Source: Peronospora farinosa
Taxonomy: Eukaryota > Oomycota > Peronosporomycetes > Peronosporales > Peronosporaceae
Assembly (NCBI GenBank): GCA_947646735.1
Contig: CANTFK010000228.1
Coordinates: 186,001-250,000, forward strand
DNA length: 64,000 nucleotides
Direction of reading: 5' to 3'
Numbering within the stretch: position 1 is the stretch's first letter; every line of letters starts with the position of its first letter. The notes under the pieces are model-generated. The model did no database searches, was not told the origin of the DNA, and worked only from the letters and a program-made list of their open reading frames with translations. The translations under genes were made by a program, and so were the position numbers. This document shows, piece by piece, positions 1-64,000 of this stretch.

Positions 1-149
1 TACAACTAATAACCTGTATAATCAAATACAATAATTGCCATCCCAACCATACATAAATCAAGTCATAAACTGATTTCGTATCAAATTTAACATACGTTTC
101 GCTATTAGAAAATGATGTGACGCCAGGGGTTTTGTCGACTTTTGCTACA

Positions 150-2512
150 ATGTTCTCATCGAGCTCCTCTGTATCCTCTGCCAACAGCAGCAGCAGTAGT
201 AGCAGCAGTCCTGACAGTCGTTATCCACCATACGCAATTGAAAAAGAAAACGACGTGGATCACTGCCATCGTCACAATCGACACAAGCAACGGCATCGTA
301 CGGACTCAAACCAAAGAGACAAGAGCACGAGTTCATCGCGTGGTAGCTCCTACGGCAGTAGCGGAAACAGCGACGAGTTGTCACTTGCCAGTACGTGTGA
401 TGAGAAGATGCGTGTTGATTTGCCATCGGATCGAGAGTTTGTGCCGTTAGAGACGGACAAGGAGAAGGAAAACGTTCGAGATCAAGTGATTTGTATGATC
501 TTTGACTTGCCCGAGTCTACGCAGTTTTACCAAGGTACACACAGGCATTAAATTAACTGCAAGAGTTTCTAGCAAAAGGACGGATGTTGTGGTACAAAAG
601 AGATTGAAACGCGTCGTTTATGTGGAATTTCCTCCTTTTTTGAACATTTATTGTAGACTTTTCGTGTGCCATTGCGTCGACACTGGCTATGCATGGACGC
701 ATGTATCCAACGAGTACACACGTATGTTTTTACTCAAATGTGTTCGGTCGCGAGAGAAAGGTCAGAACGCTAGAGAGGGTGGACCTTAAAGAGTACACTC
801 ACTCAGGATGCTCTCTTGAGGATAAAGCTCAGTCGTTACACAGCTGTTTCTGGCTCCCGACGTAATGTCGACATAATACTGAGCCTGTTTGTCTCTATAT
901 ATGTGTTTGTATGTTTGGTGCTAGTGTAGATTTTGATCCCGTACGAGTCCATTTGCGAAATTGAAAAGACAACGACAATGATGTTTCAGCACTCGATCCG
1001 CCTCGCGATGTTTGATAAGGACGAGTATACTTTTACTAGTTTCTGGGGTAATAACCGTGATAGCTGTTATGAACTCATCGTGAAGACGCGCAATCGCGTG
1101 CTACGCGAATTGCGTCCTACTGCAGCCGACGCGTCGAAATTGCGTCGTCAGGCGCTGTCGAAGTCGTCTATGACATTGAACTCCCAGTCTTCAGTTGCGC
1201 CGCCACTACCATTGCAGCCCAATCCTACAGTAGAGAAAGATTGTGAAGAAGAAGAAGAGGAAGTCGATGCTGCTACTGTCCATGATAGCTTTGCGATTAT
1301 TGCTAACGAAGGCGATAACGATATGGCATTGGAGAATGAAGACGATGATGATCGCACATCTCCTGCTACTTCGCGCCGGCGCAGTATGGTCTCGGATATG
1401 GATTCGATCGCACCCAAGGATATCTCGATGATCCAGGTTCTCGAAGAGGTATTTCTTGTGTCGGTAGATACCTTCATGCAGGCATTTTATATGGATAATG
1501 CGCCGTTTGGGATGGACATATTCGGCGAACAAACTGGATCGACTGAAATGACCGTAACTCCATGGACGACGTCGTTGGAAGACGAAAAATCGTTCGGTGC
1601 GTAAACGATGGTTCACATATCCTGAAATTTGACGCGGTACTGACAATGTGCTGTGGTATGCGATAGGTTCGACACGGTCGCTGCAATTCCGGGTGCCGAT
1701 CGATGCTCCAATTGGCCCAAAGTCGTCGCAAGTTGACGTGGTAATATTGTTGAAAGGTGTCTTAGTTCATATGTCTGCAGTGATTAACGTGTTGTTGATG
1801 TGTTGTTCAAGCTGCAATGCCTGAAAGAAAGTGAAAATGGAGTACGTGTTGTAGAGAGCTCGACCCGACTCGTAGACATTCCGTATGGCGACTATTTCAG
1901 TGTGGAAGACCGGTGGACTATTGTGCCACACTCATCCAACCCCAATTCCTGCAAACTGTTCATTGAGTCAAAGGCGCGTGTAAAGAGCCAACAAACTTGT
2001 GCTAGCGTGAAGCATACTGATTGTGCTGTTCGTTTTTATTCTAGGTGGTCTTTGGTAAATCGACATTCTGGAAGAAAACCATCGAAGCCCGAGCGATCAG
2101 TGACAACCGGGCGAAGTGGAAAAAGTGGGTTGGCATGGCAAAGAAGTTTCTAGACGTGAGAGATCTTAACGATAGCACTAACTGTGCCTTGAAGAGTTTT
2201 CCGGCTTCCATCACTTCTACGGAGAAGACGGCACCAGAGAAAATCAATAGAAATGATCATGCATCTGTGGCGAGACGTCGGAGTCGAAGCAAGCCCAGTC
2301 ACCGTCACAGATGTTCCACTGCCGCAGCTATAGGAGCTCGTACAGCCTCTGTGAAAGTGTTCCCGTGGGTTCTGGTTTTGATTCTTTTCCTAGTCGTTTT
2401 GCGCCTGCAAATGACACTGTTGAGTATCGAGCATTACTTGTTAGATAATACCGAGCTCATTGGCGACCTCCAGAAGCAACTTTCCAGGTTCCAGGCGGAA
2501 GGCTGTCAGTGA
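150..2512 (+). CDS. GRAM-VASt domain membrane protein (GRAMD1/Aster/Lam-like lipid transfer)
   Basis: Predicted membrane protein with a GRAM domain, a VASt domain and one C-terminal membrane segment. This is the architecture of the GRAMD1/Aster and yeast Lam proteins, which sit in the ER at contact sites and move sterol. I read six exons: 150-534, 657-760, 930-1596, 1667-1740, 1812-1979 and 2045-2512 (621 residues). Every junction is GT-AG and keeps frame. The first 120 residues are serine-rich and look disordered. GRAM lies at about 125-225 (HGRMYPTS, CFYSNVFG, IPYESICEIEK). An acidic linker precedes VASt at about 325-515 (DIPYGDYFS, then FWKKTIEARA). The hydrophobic segment FPWVLVLILFLVVL lies at about 583-600. 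The start is the first in-frame ATG; an earlier exon is possible. The domains are clear, but sterol as substrate is inferred from the family. The stop is 74 bases from the stop of the convergent next gene. Confidence 0.85.
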
Positions 2513-2586
2513 CAGCATTGTCAGTTCTATCACTCTTTATACGACTTAAACTTATACCAAATGACACCATCCATTTCATTGACGAA

Positions 2587-5500
2587 CTATACATTGTTGG
2601 AACAAGCGTTAAACAACATCACGTGAAAGTTGACACGCTCTTGCAGTCGTTGTAGTAACCAGTTAGCACGTAAATCTGTGTCGCATTGCATCGCACGATG
2701 AGTTGACGCTGTATGCTTGTCCCCTGCTCCGTGCCCCTTATCCATTTCCTCCTCCTTGTCTTGTGAACCTTGATGTCGTCGAATAGTAAGAATCTCTCGA
2801 CGCATGGAGCACAACATGCGCCGTAGCACGCCCAGGTGGGTATGTTGGAACGGGTTGTGCATCACATAAACGTCTGAGGGAAGGTCTGCAGCGAATCTTC
2901 TCAACTCGTAAAGCATCGATTCGCGGGATCTCACGTTAATGCTTATCAGGGCAAACGTTGGTCGAATGACGGAATCAATAGAAGCGGGTATTCCAGTACA
3001 CGTTTGTTCAGACCACGATACCAGATTTGAGCCAGATGAGATGAACAGCAATTGATTTTGGTCTACAGAAATAGCATCATAAAACCAAACCGACCTCAGT
3101 GTCAGTACTTCATACTTCGACGTATTGTATACCAGCAAGTGTACATACCGCTCCAACTGCTTTCGACTGTTGTCTGCAACCTTTCACCGATTCCAATCAG
3201 GTTTTCAGGATAAATTTTGACAGACGCAATAGCAAGAGCCGACTCGCTTGGATGCCAGGCTTGAGTGGTGTTGGAGATAAAAGCATCCTGAGATGGTCCC
3301 CAATGCAGCCATAACATTACCTCTAACGGCTTTCGCTCACGAAGGAATATATAGCTTGTATCAAACTGGAAATCTAGCTGAAATCGGGCTTCCTGTTGTT
3401 GCGTTGTCTGGCTTTCGGTCATGCCCCGAGCACGAGAAAATTCAGACGCCACTGAGCTCAAGCACCTCCAGCCCTGAGTAACTGTTTGTCCTCCCTTTGG
3501 TGCTGTCAGAAAAACATAACTATCATCAATAGCGAAGTCGGACATGTTCGTTAAGACAACTTCGGCGTGAACAAGTGACGATGACGGCGCGTATTCGAGC
3601 AGAGTGAGGCGCTTCAAAGACACTTGCTGCTCCAGCTTAAGGTCATTCAAATCAGATTCTGAATCTTGCTTATTTGGTCCATCCTTTGCATCATTCCGGA
3701 CAGTAGTCGCCGTGACAATCGTTTCCATTTCTGCACGCCCCTGAGAGCCAAAGTAGGGGATGTCTACCTCTTGAGCTGAACCCCCAAAAGTCTGCAAGAA
3801 TAAGTGCTTCATACTGGGATTTCTCGCTTTAGCTTGTAGTTTTTGCCATAGTTGTACGATAAGCTGGTTGAGTTGGTGAGCTAGTGCGACCTTGTCGCTC
3901 ACAATTACTTGCAGGCGTTCCAGCTCCTGCAACCCATTGCTCAGACGTGCAAAAAGAGAACCAGCAAGTTTGCCAAGCTGCACGTGCGAAGCAGCTAAAT
4001 CATTAGCTGCGCCATCTTCGATCACTTCTAAGTGGTTCACGCTTTTATCACGAGACGAAGCCTTATGAGTGCGTTCAATGTAGCAGAATGGCTCTGCCTT
4101 TACATCACCAAATCTGACGTCCTCATTATTGCGAGATCTTTTGCGAAAACGGGAGCCATCCTTCATATTTTTTTCTTCATGTCGTCGAAGTCGATGGCAC
4201 GATAGCTTTATTTCAGGCGATGATGACTTTTGTGAGATCAGAACACTGCGCTTCACAAGCTGTTTGTGATCCAGGGATTTATAGGCGTCCGATCTATTCC
4301 CAACTGTGTACGTGCTATCATAGATGCCAAAAATCCCTCGAACATCATTGAGAAGGAGGACTTGAGTAAAGCTGTCAGACGCGTGCGTACCAGCAAAATT
4401 TACGTTATGCGCGTGACCTACATGTTTAAACGCTACGAAAATCGTACCAAGCCGGAGTCAGTTCAAGAAACTGCTTTTGCAATACGCACAAACCAATACC
4501 AAGAAACTTACATAATAGAAGTCCCATGGACACGTGCTGCACATTACTGGAAAATTCCAACATGAAAAACGAACGGTTATCGTCGTCGCAGCGCACACAA
4601 AGCACATGTCTTTGGTCCGAGCGGTTTTCACATAAGGACCATCTGACACAAAAAGCACGAGTAAGTTACTCCAACTATAACATACAAACATACAGTGTCG
4701 TACATCTCAGCTGGTCGAGTAGGCAGCACGTAGGAGGCGAGTAGAATCCCGTTTGCATGGACATATATCGTGTTACTGGTAGTACCAGTGACCACCAGCG
4801 TCGACACACCTATACTCGTCTGTGTAGATTGAGGACTTGACCCCAGATTCCAAGACACGAAGGCATCTGTATCGCAGAAAGGTGATGCTATAAAATCTCT
4901 TTGACTCTTCTCGAGAATGAAGCAACAACAAGTTATCTGTTCAAGCTTCGACATTGGCCCAATGCACCTTGCAGCCGAGGAAAATACAGGTAGGTAGTGA
5001 CAATGCAAAGCTTTTTTGTTGCTAACGATATTGCCCCTGTCATCTTCAAGATCCACGACACTCCAAGTGTGTCTTTTTGTGATCCACGATTGACAAACGT
5101 TAGCTCGCAGCAAAAGTGGGAAACAATTCATCAATGATAATATACCTGTCGGATGATGACGACGACGACCGTAGCATATGAATCAGAATATGCGGCCAGG
5201 TACTATACAACTCCGACACGTAAGTACAAGATATCACTTCCAAATTCGTCTCCGGAGCGTCGTCTTTCATGTCATGTGCCACATCCAGCGCTTGACGAAA
5301 TTCTAACGACTCGTTACCCTGCATTGCTCTTTGAAGCTTTAACAACGTCATATGTTGCGATCGACGCTCAAATAACACCACATGAGGTCCGTCCATTACA
5401 AAAACCTGCAGCATATTGGCATTTCTCTCATCAACGGAAACATCTTCATCTCTAAATCGTGTTGGAACTTCCAACATCTTTAAAAAGCGCAATTGCATTT

Positions 5501-5982
5501 CGTCAGTACCCTCTTGTTGATACAAAATACACACAACGAGCCAGCTCGTAGGACTCAGTACAGCATTATTGTTTGCAACAACTGCATCATAATTCTCTAT
5601 CGATCGCCGACGTTTGTCACTTGCTGACAAACTTTGTCTTGCCTCTTGCATAGAGAGAAATACCAACACTGGATAACGACTACAAGAGACAAGAAGAATA
5701 ACAGCATAAAAACAGTCTTAGCAAATGTAACCCACTTGAATCTTTATATACAAAACTATGGCGAGAAATGTACATTGCCAAGATCGAGTCTTCCACTTCG
5801 TTGGCAGCGACGAGACGAGCGTCGACTGGAAGCCCAGTCGTTTCATTATTGCTATTGACAGTACAAAGATGGAGCGAAATTGTTTTGCTTTTATTGTCGA
5901 CGTCCATGCGCTGAATCTGCAGCTTTCCCCGCTCCCAGCGCACGAGAAAAAGCGCATCATTCCACGCTAGTAACTTGCTCAT
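2587..5982 (-). CDS. Probable FANCB-like Fanconi anaemia core-complex protein
   Basis: Large six-exon gene, read as 5732-5982, 5204-5679, 4686-5145, 4512-4642, 3222-4432 and 2587-3156 (about 1,032 residues). All joins keep frame. The donor of exon 2 may instead be at 5228, and the last intron (3157-3221) has a weak GTCAAA donor. The N-terminal half reads as repeated beta-strand blades (LVVTGTTSNTIYVHANG; FSSNVQHVSMGLLL; NFAGTHASDSFTQVLLLND). The last pattern, a blade ending in T-Q-V-L-L-L, recalls FANCB and FAAP100, whose N-terminal propellers form part of the Fanconi ubiquitin-ligase core complex in crosslink repair. A leucine-rich helical stretch follows the propeller-like part, then a mixed C-terminal domain. 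The assignment rests on remembered family patterns, not on a search; another propeller protein is possible. Human FANCB is shorter (about 860 residues). That this is a real spliced gene is much surer than its name. Confidence 0.55.
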
Positions 5983-6477
5983 AATCAAGAGTGATGGTCA
6001 GTGTAACTACATGTATATTGTTGCAATGTAACCTAATAACCGAGGGTTACGCCGGTGGTATATTTTTTATAATTGAAGTACCCCATGAGCACAATTTTGA
6101 AGCGACTGTGTTTTACTGTACTGAACATACAGTATTAGAGAAGAACAGTAGAGAGGAAGATTACAAAACTCTCGTGCTACCATCGAGTTTGTATCTTTGC
6201 ATGATTCAATCCGGAGCTGACGCCATCCGAAGATCATTCCTCACCATAGTCTACTACATATTATTTTCGTTCATGCACGATCCTGATACTACTGTACCCA
6301 TCCACCAAGATGGCGTCTGCTAGCAGCAACCCAATGCTGCGCGTACTTTAAGTCGGTAACTCAGTAGACGCTCAAGCGTCGTGCCAACACTGATTAAAGT
6401 GACTGACAATTGTTGGAATAGAGAGAATTGCTTCATTCTCTAAATGGCTAGGAACATTTGTAGGGTTTTTGTAAGAG
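5983..6477. other. Intergenic, probable 5' region of the FANCB-like gene
   Basis: No convincing gene. The one longer plus-strand frame (5991-6323) has no domain, no splice partner and an unbalanced composition. Promoter sequence for the minus-strand gene ending at 5982 should lie here, but I see no diagnostic motif. Confidence 0.4.
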
Positions 6478-6702
6478 CTACCGTAGCTTCATCATTTTCC
6501 TTTGTCTGTGCCGAACACAACGTCTAATCATCATCACTAGAAGCACTAGGCAAGCAATCTGTCCAATTTCACAGCGAAATTCTTGTCCGTCAAATTTCGG
6601 TTCTTCTAATCGCCTTTCCCAATTGGCAACGACGGAGGCATGACAATGCGCAGCGCTGAGGTTAACGCCATGGCAAGTGTTGGGAAAAAACAATGGTTTC
6701 AT
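6478..6702 (-). CDS. Small hypothetical protein with a hydrophobic C-terminal segment
   Basis: A 74-codon frame with a true ATG at 6702. The middle is polar, then comes a hydrophobic run (IACLVLLVMMI) and a basic tail (RRCVRHRQRK), as in tail-anchored membrane proteins. I do not recognise it. It sits alone between the FANCB-like gene and the split gene at 7003. Chance cannot be ruled out for a frame this short. Confidence 0.25.
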   Translation of the reverse strand: MKPLFFPNTCHGVNLSAAHCHASVVANWERRLEEPKFDGQEFRCEIGQIACLVLLVMMIRRCVRHRQRKMMKLR

Positions 6703-7002
6703 GCCACATCAAGTCTGCACGGGGTAATAGGGTGGCGACGAGACAATTAAGTTGCGGCAGTGAGGTCCCCATCGTTCATTGTTTTGGGAATGCGCTTGCG
6801 CCGCAGCGCTCTGAAATAAACTAATTTGCACACTAGACTGGGCAGAAAATTACCAGTCGATTAACCCAAAACTTTCTGGGCCAGTCGGCAAGCTCATAGC
6901 ATACCGGAGTACCTACTAAACATTTAACGGACCGAGTTCAGAATGACGTGGGCGAAGCCGAACGCGTCTGGACGCAAATTTGGCGCGTCCTAGCGACAAT
7001 AT

Positions 7003-7343
7003 GTCAAACACGACTCTAAGTAGATTTCCTTCCCAGCAGCATCGCCAGTTCGGACATCGTACCTTTGTCAGCTCCGTGCAACGCACTGGTGTAGACTCGC
7101 GAGGGTCCAGCAAATTGAAAAGCGTCACTCAGCTCAAGGACGAGGGCATCATAGATTATGTAAGCGAGGGCACTTCCTCTGGTAGCAATGATCTATCTAT
7201 GCTCCTCATTCACGGATTAAAGAGTCTCGTGGGCTATGGTAACGCCGACTTCGTTTCGTCTTTCATACCAGCAAGAAAAACAATCTAAGCTGGACTATCA
7301 CTCTGACCAGAGCTCTTGCTGTGGTAGCGAAGATTCTTTCTCC
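7003..7343 (+). pseudogene. 5' part of a host gene split by retrotransposon insertion
   Basis: First exon 7003-7159 from an ATG (MSNTTLSRF...), donor GTAAGC at 7160, acceptor ATACCAG ending at 7271, second exon from 7272. This exon runs in frame (..SSCCGSEDSF) until the element begins at 7344. After removal of the element and one copy of TCTCC, reading continues without a shift at 15254. The predicted intact product is about 122 residues, serine-rich and polar, with no signal peptide. I do not recognise the family. The insertion separates the final 40-45 codons, so this allele should not make the full protein unless the element is spliced out. Confidence 0.5.
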
Positions 7344-7880
7344 TGTAACGGGGTGAGCCCATTAGTAACGGGGTGAGCCCATTTGTAACGGGGTGAGCCC
7401 ATTAGTAACGGGGTGAGCCCATTTGTAACGGGGTGAGCCCGTTACATAATATTGACACTTATATGAAGTGTCAAAAAAAATATTATTATAACTAATAATA
7501 TTTGACAATATTATTTTTTCTTATAATATTGTTCCTAGATCTGCTTAAAGTTGGAGATGCCCTCTCATTGGTTGATATGGGCCATCATATCAACCAACGC
7601 GCTGACCAATGACCGATGGACGCGCGCAATGAGTGGAGGGCAAGTTGTCAACATACATAGTTGTAGTTTGATATAGTTAACATAGGTTATAACAGATTAG
7701 TTTTATTAGACAGTTAACTATATTAAATACAGTTTTCTTTTTCTTCTCAACTAAGCGTGTGCTTAGTTGTTTGACTTCCTCTGCTCACATGTACGTGAGG
7801 TATTGAGGCACCTGCTTTCACTGTCATCAGTGAAGGAAGACTATACTGTAATAAGTATAGTCGGAGGGTGCCCCATTACA
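7344..7880 (+). repeat. 5' LTR of element 1
   Basis: Begins TGTAACGGGG and ends CCCCATTACA. It matches 14778-15248 over nearly its whole length. It is longer than the 3' copy because its first 20 bases are present five times. Confidence 0.92.
7345..7440 (+). repeat. Five-fold 20-bp tandem repeat at the LTR edge
   Basis: Units start at 7345, 7365, 7385, 7405 and 7425. Each begins GTAACGGGGTGAGCCC; the four extra units end ATTA or ATTT alternately. The 3' LTR has a single copy. Confidence 0.93.
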
Positions 7881-7902
7881 CCTGGTAGCATTTCGTGGTC
7901 CG
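7881..7902 (+). other. Primer-binding site candidate of element 1
   Basis: Directly after the LTR comes CCTGGTAGCA then TTCGTGGTCC. Elements 2 and 3 have nearly the same sequence at the same place. The tRNA is not identified. Confidence 0.5.
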
Positions 7903-7927
7903 TTCAGCGACCACCGCACCATCCGCT

Positions 7928-8862
7928 ATGGAATCAGCGGGTGATGATTTCCGCTATTTGAGTAACCTCGAATGCAATGCGGTTCAGCGTATGGCTGAAA
8001 CCATCGGCAACCCTGTCGTTGGTGCCATGTTGCTCTCTCTTAGCGGAGACGACCAACATGCAACCATCGCCAAGTTCATACAACATGAACTTGACGAAGT
8101 TGTAAAGAAACTCACCTTGCTACAGGAGCAAGGTTCTCAACAGGTTGACCTGTTGAGAGAACAATGCGCTCAACAAGCTGACTTGTTGATGCAGCAGGGT
8201 GCTCAACATTCTGAACTGTTGAGACAACAGCAGGCTAGTGCTGTTGCTGCCGGTTAACGTATACACGTCGACCCGAGTCCTTGAAGATTGATGTCTCCAA
8301 GTACAAGGCAGTCGAAAGCGACTCCTTGCTAAGATGGTTCGTCGAGCTCGACGATGCCATTGAGGCTCGTCGCATCAATGATGATGCGATGAAGGTCAAG
8401 TTCGCCATGTCGAACTTGGCAGGACGTGCCAAAGCTTGGGCCTTAGGGCTCAAACTGCACGACCCATACGTTTTCCCAACGTATGACGTCTTCAAGGCGC
8501 GGCTCAAACACACGTTTGAACCGCCTCGCGCCGAATTCAGGGCTCGAGCTGAGCTCCTGGATTTGAAACAGGGTAAGCGTGGTATACACGCTTACGCCCA
8601 ACACGTACGATACCTCGTCAGTTGTATCGTGCTGAACCCAATCGATGAACACAAGCAGGTTACTGTGTTCATCAAGGATCTGACAGATGGTCCTGTCAAG
8701 ACCCACCTGTTCCGCTTGAAACTAGAATCGCTGAATCAAGTGATCTCTGCAGCGGAACAGGAGGACTTTAGCCTAAAAATGCTCACGTCCACTCGGGGTC
8801 CTATCGTCCACCGAGACGACAGGAGGGCGGAGGTCCAGAACCAATGGACCTCTCCTATGTAG
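7928..8862 (+). pseudogene. Gag of element 1, two frames
   Basis: An ATG at 7928 opens a frame (108 codons) with a glutamine-rich heptad repeat (LLREQCAQQADLL). It stops at 8254-8256. Reading resumes one frame over at 8281 (LKIDVSKYKA) with the retrotransposon Gag domain (LAGRAKAWALGLKLHD, VFKARLKHTFEPP) to 8862. The break between them looks like an indel, since the second part has no ATG of its own near its start. Capsid-forming role is inferred from the family. Confidence 0.8.
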
Positions 8863-9633
8863 AGAGCGAGCGACCTCGCTCTCCAGGATACAAGCGATTG
8901 CAAAAGTGCAATCGCTGTCAGAAGTTGGGCCACTACTCTTATGAGTGTAGTGCTCCACACCCAGTGTCTCGTAACACTGGGAGTGACGATCGTCCGTCTG
9001 CCAAGAAGGGCCAGAGACGTGGGTCCCACGTTGCTGCAAAATCGCAACAACGTGGTGGACCATCAAAAAACGGTCGGGGTCAGTAGGGGCGGAGCGCCCT
9101 ACTGATCCAGCAACGTCAAGAGAGTTCGCGGGAATCTTGACGAAGGTTGCTCCCAACACACAGTCACTGTGTGTTGCCGCTCCCAATGATGAGGTATCCC
9201 TCATCACATTGAAGATCGAAGTGACACAATCAACTAGGGCGCGAAGTGACATGGAGAACATGTCACTTCGCGCCCTAGTTGATTGTGGGGCTTCGAACAA
9301 CTTTGTTCGACGCCAATCGTTAGATGATCGTAGGCTCAAATATGTTGAGCGCGAGACCCCTCCAACGGGATGACGGTGCGCCTTGCGACTGGCGCATCCG
9401 TAACAGTAAAGAAACGTGTAGTGGGAATTCACTACACGCTTGAAGGCAAAAAGTACGGTGATGATTTCATCGTACTTGACATGGATGACAAATTTGATGT
9501 CATCCTAGGATTACCATGGCTCAGAAGGTACGAGCCATGGGTCAGCTGGCAGCATCGAACCGTGAAGATGCCTGCCACTTGTTCATCAGATGGCCATCTG
9601 TTTGAACGTCTTGGAGCGTTCACAAGCGTGTGA
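8844..9633 (+). pseudogene. Gag zinc knuckle and aspartic protease of element 1
   Basis: The zinc knuckle CNRCQKLGHYSYEC (CX2CX4HX4C) lies at about 8907-8948 and binds RNA in this family. The protease follows at about 9200-9630: active-site motif LVDCGASNNF near 9270-9300, then a frame change near 9370, then VILGLPWLRRYEPWVSW, typical of gypsy proteases. The frames overlap and do not join without shifts. Confidence 0.8.
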
Positions 9634-10030
9634 TAGCACTACGAGTGAGTGCGATGGCCTCATTTGTGGTTCGGTCGTTCGTACGACTGCAAAAGTACTC
9701 AGCGTGACAGACAGTCACACTGTGAGCAAGCTGCCGGCGGCTGTGCACAAGCACAGGCAGCGCCGAAGGTTCACCACTCGAATAAGTCGAGTGGACCGGG
9801 ACAGGAATGCTAGCCTAGAGGGCAGCATTCACCGAAGAGTAAACCGGTTGCCCAGAAGCGGCAACACGGTAATCCTAGATCAACTGGAGAGTTGATCGTA
9901 GAGGATCTCGCTGTGTTTGCGCCACCACAGCTAGAGGAAGTCGATGGAACAAGTTCCATCGAGCCTGCGGGTATAAGTCCATAGGAATTAAAGCACTGAG
10001 AGAATAAGTCCCCAGGAAGTAACCGAGACG

Positions 10031-11745
10031 TTGAACGTCTTGGCTGATGACGGATCAAACGTAGGCGCTTATACGCTTGATCTGATCGCGCCTCCGAAGT
10101 TAACTTCGGAGATATCTCAGTTGCCTACGCTAGAACATAAAACGTTCTTGCGTGATCTTAGTAGTGTCAAAGTCAAGCAGATCTGTGTGCTCGTCGCAAA
10201 GGACGAGTACATGACTGACATTCGGTCAGCAACAGTTTTTGCCGAGAACGAACGGGTTCTTAGCAGCTCATCAATGGAAGAAAGTGTCCTTGGAGGAAAG
10301 ACTCGGATTGAGCGATATACATCGCAATCCTGGGAGTCGCTGAAGTCAAATCCTTTGTATAAGGATTTGGTCGAATTCAGGATGTATTTCCTGAATCCGT
10401 TCCGTGCGAGTTGCCTAAGAATAAAGGTACTCGACACGAGATCGACCTTGTTCCTGGCACAAAATATTGTGTCATGACGCAGTGACCACTGCCTCGGGAA
10501 CAGGTCGAGGCGATCGACAAGTTCTTTGCCGATCGCCTAGCAGCGGGCCATGTGAGGGAGTCAACTTCACCTCACAGCTCTCCGACCTTCTGTGTGCGCA
10601 AGGCCACAGGAGGGTGGCGGATAGTACACGCGTTCAACAAGTTCAACGCTGCAACGATACCGGCGCAAACGCCGATACCGAGAAAGGACGCAATCATAGA
10701 TGGTATGTCTAAAAGTACCTTCTTTTCGTCCATGGATCTGATGGATGGTTTCTATCAGATCCTAATACGTGAACGGGACATCCCGTACACAGCAGTGAGC
10801 ACTCCCAGTGGTATGCTCTGCGAATGTTTGATGATGCCGCAAGGGCTTAGTAATGCACCAGCCACATTCAATAAATGTTTTACATCTATTATGACCGGTA
10901 CACAAATTTGGACCGAGTTACTTCGGTGATGTGTTCGTCCATAGTCGGGCTATGGACGGGAAAACAGACGTGGAAGTCCATAGACTCCACGTCCGTAAGG
11001 TTCTTACACTTATGCGCGAGCATAAGTTGTACGCCAACCTCAAGAAATGTACATTCGCAGCTAGCGAAATACCGCTTCTTGGGTGCATCGTCGGAAATAA
11101 CGGCGTACGCCCTGATCCAGAAAAGATCAAGGCGATCACCGACTGGCCAGTGCCAGTCGATGTCAAGGGACTAAGAAAGTTCCTTGGGCTAGCGGCGTAC
11201 TTGCACAAGTACTCGCGCAAAAAAAATTACGCCGAAATGACAGTACATCTTTCTTGTTTACTCAAGAAAAATGTAAAGTGGAACTGGAACGCTGATTGTC
11301 AGCGTTCCTTTGAACGTATCAAGCAAATCTTGATGCAATCGCCAGTATTGGCGATTGCAGATCAAGACAGACCATTTCATGTGGTCTGTGGCGCCAGTGA
11401 TTTTGCAATCGGCTGTGCATGATGCAATATGATACAGACGGCGCAGAGCGCGTCATCTGTTATCAATCGCGTAAGCTGCAACCGGCTGAGTGCAATTACC
11501 CGGTGCATGACAAGGAACTCCTTGTGCTGAAGTATGCACTGGCTAAGTTTCGCGTCTATCTCTTAGTAGATAGACCGTTCATTGTGTATACAGACCATGC
11601 GTCACTACGCACGGCTGTAAAAAGTCCACACCTTTCGCAACGCATGGCGAGATGGTTGTCGTTCTTCGCGGAGTACAACTTCTCCGTGGAGTATAAGCCG
11701 GGACGACTTAACGTCGTCACCGATGCTCTTTCACGTTCGGCCTGA
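10031..11745 (+). pseudogene. Reverse transcriptase and RNase H of element 1
   Basis: A pre-RT linker (ERYTSQSWESLK) is followed by the fingers and palm (GGWRIVHAFNKFN, SSMDLMDGFYQI, MMPQGLSNAPATF). After a frameshift near 10915 the active-site strand reads YFGDVFVHSR, where the family has YFDD. The thumb and connection follow (PLLGCIVGNNGVRPDPEKI). RNase H begins at about 11370 with VVCGASDFAIG, where the family has VxDAS, and runs to TDALSR at about 11740. Two catalytic aspartates are therefore glycine, which should abolish both activities. Element 2 in this window keeps both aspartates. Confidence 0.88.
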
Positions 11746-12049
11746 ACGAGAGCCGACTGTGCCATCCGGCAGTGATGTGAACACCACTGTCGCCACGATG
11801 AGTACCAGCGTCTTGTCGTCAAGTTTACTCGACGATATTAGAATGGCATGCGCACATGATAATGATCTTGTACGCCTGATGGAGTACCTCAAGGACCCAT
11901 CCAAGCAAGCTAAGAAGCGCTTACCTGTCATGTATTGATCTTCTCTCGATCGATACACCCAGCGGGACGGCTTACTGTACTACACAGCCGTCAACAACGA
12001 CACGCCTCGTGTCGTTGTACCGCCACAACATAATCTCAGGTTACGGATC

Positions 12050-13919
12050 ATGTTTGAATGTCACGATGCACCAATAAGTGGGCATCGCGGCCGTGATAAG
12101 ACTTACCTCACGGTCAGTCGCGACTTTTACTGGCCACGCCAGTATAAGTTTGTGCGCAAGTACGTGCGTGCTTGCGAGGTGTGTCAACGAGTGAAGCCTA
12201 GTCCTTCACTCCGTGCACCATTGCAGCCTCTACCTGTTCCGGCAGAGTGCTGGGAGTCCGTATCAATGGACTTCGTCTTTGGGTTTCCCAAAGACGCTCA
12301 CGGGAATAAAGGTATTCTCGTGTTTGTAGACATGTTCCGCAAGATGGTACATCTTGTTGCTGTACCTGAGTCGATCACAGGAGAGGGCTGTGCTCGCGTG
12401 TTTATCGATACAATCCTTCGATTGCACGGGCTACCCCGTGAACTTGTGTCCGATAGGGACCCCCGGTTCACGGCTGAGTTTTGGCGTTCTGTGTTCCAAA
12501 CACTTGGAACACGGCTCACAATGTCTACTTCTGACCATCCAGAAACCGATAATCAGACTGAACGCGCCAATCGCGTCCTCGAAGAGATTCTTCGAGGGTA
12601 CGTCCACTCGTTTACGAGTTGGAGTGAGTTCTTGTCGATGGTCGAATTCGCCATAAACAACTCAGTGCATGCGTCCACGGACGCATACACCGTTCTACGT
12701 GAATGGCCTTCGCCATTCACGTGTCCCCACCTTAGTAGAGGGTGACTCAAATGTAAGGGGGGAGAGACTCGCTCGAGCGAGAACCAATCTGGCTCTTGCT
12801 CATCACGCATCGACGCTATGGTCGACGCGAAAGTAACTGAAGTCGTACCATTTCGACTTCGGTGAAGAGGAAGAAAGTAAGAGCGACGACGCTCTTACTG
12901 ATAACGATGCTGAAGATATCAGCATCTTTCGAGGTATCATAAGCGAGAACAGTAACGTTCTCGCTGAGTTAGTAACCGATATCTCTGCAGTGCACTCACA
13001 ATGCATTGCAGCCAAAAGCAACGAGTCAGCTGAGGATTTCCTGCTGACTCGTAAAGCGGTAGTCCGTTTCGTGCAAGACTCTATCGCAGAAGCGGTGGAT
13101 AAGCAAAAGCGAAACGCAGACAATAATGGAAGGGCAAATGCTCAGACATTTATTGAAGGCGATTTAGTTTTACTGTCAACAGTAAACCTACCTAAACATG
13201 TAGTGACTAACCTGGGCAGCAATAAATTGTTGCCCAAGTACATCGGCCCGTTTTGTGTATTGCGCCGCCTAGGCAACGCATACACGATCGAGTTGCCACG
13301 CAGGATGCGTACGCATCCTACGTTTTACGTGGGACGTCTTCGTCCGTACGTTCAGTACGCGGCTTCTTCGAACGACGAAGATAGCCATTACTCTCAAGAA
13401 TCCCCTTCAGATTTTTGTTGTCACGAACCAGATTTAATACCTGGTCGTGTAGAGATGAGATCTTCCCATGATATTGGACGATCTCCTGACGAGCTGTCGC
13501 CAGCTCGTTACTTAGAGAATGAAGTCGCCGTTCGTTCTCCAATAGTGCGACAGCATTGTCTGCCCGAGACTTTTCATGGTCAAACCCAAGCTGTCGCACA
13601 ATGTCCTCTAAGCGGCGACGCTTATCCCGTTCGTGATCAACATCACAACGTAGCTCACGAGTTACACGGGCAAACCCGTCTAACTCACCAGACAAGTCCG
13701 ATGAAAGAATCGGACAGTGTTTTCCCTCCACCACCGAATCCACTGGTGGACTCTCATAGTGAGAAGTGCTTCCTCGTGGAACGCTTGCTAAATCACCGCA
13801 AGGTGAAGGGACGTCGGACGAGTTATCTCGTCCGATGGCGTGTCTATCCGCCTTCGTTTCTCAAACTTTTTGCGGCTAGCATAAAGTCTTCCAAACTAAG
13901 CCTCATCCCCAACGTTTAA
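12050..13919 (+). pseudogene. Integrase and chromodomain of element 1
   Basis: The HHCC zinc domain (HDAPISGHRGRD...CEVCQ) opens the frame. The catalytic core has D (MDFVFGFP), D (VSDRDPRF) and E (NRVLEEI). The frame ends at 12745. The C-terminal part resumes by 12990 (LVLLSTVNLP, KYIGPFCVLRRLGN, HPTFYVGRLRPYV). A long hydrophilic linker (about 13345-13750) leads to a chromodomain (FLVERLLNHRKVKG, SYLVRWRVYPP) that loses its aromatic-cage end and stops at 13919. Such chromodomains steer integration to modified chromatin. The linker overlaps a better-looking antisense frame. Confidence 0.85.
13318..13865 (-). CDS. Antisense coiled-coil ORF of element 1
   Basis: An open minus-strand frame of about 182 codons (13865 to the TAG at 13318-13320), lying opposite the integrase linker. 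It reads as a real protein: a polar N-terminal part (DVPSPCGDLASVPRG), then a long heptad coiled coil (ERDKRRRLEDIVRQLG, NERRLHSLSNELATARQEI, LVRDNKNLKGILE) and a basic tail (RRSKKPRTERTDED). No ATG opens this piece; it is probably the C-terminal part of the antisense gene starting at 14679, now out of frame. The sense linker over the same bases is low complexity, so the constraint may be on this strand. Function unknown; a partner-binding or regulatory role would be inference. Antisense frames beside integrase are known in some plant gypsy lineages. Confidence 0.55.
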
Positions 13920-14679
13920 GACTTTGGTGATAAACGCGTTCCAAGATTGGAGTAACGCGTCAGCCTCACGCTTCCTGTGTGGGCCATACAGTCGATGTTC
14001 AAATAATACATCGATGTAATAGTCGTTCTCAGTGCGAAAGTTTTTCGCACTGGCGTTCTGTCCGTGAAGCTTTGACGCATAAAACAACGGTATGGGAAAC
14101 CGTTCATTGGTCTTTCCAGACTAACGATCAAGCAGATGCTTCGGTAGCATCCATGGCTTGCGATCAGGATCAAGACGCAATACGTTGCGGTTTAAAGCCT
14201 CCTGCGTGTTGTCAACAGAAGTACCGACACCACGTGCATTGATGTCAGTAGAAGCACTAACATCACCCTTACGGTCCCCACCCGAATCACTATCCTTCGA
14301 CTCGTTTGGCGAGTCGTCTGATTCATCAGACGACCCGAACATTTCACGGTACATTGATTTACTCATTGTACCACGATCCCTCTTCGTAACATTCGACGAC
14401 GAGGTACCACCCCAGGGAGAGCACGAGGAGTGACACAGGTGGCTTTGAGTCGGATGCGTCATCCGACTCACCAGAGTAGTCAACGACTAACTCTGGGTCA
14501 ACATCTTCACGTGGCGAAGCGCCACGTGAACCTGCAACAGGCGTTACAGGCTGATGTTGACTTCCAGCAGACACTAATGTGTCTGCTGGCTGAGGCTGTA
14601 AAGCCTCAGTAGCGGCTGCGCATGGGCGCGCAGCCGAGCTCTTAGCTGCCTTAGCAGCGACGCGCGTTGACTTAGTCAT
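13896..14679 (-). pseudogene. N-terminal part of the antisense gene of element 1
   Basis: The ATG at 14679 lies 99 bases inside the 3' LTR. The frame begins basic and alanine-rich (MTKSTRVAAKAAKSSAARP), then becomes acidic (DYSGESDDASDSKPP) and stops at 14359. In a second frame, about 14440 to 13896, it continues acidic (GSSDESDDSPNESKDSD). After one in-frame TAG at about 14121-14123 comes a conserved-looking segment (NDYYIDVLFEHRLYGPHRK, ADALLQSWNAFITKVLN). The frame change near 14400-14440 is either a small indel or an unrecognised intron. No sense-strand pol frame covers most of this stretch, so overlap cannot explain its protein-like content. Confidence 0.5.
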
Positions 14680-14777
14680 AGCGTGGAAATTGTTGGAATA
14701 AAAGAAAACCCAACAAGTGCTCCTTTCCCATAGTCACTAAACAGTCACTAATGTGACTGTTGGTTGAGGGGGGGTGA

Positions 14778-15248
14778 TGTAACGGGGTGAGCCCGTTACA
14801 TAATATTGACACTTATATGAAGTGTCAATAAAAATATTATTATAACTAATAATATTTGACAATATTATTTTTTCTTATAATATTGCATCTCCATGAGAGG
14901 GCATCTCCCTCCTTAAAGTTGGAGATGCCCTCTCATTGGTTGATATGGGCCATCATATCAACCAACGCGCTGACCAATGACCGATGGACGCGCGCAATGA
15001 GTGGAGGGCAAGTTGTCAACATACATAGTTGTAGTTTGATATAGTTAACATAGGTTATAACAGATTAGTTTTATTAGACAGTTAACTATATTAAATACAG
15101 TTTTCTTGTCCTTCTCAACTAAGCGTGTGCTTAGTTGTTTGACTTCCTCTGCTCACGTGTACGTGAGGTGTTGAGGCACCTGCTTTCATTGTCATCAGTG
15201 AAGGTAGACTATACTGTAATCAGTATAGTCGGAGGGTGCCCCATTACT
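14778..15248 (+). repeat. 3' LTR of element 1
   Basis: Begins TGTAACGGGG after the purine tract GAGGGGGGGTGA. It ends ...CCCATTAC(T), next to the TCTCC target duplication. Confidence 0.92.
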
Positions 15249-15253
15249 TCTCC

Positions 15254-15391
15254 TCTGAATTAAAGAGGATCGCGAGTTATGGTGACGACGAATCAAAGTC
15301 GGCGTTCGATAAATTGATCAGCGGGTCCAATATGGAAAATAACTTTGGTCAGAGCGGCAGCGACTTGATCATGGTCCTTTTCGGTATCTGA
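15254..15391 (+). pseudogene. 3' part of the host gene split by element 1
   Basis: Continues the frame of the 7272 exon: SSELKRIASYGDDES, then GSNMENNFGQSG and SDLIMVLFGI before TGA at 15389. The joint falls exactly at the target-site duplication. A further 3' exon is possible but I cannot show one. Confidence 0.5.
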
Positions 15392-15632
15392 AGGTCTGAG
15401 CGGTACTGGCATGGGCGGCAAGCACCACCATGAGGCAGACGATATGGAAACGGAAAGAAAAATACGAGTCATATCGTAATATTAAGGAGAGATGGGATGA
15501 AGGCCCGCGACGATGACGAGGAAAGGACCGGATACCGGTAAAGAACCTCAACAAGAAGGACAAATACACAAGAGTTATGAAGAGGATGTGGTCCAAGACA
15601 TGTAGCAGAGGTAACTTGATATGGAAGATGAG
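15392..15632. other. Unassigned sequence after the split gene
   Basis: Short open stretches rich in charged residues but no gene I can support. It may be 3' UTR of the split gene. Confidence 0.3.
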
Positions 15633-16830
15633 TGTAACGGGCTCAACGTTACATATACCGTTAAGTATGCGATAGGTTTTATAAAAGGTACGTAAGTATT
15701 TAAGACTTGTCATTTGGGAGGTACACACTGTAGACGGGCACTTCAAAGAAGCTGACACGTTGTAACGGGGCTACACGACGGTTGTAACATCATTCCGAAA
15801 GTTTTTATACGGTTGAAGGTTCCCTTATTTGCATATAATGCATTGTTGATACTTCTCTTTAGATAGGTATTAAGTATGAACGTTATAGATACGGTATTCG
15901 GTAATACCGTATCTTATCGATTAGGATTCGATAATCGATAAACGCTGTACTAATTACATCATACACAGATGTTTAGACGATACATCGTCCAATAACAAAG
16001 TCTGTATATTAATATTACTGTTATAGTAATTAATCTAGTGTAGTGTACTTAGAGTAGGACCATTCATAAAATCTTAAAGCATACATAAAATCAGTTCTCA
16101 TTTTTTTTGAGTTTAAGATCGCAAGTCGTTCTGACTTGTTCTCTTGTGCACTTCGTGCGTTTGTTCTTTGAACCTTTAAGCTTCTAGCTTGTTCTTGCAT
16201 TCAGTGCGTTGTTTCTCTGAACCTTACAGCTTATTGCTTGCAGACTAAAAGTATCTCTCCTAGTTCCTTAGAACAGGGTGACTATTAAGTCGTTTAATTA
16301 GTTCCTTAGAACTAAGTGGCTTTTAGACTTTACTCTATCTAGTTCTATATAACTAAGAGTCTTTCAGCCTAAAGTCTTCCTCTGGCTAAAGAGCTTTGCA
16401 GCTCCTATAAGCACGTGAGTAAGCGGTTCAACCGTCTAACCTCCGGGTGTGGTGGTGGTGTTGGTCGGCGCCGAAGCGATGTACCAACCGTTGCCGGTAG
16501 CCTAATAGAACTGCGTAACGAACTTCTAAACAAAAGCTTTACTTACGACATGCAGAAGTGCATTCAGCTTCTTGCCCAGTGAGCTAAGGTTTACAAATTT
16601 AAGACTGACTTATTTTTGTATAAAAATAATTATATATAGATCTACCTTATATATATACACCGGATACGCGTCTTTTTAACAGTGTATCCCTATTTGCGAG
16701 CTAAAATATATTTAAGCTCGTTGATGACGTGCGTGTGTGACGTCATCAAAGTCCCAGCTGGGTGTCATCCCCGTCGAATGTGAGCCCATCCATGAATATC
16801 ACATTTACGAGGGTGGGTCATATTGATGTG
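15633..16830. repeat. Element-2-family LTR with an internal inversion
   Basis: 15633-15728 matches the first 95 bases of the element 2 LTR in direct orientation (TGTAACGGGCT.AACGTTACA...). The remainder is the rest of that LTR inverted: its end (TCTACA as TGTAGA) at 15729 and its start-proximal part (CACATCAAT as ATTGATGTG) at 16830. It abuts the true 5' LTR of element 2 head to head. A solo LTR is nested inside at 15761-16411. Confidence 0.7.
15761..16411 (+). repeat. Nested solo LTR with CACGT target duplication
   Basis: Begins TGTAACGGGGCTACACGACG and is flanked by CACGT at 15756-15760 and 16412-16416. The flanks rejoin as element-2 LTR sequence when it is removed. No coding sequence is present. 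Its 3' end (CTATAAG) is not the usual CA, so the border is approximate. Confidence 0.6.
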
Positions 16831-17423
16831 TGTAACGGGCTAAACGTTACACGGTTCGCTAAGTATCAATAGGCCTAAAGGGCACGAGGTACCTTAGGAC
16901 TGCCACTTGGGTGTGGCACATCAATGTGACCCATCCTCGTGAATGTGATATCCATGGATGGATTCACATTCAATGGAGATGACGCCCATGCTGGGACTAG
17001 GCGTCATTATGACGTCACAGACGGACGTCATCAGCGAGCTTAATTGTATTTTAAGCTCGCACGTAAGGATGCGCTTCTAAAGAGACGCGTATTTGATCTT
17101 TGCATTATTAACCAATCAGTAAGTAAATTTATATTTAGTTAATTTCAATTGAATACAAGTCACTCTTGAATGTACTAAACATCGCACACTGCGCGCGCGA
17201 AGCTGTATAAGCTTCTGCGTGACGTAGGTGAGGTACTTCTTAGTTGTTTGTTGCGCGGACCGTATCAAAGGGACCGGCATGGTGGGTTCTGCGCTTTAAG
17301 CGGCCGACCAACACCACCACCACCACCGCACGCGGAGGTAAGACGGTATAGCCGCTTCCTCGCGCTGCTTGAAGGTTGGTTCCGCGTGATACGTGGCAGC
17401 TTCTTTTGAATCGCCCGTCTACA
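16831..17423 (+). repeat. 5' LTR of element 2
   Basis: Ends in TCTACA, followed at once by the primer-site candidate CTTGGTAGCAC. With the inverted copy on its left it forms one large imperfect palindrome. Confidence 0.85.
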
Positions 17424-17697
17424 CTTGGTAGCACTAGTAGTCCTTCTCACGACCCGTCTCTCTGAGCGTGCGTGTGGACACAAATGTCCCTCAACGTGGA
17501 TTGGGGTGACTTTTCTCACCTCTCCTAACATCATAGGGAGGTGGTAGAGCACTTGGTGCAGGGACTTGGTGAACAAGACCTGGTCAATCTCTTGCATTGT
17601 CCTTCTGAGCAACATGTTGCTCAGTTGGAGCAATTTGAGGCGTTTGTGCTCGGACAGCGTATAAACACGTTCGAAGGCAAACAGCCAAGCCACCGCT

Positions 17698-18566
17698 GAG
17701 TCCATCACTAAGACTCAGGATGAGCTTAGGCTTGAGCAGGCTCGGAATGAGGCGCTCAACAAAACTGTTGAGACGCTCTTTGCCCGGCCTACTCAACCGA
17801 GGCCCAATCGCATGGACCCTCCGAAGTTCGATGGAACTAGCCCTCACACGATTCTTCACTGGCTATTAGCAGTTGAGCAATGCGGTATGGCGCAGATCAT
17901 TGAAGAAGACACCAGGATGGTGTCTTATGACATGTCAAATTTGTGGTCATAGCGTCAGAGTAGGCTTACTCTGCGCTTATGGCTAATGCTGATGCGTTTC
18001 CATCATGGGCGATATTTAAGTCAAAAATTCGTACCATGTATCAGCCACTTAACGACGAAGTGTTGCTTATGGCGCGCTCCTTTGGAGCATGACAGGCGAA
18101 ACGCTTTCTGCAAGAATTTGTGCAAGAGATGCGTTCGCTGTCGGCGTTCATTAATGGGGAACCGATACCGGAACGTATTAAGGTGGCCACGTTCATGAAT
18201 GGACTTAGGCACGGCTCATCGCGTCAGGCCCTTTTTAGAAAGGTGCCAGCGACGATGGAAGAGGCAATTGACATAGCATTAGTTGAGGAGCAATCCTACA
18301 ACAACGTCTCGGCGACAGCCTATTACAGGCCATCGGCCGAGAAGTCAGATGACACTCCTATGGAGTTAGGCAATGCAGACGTGGTCTGCTCCAAGTGCGA
18401 CAAGCGCGGCCATATGATGGCTCGCTGCTATGCCAAGCTTGATGCTGATGCTATAGCAACCAGCAAGAAGGCTCTCTACCCGAAGGGAGGTGCAAAAAAC
18501 CAGCGTGCACGACGCACGGGTTCAGCACCTCCCCAAGGTGGGTCGGGAAATGTGGGAGCGCAGTAG
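17698..18566 (+). pseudogene. Gag and zinc knuckle of element 2
   Basis: The frame opens near 17698 (TKTQDELRLEQARNEA, MDPPKFDG) and stops at about 17950. The next frame holds DADAFPSWAIFKSKIR and has a TGA near 18090. It then continues to the knuckle CSKCDKRGHMMARC at about 18390-18430 and a basic tail. No intact Gag. Confidence 0.8.
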
Positions 18567-18611
18567 GGGCGGGATGCCCTACTGTCGCGGACTCTGAATA
18601 CCAAGCTCAGA

Positions 18612-19059
18612 GTGATCGAACAAATGGGTAGCATAGTCCCTGAGGTACCGATAGCTCGGACCTCAACCCTTTTGGTCTATAGCGCCCGAGTACGAGGCTA
18701 TGACCAAGTGATGACACCTCTCGTTGATTCGGGTGCATCACAAACCTTTGTGAAACTCGCGGCTCTGAAAAAAATTCCGGCGAGTTATGAGTCGCTTTGC
18801 CAGGATGGAAAGCAAGAAGAGGCGACCGTTAGTTTAGCGAACGGTGCGCTCGTCAAATCGGAGGGAGTTCAAGTTGACACTCGCCTTCAATTTCAGTGAC
18901 GTTTCTTGTAAAGAGAAGTTCGCAGTGCTAGGTATAAAGTGTCCATATGACTTCATCTCTGGAATGCCTTGGTTGACTAAACACCAACCATGGATAGACT
19001 GGCGTACACGCCCAGTCGCTAGCTCTACGCAAGACACCGGAAAGGATGTGCTCCTGTGA
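18612..19059 (+). pseudogene. Aspartic protease of element 2
   Basis: The active-site motif LVDSGASQTFVKL lies near 18720-18760. After a frame change near 18870 the downstream strand reads DFISGMPWLTKHQPWIDW. Fold and role follow from the family. Confidence 0.8.
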
Positions 19060-19350
19060 GAGGCTTATGTGGCTGATGCTGTGTCCAACACAGTCGAGGG
19101 TGCGATGACGGTATATCAATTGACACCAGGTACTACCCAGCTCGAAAGGAGTGGTGTAGTTGTGAGTGCACTGGCAGAAAGCCAGGTGACACATATTCCT
19201 ACCCAGGTCGAAAAGACTGGTGTAGTATATGGGACGATGGCAAGTAGTCATGCGTCCAATAGTCCTGCACAGATCTGAGAGCTTGTGGCAGTTAATGGTG
19301 GGCTGACAGGAAGTCAAGCGCCACAAGAAACGGCACAGAGCCATGAGCCT

Positions 19351-19383
19351 GGGTTTAGGGTTTAGGGTTTAAGGGTTTAGGGT
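19351..19383 (+). repeat. Interstitial telomere-type repeat
   Basis: Four to five TTTAGGG-type units, one with an extra A, lie between protease and RT of element 2. Confidence 0.8.
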
Positions 19384-19989
19384 GCGGTTAGAAGGAGTGC
19401 GTTGGCAAATACAGCAACTACACCTTCTTTTAGGTCAAAGATCGTGGTGACTCGAAGAACAAGCACCAAACATATATTAAGAAGATCAAGGGCACGTCGA
19501 AACGAGTGGCCCTTGGATCAGTCTCGGTCCAAGCGGACAGACCTACGAACGTGTTGTTCGAGGTTGTCGAAGACAAAATGCCGGAGGCATCCTCAGTTGA
19601 GGTGCTCCAACTTGTCTGGCATCTGCCGAGGAGATGTAAATCTCTCGGAAATGACGTGGGATCGGTTTCTATTCGGACTAAAGGAAGGAAAGATCCACGA
19701 GATAGTCGCACCACTTCCAGAAGAGAACGTGGTGGACTGTTGCTCTTCACCCACAATGGATGAGAGAGTCTCGGAAACCGACAAGAAGAACGGTTTGCTA
19801 CTCAAGGCATGGGATGCCTCGAAAGACAGTCCGTTCTATGATGTTATGTGGAAACACCGTGATGTGTTTCCAGCAAAATGCCGAGCCGCCTACTGGCCGT
19901 TAGGGTAATCAGGCACGAGATTGACCTGGAGCCTGGCACCAAGTATTGTGTGAACAGGCAATGGCTGTTGCCAAAGGAATAAGTCGATT

Positions 19990-21270
19990 AAATCGATGAG
20001 TTCTTCGACAAAGAAGCCAAGGCGGGACAACTACGTGAGAGCAAGCCGCCCCACTGCAGACCGACCTTCTGTGTGTAACGCAACAGGCGGATGGCGCGTG
20101 GTTCATGATTATAATAAGCTGAACACGGCCACCATTCAGGTGAAAACGCCGATCCAGCGGAAAGATGTCTTCTCGAACTCCATGGGAAAGTCAACTATCT
20201 GGCCCGCGTTGGATTTGAAGGATGGCTACTATCATATTCTCATGAGAGATAATGATGTAGCCAAAACGAAAGTAAGCACCCTAAGCGGTATGCTGTGGGA
20301 GTGGCTTGTGATGCCACAAGGATTGCAAAATGCTCCGGCAACATTCAACCGAGTGGTGGCTCACGTGATGCGTCAGCACCGTGCCTACGCGCCCCATTAC
20401 TTTGACGATGTATTCGTGCATAGTAGGGCGGAGGACGTTCTGAGCGCAATAGAGTCGCACAAGCGCCATTTAGACGCTGTGTTGTAGACTCTGGGGACGC
20501 CCAACTATACGTTAGCTTGCAAAAGTGCGTCATAGGGGTCCGCGAGAATACTGTACTGGGCTGCATCGTAGGTACATATGGTGCACGAGCAGACCCATAA
20601 AAGGCAAAGGCTATCAAGGAATGGTGAGTCCCACGACACGTGAAGTATCTGCGCCGATTCCTTGGGCTCGCTAATTACTTGCATAAGTACAGCAAGAGTA
20701 ATGCAGAGCAAACTAAACCATTGTCTGATCTTTTGAAAAAGGATGCAGAATGGACTTGGTCTAGGGAGAAAGTAAATGCGTTCACATCAGTTAATCAATC
20801 TCTTGTAGAGGCACCGGTCTTGGCATTTCCAGACGCGGATAAGCCCTTTAGCGTCGTCTACGATGCAAGTAATTTTGCAATCGGCAACGAGATCATGCAG
20901 AAGGATTACAGCGACATTGACCGTGTTATTTCGTATCAGTCTCGGCTTTCGAAAGACGGCAGAGCTGAATTACCCTGTGCATGACAAAGAGCTACTTTCA
21001 ATGAAGTATACCCTTGTGAAGTTTCGGGTGCACCTCTTGGGCACCGAAACTTATGTGGTTGATGCGGATCACGCATCACTGCGGATCGCTATAAAATCAT
21101 CGCACCTCTCGCCTAGGATGGCGAGACGGCTAACATTCATCTCTGAATTCAATTTCAAAGCTGATATAAACCGGGTGAGTCGAATGTCTTGGCTGACGCG
21201 TTATCTCGCAGACCAGAGTTTGAGGCAAGGCACTAAGAAAGCAGTGTCTCGTGCTGAAGGCACAAGCGAG
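19990..21270 (+). pseudogene. Reverse transcriptase and RNase H of element 2
   Basis: Palm motifs include GGWRVVHDYNKLN, ALDLKDGYYHI, MPQGLQNAPATF and an intact YFDDVFVHSR at about 20398. After a stop at 20485 the connection domain resumes (RFLGLANYLHKYS). RNase H follows with an intact VVYDASNFAIG near 20855 and VDADHASLRIA. Several frames are needed, so the protein is dead, but both catalytic sites keep their aspartates. Confidence 0.86.
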
Positions 21271-21539
21271 TCGTCAACATTGGCAGCCATGAAGGTCTAC
21301 CATGCGACGAGCTCAATGGCCTCCGATATCAAGGAGTGTTACAGTCAGGATGAACATTGCCGCCTGCTGTTATATCATTTTAGTAGGCAAAATGTTACCC
21401 TTCCGTCGCACTTGAAAGCGAAGCTTAAATCGCTTAAGTTACAGTGATGGCCTGTTATGGAATCAATTGTCACCCTGTGATCCCTTGAGAATCTATGTCC
21501 CTCATGACACAGATCTCAAGCTGATGATACTTCACTAGT

Positions 21540-22110
21540 GCCGTGATGCTCCATCTAGTGGGCATCTGGGCCGTGAAAAGACATTCTTGCGAGTGTCAGA
21601 GGAATTTTGGTGTCCCCACCTATATCGGTGGGTGGCCAATATATATTCGCTCTTGTGAAGAGTGTCAGCGCATAAAGCCTGCACCATCTAGCAGTGCGCC
21701 ACTGAAGCCATTGCCGATTACAACGGATCGTTGGAAGTCGGTCAGCTTGGACTTTATGTTTGGCTTACCGCCTGACCATAAAGGCAGGACGGGGCTCGTT
21801 GTCTTTGTAGACAGACTGAGCAAGATGGTGCATTTGGCACCATGTAGCACCAAGATCTCAGGAAAAGAGGCTGCCCTCTTGTTCCCTGTTCACTTGTATC
21901 GACTACAAGGGATGCCCGAGTCCATAGTATCGGACCGGGATCCGCTTTTTACGTCGGGTTTTTGGCGACATGTGTTAGAGTTGCTGGGAAGCAAGCTCCA
22001 CATGTCAACAGCCGATCATCCTCAGACCGATGGCCAAACAGAACGGCCCAATCGAGTTGTGACGAATGTGTTGCGCACAATAGCGACTCCTAAATAATGG
22101 AGCAAGCAAT
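21540..22110 (+). pseudogene. Integrase zinc and catalytic domains of element 2
   Basis: The CEECQRIKP half of the HHCC domain is followed by the DDE core: LDFMFGLPPDHKG, SDRDPLFTSGFW, DHPQTDGQTERPNRVV. It is interrupted near 22095. The region to about 22300 holds short degraded pieces (FVEFDINNSSHAG). Confidence 0.85.
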
Positions 22111-22315
22111 TGCCATTCGTGGAGTTCGACATTAATAACAGTAGTCACGCCGGTACGGGTAAAATACTGTTTATATTAACGTACTGCGCCATCCTCGCAA
22201 GCCAATCTCGTTTGTACGCAACCCGAGTCTTAGTAGGGAAGGGCCCCTTGAGCGGTAATAATCCCAGAAAAATTCTGGCTACGCTGCTCCTTTATATGAC
22301 ACTGCTAACTTAGCA

Positions 22316-23355
22316 GTGGTCACGACACCTATAGGTGTCAAGGAGAAGGCACATCAAGAAATGCCTTTGCTCCTTGACGATGAAACTATAGTGTTACTAA
22401 CAGCGTCGACCCATGACCGACCCCTTATATGGGACATAGGCGATGCTAAAAGCGTGAGCGAAGCTCAGCGCTCTCTGAATACGCTATTATCCATCACACG
22501 TAGAGTCCGTGACGTAATGACAAGCGCACAGGACAAGCAAAAACAACATGCAGACCAGCATGGTCGCAAAAACAATGAACACTTTAGTGTTGGGGCAAAG
22601 TTCTATTAAGTACTGCTACCCTATTACAATGTAATTTCTGTACTAAATGGTGGTACTACTAAGCTATTGTGGACAATACGGTGGTCGAGGAAGTTGGAAG
22701 CCTAAACTATAGGCTCACTCTCCCATTGTATATGGAGACTCACCCCGTAAATTACATATGTCGTCTGAAACGTTATGTGGATCCACAAGAGATCACATAT
22801 CCGCATCAGTCTAATGAGACCGATGCTGACGTCGACTGTGAGTCGAGCGTCGTTGCCTATCAGGCGACGGGGGAGGTGAACGACTTCCCTTATACGAGTG
22901 CGACGAAAGAGGACTCGGTGATCGATGAGGACTCCGCATTGGACGAGGGTGTCTCATCACCAGTCGCTCATGCATGTCCAAACGGAGCTTCAGGCAATCG
23001 TACCCCTGACGATCCCTCTCCCTCATATCTCCTAGATCCAAAGTCAGTCCCGAGACTTGACTCGAATGATCAGCCACCTCTCTCTTCAGCGCAGTGTTTT
23101 CCACCTGCGACTGAATGGCAACAGGGTAAGCAGCCGCGAATAGTTGGGCGTAATCGCCGCTTCTATCGGGCGCCACCTGTGCTGGTGGATGCGAATGGGA
23201 ACACACCCTTCCTTGTTGGAAGGTTGTTGGCCCACCGTCATGTGAAGCATAAGCTTCATATCCTTATCAAGTGGAAGGGATACCCGAAGATCTTCGACTC
23301 TTGGGAACCGTTTTTAGCGTTGCGTGTCGACGTGCCTGGACAATTGTCCCATTAG
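22316..23355 (+). pseudogene. Integrase C-terminus and chromodomain of element 2
   Basis: The 22316-22609 frame contains the helical linker (TRRVRDVMTSAQDKQKQHADQ). The 22669-23355 frame gives the SH3-like end (YICRLKRYVDP), a hydrophilic linker and a well-kept chromodomain (FLVGRLLAHRHVKHK, ILIKWKGYPKIFDSWEP). The two tryptophans of the aromatic cage region remain, unlike in element 1. Confidence 0.82.
22811..23206 (-). CDS. Antisense coiled-coil ORF of element 2
   Basis: A 131-codon minus-strand frame opposite the integrase-chromodomain linker. Heptad-like stretch (SQVENTALKREVADHSSQV, LTLDLGDMRERDRQ), then an Arg-Ser-Pro tail (RSPHRSPSPLSSHSYKG, SRSPPPSPDRQRR). It starts at a GTG codon, so the true start must lie further in, perhaps at 23609. 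The overlap frame relative to the sense codons is the same as in elements 1 and 3. Function unknown. Confidence 0.4.
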   Translation of the reverse strand: MCSHSHPPAQVAPDRSGDYAQLFAAAYPVAIQSQVENTALKREVADHSSQVSGLTLDLGDMRERDRQGYDCLKLRLDMHERLVMRHPRPMRSPHRSPSPLSSHSYKGSRSPPPSPDRQRRSTHSRRQHRSH

Positions 23356-23411
23356 AGCACTGTGCTCATCACCACTTAAAGTTGTTGACAATGGCGCGTT
23401 CTCATTGTAGT

Positions 23412-23609
23412 CTACAGTGAGAGACCGATCTTCATCCGCACAATAGCGGGTGAAGTAGTGTTCTCTGCTGACAAGTTGATATTAGATGCCGGCGCTGTCA
23501 CACAGACAATTAGAGACGCCTGCAAATTATCGCGGCGCGTGCGCTTTGGTTTGGTATGCATTGGCGCCTCTGCAGGCGAACCATCAGCCTTATCACATTT
23601 TGGTAGCAT
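23412..23609 (-). pseudogene. Start of the antisense gene of element 2
   Basis: The ATG at 23609 lies 58 bases inside the 3' LTR. The 65-codon frame opens with a basic stretch (TKPKRTRRDN) and stops at 23412. Its position and basic beginning match the 14679 start in element 1. Stops and shifts separate it from the 23206 piece. Confidence 0.35.
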
Positions 23610-23666
23610 CTCTTTGCTTTCAATGTCTTACAAAAATGTAAAAAATCGTTTTAAAGAGGGGGATGG

Positions 23667-24116
23667 TGTAATGGACCAAAGGTTACACGAGTCCGTTGAG
23701 TATATGATACTTAACGCGCATTGCCCAAGACATACAGGAGATAAAAGCATAACTTCTTAGTACAGGGATGATTAATAGGGTACGTGGTACCTTAGACCTT
23801 CCGTTCGGGTGAGGCACATTAATGTGACCCATCCTCGTGAATGTGATATCCATGGATGGATTCACATTTAACGGGGATGACACCCTGTTTGAGACTAGGA
23901 GGAACGAGAAGCTGGAAGCACTTCTGCGTGGCGCAAGTGAAGTACTTGTTTCTTTGGTCGTTGCGCGGTTCCCTTCGGCGACCGGCAACTGTTGGTCCGA
24001 CCGTTTAACGGTCCACCCACATAGCACAAAGGTTAGACAATTTAAACCGCTTCCTCGCGTGCTTGGAGGTGTGTGCCGTAGTAGCACGTGGCAGCTTCTT
24101 TGAAGTATCGTCTACA
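23667..24116 (+). repeat. 3' LTR of element 2
   Basis: Follows a purine tract (AAAGAGGGGGATGG). It contains the GTGACCCATCCTCGTGAAT stretch from which the 30.5 kb minisatellite unit seems to derive. Confidence 0.85.
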
Positions 24117-24240
24117 GCTTGTGTGGTGGTTTGGTGAGGTGGTGTGACTGTGTGGTGTGGTGGTTTGGTGAGGTGGTGTGACTGTGTGGTGGTGTGATGT
24201 GTGGTGGTGTGGTGGTGTGGTGGTGTGGTGTGGGTTGTGT
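24117..24240. repeat. GT-rich tandem repeat
   Basis: Almost only G and T. A unit of about 38 bases containing GGTTTGGTGAGGTGG and TGTGACTGTGTGG occurs twice, then breaks down to GTGGTGT repeats. Confidence 0.85.
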
Positions 24241-24380
24241 TTGTTATTTAAACAGCAACTCTGGTGTGGTGGAAATAGTAAAGAGTCTGCAAAAGTTATG
24301 GTGTGGTGGAAGTAGCAAATTCCGAAAATATATGACTGAAGTGCCATCCTCACCAGCGTAATCGCACAACCCGGACACGA

Positions 24381-24442
24381 TCAAACACCTTTGCTTCTTC
24401 CTTCAGGGGATCAAACATCACCTTTGCTTCTTCCTTCAGGGT
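24381..24442. repeat. Two-copy direct repeat downstream of the E(z) gene
   Basis: The phrase CACCTTTGCTTCTTCCTTCA with its leading GATCAAACA occurs twice in tandem. Confidence 0.7.
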
Positions 24443-24519
24443 GCTGTACATAAATTTTGTGCTAGGATTTTGTTAGTTAAGCATAAAGCACACGCTTATA
24501 AAAGCAGATCACCAGTCAA

Positions 24520-27500
24520 TCATACGTACATCCGATCGGTTAATACTCTTTCTTCTTCTCTTCCACTTTTTTCTTGGACCCTCCCAGACCCCTTGATGCG
24601 AAGTTGGCTCCAATCCGGTGCGGTTTCCCCTTGGTAGCCGTAGTCAAAAAAGAGCTCTTCACCCTTCGCAATATCTTGCTGCGCCCAGATAGAAATTCGG
24701 TGCTCGCCACCAACAGTCAGAACTTTGCTTTTGCATTTTTTGTTCGTTGTCGAGTGGTTTGCGAATTTGCTTTTGTTGCCCTTGCGAATTGCGTCAACTA
24801 CAGAGTCATCATCAACATCGAACAAAAAGCTGATAGTCATCTTGTCATAGATACTGCCACGGCGTTCTGCTTCGTCCTGAGAAAGGAGCGCTCCGTGGTA
24901 CTCGTAGATGAACTCGCCACGCTTGATCGGCTCTAAGGCAAAGGCCCCCCATCCGTGGGTGGTAGAGTATCCGACACCAACTTTCTTGTGCAGACCTCGC
25001 AGGATATTTACGTTACAACAGATACCTAAGTCCAATGCAGACATGTTTCTGCGCTCCTTATCGAAAATCAATGCCGGGACTTCGCTAGCACCACAAGTCA
25101 CACACAAATCGGGGTTACACTCGCGCGCAGCGATGAAACACGGGCACGCCTTGGTTCGGCAGTTTCCAAGGCTGCACTTGCACCCTGGGAATCTGTCACC
25201 ATGTCACATTCAAACATACCAATTAGTGAGGAATTGATTTTGCAGGAAAATCAAACAAACGAACCGGTTGGGACAGTGGCGTGAGCATGAACACGCCTTG
25301 TGACACGTATGATCGCGTGTCATGCATGAGCAACCCGTCGAATCGCACGCACCCTCATGATCACATGGCTCATATTCATGGTTCGCCCCCTTGTCCTTCA
25401 AGCAATTGTTTCTAGTCTTGTTAAGCAGACTTCGATTGCTACTGTTGCGCGATTTCAGCGCTCTACTACGCTTTCGGCCATTGTGATTGGAACGGGCTTC
25501 ATGTGACAGCGGCAAGATGTCCATCGCGCTCGTGCGAGTTCGTTTGCCGTTGCAATCATATTCCAACAACGCCTTAACTTCCTTGCACGTTGCTGACTTA
25601 CTAGTGGAAGAAATGAGACACGGGTTGTCGCCAATGATGTCCCGAAGCTTCCGTAGTAAGGTCAGCTCGGTGTCGCTCATTAACTTCACAATGTCTGTAG
25701 AAGCAGTGGAAAATTCAGCTTTCCAGCACTCGTTTAAGCACTTCTCGTCAGCTTGCTGTGACTGATGGACAATGGCAGTCACTTGGCCGCAGTAATAGTC
25801 ATCAAGGTACTCAGACTCATCTGCCACCTGCGGGTATATTTGGGCGCGATAAGGCCCAGATTGCTTCTTTTGAAATGGTCGAGCACCTTGCATAATCAAG
25901 CTTTGGCTTGCTGAAGTACAAATTCTTGTCAATGCGCGAGACGATCGACGAGTTTCTTGCAAATGTTCGGTAGTTGTCACTTCTCCGTCTGCAACAATCG
26001 TGTAGTTCGTTTCGCTAAGCCCGAGTTCCCCATCAATGCCCTTATCGGTATGCACATACCCGCTGTGTAACCCCTCGCTTTGGAAACTATCGACAGCAGT
26101 GTAATTACTACTATCTGGTGCGCCAGCGCTAGTCCGGGGACTTACGGTAGATACGCAACTTCCGGAGCTACGGTCTGTTGGTCTTAGGTCGTGGCCGGAC
26201 TGCAATTTCGCAAGGGTAGCAAATGCGACAGGTGACAGGCGGACCGAGGGGTAAACAGGATCAACCCGGTGGGACGGAAGCGGATGCTCAATGCCATGCT
26301 CGAGACAATGGTAATCGTAACACATACGGCAGAACATGTCACGATACGTTTCAATCAATTCCGCGTAGTTCTTGGTTGATCGTAGCCCCAAACCATAGCT
26401 ACGGTTTGAGTGATGCCTTGCCAGATTTGAGTCGAAATAATTTGGCGGTGGAGTTAACCGTTCCGCCAGGGTCTTTTGACAATCCGTAATGTCTTGTAGT
26501 GATGGTTCCAAGGATACCAATTTCGCCAGCGGAAACTCTTTTGGCTTCCTTGAGATCAGCTTTTTTGCCTCCTTTATGCGCCGTGCTGCGAGATTAAACG
26601 AATCATCTAACTTTTTCATCTCGCTGTAATCCGAGTAAGCTTGAGCAAACCCGAGCACATTTTTCAGCGCACTGAACACATTGTCGGTAGTTCCGCATTC
26701 ACATACAACAAGACGCAATAAACACTCATTCACCTCGCCATCTAGGCCAAGTGACAGACTTGAACTCTTGGGTCCAATCGCATCGTACCAAGCTTCATCG
26801 ATATCTGCACCATCATCATCTTCTCCGAAATATGGCTTGTAGTGCAAAATTAAATCGTCCTCCGCTCGAATGTTTGCTTTCAAGCCGATGTAAGCAGTGC
26901 TTTTGCTTAGTGGTCGACTGTAAGGCAGCTGATTAACGTCTTGTGGAAACACTTTCTCTTCGACACTTAGCGTTTCACCCAACATAGTGTAATATCCCAA
27001 TGACAATGCTTGCGTCAATTTTTCTTGCTTCATTTGGTTAAGTAGAGACTTGCTCAACACAGCCACATCACCCAGACGTTTGCCCTGTGCTACAGTCGAT
27101 TACATGATCAGCCAACGTACGATTTTTTGCACTCAGGACGGAGCAAAAATATATACAACGTACTTTGGTAGTGCACGCCCTGCTTCTTAAGAGCCTCGTG
27201 TGCAGCGAGATATGTTTTAACCTTCGCTCGCGCTTCAATAAGAATAGCCGTCGTTTTTCGCTGGCGGCATGCTCGAAGCCTGGGCAATTCGCGATGGATT
27301 AATTCAGTAACGAGGGTGTCCATGTCTTGTTGTGGAATATTTTGCTCAGGCTTTGCAGACTCTTGCGTAGATAAAGGAAACTGTGTTGATAAGCCAAGCT
27401 GAGGAAAGATTTTGCACCTTCTTCTCAGGCTACCGTCCACATCTACGCATAGAAGAACAACAATATAGATAGTTAGTAAAAAGAGTGGTCAGAGTAACAA

Positions 27501-28921
27501 AAGAAAAATACAAGCAACATACCATAGCTTAACAGCGGGCAGTCAAATTCCGAGTAAAAAGGATGCGCGACGTTTGAATCGAGCGGTAGCAAAGTCATTG
27601 GTCCTATATCAAAACAAACATTTCGCCACACCGTACCAGGCATAACCGTATCGCGAGCATTCCTGCGATGCGCCAGCTTCTTTGACGAAGGACCAGCTTT
27701 CGTACTCGTAGAAACAATCGCTCCTGCTTTTGCTGATGAAGGCCTTGGTTTATTCTTTCCCTTCTTGCGCTTAAGCTTGGAAGATTTTTTCCACTCAACA
27801 CACAATTCTGTCTTGCCTCGTTCTTGGGTCTGTTCAGTGGTACGGCCTAAGGATATTAGTGAGTCAGATTTCGTTGGCTTGCTGAACATGTGCTCTTCGT
27901 CATTGAATTTGTCATTGTTCAATTTTGACAACGATTTTTCCAAGGACGGTTCGGGTTGGAAGGGTATATCCGCTTCGGTATAGTTATCATCAAACCAGTG
28001 AGTTTCATCAACGAGGTTTTTCTGGTCTTTGAGCGGAGAAAGCGATGGTTTTGGTACTGATGGCTTTGGTGAGTCCGTAATTTTTCTCTTCTTCGAAGGC
28101 ACCGCTTGACTTATTTTCTTCGCGTTGTCGTTGCACATTCGCGTGAGCTCACACTCTCGTGTCGCTACATCCTTCATGGATATCAACTTAGCTCGGACAC
28201 TCGATGCGCTTGCGTGGTTTTCTATGTCGGATGACAACGAAAAAGAAAACACATCACTTGACTTGGAATGATCAAAGGCGAACGGCGAGGGCGGCGTCAT
28301 TTTCCTCATTGACGGGCACTTGTTTCTACTGTGCGTCACCGAAGCGGTGTCGCTTGCTTTACGCTTTGATCCCGCAGTTGCTCGGCGTGCAATCTTGTGA
28401 GGCATTGATTTGCTTGTGCGATGTGCGTGAGCCTGCAGTCTTTCGAACTCACGCTGCTGCGCTTGTAATTCGCTGAAAGAAATGAAATCCGAGTACATTC
28501 GTCCGTCAGTGTCCGTAAGCCTCAGCTGAGCCGTTTCCTCACTGGTATCATCATCGCCAGACTCAATGGTAGCACTAGATTGGCCAGCTAAGCTCGCCTT
28601 ATTTACCGGGGCCAACGTTTCACCTCGAGGTGCCGAGTACTCACAAGTATCACTCTCATGCTTCTTTTGTAAAGGTCTCTCTCTTTCTTTTTCCTCTATT
28701 AATTCACTCCCACTGCCGTAATGTATGCTCGTAAGGTCGGTAAGGGTAGCAGAGAGCGTGGGTGATGCCACGCGCGGCTTCTTTACCAGACAGAGGCTAA
28801 CTGAGTCCGACTCATCAGATGAACTCACGATCAAAGAGACGACTTGTTTACCGCTGTAAGGCACGGGTTCATCGTCGCTCGAATCATCGACGACAATCAC
28901 GGAATTTGATGGACTCAGCAT
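24520..28921 (-). CDS. Enhancer-of-zeste histone H3K27 methyltransferase (PRC2 catalytic subunit)
   Basis: Four exons: 27523-28921, 27164-27442, 25265-27089 and 24520-25192 (1,391 residues). All GT-AG joins keep frame. The CXC zinc region (CDSTGCSCMTRDHTC, CSRHCPNRF) is split across the last intron and continues as PGCKCSLGNC. The SET domain near the C-terminus has GWGAFAL, EFIYEYHGALLSQDEAERR, FLFDVDDDSVVDAIRKGNK, FANHS and ELFFDYGY, all very close to EZH2. A SANT-like segment (STDIVKLMSDTELTLLRKL) precedes CXC. The first 480 residues are disordered, rich in Ser, Lys and acidic residues, and have no EZH2 counterpart; human EZH2 has 746 residues. The enzyme methylates histone H3 Lys27 in the nucleus within PRC2. 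ATG at 28921 is the first in frame. The gene stands alone between transposon-rich blocks. Confidence 0.93.
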
Positions 28922-30518
28922 TAGCTGCGGATATTAGCACAAGTTGTTAGAATTAAAGCGTACATAGAGAAAGTAGCTGCATAAGTAGCAGCGCAAGATA
29001 TATGTGAAGGCGTCTTGTGTAGCAATGACCGTAAGTCCCGAGCTGTACGCGATGATACGAGCAGGTGATGAAAGACGTACCTATTCGTGGTCTTGTTCGA
29101 GTAAGCGCGAAATATAAAAATTGAGACTGAGACGAATAGTTTAAAATATCAAAGATGACAGGATTTATACCATTATTGTTTTAGGTAACAGGAAATTCTA
29201 CAAAATTTATCCTTTATGTATAATTATAAAAATCTTCGCAAAACTTTCCGATTACATTTATTTGGTTCATTGCTAGCTCACCACTTTTGTGCTTCTAGAT
29301 AAACGCACAAAGAGCTGACTATGGCTATGGCTAAGTCAAATCCTGTGTGTTCGTCATTTTTTTGTCTTCGCTAAGGTGCAAGGCTAATCGAGGAGCGGTT
29401 TGGCAATCGTATGATTCTAGACTCTGTTTGTATCGGGGTTACACGACGGTTGGATAAATACGTCAAACGTTACGTCACGATTGTAAGCTATGTAGCTCTG
29501 CTAATGTACACGGTTCATTCATCCGTTATTCAACTAGGCAATCGAATTTCAACTTTAGACGTACATCGGCGAATCTTAGCACGCGCCACTTACACGTCAT
29601 CGCTCGATTGATTCAACGGGGATCAACCAGAACTTTTCCTTCCTTACCTACCCTCCCGGCTGTGAGTCGCGTTGCCTTTCCTAATGCATCATTGCATCAT
29701 TGGAATCACACGCGAGCGTACATTGGTAACGGTTTCTATTTGCCGTCACAAATGTATAACCTTATAAAAAATCCAGCTGTAGTAAGCAAAGCATTAACGA
29801 CAAGTGATGAGTCGCCGGATGCATTAAGTAATTCTACTAATAAAAAAGGTATTTATAATGGGAATGCTGGCAAGGCCTTTACTACCATGAAGTGGAGCTC
29901 AAGGACCCTTTCATAAAAGATCCAATTAAGTGTTTTTAACTGCTTCTACATGTTCCCAACTGCTTCAGCTTGTTCTAAACGGCTTCGACTGGTTTCCAAC
30001 TGCGGCACCTCAGGAGCGCATTACAATAGTTGTAATCTATCACTAGGCTCACACCATACTATTTTAGAAACGTCGTTCATTTTTGCCATACAAGTCCTAC
30101 TTACCTCTCCGCGAAACTCTGCCAAAAATCTCAGTGGCAAGTACAACCTGGGACCATGAGTCCGCACGAGAATACACCTCATATATTGTCCGTTATCTCT
30201 GAAGCAGACCAAACATTTACTAACTGCCAGCAACTTCATCCAACGGCCATCCAACTTGTTGAAGCACCTTTCTCTTGAAATAGAGAGAGGCGTGTTTGTG
30301 TATGCACAAAAAGATGTAAAGACGCAGCGTCGACGACTGTATGGGTAGAAACCCCCCAAGCCAGCTTGTCGTGACCATGAATGCAGACATCTATGTGAAG
30401 CTGGGCTTAAGCATGGAAACTTCTGGCCGATGTTGTCATTTACGACATTTAAGCAAGATGTCGAGGGCTATATGCCCAAGGTTACACGACCCGTTAGTAC
30501 TTTAATGAGACACAACAT
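28922..30518. other. Intergenic, degraded LTR traces
   Basis: No supported gene. Near 29434-29452 a GGGTTACACGACGGTTGG stretch resembles the start of the solo LTR at 15761. At about 29938-30010 a 20-base unit (CTGCTTC.. with TGTTC) repeats imperfectly three times. The first part must hold the E(z) promoter. Confidence 0.45.
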
Positions 30519-30787
30519 GTGACCCACCCTTGTGAATGTGACCCACCCTTGTGAATGTGACCCACCCTTGTGAATGTGACCCACCTTTGTGAATGTGACC
30601 CACCCTTGTGAATGTGACCCACCCTTGTGAATGTGACCCACCCTTGTGAATGTGACCCACCCTTGTGAATGTGACCCACCCTTGTGAATGTGACCCACCC
30701 TTGCGTATGTGACTCACCCTTGCGTATGTGACTCACCCTTGCGTATGTGACCCACCCTTATGTATGTGACCCACCCTTACGTATGTT
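30519..30787. repeat. 19-bp minisatellite, about 14 units
   Basis: Unit GTGACCCACCCTTGTGAAT, with the last units drifting to TTGCGTAT and TTACGTAT. Because 19 is not a multiple of 3, all three minus-strand frames stay open and encode the same 19-residue cycle. The unit resembles an internal stretch of the element 2 LTR. Confidence 0.95.
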
Positions 30788-31647
30788 ATATACATCACGT
30801 TGGAGGTAGGGTGTCCGGCAAAGCCCCAGGCTGAAGCCCAAGGGCTACTTCCTAACGTATTCATGGTATTGCCTGGATATCTAAGACTTTGTTGGAATGA
30901 TTGGGACCCCTTTGTCATTTACCTGTAAAAGTTTACCCCACAATCAGAAACAAATCGAGCAAACATTTCCAGACGCCAGGCAACATGAACGATCGTGATG
31001 CCACTCCTGATCCCGTTGCCTCCACCTACATGCCCGTGGAATGGCAAGACATGTTTAGCCAAATTGGTCAATTAGATTAAAAAAGGGTCCCCCTCTAAAA
31101 AGTCTAGATTCTTTGCGCGCGTTCGTAAAAGCTGGCTAGATCAATCGATACGATGCACAGTGTAGAGTCTGCGCGGAAATTCAGAAGGCGGCTCGATCGA
31201 AGAAAATGATGAAAGCTTGATCGAAATGTGTACGGTAGTTACAGCAAAAGCCCGTAAGATTGCGTATAAGAAGATAATCAAGATCCTGGGTGAGCATCGA
31301 TTATATTTTCTTAAGTTTGTTTGAAAACAACAATTGAGCTAATGGCTCATTTCATTTGCTTGTATGGTTTACGGGCCGCCAGATTCGCAAACATGTTGTA
31401 ATTGACGAAAGATCAGTTGAATGTAAGGAAAACGGTCACCATAAGCGTCCCCAGCACAACTTGAATACCTGCGCAGGAGATCGAAATAAAGCTGCGCAAT
31501 TTTGTCTAGGATAATACGTCGGTGCAAACCAAAACTCGTCAGGATCACGATGGACGCGGATAAGACGGCTGGAGCTTAAGCAACCTTTGACGGAGAAGTA
31601 CCATGTGAGCAGTGCAGGGTGGATGTTATCTTGCGATTGCGTTGCAT
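30788..31647. other. Unassigned, possible retroelement remnant
   Basis: A short frame from an ATG near 30985 (MNDRDATPDP) stops within 32 codons and could be a decayed gag start. Nothing else is recognisable up to the LTR at 31648. Confidence 0.3.
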
Positions 31648-31967
31648 GGGGCTAGAGCTCCGTTACTGCACACACTATATGTCTTACGGGGAAGGGTAAG
31701 AGAGTACGCAATAATTAGCGTGCTATGGTAAATTTTAACTCTGATTTTTATATTTTATGTTTTTTGACTAAGTACGAGTTGTTACCAAACTCATGGGAAC
31801 CACTCAGCTACAGATCTCTCTCCTATTGGCTGATAATGAGACTGATTCTCACTTACCTGCAAATAGAGATACGAATGGCTACACCGGCTATCTCGAGTGT
31901 AGCATATAACTACTTATGTAATACGAAATTAACGAACCCTAATTGTGTAACGGTACACCCCGTTACG
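31648..31967 (-). repeat. 3' LTR of element 3
   Basis: In minus orientation it runs from GTAACGGGGTGTACCG to CTCTAGCCCC. It matches 40964-41284 with scattered differences. Confidence 0.85.
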
Positions 31968-32075
31968 CCACCCCCCCCCACACAAAATTGCACAAAACAC
32001 TCCTGGGTGCGACAAAACACAGGGAAGGATTCGACCCAGTCAAAACACAGCATCATCAGGCTTTCGCAGACAATC

Positions 32076-33422
32076 ATGGCCTCGAATAACACCACTGGAA
32101 CCATTTTAACACGGCAAACGAGAAACGACGGCGAGCAACTCCTGGCACCGTCCAACGTGGCGTTGCCCATCCATCGGCGAGCATATGCGGAAAGTCTTCT
32201 CGTCTAGGAGTAGTACGGCTGCAGCGGAATCGAACGTTCGCGTGGCGATGAAGAGATGCGCGAGATGTGGCGACGATAGAGATGTAATTGGGGAAAACCG
32301 ACCTCGGCTACTTATGCCGTAAGACTAGCTTCGCTGGACGAGTCTTGGACCGCATTCGTCCGCCGGTGGAATATCAAGACGTCATTTGCCGAACTCGTAC
32401 CGATACGCGAAGAGCAACATTGTCGTTATGGGCTCGCGGATACACGCAAGCAGGTCTTGTGCCGCGGACCGCCCTTCTTGCTTTGTGCACGGAAATTTTC
32501 ATCATTGCGAGCGCCACGGTGTAGCGCGGCCAAGCCGCGCTCAATGGATGACCATTCTTGGCGATTTTCCGATTTACGAGGAGAAGCGCACGTGATTGGG
32601 AGGTATGAACGAGTGCGTGATGATCACATACGGGCTCATGGATGGATTCAAATAAACATGGACGTGCGTCAAAACTCTGCACCGACCCTATGGATTCGTT
32701 CTCGAATGGTCAAGGTTCCAACATCGCGACCTGCGCGGCGTTCTCTATCAACGAGTCCTCCAATATCGCGAGCGCCGAGCAGCTCGCGATCCCGCTCACC
32801 TCCCGGTCGTATTCGCTCACGATATCCGGAACATCCGCGAGAAGTGTTGGGCGAGGTTCCAACGTATCGCTATTCGGAAAATAGCCGAGTCAGCGAACGC
32901 GATAATATCGCGTTTTCGGAACGAGGTTTGTCTGAGCGCGGGCGGCGCCATGAACAGTCTGAGTTGGTTCACGATGTTCCAAGATTCTTTCCACAAGCCA
33001 ACGTCGATTTCCAGCGCTGTCGACCAGCGGTGGTGGAACGTCGCGCTAAATTGCAGTGTGAGGCACCGGAGTCTGAACGACCGATGCCGACTCATTCGGT
33101 CGTGGCGCAGCTCCAGGAGGTTGATTGGCGGGTGACGTTCGTAGACCATGATGCGAGTCAATCACGGGAGCTGGCTGAGGCTGCGGATAGTCTCGCGGAG
33201 GAAGCTTCTTCTGCTATTGCTGGGTTCGCTCAGCTACACGAGCGCTTGGATGTGTCAAATGCTGCTATTCGACGGGACAACGCGGAGTTGCTCGGGCTTC
33301 GCCAGCCGGATCCGCCAAGACTTCCGCGTTATAGGGGACCGCGTTATGCATCTGCATCGGATGAGTCGACGACGGGAGAACCGCCGGGCAGTACCGCTTG
33401 GGACAACCGACGTAGAAAGTAG
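32076..33422 (+). pseudogene. Antisense coiled-coil gene of element 3
   Basis: The ATG at 32076 lies 109 bases inside the 3' LTR and opens 43 codons (MASNNTTGTILTRQTRND). After degraded frames, the 32457-33422 frame reads through a Ser-Arg-Pro-rich part (PSSSRSRSPPGRIRSRY), an acidic-helical part (SRELAEAADSLAEEASSAI, LHERLDVSNAAIRRDNAEL) and a basic end (NRRRK). The segment IRRDNAELLGL recalls VRDNKNLKGI of element 1. The TAG falls opposite the same integrase codons (HPTFYVG) as in element 1. Function unknown. Confidence 0.5.
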
Positions 33423-33545
33423 GATGTAGACGCATCGACGAAGGGATGTACAGTTCTTAGGCATCCCCGTTCACTTTAATTATGTGAATGGACCAATATA
33501 CCGTGGTGGTAGTTTCGGTGTGCCAAGATTTGTCACTGCGTTGGG
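33423..33545 (-). pseudogene. Integrase C-terminal fragment of element 3
   Basis: On the minus strand this reads AVTNLGTPKLPPRYIGPF and then, after degradation, MRLHPTFYVG near its end. It continues the integrase broken at 35885. An in-frame TAA interrupts it. Confidence 0.7.
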
Positions 33546-33568
33546 TATGTGTGGTGAAGTGCCAGAAG

Positions 33569-34045
33569 AATCGGGGCCCAGGGTACCAAGGCCCCAGGGT
33601 ACCAGGGTACAGGGGCCCCAGGGTACAAGGGCCCAGGCCTCGCAAGGTCTTAAGGTTCAATCGAGGGTCACCAGGGACACGGTTTCCAGTCACCAGGGAC
33701 CGGAGTACTAGTCACCAGGGACAGGGTTTTCAGTTACCGGGGACAGGGATACCAGTGACCGGGGACAGGGTTTCTAGTAACCGGGGACAAGGGTATCAGT
33801 CACCAGGGACAGGGCTCCAAGGACAGGGGTACCAGCTACCGGGGACAGGGGTATCGAACGTCCAGGTTACCGGGGACAGGGATACCAGTTACCGGGTACA
33901 GGGTTTCTAGCAACCGGGGACAAGGGTATCAGTCACCAGGGACAGGGCACCAGGGACAGAGTACCAGCTACCGGGGACAGGGGTACCAGTCACCGGGGAC
34001 AGGGGTACCAGTTACCGGGGACAGGGGTATCGAACGTCCAGGGTC
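33569..34045. repeat. 22-bp GC-rich minisatellite
   Basis: Units of about 22 bases built on GGGGACAGGG and CCAGTCACC or CCAGTTACC. About 15 imperfect copies, preceded by GGTACCAGG-type repeats. G-runs could allow quadruplexes. Confidence 0.9.
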
Positions 34046-34504
34046 AAAGGTACAAGGTTACCCTACCGTGCGCACACCAGGACCCGAAAGGGCCAGTGCC
34101 CCGAGGTGGTCCAGGGTCCTAAGTTCAAAGAAGGTACAAGGTATTTCTACGTGCAGAGACAGTACAGGCTCCAAGGTCCAAGGGCCCACGGTACAAGAGA
34201 CCAGGGTATCAGGGACCTGGGTACAGGGTGCAGGGTACCGGGGTGCCGGGGCCCAGGGTACCAGGGTCCCAGGGTACCAGGGTAACGGGGTCCAGGGGTA
34301 CCGGGGCCCAGCTGTGGAGAAGTGCCAGAGAAATGGGGGGGCCTTCGAAGTTATTATAATAACTGGCGTGAAAGATCTCGGTCACTCTCTTGAATGAGTG
34401 ACAGGGAGTGACCAGGGCCCCGAAGTGGTCCAAGGTCCCGAGTTCGGAGAAGGTACTAGGATGTCCTACACTACAGACTAAAGGACTAGTGCTGCTAGGG
34501 CAGC

Positions 34505-35035
34505 TTAGGTGGACCCCAGGTAACAGGTGGGTCCCAGACAACAGGTGGACCCAGGTAACAGGTGGGTCCCAGACAACAGGTGGACCCAGGTGACCGGTGG
34601 ACCCCAGGTGACAGGATGACCCAGGTGACCGGTGGACCCAGGTGACCAGTGGACCCCAGGCGACTTGTGGGTCCCATGTGACAGGTGGACCCCAGGCGAT
34701 AGGTGGACCCAGGTGACTGTTGGACCCAGGTGACCGGTGGACCCCAGGTAACAGATTGACCCCCCAGTGACAGGTTGACCCAGGTGACAGGTTGACCCAG
34801 GTGACCGGTGGACCCCAGGTAACAGGTGGACCCCAGACAACAGGTGGACCCAGGTGACCGGTGGACCCCAGGTGACAGGTTGACCCAGGTGACCGGTGGG
34901 CCCAGGTGACCAGTGGACCCCAGGCGACTGGTGGATCCCAGGTGACAGGTGGACCCCCCGTGACAGGTGGACCCCGGACAACAGGTGGACCCAGGTGACC
35001 GGTGGACTTAGGTGACCGGTGGACCCCAGGGAATA
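34505..35035. repeat. 18-19-bp minisatellite
   Basis: Units of the type CAGGTGACCGGTGGACCC with variants ACAACAGGTGG and AACAGGTGG, nearly 30 copies. Long minus-strand frames across it (GHLGPPVTWG cycles) are a by-product. Confidence 0.9.
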
Positions 35036-35884
35036 GAAGACACAAGGCTTCCTTAAAGTGCAGAGCCGGTACAAGTCCCATGTCCTAAAAGAGCCAGTTG
35101 TTCTTCCACAAGTTGACACGTGGTACTATCCAGATCAAAGGGTTAGGGTTTGGCAAGAAAAGCATACAGAGAATAAGATAAATAAACACACTCGAATTTG
35201 CATTACACGTGGCAGCTCCAAGCGCCTCCTCTTAGCTTCTCCGTCACCTCACCTATTCCGGGCGGGATACCCTTTGGCCCACCGACGTCAGGTGAGGTGA
35301 CGGCTCAAGCAACGCAAGTTGAACCTCAGGATACTTGGCCTGAGGTGTCAAGTTAGTGTCAAGACTCAAGTGCGAGCTTGTTTCGATCTACCCACCTGTT
35401 CCGGGGAAGGGGTTTATTTTGGCCCCCCCCCCCGTTGAAGACAGACGTGTGGTAAGATTCAAGCTCGAACGAACCCCAGGAAGTATTTTGGCCTGTGGGT
35501 TCGTACCCATTCTACGACCCGCTATAGGAAGCGGTTTCCCTGCGGGGAACAAGAAAAGGGGTCGAAAGACCAAGAAACCGTTAGCCACCGAAGGGGTACA
35601 TAGTACCAGGTGCACTGCTCTCGACCCAGTCGATTGAGCCCAAGAAACCCTGAGCCCGAGTGAAGTATATCCACTCGTGGCCCCCAAGTCCCGGCATACA
35701 AGACCAAGTCTTTAAGTCTTCTGCGTCTAACGAGGAGCAAGACCAGCCAAGCCGACGGGTACACAAGGTGAGACCCAAGGTTGACGCGACACGGTATCGG
35801 GGTACCCCCTCCGTAAGTCGGCAGTCCGGCGCTGTGTGTGTTTGAGGTTCTCTCACGTTGTTTAAGGATCCACTCCACCACATA

Positions 35885-37110
35885 TGCTTGCCGTCGAAAG
35901 TAGAACCAAATCACCAAACTTGAACCTCTCAAAGTTCTTGCGTCCGCGCTGATCTGCGGACGCCTTCTGCTTATCGACCGCAGCGACAATGGCGTTGCGC
36001 AAAAATCGCGCGACAGATTGAAGATGTATCACAAATTTGTCGATCGAGTCTGACAGAAGGACTCAAGATGGAGACTGAGCTGCGCTAGCCGGAGGAAAAA
36101 TAAACAACAAAAAAACATACTTTAATACTAAACCAAAAAGATTCTGTGACTTGGAGCGCGTTTGCAACGCATGTAGCGAGTCGGGTAATGACTTTATCAT
36201 AGACGTTAGTGGCACCGAGACATCCGGTGCCCCCCCAAGAGTAGAAGAATCGGCCAAACTAAGAAGAGCCGGGACGCGCAGATGACGAGCGGTATTCACG
36301 AAAAAGGAAGTTAATCCAGTCGTAGCGTGAACAGCGTTGTTCAACGCGAATTCAGTCATGGGGAGTAACTCGCTCCATGACGTAAAAGACTTAACGTAAC
36401 TGCGCAGAACGTCTTACTACACGCGATTGACACGCTCGGTCTGTCCATCCGTTTCAGGGAGTGCGCGGTGGTAGTCATCATCAGACGAGGGCCAAGAATC
36501 TCGAACAAGAGAGACCATAATGTGGCCGTAAATCGAGGATCGCGGTCGGATACAATCGTGGCGGGCATGCCATGATGTTTAAAGACCATGTCTACGAAGA
36601 GAGCCGCAATGTTCTCGGCCGTGATGGAAGCAGCGACAGGTGAAAGATGCGCCATCTTACTAAACCTGTCCACGATGACTAGGATGCCTATGCACCCCTG
36701 CGCATCGGCTGGTAATCCAAAGATGAATTCCATACTCACGGAATTACAAAGGATCGTGGCTATCGGGAGAGGGCAAAGCGGAGCCTGTGCCGATGGGGTC
36801 GGCTTCACACGCTGTCACATCTCACAGGACCGAACCCACTTGCGGACCCACTTTTACATGTGGGGCCGATAGAAGTTCCGAGACAGCGCGAGATACGTCT
36901 TCTCGCGACTCAGATGGCCACTGCTGGCGCTATCGTGGTGCTTGTGGAGAACAAGGGCACGAAAATTGTCGTCTAGTGGGACGACGATACGAGGAGTGTC
37001 AAACTGATCAATTTGATACATGAGCAACTTGCCATCGAAGGAGTGCCATGCAATGTGGGCACGAGTGGAAGCGGGGAGTAAACGCAATGCTTCGTCAGAG
37101 GGGTCGCTAC
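35885..37110 (-). pseudogene. Integrase of element 3 (zinc and catalytic parts)
   Basis: On the minus strand: HHDSASSGHLSREKTYL (start of the HHCC domain), then the core with MEFIFGLPADAQG, VSDRDPRFTATLW and a damaged third motif. The last pieces before the inserted LTR read QKASADQRGRKNFERF and GDLVLLSTA. Several frames and stops. Confidence 0.82.
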
Positions 37111-37144
37111 AGTAGAGGACAATCGGTGATTAAAACATATCACG

Positions 37145-38470
37145 TTAATACGCCTCTGCGAATTCATCACGCAACGGGTTGACCGCGGACACAGCCGTGG
37201 TATTAATTTCAAGCATCGCACACGCGATGCAGTCGTCGTCATCGGCGTCCGTCGTGGCCACAGCCGGTGTATCTTCGCGAGGATCATAGTCGGGTCTCCG
37301 CGATAAATCATCTGCAATAACTTTTGTTGCTTCAGTCTCGTAATGTACCACAAAGTTGTACTCAGCAAAAAATGACAACCAGCGCGCCATGTGCTGGCTG
37401 AGATACGGGCTTTTAGTCGCGGTTCGTAAGGACGCATGATCGGTGTAGATGATAAATGTTTGCTTTCCAAGCAAGTAAAAGCGGAATTTTGCTAGTGCGT
37501 ATCGCATCGCTAGCAGCTCCTTATCGTGAACTGGGTAATTGCGCGCGGTAGGTTTTAATTGCCGAGATTAGTAGCTCACCACACTTTCGTTACCATTTTC
37601 ATCATGCTGCATTAACGCACATCATATGGCGAAGCCACTTGCATCGTAGACAACATGAAACGGGGTGTCATGATTAGGCAGCGCTAATATTGGCGCTGTC
37701 GAGAGTCTCGACTTGATCTCTTCAAATGCAGACTGGTGCTTCTGGCGCCATACCCATATGGCGTCCTTCTTCAGCAGTTGTGACAGCGGTTAAACATCCG
37801 ACGCAAAGTCCTTCGCGTATTGATGAAGGTAATTGGCCAAACTAAATTATTGACGGAGATGATTCTGATCCTTTAGGACTGGCCAAGAACAAATTGCCGA
37901 AGCTTTTCCGGATCATCGCGAACACCCTTTGCGCTAACATAGCTGCCCAACACGGGAATCTCAAGAGCACAAAAGATGCAGATCTTCCGTTTCGCGTAGA
38001 GTTTGTTCTCGCGCGTAGCTTCAAACATCTTACTAGGTGTCAAAGATGCACATCCAGGTCTGCCGCGCCCTCAGTGGCGCGACTGTGAACGAAGATATCG
38101 TCAGATTATCTAGGCGCAAAATCGCGAGATGGGCGAAGAACGTGAGACACCATACGGTTAAAAGTAGCAGGGGTACTTCTGAGCCCCTGCAGCATCACAA
38201 GCCACTCCCACAACATACCGCTAGGCGTGCTGACGGTGGTAAGCGGAACTTCCTCGGGACGCATCAGGATTTGGTAAAAGCCGTCCGTCAGGTCTAAGGA
38301 CGAGAAAATCGTGCTTCCAGACATGGTATCCAAACCATGTCTTTCCGTGGAATTATTGTCTGCGCTGGAATTGTAGCATCATTCAGTTTGTTAAAAGCGT
38401 GAACAACACGCCATCCACCTGTCGCCTTCTTGACACAGAAGGTGGGACTCGAGTGTGGCAATGATCTCTC
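37145..38470 (-). pseudogene. Reverse transcriptase and RNase H of element 3
   Basis: Minus strand: SLDLTDGFYQILMRP and GMLWEWLVMLQGL (RT palm). The active-site strand then reads ..FAPR-stop-SDDIFVHSR, a TAA two residues before the paired aspartates (about 38080-38100). RNase H holds HVVYDASGFAI with a stop close behind, and TDHASLRTATKS at about 37430. Non-functional. Confidence 0.82.
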
Positions 38471-39280
38471 GCGCGCTTGGTCAGACTGACGACGCCTTCA
38501 AAAAAGCGTCAATCGCTTCAACCTGTTCATGTGGCAACGGCCACTGACGTGTCACTCAACACTTCGACTTAGGGACGAGATCTATCTCGTTTCGCACTCC
38601 TCAGTAGGCGAAAAGATTTGCTGGAATGGTGTAAGAAAAGACATCAGGGAGTTCGCGCGCGAGTGCGAAAACAGGGTTTTTCGACGCATCGAGTTCTTTT
38701 TACATTTGAGCATCACATCGCTCCTCTCGAGCGGACTTCGGTTCCATTCCTTTCAAACACTCATAATTTTGGTATGCCGGAGCCTAAACGACTACACATA
38801 GTTGTTCGATCTCTCTCCCTACAAGTCACGCAGCATCTCTTCTCAAGGAAGCTCTGAGAGCTGCGTAATTTCAGACGCGTCGCGAGGCGGACTCGCGACT
38901 TGCAATGGATGGCTCGATGGAATAACACCAGTCATGTTACCGACATTAATGGTCTCAAGAAGCGGCTCCGGCGTGGGAGGGCTCGACGGAACAGCGGAGC
39001 GGCGACGCGCACGGCGCCGTCTGCGACGTCACGACACAGAAACACGAACCGGATACTCAACTGGACGTACGGAAGTCACTGCTTTCGTGAAACTCGCCAG
39101 AGACCCCTGCCTCGGCGTGGTGTTCTCAACGTGGACTGAAACGGGTGCCACTGCACGCTCGTGACGTACCGGAAGCCACTGCTACGGTACGGTTTTGGAA
39201 GAATTCGCATAGGCGGGAGCCGCTGCTCGACCGTGCGACACCCGAAGCCACTGCTGCGGGTTAGATTCTTGACTCAGACA

Positions 39281-39778
39281 CTATTGTTCGACTGAGGAGG
39301 AGCATGTTGCGGAGTAGTACACTACGCGCGAAGGGCCATCGCACACTTCGTGGGTAGGATGAGTCGTGGGATCGGGATCCACGACGGCAACATGCTGCCA
39401 CGTACTGGCAGGGCAATCAAGGACTGCGATTACCGCATTAATTTCGATATCACGTGGCTGACCATTACAGTTCAGCCAATAAATTTCGGATCGATGCCGC
39501 GCAAGCCACGGCATCCCAAATATACATTCAAAGGATCCACTCAAGTTAATAACTTGAAATGCATCACTACTAGTAAACATATCGAACCGGTAAGGGAACA
39601 CCACCGAACGTTTCCGGCGCGTGTGAGGCTTTCCGTCTGCATAATAAACGAATATCTCCTCAGAAGACTCACACGCAACCGCGAGGGGAGGATCGACAGA
39701 TTGTTGGCGCGGACAAAATTGTTCGTCGCGCCGAAGTCCAGCAAAGCGCGAAGTGGACGCGACGCACCGTCGACTTAA
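39281..39778 (-). pseudogene. Aspartic protease of element 3
   Basis: Minus strand: ML-DFGATNNFVRANNL around the active site, where the family has VDxGA, then ECIFGMPWLARHRSEIYW. Frames change near 39600. The stretch 38471-39280 between RT and protease is too degraded to assign. Confidence 0.65.
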
Positions 39779-39914
39779 ACACTGAGCACAATCAAACGCG
39801 GATCATTGCTGGACGTAGTGGCATTCAGCTGTGCATAATGCACAGCGGGGATAGGAGAACGTGTCGCTACCTTAGGCACATTCTTCCGTCTTCGCCCAGT
39901 AGGACTTCTCGCGC

Positions 39915-40738
39915 CTACTGGTTATCGCCATTTTTTGGCTGCCTGGCGAGGGAGAAGGAGACGTCAGACTCGGCGACAGCGATCACTGGTGCAGGCGCAC
40001 GGCAGACGGCTGCGCGATGACCAGGCTTACGATAGCGGAAACAGACCAGGTGTTTCGCTGTTGCAGGCTTCTGAGAACTGTGACTTGAAGCACGCCTATG
40101 ACCTGGGGCGTGATAGATTGCATCGAGCTCCATTGGATCAGGATCCTGAGAAGCGCGTTGGGGAAGCGAGTGATCCAATTGCGAAGCCAAGACACTGAAG
40201 TCTTCACGCAGCACAATGCTGACCGCAATTTCAAGAGAAGGGGAGGTTTACGCGTTAATGAACCACGCCGATGCCCAGCATTCATCCCGGTAACGAACAC
40301 ATGGACTTGTGTCATCGTGTCAATAAGGTCGGCGACTATGCACGATGCCGCGTTGGATGTAGTCCAGTATTGACAGACTACCCTGCCGCAACGCAAGGAA
40401 TGTGGAGCGATGGTGGTGCTCGTTTTGCGGAGGCTCAAACGCCAAGCTCAAGTGGCCTGCATGTCCGGGAAACATCCCGGATTGACAGCAAGATTTCCCA
40501 ATGCCCACTCTTTTGCCTTACCAGTCAACTTATACAGGAGGAAGTGGGTACGCGTGAACTCCGTCGTTAGCTGGCGGGCTTGGACAGCAATGTCCACTTT
40601 ACAAAGCAAGCGACTGAGCGCGAGACGCTTTGTTCCCTTTCCGTTGTAGCTAGAAACATCGAGTTTAATGACGTTAGACCCCGTGACAACGGTGGGAGTT
40701 GAAGCTTGCTGGCGTAATTCGGCGAGCTTGCGGTTCAC
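39915..40738 (-). pseudogene. Gag of element 3
   Basis: Minus strand: VIKLDVSSYNGKGTKRLALS and LTGKAKEWALGNLA (Gag domain), then after frameshifts DPDPMELDAIYHA and a zinc knuckle reading CFRYRKPGHRAAVC. The second cysteine of CX2C is tyrosine. Confidence 0.8.
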
Positions 40739-40963
40739 GAAGTCTTGAATGGCTACACGTTAGAGCCGCTCAGACGTATCTTTGAGCATGGCAACTACGG
40801 TAGTAAGTCCGGCCAAGTCGGCCAGGCGACGCAGAGCTTCCCACTCGAAGGGGGTCAGATGTTCGAAGTCATCGTGTGACAACACTCCCTCCCCCCGCTA
40901 GCGCCCTGTATCGGCGGAGCGCTCATATTCGTTGGAAGGACTACGAAGTGCTACCAGTTTAAC

Positions 40964-41284
40964 GGGGCTAGAGCTCCGTTACTTTTACACACTATAGGTA
41001 TTACGATGAAGCGTAAGAGAAAACGCAATAACTAGCGTGCTAAGGCAAATTTCAACTCTGATTTTTATATTTTATGTTTTTTGACTAAGTACGAGTTGTT
41101 ACCAAACTCATGGAAACCACTCAGCTACAAATCTCTCTCCTATCGGCTGATAATGAGACTGATTCTCACTTACCTGCAAATAGAGATACGAATGGCTACA
41201 CCGGCTATCTCGGTTGTAGCATATAACTACTAATGTAATACGAATTTAACGGACCCTAATTGTGTAATGGTACACCCTGTTACA
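40964..41284 (-). repeat. 5' LTR of element 3
   Basis: Minus-strand start TGTAACAGGGTGTACC. Its inner end is followed by the primer-site candidate ACTGGTAGCACTTCGTAG, as in elements 1 and 2. Confidence 0.85.
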
Positions 41285-43010
41285 TTACCCGTACTGGCGT
41301 GAACACTATTATTAATGTCTAACTCCACGAATGGCAATTGCTTATTACATTCTTTAGGAGTCACTACTGTGCGCCAAGCATCCGCCACGACTCGCTTGGC
41401 TCGTTCTGTTTGGCCATCGGTCTGAGGATGATCGGCTGTTGACATGTGGAGCTTGCTACGTAGCAGCTCAAACACATGACGCCAAAAACCTGACGCAAAA
41501 CGAGGATATCTGCTCGATACTATGGACTCGGGAATTCCGTATAGTCGATACACGTGATCAGGGAACAAGAGGGCAGCCTCTTTTCCTGAGATCTTGGTGC
41601 TACATGGTGCCAAATGCACCATCTTGCTCAGTCTGTCTACAAAGACAACGAGCCCCGTCCTGCCTTTATGGTCAGGCGGTAAGCCAAACATAAAGTCCAA
41701 GCTGACCGACTTCCAACGATCCGTTGTAATCGGCAATGGCTTCAGTGGCGCACTGCTAGATGGTGCAGGCTTTATGCGCTGACACTCTTCACAAGAGCCA
41801 ATTTATGTTGGCCACCCACCAATATAGGTGGGGACACCAAAATTCCTCTGACACTCGTAAGAATGTCTTTTCACGGCCCAGATGCCCACTAGATGGAGCA
41901 TCACGGCACTCGTGAAGTATCATCAGCTTGTGATCTGTGTCATGAGGGTCATAGATTCTCAAGGGTTCACAGGGTGACAATTGATTCCATAACAGGCCAT
42001 CACTGTAACTTAAGCGTTTTAACTTCGCTTTGAGGTGCGACGGAAGGGTAAACTTTCGTCCACCAAAATGATATAACAGCAGGCGACAATGTTCGTCCTG
42101 ACTGTAACACTCCTTTATATCGGAGGCCATTGAGCTCGTCACATGGTAGGCCTTCATGCCTGCCAATGTTGACGACTCGCTTGTGCTTTCGTACAAGGCA
42201 CACTTTCCTGGTGTCTTGCCTCGAAGTCTGTTCAGCGCAATAACGCGTCAGACAAGACATTCGACTTACCCAGCTTATATCAGCTTTGAAATTAAATTCA
42301 GAGATGAATGTTAGCCGTCTCGCCATCCTAGGCGAGAGGTGCGATGATTTTATAGCGATCCGCAGTGATGCGTGATCCGCATCAACCACATAAGTTTCGG
42401 TGCCCAAGAGGTGCACACGAAACTTCACAAGGGTATACTTCATTGAAAGTAGCTCTTTGTCATGCACAGGGTAATTCAGCTCTGCCGCTTTCAAAAGACG
42501 AAACTGATACGAATGACACGGTCAATACCGCTATCATCCTTCTGCATGAGCGCGCTGCCGATTGCAAAAATGCTCGCATCGTAGACGACGCTAAAAGGCT
42601 TATCCGCATCTGGAAATGCCAAGATCGGTGCCTCTACAAGAGATTGCGTCACTGATGTGAACGCATCTTCTTGCTCCTTTGACCAAGTCCATTCTTTATC
42701 TTTTGTAAAAGATCAGACAATGGCTTAGTCTGCTCCGCATAAATTCTTGCTGTACTTATGCAAGTAATTAGCGAGCCCAAGGAATTGGCGCAGATCCTTC
42801 ACATGACGTGGGACTGGCCATTCCTTTACAGCCTTAACCTTTACTGGGTCTGCTCGTACACCATGTGCACCTACGATGCAACCCAGTACAGGTATCTCGG
42901 GGACCCCTATTACGCACTTTTGCAAGTTAACGTATAATTGGACGTTCCCAGAGTTTGCAACATGTGTTGGGGCGCTGTTTGTAAAAGGGGTAGAAATTAC
43001 CATCACTAGC
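41285..43010 (-). mobile_element. Partial minus-strand copy of element 2 (RT end, RNase H, integrase)
   Basis: Minus strand: VLGCIVGAHGVRADP and FLGLANYLHKYS (RT end), VVDADHASLRIAIKS (RNase H), CRDAPSSGHLGREKTF and LDFMFGLPPDHKG, DHPQTDGQTERAKRVV (integrase). Wording is almost the same as 20510-22150 on the plus strand. It stops abruptly at both ends: at the element 3 LTR (41284) and near 43010. Confidence 0.85.
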
Positions 43011-43589
43011 TCATACGTGCGCTTGAGGAAGGCTTAAGCCCAAGTATAAGGTATTAAGGAAAAAATAACTCTGATATTTATGTTAATTATAATACGTACT
43101 ATTTGCAAAGATTTTAAGTCATAATAAATACGACAGTGTTGCCGCCTTTCGAAAATTACACAAATTTAAGATCTATCATTGGTCGATAATGGGTCTTTAG
43201 GCCCCAATAATAAACCACTAATATATTGAAATGCTGTGCCCGCTATTCGGGCGCAGCACCTGCCTACAAATGTAATTGTTTAATTCTGTTATTGTTATAT
43301 ATGCAATGTGGACCATTACATCACACCATTCTTTAGGCCTCGCATAATCGAGCAACATCCGACACGTCGCGAAGAAGAGAGGAACTCGGCTCCCACTTCG
43401 GTAGACCCCGGTCCCTCTTCGGTAGATCCGGTCCCTCATCGGTAGACCTGGGTCCTTCAAGTTTTAGCCACTCCTGACCAGTCAACTCAAGGATCAGATC
43501 AGTCGACACAATAAATTAGGGCTTCAGGCAAGAATAGAGTAAAGGATTTTAAAGGATAGGACTATGTTGAATACTACTTAATTTGATAT
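43011..43589. other. Unassigned AT-rich sequence
   Basis: No gene seen. A short direct repeat of GGTCCCTC.TCGGTAGA type occurs three times at about 43400-43455. Confidence 0.35.
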
Positions 43590-44157
43590 CTACGTGGCAT
43601 GACTTCATCGTCCCTAAGAAACCTGTTCTAAGCTATTCACCTGTTCCGGTGGGGATATATCTGGCCTCCAGTTGAAGACAGTCGTGTATAGAAGTTCAAG
43701 TGCGAATAGAGCTCCAGGATGTATTTGGCCTGTGATCTCGTTCGAGTAGAAAACCCCCCAAGACTTGCTATGGGAAGCGGTCTCCCTCGACTCACGGTCG
43801 GGAGCAAAGTATAGGTCAGGTGGTTGATACCCCTGAAACAAGAAGGAAAAGGCCATGGACGACAAGCTCCCTAAAGAATTTTGTTCTAAGCCCATTCTCG
43901 ACAAGTTTGACCGAGTGGCCACCTACCGGCCCACCGAGTAAAGCATATCTACTCGAGGCCCCCAGGTCTACCTCCCTCAAGGCAGACGTCTACATCCTCA
44001 CAAAGTCTTCCGAAGAGTGCAACCCTCCAGCCGACTGGTACAAAAGCTTAGAGAAGTTCCATACGCGGCATCCGGGTACCCCCTCCGACAGTCGGTAGTC
44101 CGGCACAGTGAAAACTTGGAGTCTTATCAAGCAGTTATAAGAACCCATTTCACCACA
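43590..44157 (+). repeat. LTR remnant of element 4
   Basis: Shares CACCTGTTCCGG, GTTGAAGACAG, GGTACCCCCTCCG and GTCCGGC with 35380-35882. The left border is uncertain. Confidence 0.6.
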
Positions 44158-45286
44158 ATGATGCGCGTGCTCGGTTTTGAGCCAGAAATTTCACCGCGAT
44201 TCCTAAATCGATATAGATGTTCTGGTCAAGAATGAGAATAAGATCGAAGAGCCACTGGAAGATCGATCGCCAGTGACAGAAGAAGAAGAAGGAAAAGATC
44301 GAGGGACCTACCGGACCTTGGGAGGGGCCCGATCAACATGGTCGAGGTTGAACCTATTGAAGAGAAACCTGATACCCTCCTTATGCCTTCGTAGAGGACA
44401 TTTTGGTCCATGATACCTATCATAGTCCAGAGGACCATCAGCCGACGGTGAAAACCGAGAGGCTATGGCCACCGAGACAACAAAAAGCCAAGATCGCGCA
44501 GTACAAGCCAACAAAGTTCCGGATGAAGGCGCCAAGAAACACCAAGTCGACAGGCTCCGAGAAGTCATAAATGTCATCATGGGCGGACGCTGACGTCACA
44601 CAGGCCTACCACCAACGCAATTTGAACGCATTCCTGGAGAGCTACCCCGTCGCGAAGAACCTTGAGATTCAGCTACCTGGGCAGCTCACTGGACCTGTAA
44701 GGATCCTATCATGGCTGCAGACTATCACAAACGCAAAAACCGCACTGGTCACCCTCCTTTGAGAATCGAGCATGGTCGTAGAAAGGTTTGACCCGGACGA
44801 CTTGCTTTCCCTGGGGTTCGACAGAATCACAAGACGTTAAAGAAATTCCACAAACGTTTGGTAATCCTTGTCGGTACAACACTAGCAAAGGAAGACTAAC
44901 CTCCGACGAAACATGCAAGCACCGTCCAGAGACATCTGAATAACGCTCCAAGACATCGCAATCCACCCCCAAATGTATGGGGACACCGGATACTCATAGT
45001 TGAAGCAAGGTCCACCACACCTCCTGCCACAGAGCGACCAAATCACATCAGGGCAGCGGTCAAAGAGATCATCGTCAACTGGCTTAGTAACGAGGATGCC
45101 CCTGGGACCGGCAGGTGCGGATATGCTTTAAGCCCGAGCGCGCAATGCGGAGCAGGAGCCGCGAGCGCCAGAAATGGGGACGCAATGGCAAAATGATAAA
45201 TCATTTTCGAATTCAGCCAATGAAAAATTAGCAAGGACAAATAGTAAAAAATAAAAATTTGCTTTGCCACGTGGCGAAGATGATGG

Positions 45287-46560
45287 GTGGAAGGGCCTAC
45301 CAACCCGGTAGGTGATCTACAGACCCTCTTCGACGCAGCGATGGCAAGATTTTTGCAAGAGCTTCAAGTACCGCAGGCACACCCTAAGGGGAATGTGACC
45401 GGAAGAAGACCAGGGGCGCAAGTGACGACCACTCAACACGACCAGGACCCAGGTATACAAATGCTAAGAGGTCATAAGATGACCGACGTCGACATGAAAC
45501 CCGTCGACTCTTGCAAGTACGACCCTGACAACATGGACTTAGAGGTCCTCAGTCGATGATGGCGAATGCCGCGCTGGGACAAACACCAAACATGGTCCTT
45601 CGCATCAAACTCTCAGCGACCTCGGATCTCAAAGAAGCTCACGGGAGAGATCAACTCGAAGACCAATGAAGCAGTTGGGTGTCGACGGTCAAGACGGCAT
45701 TTATAAGAGACCAGGCGCCAGATGAAGAAAAGTGTTTTGTTTATGGAGGGTGGCTGACTGGACCAGCATAGAACTAGTACCGCCCATTGGGTCGCTCGGT
45801 CCGAGGAAACTGGAAAGACCTAGTACAAGAATTCTTGATTCGCTTCTGTGGTATGGGGTTACCGGTTGCCTGTAAGTCTTATTATGCGAAGAAAAGGTCG
45901 GAAGAGAACCCGGTATATTATCTGTACCGACTAAATGTGATCAGACTAAGGGCGAAGATGAAGATTAAAGACGGGTCGCCCAAGATTCAAAAGGATCATG
46001 TCGCCACTATAAAATGACGGTAGACGACCCGGAGCTAGCAGAGAAGCTGACTATGCTGCGTCTTGCGGATGTAGAAGAGTTGGAAAAAGTATTGACAGCT
46101 TCTTAACGGACGAAAGCACGACGGGGCAAGATATTGTTTGGATCGAACAAAATTCGTCAGAAGGCACCTGCTTCCCCGGACAGACCGAAAGAGATGAATA
46201 GCCGCTCTATACATGCAGTTCGGGCGTCCCTAGAAGACTCGAGCTCTGAAGACTCCAGCCGAGAATCTTCGGGTCCAAGAGAACTAAGGTGGGGCTACCT
46301 TATGGAGAAGGAAGCTGGGGGAGACCTAGGTGTGAGGCTCTCGAAAAGTCTACCGACCAGGGAGGTCTACCAACATTGAAAGGCAGTAGACCAGGGACCT
46401 CGCCCTTCGTTAGCGGTCCCAAATACGAGATGTGCTTATTGTGGGTCCAAGAAACATGTAGATTTAAATTGTTGGAAGCGATTGACCTGTGACCGTTGTG
46501 GAAAGAAGGGTCACCCGTCTGATCACTGCACGTTTGTGTGCCGAGCCTATTTAAAAAATT
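45287..46560 (+). pseudogene. Gag of element 4 with double zinc knuckle
   Basis: Pieces 45287-45559 (VGDLQTLFDAAMARFLQEL) and 45787-46017 (NWKDLVQEFLIRFCG, NPVYYLYRLNVIRL) belong to Gag. At about 46425-46540 two CCHC knuckles follow each other: CAYCGSKKHVDLNC and CDRCGKKGHPSDHC. The double knuckle separates it from elements 1-3, which have one. Confidence 0.8.
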
Positions 46561-46869
46561 AGAAATTCGAGAATTGCTAGATGGCGGAGATCTACAATTT
46601 GTTTCTTCAATGGTATAAGTCAACCAAGCACGTCGGAATGTTCCCGGAGAAACTCGAGAAGGTGCTCGGCTCGTACCAATACAAAGCTGGTGAGCGTCCA
46701 AAAAAAATTTGGACGCTCGCCAGCCGAGATATCCATCCTGGATATCGCCTTTGCTCGTAAGGTAGGTTGCCAAATTGACGAAAGTGAACGACAAGAATGT
46801 ATTGGTATTGGGGAATCTGTATAAACCACGGAGGGACGCACTCGCATCAAGGTCACTCTGAATGGGAAC

Positions 46870-47178
46870 TTGGTGTACATCTTTAAGGTGTGGGTAGGCC
46901 CTATGGTGGGTCAAAACGCAATTTTGGGTAAGGACTTCATGGTCCCAGACGGCATCCGGCTAGACTCGGCAGACGGAACACTTTGTCTCCCCAACGAGGT
47001 TCGAGTGCAATTAACCGGGCGGAGGACGCTTTACGATACCCGAGTATCAGATGTGAAGCTGGGTCAGTACGTACAGATACATTTTGGAGGGTGTGTGGAG
47101 GTCCCTCTTAAAAGGTCGATCTCAGAACAGTGGAAAAGGTGGGTCACGATAGTTGAACGGTGGGTGACCAGTAACTAA
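46870..47178 (+). pseudogene. Protease region of element 4
   Basis: VGPMVGQNAILGKDFMVPDG is the strand after the active site in this gypsy lineage. The active-site loop itself is not preserved in this frame. Confidence 0.6.
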
Positions 47179-47612
47179 CCAACGTCAGTCCTCGCCTCTT
47201 AATATTGTACGAAGATACCAAGATAGGTATGTGATTGACCAAGGATCAAGTGCCGAGAACACTAGGGCTCGTCTCGATAGGCTCTCGAAGATATTCGGAA
47301 TGGCTAAATCCAGCCTACGATCTACCACTGACAACGCCGACCATCACGTCGACCCAATAGAAGAGGAAGAGGGGCCACTAGTGGATAGACCAGTGTAAAA
47401 GATTCCGTCGCACATTTTACAGCGACCGATGGCCCAGCCTCAATGATGAATATGACGCAACAACCGGTTCCCGAAAGAGAAGGACATCCGTGCGAAGATA
47501 ACGCGAATCTGCAGGAAGGGATTGCTCAAGAACGGAGTGTATCTAAAGAAGACCCACGTGCAGTAATGAGGAGGAGGCCAAGCTGGTAAACTCATCACAG
47601 GCAGATGACCAG

Positions 47613-49300
47613 GTGTGCGCTTTCGAAAGTGGAGAATTTTGGGCCGAGGACATAAAACAAGGATGGGATATCATACCGGAAGTGGATCACTCATCCAAAG
47701 GTATTGAGTTTAAAGATATACAGATTCCTGATTCGGATGGGAGCACTCCTGAAGAGATGGACCGGCTAAGACAATTTTTTTTGAAGAAGCGACATCTGTT
47801 GATGGGAAAAGGTAACGCCTTGCCCCCCAGCCGCCGGAGGGGCGATATGCGACCTCGATGTGGGGAATTCAAGGCCGATCGCGCAACGTGTACGGAAGGT
47901 GGACCTTTAAATCAGAGAGAACTTGGCTGACCTGATTACGGGACTGTTATCGGCAAAGATTATTCAGCCTTCCACCTCGCCGTGGGCCAGCCCAATTTTA
48001 ATTATCGTGAAGAAGAATTGGGTCGATATTCGATTGTGTATCGACTATCGGTTGGTTTATGATCTCACTCTACCCAATGCCGTTGAGTAACGAATTGCTG
48101 GAAGATCTGGACGGAGCTTTGTGGTACTGTTCTATTGACATGGCGAGTGGTTTTTGGGTCATCAGTATGACCGAAAAGGCGAGACTCATCTCGGCGTTCG
48201 TTACGCCACTGGGATTATTTGAATGGCTTCGGATGCCTTTTGGGCTTAAGAATGCACCTCAAATATATCAAAGATTGGTGGATAATGCGTTATATGGGTT
48301 TTTACGGATTTCTTCAGGGACTGCCCCAGAGGATCAGAAGATTTGTTTGCAGTAGGAGAACCGGATGTAAAATCGGGTCCCTCGATATTGAGTCGACGGT
48401 CATACATTGACGATATACTTGTTCCTGCCGAATAGTGGAATTTATTATGCCAGAAAGTGGAGCGGTTGCTAAACGTATGCGACTATTGGATTTTGTCGAT
48501 CAGTGCATTCAAGAGCGCGTGGGGAAGTCGGAAGGTCGACTACCTTGGACATCGGGTTTCCAAGGAGGGACTAGAAGCCCACCCAAAGGGCCTCCAGTCT
48601 TTTGTCGAACTACCTCTACCGACAACGTTGAAGACTATGCAATCATTTCTTGGAAGCCTGAATTACTACAGTAGATATATCGAAGATTATGCCGTGTACG
48701 CGTCGATCATCTATGAACTGAGAGAGGTGGATTTTCACGCGTGGAGGTGCAAATTGAAGGCTAAAGATAGCATGACGGCCAAGGAAGAAGATTAAGAAAT
48801 ATGGTCAAAAGGTTCAAGTGGCGTTCGCCCTGCAAATAAAACGATTGCTACAGCACCATTTTACAAAATTTCGACCCAGTCAGGGGAGAAAAGTGATTAT
48901 TGTCTACGCAAGAGAATGGGCCATCTCGGCATCATTGGTGCAGAATTACGACGGCTTGCTTACGCCGGTAATGTTCACGAGCCAAACCCTCAAGTCTTTA
49001 GAGCTGAACTATAACACGGTGGAAAAGGAAGTGTTGGAGTTGTTACGAATATTAGAGACCTGTTTCACGTTGTTGGTCATCCGACCCCTCAAGGTCCTGA
49101 CGAGACATTCTAAACTAGCGTGGGCTAGTTATATCTTTCGGGTATACAGGGTCACCTATGGACTGGGCCGCTCTCTTGTCCCAGTGGACTTTGGAGATTG
49201 TGGAATGCAAGAAAGGCGAAGACCAGGTGCTAAGGGCGTTGGCAGACAGTATTACGCCTCGAGAAAATGTAGACTCAATTTTGTCGTCAATTGATCCTAG
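47613..49300 (+). pseudogene. Reverse transcriptase and RNase H of element 4
   Basis: RT motifs: YCSIDMASGFWVI, EWLRMPFGLKNAPQIYQ, then in another frame SYIDDILVPAE at about 48400 followed by a stop. The thumb follows (KVDYLGHRVSKEGLEAHPK, TMQSFLGSLNYYSRY). RNase H remains as VIIVYAREWAISASLVQ, where the first aspartate seems lost, and NYNTVEKEVLELLRILE. Confidence 0.8.
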
Positions 49301-49899
49301 AAAGCAAGCCAGACAGACGATCGAAATACCTACGCCCACAGTGGAACCGGAAGAAGAATTATATGTGATGAGTTTCGATGGGTTGGCCCGGGTGAAGCAA
49401 GGAGGAGGTGCCTGTAGCGCTATGTATGGAGACTCCCTACATGGACTATAGTCGAAGCTGCGTCGAAGTCCTCGATAAATATACAGCGAATGAGGCAGAA
49501 TATGAATGGGTTTTGAATTGTTATAGCCTTTGGAGCGACGTCGGCTGATCATCTGTGGAGATTCAAATTTGGTTGTAAGACAGATGCGTGGAGAGGTCAA
49601 GTTAAGGCTTCAGGTTTATCCCCTTTACGGACCAAGGCGTTGCGAAAGCTCCAGTCGTGGCCCTCCCATGCAGTCGTACACGTGGAACGAGACTGGAATC
49701 AGAGCGCGGATTAGTAGGCCAGTGCGGCTTTACACCAGCAACAAGGGGCCGAGTCGATACCGAAAGGAGAGTAACCAGGTCTAGAAGCGATCAATCGGCT
49801 GCCAGATGAGTTAATCCCTAAAAACCGGAGTTCATCTGTTAAGCTGGTCGCAGTGACTCGAGGCCCCCCCCCGTCAGAATATCAGGAGAAGTTACGCAG

Positions 49900-51366
49900 G
49901 AAGCCGTGATACAGCGACTCCGGGTGGACCGGATCCGAGATGCGCAAGAAGAAGAGAGCTGGGTGCGAGTGTTGAAGGCACATTTGAAGGGAGACTGGAG
50001 TGACCTGTCTGTGGAATCTGCTCGAACATGCAGTAAAATGTCCGGCGACTACGAGGTATTTAAAGAAGGAATACTAGTTCATCGCCCCGGCCAGAGATGC
50101 GAGGGAGTCGACAGGTGTGTAGTTGCCAATTTGGTAATACCCGAGCGTCTCCAAGTCGACATCCTGCATCATTACCATACCAGTCTCGAGGACGGTCATT
50201 AAGGGATAGGACGTACCTACCATCGAATTCGGTGATACTGTCAATGAAGAGGTCTGTTTCGGAGTGTCCAGAGATATGTGGGTATTTGCATGGATTGTAA
50301 AACTGGGAAAGGGAGGCCTACCTTATAAGGGAAGACTTCGTGGAGTGTCGAAGCGACGTACCCCTTACAAATCATCGCGATGGACCATATGCCTTCTCTG
50401 CCCAAGTCGTACAGAGGAAATGCTGATCTGAGTCGACCTGTTCACCGGTTATGGTATGGCCAAAAGCTAGTGCTTCACGGACGGCCAAGACGGTAGCCGA
50501 GTGAAATAAAGCAGGTGTTTCCCGCCGCTTTAGCGCCAGTGAGACGATCCGTCACGATCGAGAACCACGGTTTATGTCGGATTTCTTCCGAGCGTTCAGC
50601 CATATTTTAGGTCAAAGTCAGCAAGCGATCATGGCGTATCGACCCCAGTCGAACGGTTTTGCGAAGAGGATGGTCCAAACTCAGACCAGGTCGATCAAGA
50701 TGTATGTGTACGACATGGGGCAGCGAGACTGGGATGATTATGCTGAACGCTTGACGTTTGCGCTAAATACGGCACAAAACAGAGTACGCGAGGTAACACC
50801 GTTCTATTTGGTCCATGGTTGGGATGCTAGGACCAATCTTGAAACCATGCTACCAGGCGTGAATACTCGACGTCGGGAATTAGGACCTCGGAGGTGGACA
50901 TATCGAATTTAAAGCCAATATCAGCGAGAAAGGAACCAAGTTAACGAGAACCTACGGGCGGCTTGTCAGGCTCGGATGCAAGCGCATAAAGAAGGAGTAG
51001 TGGCCACTAAATCTAGACCAGGACCCAAGTATGGCTATACCTCGATCGAGTGAATGAGGGGTACGTCGAGAAATTGGCCCACCTCTGGCACGGACCGTTC
51101 CGAGTTCGGGAATTGGTCGGAGATCATGCGGCACGTTTGTAAATTCGAGGCACAAAATACAGATTATTCTCAATCGTGCACATCTCCAAGCTCAAGCCCG
51201 TTTGAGAGTTCCTTGATCGACCTAGCAGCAGGCTAGAAATAGACAGAGCGGACCGGGTCGACTTCGACGAATGTCTGTTAAGAGAGGATAGCTGGGTGTG
51301 GAAATTGGAAGAAGTTGAGTATGAAGTCGAAGTGATTTTAGAGAATCGCACAGGAAAGAAGCTTTA
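49900..51366 (+). pseudogene. Integrase of element 4
   Basis: Zinc-domain remnants near 50160-50300, core piece 50574-50912 (AYRPQSNGFAKRMVQTQTRS, where Glu of the DDE triad reads as Lys), and across frames the C-terminal wording HGPFRVRELVGDHAARL and SIVHISKLKPV. Ends with LENRTGKKL at 51366. Confidence 0.75.
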
Positions 51367-51860
51367 GATAAAATACCAACCAAACTATAAAATAATAAAA
51401 AAAAATTAAAAATTATGGATTATTTTTTATTTTTTTCAGTGAAAATTATTATCAATTATATAACAGTTGATTGAGCTTAATTTTTTTTAAACGTGACAAA
51501 AATATTAAATTTTAGAAATTAGTTTTTTTTAAATAAACGTTTAAAACAAAAAAATGAAACTTTGTTAAATAATACAAAAAAAGGTAGATGTTAACATCAA
51601 ATTTTATGTTTGAAAAAGACCTTTTGAGCTAGAATTAATTCTGAAACTTTATGTAAATTATTAACTGAAACTTTTTTTTTAAAATAAAGGTTTGTTCAAA
51701 CTTTAAGGAACCAACCCCATAAAGTAGCTAACAAATTAAAATATTACATAATTATACAAAAAACATAAATATTATAAAATATTAAATACTAAAATTAATT
51801 TTTTTGATAAAGTTGTCTTACGAATCAATTTTTATTTTAGTATTATTTAGCAATTTATTT
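51367..51860. other. Very AT-rich block
   Basis: Nearly only A and T with long A or T runs. No gene, no clear repeat unit. It begins exactly where element 4 is cut. Confidence 0.6.
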
Positions 51861-52011
51861 TGGGACAGACGTCGTAACAGGTGTTTTAATAAGACGGTGC
51901 CGAACAGGTGGCGGGAAGAGGCAGCGACATGACCTGTTGGGCGACATGGCGACGGCTCACAAGATAAGAGGAGAGAAGGACGCAATCACGTTATGGTCAA
52001 ATTGCAGTGCA
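51861..52011 (+). repeat. Left part of an older copia LTR
   Basis: Resembles the middle of the element 5 LTR (GACGAGGTGGCGACATGACC and TTATGGTCAAGTTGCAGTGC versions). It continues at 57006 after the inserted copia element. Confidence 0.65.
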
Positions 52012-52016
52012 TGTTA

Positions 52017-52414
52017 TGTTAAAAATGCCTGTTTAGAAACGTCTTGTCAGTCATTGTTATGTTACAGGGTCAACAGGTATAACATGTGACGGTGACACCT
52101 GATTGGTTAAAGTCACACATATCTTAACATGTGGTGAGACGAGGCTACGATGGTGACAGATGGTAAGACGAGGCTACGACAGTGACAAGTGTCGTGACAG
52201 GCGTTACGGTAAGATCGGGCCAGGTGATGGGACGAGGTGGCGACATGACCGTTGAGCGACATGACGACGACGTAGAAGACGGACGCAAACATGTTATGGT
52301 CAAGTTGCAGTGCATGTTGTATTATAGTGTTAGCGAACGAAGATAACATTCTAATACATTCACTTTTACTTCTAACTACCTCTGCACAAGTGCAACTACC
52401 ATCTACTTACAACA
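52017..52414 (+). repeat. 5' LTR of element 5
   Basis: Followed by GGTTATGAGCCC, the probable primer site. It lacks one copy of a GAGACGAGGCTACGA-type repeat present in the 3' LTR. Confidence 0.9.
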
Positions 52415-52418
52415 GGTT

Positions 52419-53660
52419 ATGAGCCCAATCAAGCGAGATGCCGGTACAGCTACTAAAGCTGGACCCGTTGTGGTGACCGACGGTCCTAACAAGACCGACA
52501 ACGACCACTTAAAAGAGAAGTCGGTAGTGCCCGTGGGGGCAATGGACAAGGTGCTGGCCATGCTCGGGGACCTATCCGAACGAATGAATCGGATGGAGGT
52601 TTCCCAGAACGAGCAAGTCGGCAAGGGCAACAAGGGGTCACCGGAGTCAATCTTCGGTTCGGCCCTGGGAGTGGGAGCGAGGATGACTCTCCAGGCTTTG
52701 GAGCGTACCCCTCCTCCCAAGAAATCCCCGGACGTGTCTCCAGCGACATACTTCGGGGCAAGGCGCCACAACCAGGTAAATGTTGATGGTCGACCGGCGG
52801 AACATGTTGCAGCAAACGTGAACATGGAGGCAGGACCTGGACCTGTACATTACAGGCAGGAAGTACCTGCAGACTATTATCCAGGCGCGGGTATGCCAAA
52901 CAGGATGTACGGTCATCCTGGACTACAAAGTTACCGGTATGCCAGATGCACAACACCGGAAGCTCGCGCTACAATCCTTTGACGGGAAGGAACTATACCA
53001 CGGACTCGGTAGTGGGTTCCTTGAATGAGGTAAAGAATTCGTCCGTCAAGTCGGGTTTGCTGAGCGTGCGTGTGGTTTCGCGTGGCCGGAGGATATCAAG
53101 GTTGATGTCCTGGGACAACATCTGGCCGGCAAGGCGCAGACGTATTACCGTCGGCAGGTGGAGACTTGGTGGTCTGAAAGCCAAACCTTGGAGCATGCTA
53201 TGCAAAGGTTGCTTCAGACTTTCAACACCAAGATATCACCTGCCCAGAGCATGAAATTGTTCACGGCGCCAAAGGCAACTCACAGAAGTTGGACGGACCA
53301 CTTCTTATACCTGACGGCCGTGAGTGATGCATGCGGAGGGGCGGACAACCTGGTGCTTGACAACATCGTCCACTATGCAGACCCGCTTATGCGTACAACC
53401 ATGTTGTCCAGGTTGGATATGCATCGTACCGACCCCTTACGTCAGGCTGAAGAACTGGCTCAATTTGCGCAGTCGACGGAGATCGACACTCATGCAAAGA
53501 ATCTTGGGCGCTATGTGGTAAACGCTGTCGAAACAAAGGAAGGAACCGAAGGACAGGGTCAAGGCTTAGGTAAAATCAACCTTCGGTGAAGGTGACCAGC
53601 GCACGTGTTACAAGTGCGGGGAAGTCGGACACATCAGGTCGATGTGCCCGCAACTGAAGA
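52419..53660 (+). pseudogene. Gag of element 5
   Basis: Starts at the ATG at 52419 (MSPIKRDAGTATKAG), disordered to about 52980. A second frame (GQHLAGKAQTYYRRQVETW, TMLSRLDMHRTDPL) carries the copia Gag helices. A zinc knuckle CYKCGEVGHIRSMC lies at about 53608-53648. Frameshifts at about 52980 and 53590. Confidence 0.8.
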
Positions 53661-55032
53661 AGAAGATACCAAGGGCAAGCTTTACCTTTGCAATTGGCAA
53701 TGGTGGACATATTCAAGACAACAATTGGATCCTTGACAGTGGGTCCAGCAGACATTTGGTAAACGATCTAAGTCTGCTGGTTAATCCGAAAGACTGTCAG
53801 AGTGAATGTTTGACGGCAGCCACTGATGGAGGCGTGCTGAGAATCACCATGCAAGGAAGTGTCGACATTGAAGTTGTCGCACTGGGAGTTGTGAACACCA
53901 TCCGGCTCGCTCCTCGATGTTCAGTATGCTGCAAACCTCGAGCGAAATATCATATCATATGGTAATCTCGAGGCTAAAGGATGTATACTCGAATATCGAG
54001 GAGGGAGGCGTGTGTTGACCTCCGGGTTCGGAGGTGCACCGGTAATGGATGTTGAATGCAACAACAATGTGTTGGTTGTCACGGTGATGAGACCCGGTAA
54101 CACCGTTTCAAGCACATCACGGGAAGCGATGATGGCTGTACTTAATTCACCTGAATATGAATCCGATTCGGATGTTCAGAGTGGTACCTTGATTCACTTC
54201 TATCGCCGGTTGGGCCATCTCTGTTTCGATACTATCATCAAGATGGCCAGAGACCCGGGGTCGGCTATTAAGCTGACTGACCTGACACGCATAAATTGCC
54301 TGGCGTGTGCTAAAGGAAAACAAGTCAAGAAAGCACAGTCGAAAAAGGACACGGGCATGAATGAACTCACCTATCGACGTGATAGGTGGAGTGATATGCT
54401 CTGATCTCAAGGGACCGATAACCCCACGAGACCGACTGGGAAATCGTTACCTAGTCACTTTTATTGACCACCGATCAAATTATTGCCGTGTGTTTCTGGC
54501 CAAGTCTAAAGGTATTGCTGCACTCAAGTTCAAGCAGTTCCTTGTGAGTTTCGAACGAGAATTTAATTGCAAGATTTACGTGCTACGCACGGACGGAGGT
54601 GGCGAATACAAGACATTGGATGTGTTTTGCAAAGGGACTGGCGTATCACGTCAAGTGAGCGAAGCCAGAAACCAAGCCAGTAATGGTAAGGCTGAACGGA
54701 TGCATCGTACTATTATGAATATGGTTAGAAGCATGGTGTTCGCCTCGAACCTACCCCTTTCTTTCTGGGGTGATGCTGCTGAGTACGCGACTTACATACT
54801 CAACCGGAGTCGAACCAAGTCGAATCCGGGTGGTGTATCCCCAATGGAATTTTTGACGAAGAAAGTGCCTATGCTGAATGACATCGTGGTGTTCGGTTCT
54901 GCATGCACGGTTCATGTCCATACGAAAAACAAGTCACTTGGAGAGCGTGGGAAGGCAGCCATAATAATTGGAAAAAGTGGCGAGACGAAGGGTTACAAAG
55001 TGTACATCCCCAAGACAAGGTGGTTGTGGTAA
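53642..55032 (+). pseudogene. Protease and integrase of element 5
   Basis: Protease motif NNWILDSGSSRHLVND near 53725. Integrase zinc domain (FYRRLGHLCFDTI...CLACAKGK) at about 54195-54315, then after a shift the core: SDLKGPITPRDRLG, VLRTDGGGEYKTL and SNGKAERMHRTI give the D, D, E triad. Two frames are needed. Confidence 0.85.
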
Positions 55033-55039
55033 CACAACA

Positions 55040-56467
55040 TGTGCAAAACATTGAACAAAATGAACAAGTCAAGTCCCACTTGAAGAGAGTCGACCATCAG
55101 GAGGAGTCACCCAATGATGATCAACCGGATGTTCAAGTGCAATCAAGCGTCAAAAAACGGGTCACGAAAGGACTCAAGGGTCGAAAATCCGGATGGACGA
55201 GAGAGCGACATGGTACAAGGTCAACCAGCAAGAAACAGGTTGAAGAGCCTTCGAATAAAGGTTCTGCTGAACAACAAGATGTGGTAAATGTTATCATAAT
55301 GCAAGACCCCAAGCACTATGGAGAAGCGGTCAAGAGCAAGCAACATCAAGAGTGGAAGATCGCCATGACCGAAGAAATGGACGCGTTAAAGGCGAACGAT
55401 GTCTGGACGATCGTTGCACCACCCAAGGATGCGCACGTTCTCCACAACAAGAGGGTGTACAAGACCAAAACGGATGCGAACGGGGACATAGAGCGGTACA
55501 AGGCTCGTATGGTTGTCTGTGGAAACGAACAAGTCTTTGGAGTATACTACAACCTCACCTTTGCAGCGGTGATGGACTTGAGCACGGTGAAGATGATCTT
55601 GATGCTATCAAGACGTTAAAAGGTACCAGCTCGACATGGTGATGTGCCGAATGCATGCGTCAAGGCAGAAAAGGAGGAGCATTTGGACATATACACGAAG
55701 GTGCCAAAAGGTATGACCATAGATGAAGAAAAGATCAAGGGTCTGGGAAAAAAGTCGACGAACGACTTAGCACTGCTTTTGAAGAAGTCACTATATGGAC
55801 TCAAGCAGGCTGGAAGACTCTAGAGCAAACTACTAATTCCAAGTTGCAACAGAGCGGGTTCCGACAATGTACGACAGACATGTGTTTGTATTTCAAGTAC
55901 GTAGGCGATACATGCACAGTGGTCGGAGTCTACGTCGATGATTTGCTCGTCACACGAACTGATCCAAGCGCAGTGGAAAACTTCTTCAAGGACATGGCGG
56001 GTTTGTCAATCAAGGATCTGGGCGCGGTAAACAAGTTTTAGGACTTCGCATCAAGCTGGACGAGTCCAAGGGGTACATTCTGGACCAACAAGTGACGATC
56101 GAGTTGCTGTTGAAGGAGTTCGGACTAGACTCGGCGAACGGAGTGAGGACTCCGATAGGCGACGAATGCAATCTCGAGGATGAGCCTTTGGTTGTGCAAG
56201 AAGCAGTCTGGTGTGTCGCTGAGCACCATGGAGGCAGAATTCATCGCGGCGTCTCAAGCCGGACGCGAGCTACTAGGGATGAAGGGTCTATTTGACGAAT
56301 TGAAGTTGAACGTGATCAAGCCGATGCCAATGTGGATAGACAATCAAGCGGCTATCAAGCAGATAGAGTCAGAGAAGAGCACGTCAAGCGCCAAGCACGT
56401 GGACATCAGGTTCAAGTTTATCTGCAACTACGCGAAAGATGGGATCGTGGCTCCAAGATTTGTCTAG
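55040..56467 (+). pseudogene. Reverse transcriptase and RNase H of element 5
   Basis: RT start EWKIAMTEEMDALKANDVW at about 55350, degraded middle, active site VGVYVDDLLVTRTD at about 55920, and LLLKEFGLDSANGVRTP. Sequence then jumps to the RNase H end (STMEAEFIAASQAGRE, WIDNQAAIKQIES), so an internal segment near 56190 has been lost. Confidence 0.85.
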
Positions 56468-56578
56468 TCCCAAGACATGATGGCCGATATCTTGACGAAG
56501 TCATTGCCGGCGCCAAGAATGGAAGAGCTACGTGCAATGTTCGGGTTAAAGACCACTCAGGCTGACACCAAGGAGGAG

Positions 56579-57005
56579 TGTTAGAAATGCCTGTTTAGAA
56601 ACGTCTTGTCAGTCATTGTTATGTTACAGGTTCAACAGGTATAACATGTGACGGTGGCACCTGATTGGTTAAAGTCACACATATCTTAACATGTGGTGAG
56701 ACGAGGCTACGACGGTGACAGATAGTGAGACGAGGCTACGATGGTGACAGATGGTGAGACGAGGCTACGACAGTGACAAGTGTCGTGACAGGCGTTACGG
56801 TAAGATCGGGCCAGGTGATGGGACGAGGTGGCGACATGACCGTTGAGCGACATGACGACGACGTAGAAGACGGACGCAAACATGTTATGGTCAAGTTGCA
56901 GTGCATGTTGTATTATAGTGTTAGCGAACGAAGATAACATTCTAATACATTCACTTTTGCTTCTAACTACCTCTGCACAAGTGCAACTTTCATCTACTTA
57001 CAACA
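56579..57005 (+). repeat. 3' LTR of element 5
   Basis: Nearly identical to 52017-52414, with an extra GACGAGGCTACGA unit. Confidence 0.9.
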
Positions 57006-57100
57006 TGTTATATTGCAGTGTTAGCGAACGAAGATAACATTTTAATATATTCACTTCTACTTTTACCTCTTCGCACACAAGTGCAACAAAGTTCCAAATC
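57006..57100 (+). repeat. Right part of the older copia LTR
   Basis: After the TGTTA duplication, TATTGCAGTGTTAGCGAACG and the following bases match the element 5 LTR end with more differences. This is the other half of the target LTR at 51861. Confidence 0.65.
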
Positions 57101-57319
57101 GCAACTTTCCTACAATTATGGTATATATAATATTATATATATGGGGGAATTAAGTTATAGGAGATGATTTAGCTATAGGTCAATTTTGACTTTTGCAATT
57201 ATATGCGCTGTTTCCTTTTAGATAGCAACATTCAAAAGAAAATTCAGATGAAAAGAGAGATTAAATTTAGAAAAAGAGAAAATCTGATTTAAAAAAAGAA
57301 GATTTCTGTTTTCAAGATA

Positions 57320-57457
57320 TTTAGAAATGCAGATAGTCGTCGCCTTGTCTCACCATCTGTCAAGTCGTTTGTGGACTCGATCAATCAGGTGTCACTGTCA
57401 CATGGTATAGCAGTTGAACCTGCAACACACCAATGACTGACAAGACGTTTCTAACAT
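57320..57457 (-). repeat. Inverted fragment of a copia LTR start
   Basis: On the minus strand it begins TGTTAGAAACGTCTTGTCAG and follows the first part of the element 5 LTR to about the ACGAGGC repeats. Confidence 0.75.
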
Positions 57458-57529
57458 ACATTTTTAATATAAATGTTATAAACTAGTAACAATATCTTGG
57501 TTTCGAACAAGAATTTTAAAGCTTGAAAG

Positions 57530-57787
<258 letters not shown>

Positions 57788-57928
57788 ATAGGGCATCTCC
57801 AACTTTAAAGAGATGCAGGGACAATATTATAGGAAAAGGTAGTTTTGTCAAATATGTTAAATTATAATAATATTTTTATTGGCACTTCTTATTTGTCCCA
57901 ATATTTTGTAACGGGCTCATCCCGTTAC
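57788..57928 (-). repeat. Inverted truncated LTR of the element 1 family
   Basis: On the minus strand it starts TGTAACGGGATGAGCCCGTT and follows the element 1 LTR to AAAGTTGGAGATGCCC, where it meets the cox1 fragment. Confidence 0.8.
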
Positions 57929-58316
57929 AGGCTCGGCTGTTCGCTAGCAATGGTGCTAAATGCAGAGAGGAAGTTCGTAGTGCAGTGTAAAAAGGATTAT
58001 GTTATTTATGTGTTAGCTCCTGCGTTTCCTGTCCTGTCTCTCTTTCGCTCATGTCCACCCAAGCTAATGTCTCCAGCCGAAGCATACCGAAGCTAAGAGG
58101 TTAGCCGCAACTTGAAATGCCCTACCACGCCTCCTCATGCTTATTTGTAGTCAGCATAAGGCTACATAACCAGCACTTAAAAACAAATATCTAACATCGG
58201 CCCTGCCATGTGAGCTCGAATTATGATAACGAAGCAGATTGAATATGACATCGTCAAAAACATGACATGGATATATGAAGTTGTAGCCGCGATTCTAATG
58301 ATGATACAAAATAAGT
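57929..58316. other. Intergenic upstream of the TLC gene
   Basis: One plus-strand frame to 58096 starts within LTR sequence and has no domain. No gene supported. Confidence 0.4.
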
Positions 58317-59201
58317 ATGGAATACGGTAAAAGTATTGATAGTACCGGTATTCGAATCATGCCGTTTACCGGTAACACCTTTCGCAAAAATGATTTTAGT
58401 AATTGTACGAAAGTGTCGAATATTTACATTTCGGTGGATGGTTGTGTGAAGCTGTACCCATCAGCACCGAGCGATACACATCCAGCAATGTTGTTGGAGA
58501 TGGTGGAATCGCGCGTGTTGGACCTGGCAGTGGCCATTGCGTGCTGGTCCGTACTGTGGATACTTATTCTAAAAGTCGTTCCCCCAGGCGCCCAGCGGCG
58601 CAACCACATCATCACGCTGAATGCGGCGCACGGTGCCGTGTCCACAATCGCGTCTATGACAACGCTCTATTATGGACTGGTCACCACCACCTCGGTGGCG
58701 ATCTCGCTCTCGTACTTTCTCGTGGACCTCGTGGCCATGGTATGCTCAGACGGATTGACGAATCTTTTATCGCTCCGACTCTCACGCGTCATGGACTACG
58801 CGCACCACATATTCGGGCTGTACTGGGGCGTAGTGCTTTTCGTCAACGAGGCCACCGTGTGCGACGCTTCGTTTGGCAATCCTTACGTCTGGCTGCAAAC
58901 AAATGAGATAAGCACTGGCTTCTTCAACTGGTACAGACTCACGGACAGCACCATAGCTGGTATATTGTTTATCAAGTTCTTTTTTTTGTCACGCGTGGCG
59001 TTCAACACAGTTTACATCCTTCCAGTGGTGATTCGTCGCTGCCAACCGCTGTACGTCTTGGGCTGCTCACCATTCTTCGTGCTGCAGTATGTTTGGTTTT
59101 ACATGATTGCGCGCAAGCTACTTTCTAGTTTATCAAGTAAAAACAAGAAAACAGTAGGTGATGGCCATCCACAGCTGATAGAAAAGATAAAGAAGGCCTG
59201 A
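58317..59201 (+). CDS. TLC-domain multipass membrane protein (TLCD4/TMEM56-like)
   Basis: Intronless frame of 294 codons with a TRAM-LAG1-CLN8 domain. About six hydrophobic segments can be seen (LAVAIACWSVLWILIL, VAISLSYFLVDLVAMV, GLYWGVVLFV, AGILFIKFFFLS, VFVLQYVWFYMI-like). The characteristic stretch DYAHHIFGLYWG carries the paired histidines, followed by EISTGFFNWYRL and FLSRVAFNT. The C-terminus is short and basic. TLC proteins are ER or plasma-membrane proteins of lipid metabolism or membrane composition, ceramide synthases among them; this short form lacks a homeobox region and is more like TLCD/TMEM56, so ceramide synthesis is not claimed. The ATG at 58317 gives a 57-residue polar lead; the ATG at 58488 (MLLEMVESRVLDL) fits the family better. 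Confidence 0.85.
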   Translation: MEYGKSIDSTGIRIMPFTGNTFRKNDFSNCTKVSNIYISVDGCVKLYPSAPSDTHPAMLLEMVESRVLDLAVAIACWSVLWILILKVVPPGAQRRNHIITLNAAHGAVSTIASMTTLYYGLVTTTSVAISLSYFLVDLVAMVCSDGLTNLLSLRLSRVMDYAHHIFGLYWGVVLFVNEATVCDASFGNPYVWLQTNEISTGFFNWYRLTDSTIAGILFIKFFFLSRVAFNTVYILPVVIRRCQPLYVLGCSPFFVLQYVWFYMIARKLLSSLSSKNKKTVGDGHPQLIEKIKKA

Positions 59202-59284
59202 TTGCCACTACGACAACGCTCGTTCTGTTCTCTATGATACTGCCATTGTAAGCAAATGTTAAGTTAAGCTCAAGAATTGCTAAT

Positions 59285-59842
59285 ATGGAGCAGACACATT
59301 ACAGGGGCACGGCGCGGAGAGACGTGCTCTCGCCAGATACAGCTTCATCATCGCTGCAATTTTGGGTTCAAGGCGTCCAACGTCTCATTGCGCAGGTAAA
59401 GATAAAACCTAACACTCAGAATTCTTGTCTGCCGGCTCGTGACTTGCTGCTAACATTTCTTACTGCAAATTGTCGGGTCAACCTAACGGGGAGTTAGCGC
59501 AATCGATCCCGACTGCGGAGGAAAATCGACCACGCCAGCAAAATTTCACTTGCGAGAGTTGGCACCTCCGTCTTATCTTCAATACAATGGCTTCACATCC
59601 GCCGAAACTTGAATCCAATCTGGGATCACCGGAATACCGTCAGTTTCTACAGGTTCACCATTTGCAGCAAGAACGGCGTCAACAGTCGCAAGATTTTCGC
59701 TCACATGTAAGATTGATTTGATTAGAAGTTGAAAGATGAGACTAGTCTCGACGTTGACAGACGTGTACGTCGACAATCGTCGCCCATATAGGGCATAGAC
59801 GACATCCCGCGCAACCGTCTCAGGTTTTCGCTGCTCACTAAG
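59285..59842 (+). CDS. Possible short three-exon gene, unknown function
   Basis: Exons suggested at 59285-59395 (MEQTHYRGTARRDVL...RLIAQ), 59494-59706 and about 59761-59842. Donors GTAAAG and GTAAGA and the joins keep frame. The middle exon is polar and glutamine-rich (FLQVHHLQQERRQQSQDF). I recognise no domain. It lies between the TLC gene and the RING gene on the same strand and could also be transcribed spacer. Confidence 0.3.
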
Positions 59843-60005
59843 ACGAGCTAGCTACCACAGTGATTGCAAGAGTTAATTTTTGATCGATTTATGTTCTAGC
59901 ATTAAGTCTTAAAGTACCAAACTCAAAACGAAATTTAGATATTTAGACTATCAGCATTTTTTCAAAATCATTGGAATATTTCCTACTAAAGTTGCACTAC
60001 CGAAA

Positions 60006-61807
60006 ATGGACCGGAATGGATCCGATACCGAGCGTCGTCTGCATGCCATAGAAGCTGCTTTTGAGCGTGAGCGGCAACAGCGTGATCTACTGAAGAAGAA
60101 GTACGCTCGTTTGAAACGGCGTTACGTGCGGCTGGAGCGCTCGCACAGCCGCCTACTGATGGAGAAGCATGGGGTGCGTCAATCCAGCAAAAGTTTTGCT
60201 GGTAATTAATTCTACATGGAGGGAGGATATTTTAGTATTTAAATTATCTACTGCTGATGAAGAATATCAATAGAGTGGAGACGCCCATTGCTAATTTTGA
60301 GACACCAAGCAGCGTGGAGTCTACACTGAGTTTGCAGTCGTCAACGGTGCGTTTTGTTCGACATCTTAAGTTGCATATGGACCTCGAGCTAAACGTCAAT
60401 TGTTGCTTTTAGTTTGCAGTAATAGATCTCACTAGTCCATGTGCTGGTACCAGCTCTGCAGTGACAAGCAGTAGTGGATCGCTGGTTAGTGTATCTAGAG
60501 AAATGCAAGGCTCACAGCTAAATTTCCTGTCGAGAGATGATATCTGTAGTGAAAGCCCGAGCTCGTCAATAGGGTCTCCAGAGGTAGTACCGAGGGGATC
60601 CCATAGTAATGAGGAGCAGGAAGAGAGAAAGATGGACGAGGAAGAGGAGGGTATTGATAGGGAAACCTGGCGACGCAGCAACAGGTTATACTCGACCCCT
60701 GTACCTCGGAGACGTGTGCATTTAGACTCCACTCTTCCGCGACGTCTCACTGATTCTCATCGTGTGCTATCAAGTCCACCGCGACGGATGCAGCTGTATG
60801 GACTGCAGTCGGATCATTCAACCAGCTCGCACAGCTCTCCGCAGTCAGCACATTCCATGACTACCAATAGTGGAGAACCTCGTACACGAACCCGTCCGCG
60901 ACTTCATCTGCACGATCATTCGCCCGAACAAACTGCCGCCCGTGCTTATGGATACGAACTGGAGCAAGAACTGGAGCCTCGCGCTCATCGTCATGAGCGA
61001 TACCGCTGGGCGTCTGATTTATCACCGGAGCCTTCCGTACCGTCTCCTGTGGTATCCTCACCACTGGTGCCAAGAAACCCATCGTTATTGCCACCGACTG
61101 TTCCTCTGCCTGCGTCTCATCCCAGAGCACAGAACAACGAGGAGGCTTCGCTTGCATTGGCTAGATATCTACAACAACAAGAGGTAAGCTCAGCAATGGC
61201 GGTTGAATGTTTCTGGCAGTGCAGCAACTAAACTTACAAGTATACTGCTGAATGAAGAATATTGCGGCCTATGAAGAGTACGAGACTCGCTTGTATCTTG
61301 GGGCCGTTGAGCAAGAATACAGCCAGCGATTTCACCATCCCGCAAGCTCATTACTTTCGGGTGTGGCCGGCCACCAGCGCAACATCGACCCGGACAATAT
61401 GACCTATGAAGAACTTCTAAGGCTTGGTGAAGAGGTCGGAGACGTGAAGAAGGAGCGGTGGCGACGGATGGCTATGCAGGTACTATCGAGCCTCCCAATC
61501 CATCACTGGACCCGCGGTCACGTTGAAGACACGTACGTATGTTTTTGCTCGAACATTGTGTAAGGTGGATGCTGACCGAATTCTATCGTCGCGCAGATGT
61601 ATCATCTGCCAGTACGATTTCATGCAAAACGATCGAGCCATGACCCTTCCGTGTGCTCACGTATTTCATGAAGGTATTGCATTTTTTGATCAATGTGACT
61701 GTCATCAGGACTAATCCATCCATGCTCAATCTGTAGATTGCGTTGGTGACTGGATTCGTGAAAATAACAGTTGTCCTCTCTGCAAGCGGGAAATTGCTCC
61801 AATTTAA
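60006..61807 (+). CDS. RING-H2 E3 ubiquitin-protein ligase (BIG BROTHER-like)
   Basis: Six exons: 60006-60201, 60276-60346, 60413-61183, 61258-61532, 61597-61673 and 61737-61807 (486 residues). All joins are GT-AG and in frame. The N-terminus is a basic coiled coil (RRLHAIEAAFERERQQRDLL). Residues 90-330 are disordered, rich in Ser, Pro and Arg. The segment before the RING (DPDNMTYEELLRLGEEVGDV) is typical of BIG BROTHER-type ligases. The RING-H2 finger at the C-terminus has CIIC, CAHVFHEDC and CPLC, a complete C3H2C3 set once the last two introns are removed. It should bind an E2 and pass ubiquitin to substrates; the substrate is unknown. The ATG at 60006 is the first in frame. Its stop is 84 bases from the stop of EXO1 on the other strand. 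Confidence 0.88.
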
Positions 61808-61890
61808 AAAAGTATGGGGGACGATTCGAAGGACGAAAAATGTACATTGTTCAAATACACTTGAATGTTATAAGCAACACTTGGACGCCT

Positions 61891-64000
61891 TCAAGACTGG
61901 AAACGGAACCGATCGAATGATGCAATGGGTGCCAATAAACTTACTTTTTCGATATCTTTTGGGACGTCCGCACTCGTCGTCGCAGTTAAGTGTCGTTGAC
62001 CGATTGTGCTTGCTGTCGCTACAGAAAAAATGTCAGCGTTATCTTCCGTTTTCGAAGCAGCTGATGTACATGGATTTTCTTCCACTCCATATGTTCCCAA
62101 CGTGTTCGTCGTCAGCTCGGCTGACGCGTCGGAGCTTGTGTTGTGCGATTTGACGTTGTCTAAAAACGCGATCTGCTTGGTTTGACTGGAAACAGAGGCT
62201 TTGCGATAACCTAGGGTTGCTACCTTTCGTTTCTTCCGTTTATGCTGTTGAAGCGTCAATCCAGCGCGCATCATTCTTGAAAACGCTGTTTCTTTTGCCG
62301 GCAGGAGAGGATTTTGCACTGCTACTTGGTAATCTGGCGCGTGATACTCCTTGAAAGCCTGAGTAAGCAACACTCTGCTTTTGTTACTTTGCGGGTCAAA
62401 GCAGATGTTTCTCGCCGCGTCGACTCCACAATGCTCTTGACTTTGATATGATGAGGAGTCGGTCCAGCGTGGCAAGGTTTTCTTCACCGATTTTTCGTTC
62501 GGCAGTGACATCTTCTCGACATTTTTCCCAAAAAATCGACTTGTCAGAAGTGGACTAGTTGCCACAATCTTGCCAGTGAGCGTGTTTTGTAAGACTTCTT
62601 CCTTATGTAACAAAGCTGTAGATACTCGATCGTCCATAAATGACGGTGGAAATTTTCTTTTCACAGCAACCGGACTCGATCGAGGGGCGTTAGGTACAGC
62701 GGCTGCAATAGGTTCGGAAGCATGAAAGAATGAAGTGATTTCTGCTTTTGGTTCAGAAAGAGGTACTTTAACCTTTCGAGTCACTTTTATCTTGGACATG
62801 ACTGAGCTTTGCTGGAATGAACTGCACCGTGAAGGCGGTACACAGACAGGAAATCGTTTCATGGTGATAGGGTCCATATCGCCATTAGCAACTGCCTTTG
62901 CAACGTCGCTTGGTAGCACTGGCCCCACATAGTCCATAATTGGATCACTTTCTAAAAGTTTCGGTGGTATTGGTGTTAGTGGTACCAGTTCCTGTCAGAG
63001 CCCACAACAAAACATATCTCCAATGCGTTAGTAGCTTGAACATCACTTCAGTATGAAGAATCGAGCTCGATTCTTGAACCTTTTTCGTGGGGCAATAAAC
63101 GCGTTGATGTCGAAAAGTCAAGACTGCCTTTCTAAAGTCATCTTCATACGTCGCGGGAACTCGTACTTTTCCTTCAAGACGCAACGCTCGAACGATCTGT
63201 TAGAAAGCAACGAGATCAGAACCAAGCAGGAAAGCTCGTTGTGACATTACGCCACCGCGTTAATGTACCTTCTTAAAAGAACCATGCAGCTTCATCGCGG
63301 CATATGCTTTTTTCAATCCAAAGCCAGGAATACTTGGCAAGTAATCACATCCTGACAATATACACATCTCAAGGAACTGACCAAGAAATACACACACATA
63401 CGCACTTATGAAGTTGAAGATACAATTGCTAAACATACTCATCCACAACGTACCATCTTCTCGGTAAACATGTGAAAGCTCATGCCCTTGTTTTTCTTGA
63501 GGTTTGCCATTTGAATTTCCTGTGCAACATTATCGCGATCCATTTTAAAAAGAACAACTTGACATCCAAAAGGAAGACAGTCCGAGTCCTCGGTAATGAC
63601 TCCGTCTGCGAGCCCATTTTTCACCAAATAGGCCAGTTGTGCATCTGCCTCGTATGGTGCCACCACATAAAGCACGTTCTGTTCTTTCAGATGCTAGTAA
63701 ACATGTCAAATTAGCTAAAAGACATCCAAAACAGGATAATCAAGTAACTCATCCATCCTCACCTGAATGACTCGATGAGCCATGTAAGGAGAAACGTCAG
63801 CACCCCGAACGAAACACTTACGAGCCTCAATGAAGCGTCTGCTATGATAGTGTTGAATGCCTAACTCTCGGTTTTTTTGTCGTAACTTGCGTCGTTCTTC
63901 TTCTGTGCCCTTTTTCATTGGTAATGGACCTCCATCGAATACAACGTAAGGAATCACACTGTTGCATTGCAGCATAGTGATTCGATCCATAAAGTACTTT
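61891..64000 (-). CDS. EXO1: Exonuclease 1 (EXO1), partial, N-terminus beyond the window
   Basis: Five exons within the window: 61891-62991, 63080-63196, 63269-63376, 63454-63693 and 63763 to the right edge, all in frame. The edge exon begins inside the XPG N-domain (KYFMDRITML, VFDGGPLPMK). The XPG I-domain follows with the metal-binding acids: APYEADAQLAYL, ITEDSDCLPFGC and CILSGCDYLPSIPGFGLKKA, the last leading into the helix-hairpin-helix that grips DNA. The conserved DYVGPVLPSDVAKAVA ends the nuclease core. The remaining 330 residues are poorly conserved and disordered, as in other EXO1 proteins. The enzyme is a 5'-3' exonuclease and flap nuclease of mismatch repair and DNA end resection in the nucleus. 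The first exon(s), with the N-terminal catalytic acids, lie beyond 64000. Confidence 0.93.

What the first reader, a model, noticed from the sequence alone, without database searches (positions are those of the whole stretch)
13318..14679. Antisense gene between integrase and 3' LTR of element 1
Seen: on the minus strand, from an ATG 99 bases inside the 3' LTR, protein-like frames run for 1.36 kb. There is a basic start, an acidic Ser/Asp part, a segment with ADALLQSWNAFITKVLN, then a strong heptad coiled coil and a basic tail. Breaks are one frame change, one TAG and one further shift. Known: antisense frames near the 3' LTR occur in some plant gypsy lineages and in some retroviruses; I do not know of one described in oomycete chromoviruses. 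Inference: an accessory protein, perhaps regulating the element, transcribed from the 3' LTR.
Basis: partly seen in the sequence, partly recalled or inferred. Interest (0 to 1): 0.86.

Follow-up and report, generated by a model that had tools for sequence, protein, structure and literature searches.

The report
Antisense accessory gene in oomycete retrotransposons
The jumping genes of this downy-mildew-like organism carry, on the opposite strand to their normal genes, a real and evolutionarily conserved extra protein gene of unknown function, an arrangement known from some plant elements and a few animal retroviruses.

Summary
The window copy is a decayed version, about 360 bases shorter, of an antisense gene between the chromodomain and the 3' LTR of a high-copy oomycete Ty3/gypsy element. 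In the same genome 11 of 46 extracted places carry the frame unbroken (about 572 codons). Where no sense gene overlaps, that frame is under purifying selection: pN/pS 0.56, core 0.40; frames not sharing its third codon positions give 0.80-1.22. Two sister families (integrase about 60% identical) carry antisense genes at the same place; in one of them pN/pS is 0.28 against 1.05-1.98. Uncharacterised homologues occur in Peronospora effusa and P. matthiolae (this kind) and in P. destructor and six Phytophthora species (a sister kind). These two kinds share a helical core with W-x-AFI and a probable zinc site, [H/C]-x9-C-x6/7-C-x2-C, then a disordered linker and a coiled coil; the window copy has lost the zinc site. 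No Pfam family or solved fold matches. I take it for an element-encoded accessory nucleic-acid-binding protein, convergent with plant Retand antisense ORFs and retroviral HBZ, a member of neither. Transcription, promoter and function are untested. Side finding: this element family is studded with perfect hairpins.

The parts
7424..7879 (+). 5' LTR of element 1 (start taken at TGTAAC; alignment begins at 7410)
   Evidence: pairs with the 3' LTR, 451 of 463 aligned positions identical; repeats D3/D8
8239..8862 (+). gag piece (Retrotrans_gag PF03732)
10486..10929 (+). reverse transcriptase piece
   Evidence: open frame; identity read by eye; the next piece, 10895-11419, matches RT_RNaseH_2 above cut-off and RVT_1 below it
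11401..11745 (+). RNase H (RT_RNaseH PF17917); no room for a second RNase H before the integrase frame at 11939
11939..12745 (+). integrase (H2C2 zinc finger and rve)
12837..13919 (+). integrase C-terminus: SH3_Tf2-1 (GPY/F-like) and chromodomain; overlaps the antisense gene
14362..14679 (-). antisense gene, N-terminal piece from the ATG at 14679 (MTKS..., basic, then acidic)
   Evidence: aligned with intact copies
14124..14486 (-). antisense gene, acidic Ser/Asp piece, in another frame
13919..14191 (-). decayed core region; the LLQSWNAFI stretch lies here in a further frame; the zinc-site codons (296-316 of L010) are absent from this copy
13318..13860 (-). antisense gene, C-terminal coiled coil and basic tail, opposite the linker between SH3 domain and chromodomain
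   Evidence: helix 443-549 in the model of the intact homologue
14680..14777 (-). leader of the antisense gene, containing the polypurine tract and a short hairpin next to it
14778..15247 (+). 3' LTR of element 1
32280..33422 (+). relative of the L062/Phytophthora kind of antisense gene, inside the LTR pair 31670-41286 (element 2)
   Evidence: profile match to A3: probability 96.3, E 1.8e-9; BLASTP to L062 E 3e-7; that it is antisense to element 2's pol is inferred from the polypurine-like tract beside 31969
22814..23263 (-). remnant antisense frame with a heptad-like and RS-rich stretch, opposite the chromodomain frame of a third, decayed element
   Evidence: frame; chromodomain of the sense frame 22663-23352; coiled coil judged by eye only

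Best explanation
Element 1 belongs to a group of chromodomain-bearing Ty3/gypsy retrotransposons of Peronosporales that carry a real antisense protein gene between integrase/chromodomain and 3' LTR. Its start codon sits about 100 nt inside the LTR/polypurine edge, and its last third overlaps the end of the integrase-chromodomain frame. The protein has a helical core with a probable zinc site (H-x9-C-x6-C-x2-C here; C-x9-C-x7-C-x2-C in the sister kind L062), a disordered charged linker and a C-terminal coiled coil. Shown: the gene, its conservation in the antisense frame, its spread. Inferred: it is expressed from an antisense RNA starting in the 3' LTR or leader, oligomerises through the coiled coil, binds nucleic acid or chromatin through the core, and tunes sense transcription, RNA fate or integration of the element. 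The window copy itself is broken. I put about 0.95 on a genuine selected antisense protein gene and about 0.5 on the regulatory role; the figure below is for the statement as a whole.
For: Intact natural copies: 11 of 46 places extracted (64 loci, 18 duplicates dropped). Purifying selection in the sense-free part (codons 1-348): pN/pS 0.555, bootstrap CI 0.44-0.71; codons 232-348: 0.395, CI 0.25-0.67; 42 copies. Intact set against diverged copy L068, core: 0.405; against L065 (about 55 codons): 0.336. Sister family L061, 21 copies, 285 sense-free codons: 0.277, CI 0.22-0.36, against 1.05-1.98 in four control frames. The fifth control frame, which shares third codon positions, also looks low (0.36-0.67) but holds 7-12 stops in the five copies counted. 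Sister-family frames keep constant lengths of 443 and 471 aa in many copies. Homologues in Peronospora and Phytophthora. Zinc-type ligands near-invariant: H 36 of 36, C 35, 33 and 35 of 36 ungapped rows in A2; C 18 of 18, 19 of 19, 18 of 19 and 17 of 19 in A3, with a similar order of helices around them.
Against: No transcript or peptide evidence. Two diverged, broken copies do not show the signal over the whole sense-free part: L059 (omega 0.93) and L067 (0.72), with at least one other frame lower in each (down to 0.60 and 0.57); in the core L059 gives 0.36 but L067 0.64 against 0.56-0.57 in three other frames. In the overlap the antisense frame is no more constrained than the sense frame (0.696 against 0.687 in family 1; 0.834 against 0.455 in the L061 family). 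Core homology between family 1 and the L062 kind is weak by profile alone: hhalign probability 14% for the whole alignments and 2.7% for the cores; 3 of 200 column shuffles reach the score. The L061 antisense protein shows no detectable similarity to either, so it may be an independent gene. The INR+FPR promoter test was negative in most copies. Zinc binding, DNA binding and regulation are inferred.
Confidence: 0.6

Rival explanations
1. The antisense frame is a by-product: a shadow of the sense integrase-chromodomain frame, or of the many hairpins, with no protein made.
For: In the overlap the antisense frame is weakly constrained (pN/pS 0.696 in family 1; 0.834 in the L061 family), and the antisense residues opposite the chromodomain (ATGRDNSSDV) follow the sense protein.
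Against: The best conserved part of the protein alignment (codons 281-340) and the strongest selection lie where there is no sense frame. The L061 family has few hairpins (1 in 1.8 kb, 0 in the 0.9 kb sense-free part) yet the clearest selection.
Confidence: 0.04
2. What matters is the antisense RNA (double-stranded RNA with the sense message, copy-number control); the protein is secondary.
For: An RNA for this frame would be complementary to the 3' end of the sense message. Oomycetes have RNA silencing (start of the abstract of PMC4272539; title and abstract start of PMC3522703).
Against: Codon-level purifying selection and near-invariant Cys/His ligands point to a translated product.
Confidence: 0.15
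3. The protein is a second structural or RNA-packaging protein (Gag-like or LINE-ORF1-like) rather than a regulator.
For: Coiled coil plus a candidate zinc site plus a basic, RS-rich linker in the L062 kind would suit RNA binding and multimerisation.
Against: The element already encodes a Gag and a CCHC-like knuckle (frame 8772-9086, read by eye). Expression from the opposite strand would uncouple the protein from the particle proteins.
Confidence: 0.2
4. A captured host gene, or the gene of another element that inserted in reverse and was carried along.
For: The origin of the protein is unknown; Pfam, PDB sequence and fold searches find no convincing relative.
Against: Same position and similar distance from the LTR edge in three families about 60% identical in integrase, with about a hundred or more matches each: not a recent or single-copy capture. 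An ancient capture is not excluded.
Confidence: 0.1

Closest known systems
Antisense aORFs of plant Tat/Retand Ty3-gypsy elements (Grande, RIRE2, Retand; TRP28 domain PF04195)
   Same: Antisense protein gene between pol and 3' LTR, in most copies and across species; function unknown, suspected nucleic-acid-binding regulator (passages of PMC11963269).
   Different: No TRP28 match; the elements here carry a chromodomain; the region is about 1.1 kb rather than 2.9-6.6 kb; the C-terminal third overlaps the integrase-chromodomain frame; coiled coil and candidate zinc site.
HBZ of HTLV-1 and related antisense retroviral proteins
   Same: Antisense gene of the provirus, nuclear protein (passages of PMC11963269); HBZ's 3'-end position and its bZIP coiled coil are recalled.
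   Different: No bZIP match; different virus family and host; no transcript shown here.
Chronos chromodomain Ty3-gypsy elements of oomycetes
   Same: Oomycete gypsy elements with a chromodomain after integrase (passages of PMC5348765).
   Different: Chronos has a second, plant-type RNase H; element 1 has one RNase H and no room for another. The word 'antisense' does not occur in the main text of that paper.

Membership tests
Plant Retand/Tat antisense aORF | antisense ORF between pol and 3' LTR | tested here: met
Plant Retand/Tat antisense aORF | TRP28 domain (PF04195) in the antisense protein | tested here: not met
   Pfam scans of the 38 members of A2 and 19 members of A3 at E<=0.1 list no PF04195 (the A2 table is capped at 25 families)
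Plant Retand/Tat antisense aORF | non-chromovirus element (no chromodomain) | tested here: not met
   Chromo PF00385 above cut-off in element 1, L061 and L062 sense frames
Plant Retand/Tat antisense aORF | long pol-3'LTR region, 2.9-6.6 kb | tested here: not met
   about 1044 nt sense-free plus a leader of about 100 nt in the intact copy L010
HBZ-type retroviral antisense gene | bZIP domain (recalled as defining) | tested here: not met
   no bZIP family among the Pfam matches listed; a long coiled coil is predicted
HBZ-type retroviral antisense gene | transcript initiated in the 3' LTR | not testable with these tools
   no RNA data
Chronos (oomycete gypsy) | chromodomain after integrase | tested here: met
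Chronos (oomycete gypsy) | dual RNase H | tested here: not met
   one gypsy RNase H at 11401-11745, integrase frame from 11939
Zinc-binding protein | conserved spaced Cys/His ligands | tested here: met
   metal binding itself not testable here
Any solved fold | structural match to a PDB chain | tested here: inconclusive

The most novel reading that the evidence does not exclude
Chromodomain retrotransposons of Peronosporales carry an ancient antisense regulatory gene encoding a previously undescribed zinc-and-coiled-coil protein family. It is a third, independent invention of the 'antisense accessory gene behind pol', besides plant Tat/Retand elements and HTLV-type retroviruses, here overlapping the chromodomain frame, and it has spread to about a hundred or more matches per family in one genome.
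Probability: 0.55. Interest if true: 0.85.

Novelty: new variant of a known kind. Interest (0 to 1): 0.73.

Why it matters
Antisense genes at the 3' end of retroelements are known from a few plant lineages and retroviruses, and their purpose in retrotransposons is an open question. Here, in an unrelated host group, such genes sit in several families in high copy number with clear codon-level selection, so recurrence itself argues for a shared kind of function. The nearly invariant Cys/His ligands and the coiled coil give concrete, testable handles. It would also explain many 'uncharacterized' oomycete proteins: two P. matthiolae clusters alone hold 1335 and 524 sequences and probably are antisense retroelement genes rather than host genes.

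Tried and rejected
Viral contigs: 20 stretches matched a pattern, none encodes a relative. Pfam, PDB sequence, PDB fold and viral fold libraries: no convincing relative of the antisense protein. Oomycete core promoter (INR+FPR; motif definitions from passages of PMC3599244): the window leader scores 12 of 13 (20 of 1000 shuffles of the L010 leader reach 12), but of 38 copies scored 28 reach only 10, the commonest shuffled score, 5 reach 11 and 5 reach 12; no claim is made. Chance hairpins as the cause of the open frame: rejected, since the L061 family has few. Compensatory change in the hairpins: 0-2 both-side changes against 10-30 broken pairs in each of six copies, no evidence of selection. 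Sequence homology of the L061 antisense protein to the other two kinds: not found. Selection in the third (L062) family was not tested. The list searches were capped: 150 of 272, 82 of 403, 144 of 3106, 95 of 656 and 90 of 943 candidates were scored, so copy numbers are lower bounds; the protein searches scored 8000 candidates and listed at most 120.

Literature: nine answered PMC searches, of which 46 was for promoters and 75 for hairpins; listings and abstract starts seen; passages read in PMC11963269, PMC5348765, PMC12477816 and PMC3599244. None of the titles or abstract starts listed describes an antisense gene in oomycete gypsy elements; subscription journals are largely absent from the library. 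The Grande paper was seen only as a mention and a reference title inside PMC11963269.

Full report
Setting. The window is bases 186001-250000 of contig C53 in a 46.85-Mb, 274-contig assembly. Element 1 is a Ty3/gypsy element with LTRs at about 7424-7879 and 14778-15247 (451 of 463 aligned positions identical), gag, RT, one RNase H, integrase, a GPY/F-like SH3 domain and a chromodomain. Its sense genes are broken into several frames.

Minus-strand frames from the ATG at 14679 to 13318 have the features described. A search of the whole genome with the coiled-coil piece counted 152 matches (150 of 272 candidates scored); a search with a P. matthiolae homologue counted 84. From these and one region request I held 64 loci of this family; 18 were duplicates of the same place, leaving 46. 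Over the 1719 positions of one natural copy, 11 of 46 have no stop and no frame-changing gap. The window copy keeps 1359 positions, with 4 frame-changing gaps and 2 stops; it lacks a 325-nt stretch (codons 286-393) and a 33-nt one, so the zinc-site codons are gone.

Selection. In the intact copy L010 the sense frame ends near antisense codon 349 (worked out from the frames), so codons 1-348 are free of sense coding. There, pooled over all pairs of 42 similar copies, pN/pS in the antisense frame is 0.555 (bootstrap 95% 0.44-0.71), and 0.395 (0.25-0.67) in codons 232-348. The other frames give 0.80-1.09 and 1.08-1.22, except the sense-strand frame that shares third codon positions (0.67 and 0.48), which carries 10-12 stops over codons 1-348 in the three intact copies checked. 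Among the 11 intact copies alone the ratio is 0.571 (0.36-0.92). Against diverged copies the intact set gives 0.570 (L068), 0.405 (L068 core) and 0.336 (L065, about 55 codons) as uncorrected ratios. Against L067 and L059 the corrected whole-region ratios are 0.72 and 0.93, with at least one other frame lower in each (down to 0.57 and 0.60); in the core they are 0.64 and 0.36. These two broken copies therefore do not support selection over the whole stretch, which could reflect change after they died; they count against. In the overlap the antisense frame (0.696) and the sense frame (0.687) are alike. Pooled pairs are not independent, and bootstrapping codons does not model the tree.

Sister families. 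The integrase search (144 of 3106 candidates scored) placed two further families at 61% and 59% identity. Both carry an antisense frame at the same place: 443 aa in L061 and 471 aa in L062-L064, stop to stop. For the 443-aa kind 31 of 99 matches cover the whole frame without a stop; for the 471-aa kind 7 of 104. I tested 21 copies of the first: L061 and 20 chosen from the 99, of which 5 have stops. The 285 sense-free codons give 0.277 (0.22-0.36) in the antisense frame against 1.05-1.98 in four other frames; the third-position-sharing frame gives 0.357 and has 7 and 9 stops in the two copies counted. In the overlap the sense frame gives 0.455 and the antisense 0.834. This is the clearest single result. 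In all three families the antisense ATG lies 98-113 nt inside the LTR/polypurine edge, with a short palindrome beside the polypurine tract (sequences, counted by eye; in L061 and L062 the edge is inferred from the polypurine tract and the TGTAA-type end, not from a second LTR).

Relatives. The family-1 protein has 182 homologues at E<=0.001, 120 listed: P. effusa (up to 92% identity), P. matthiolae (37-52%; two clusters hold 1335 and 524 sequences) and unnamed metagenome proteins. A second search with an alignment listed the same groups. The L062 protein has 17: P. destructor, Phytophthora fragariae, P. rubi, P. sojae, P. infestans, P. capsici, P. cactorum, and one unnamed. The database gives no genomic context. 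The P. matthiolae proteins keep the string opposite the chromodomain (GRDNSSDV or close), which suggests that they too are antisense to a chromodomain. For the Phytophthora proteins the orientation is unverified.

Protein. AlphaFold2 gives family 1 a helical core (block means of pLDDT 79-94 over residues 191-310, except 54 at 241-250; 70-79 at the metal-site end), a long disordered linker and a confident helix 443-549. The L062 protein has the same order: core helices 54-196, disordered RS-rich linker, helix 361-421. Mean pLDDT is only 62 and 60. Both cores hold a helix with W-x-AFI, and 39 or 41 residues later [H or C]-x9-C-x6 or 7-C-x2-C; all four ligands are near-invariant within each alignment. 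Sequence profiles alone support homology weakly (hhalign probability 14% whole, 2.7% core; 3 of 200 column shuffles as high); the shared helix order and ligand spacing are the stronger argument, and no direct superposition was made. The element-2 frame at 32280-33422 matches the L062 profile (probability 96.3, E 1.8e-9). The L061 protein shares position and, by eye, an acidic start and a heptad-like end, but no detectable sequence. No Pfam match above cut-off was listed for these proteins (and the first members in 54 and 55) and no solved fold at E<=0.001.

How it may work. Shown: a conserved gene on the strand opposite gag-pol whose codons behave as translated. Inferred: a coiled coil that oligomerises, a metal-stabilised core that binds nucleic acid or chromatin, and a regulatory role on the element. 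Expression from the opposite strand would let the protein be made when sense transcription is off, as for HBZ (recalled). The alternatives (RNA-only control, packaging protein, captured gene) are listed with what would refute each.

Comparison. Closest are the antisense ORFs of plant Retand elements (passages of PMC11963269) and HBZ. Neither membership test is met: no TRP28 or bZIP domain, and the elements here have a chromodomain. Chronos oomycete elements share the chromodomain but have a dual RNase H (passages of PMC5348765); element 1 does not. The literature searches listed in Tried and rejected found no report of such a gene in oomycetes. I file it as a new variant of a known kind.

Noticed in passing
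window 7881-14777 (element 1) and L010: Extraordinary density of perfect hairpins: 37 stems of 9 or more bases with loops 0-30 (a few overlap one another), against a mean of 0.55 (max 2) in 20 dinucleotide shuffles; 34 in the 3.5 kb of L010 (loops 0-40). Five other window parts have 0-2; sister family L061 1 in 1.8 kb, L062 6 in 2.0 kb. Spread through gag-pol, the antisense gene and the LTR area. No covariation support. Cause unknown.
   Followed up: partly
window 9228-9284: A 26-base perfect inverted repeat with a 5-base loop in the coding region between gag and RT, the longest hairpin listed for element 1.
   Followed up: no
window 20480-23355, 31670-41286 and 41285-42962: Further gypsy copies; a 9.6-kb LTR pair (31670-41286) appears to sit inside an older element. 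Antisense-gene-like frames remain in the first two.
   Followed up: partly
window 24520-27099 (-): Host gene with CXC and SET domains and a weak Ezh2_MCSS match (below cut-off): an E(z)-like histone methyltransferase, beside the retroelements.
   Followed up: partly
window 52017-57011: A copia-like element (SH3_retrovirus above and rve below cut-off) with LTR-type repeats at 52127 and 56718.
   Followed up: no
window 57790-57929: Inverted sequence 84% like the start of element 1's LTR, possibly a related solo LTR.
   Followed up: no
window 30460-30820 and 34480-35047: Minisatellite-like arrays with 19-base spacing and with 17/18/35/53-base spacing.
   Followed up: no
L061 3289-4392 (-): A second, 368-aa minus-strand open frame beyond the antisense gene; identity and relation to the element not checked.
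   Followed up: no
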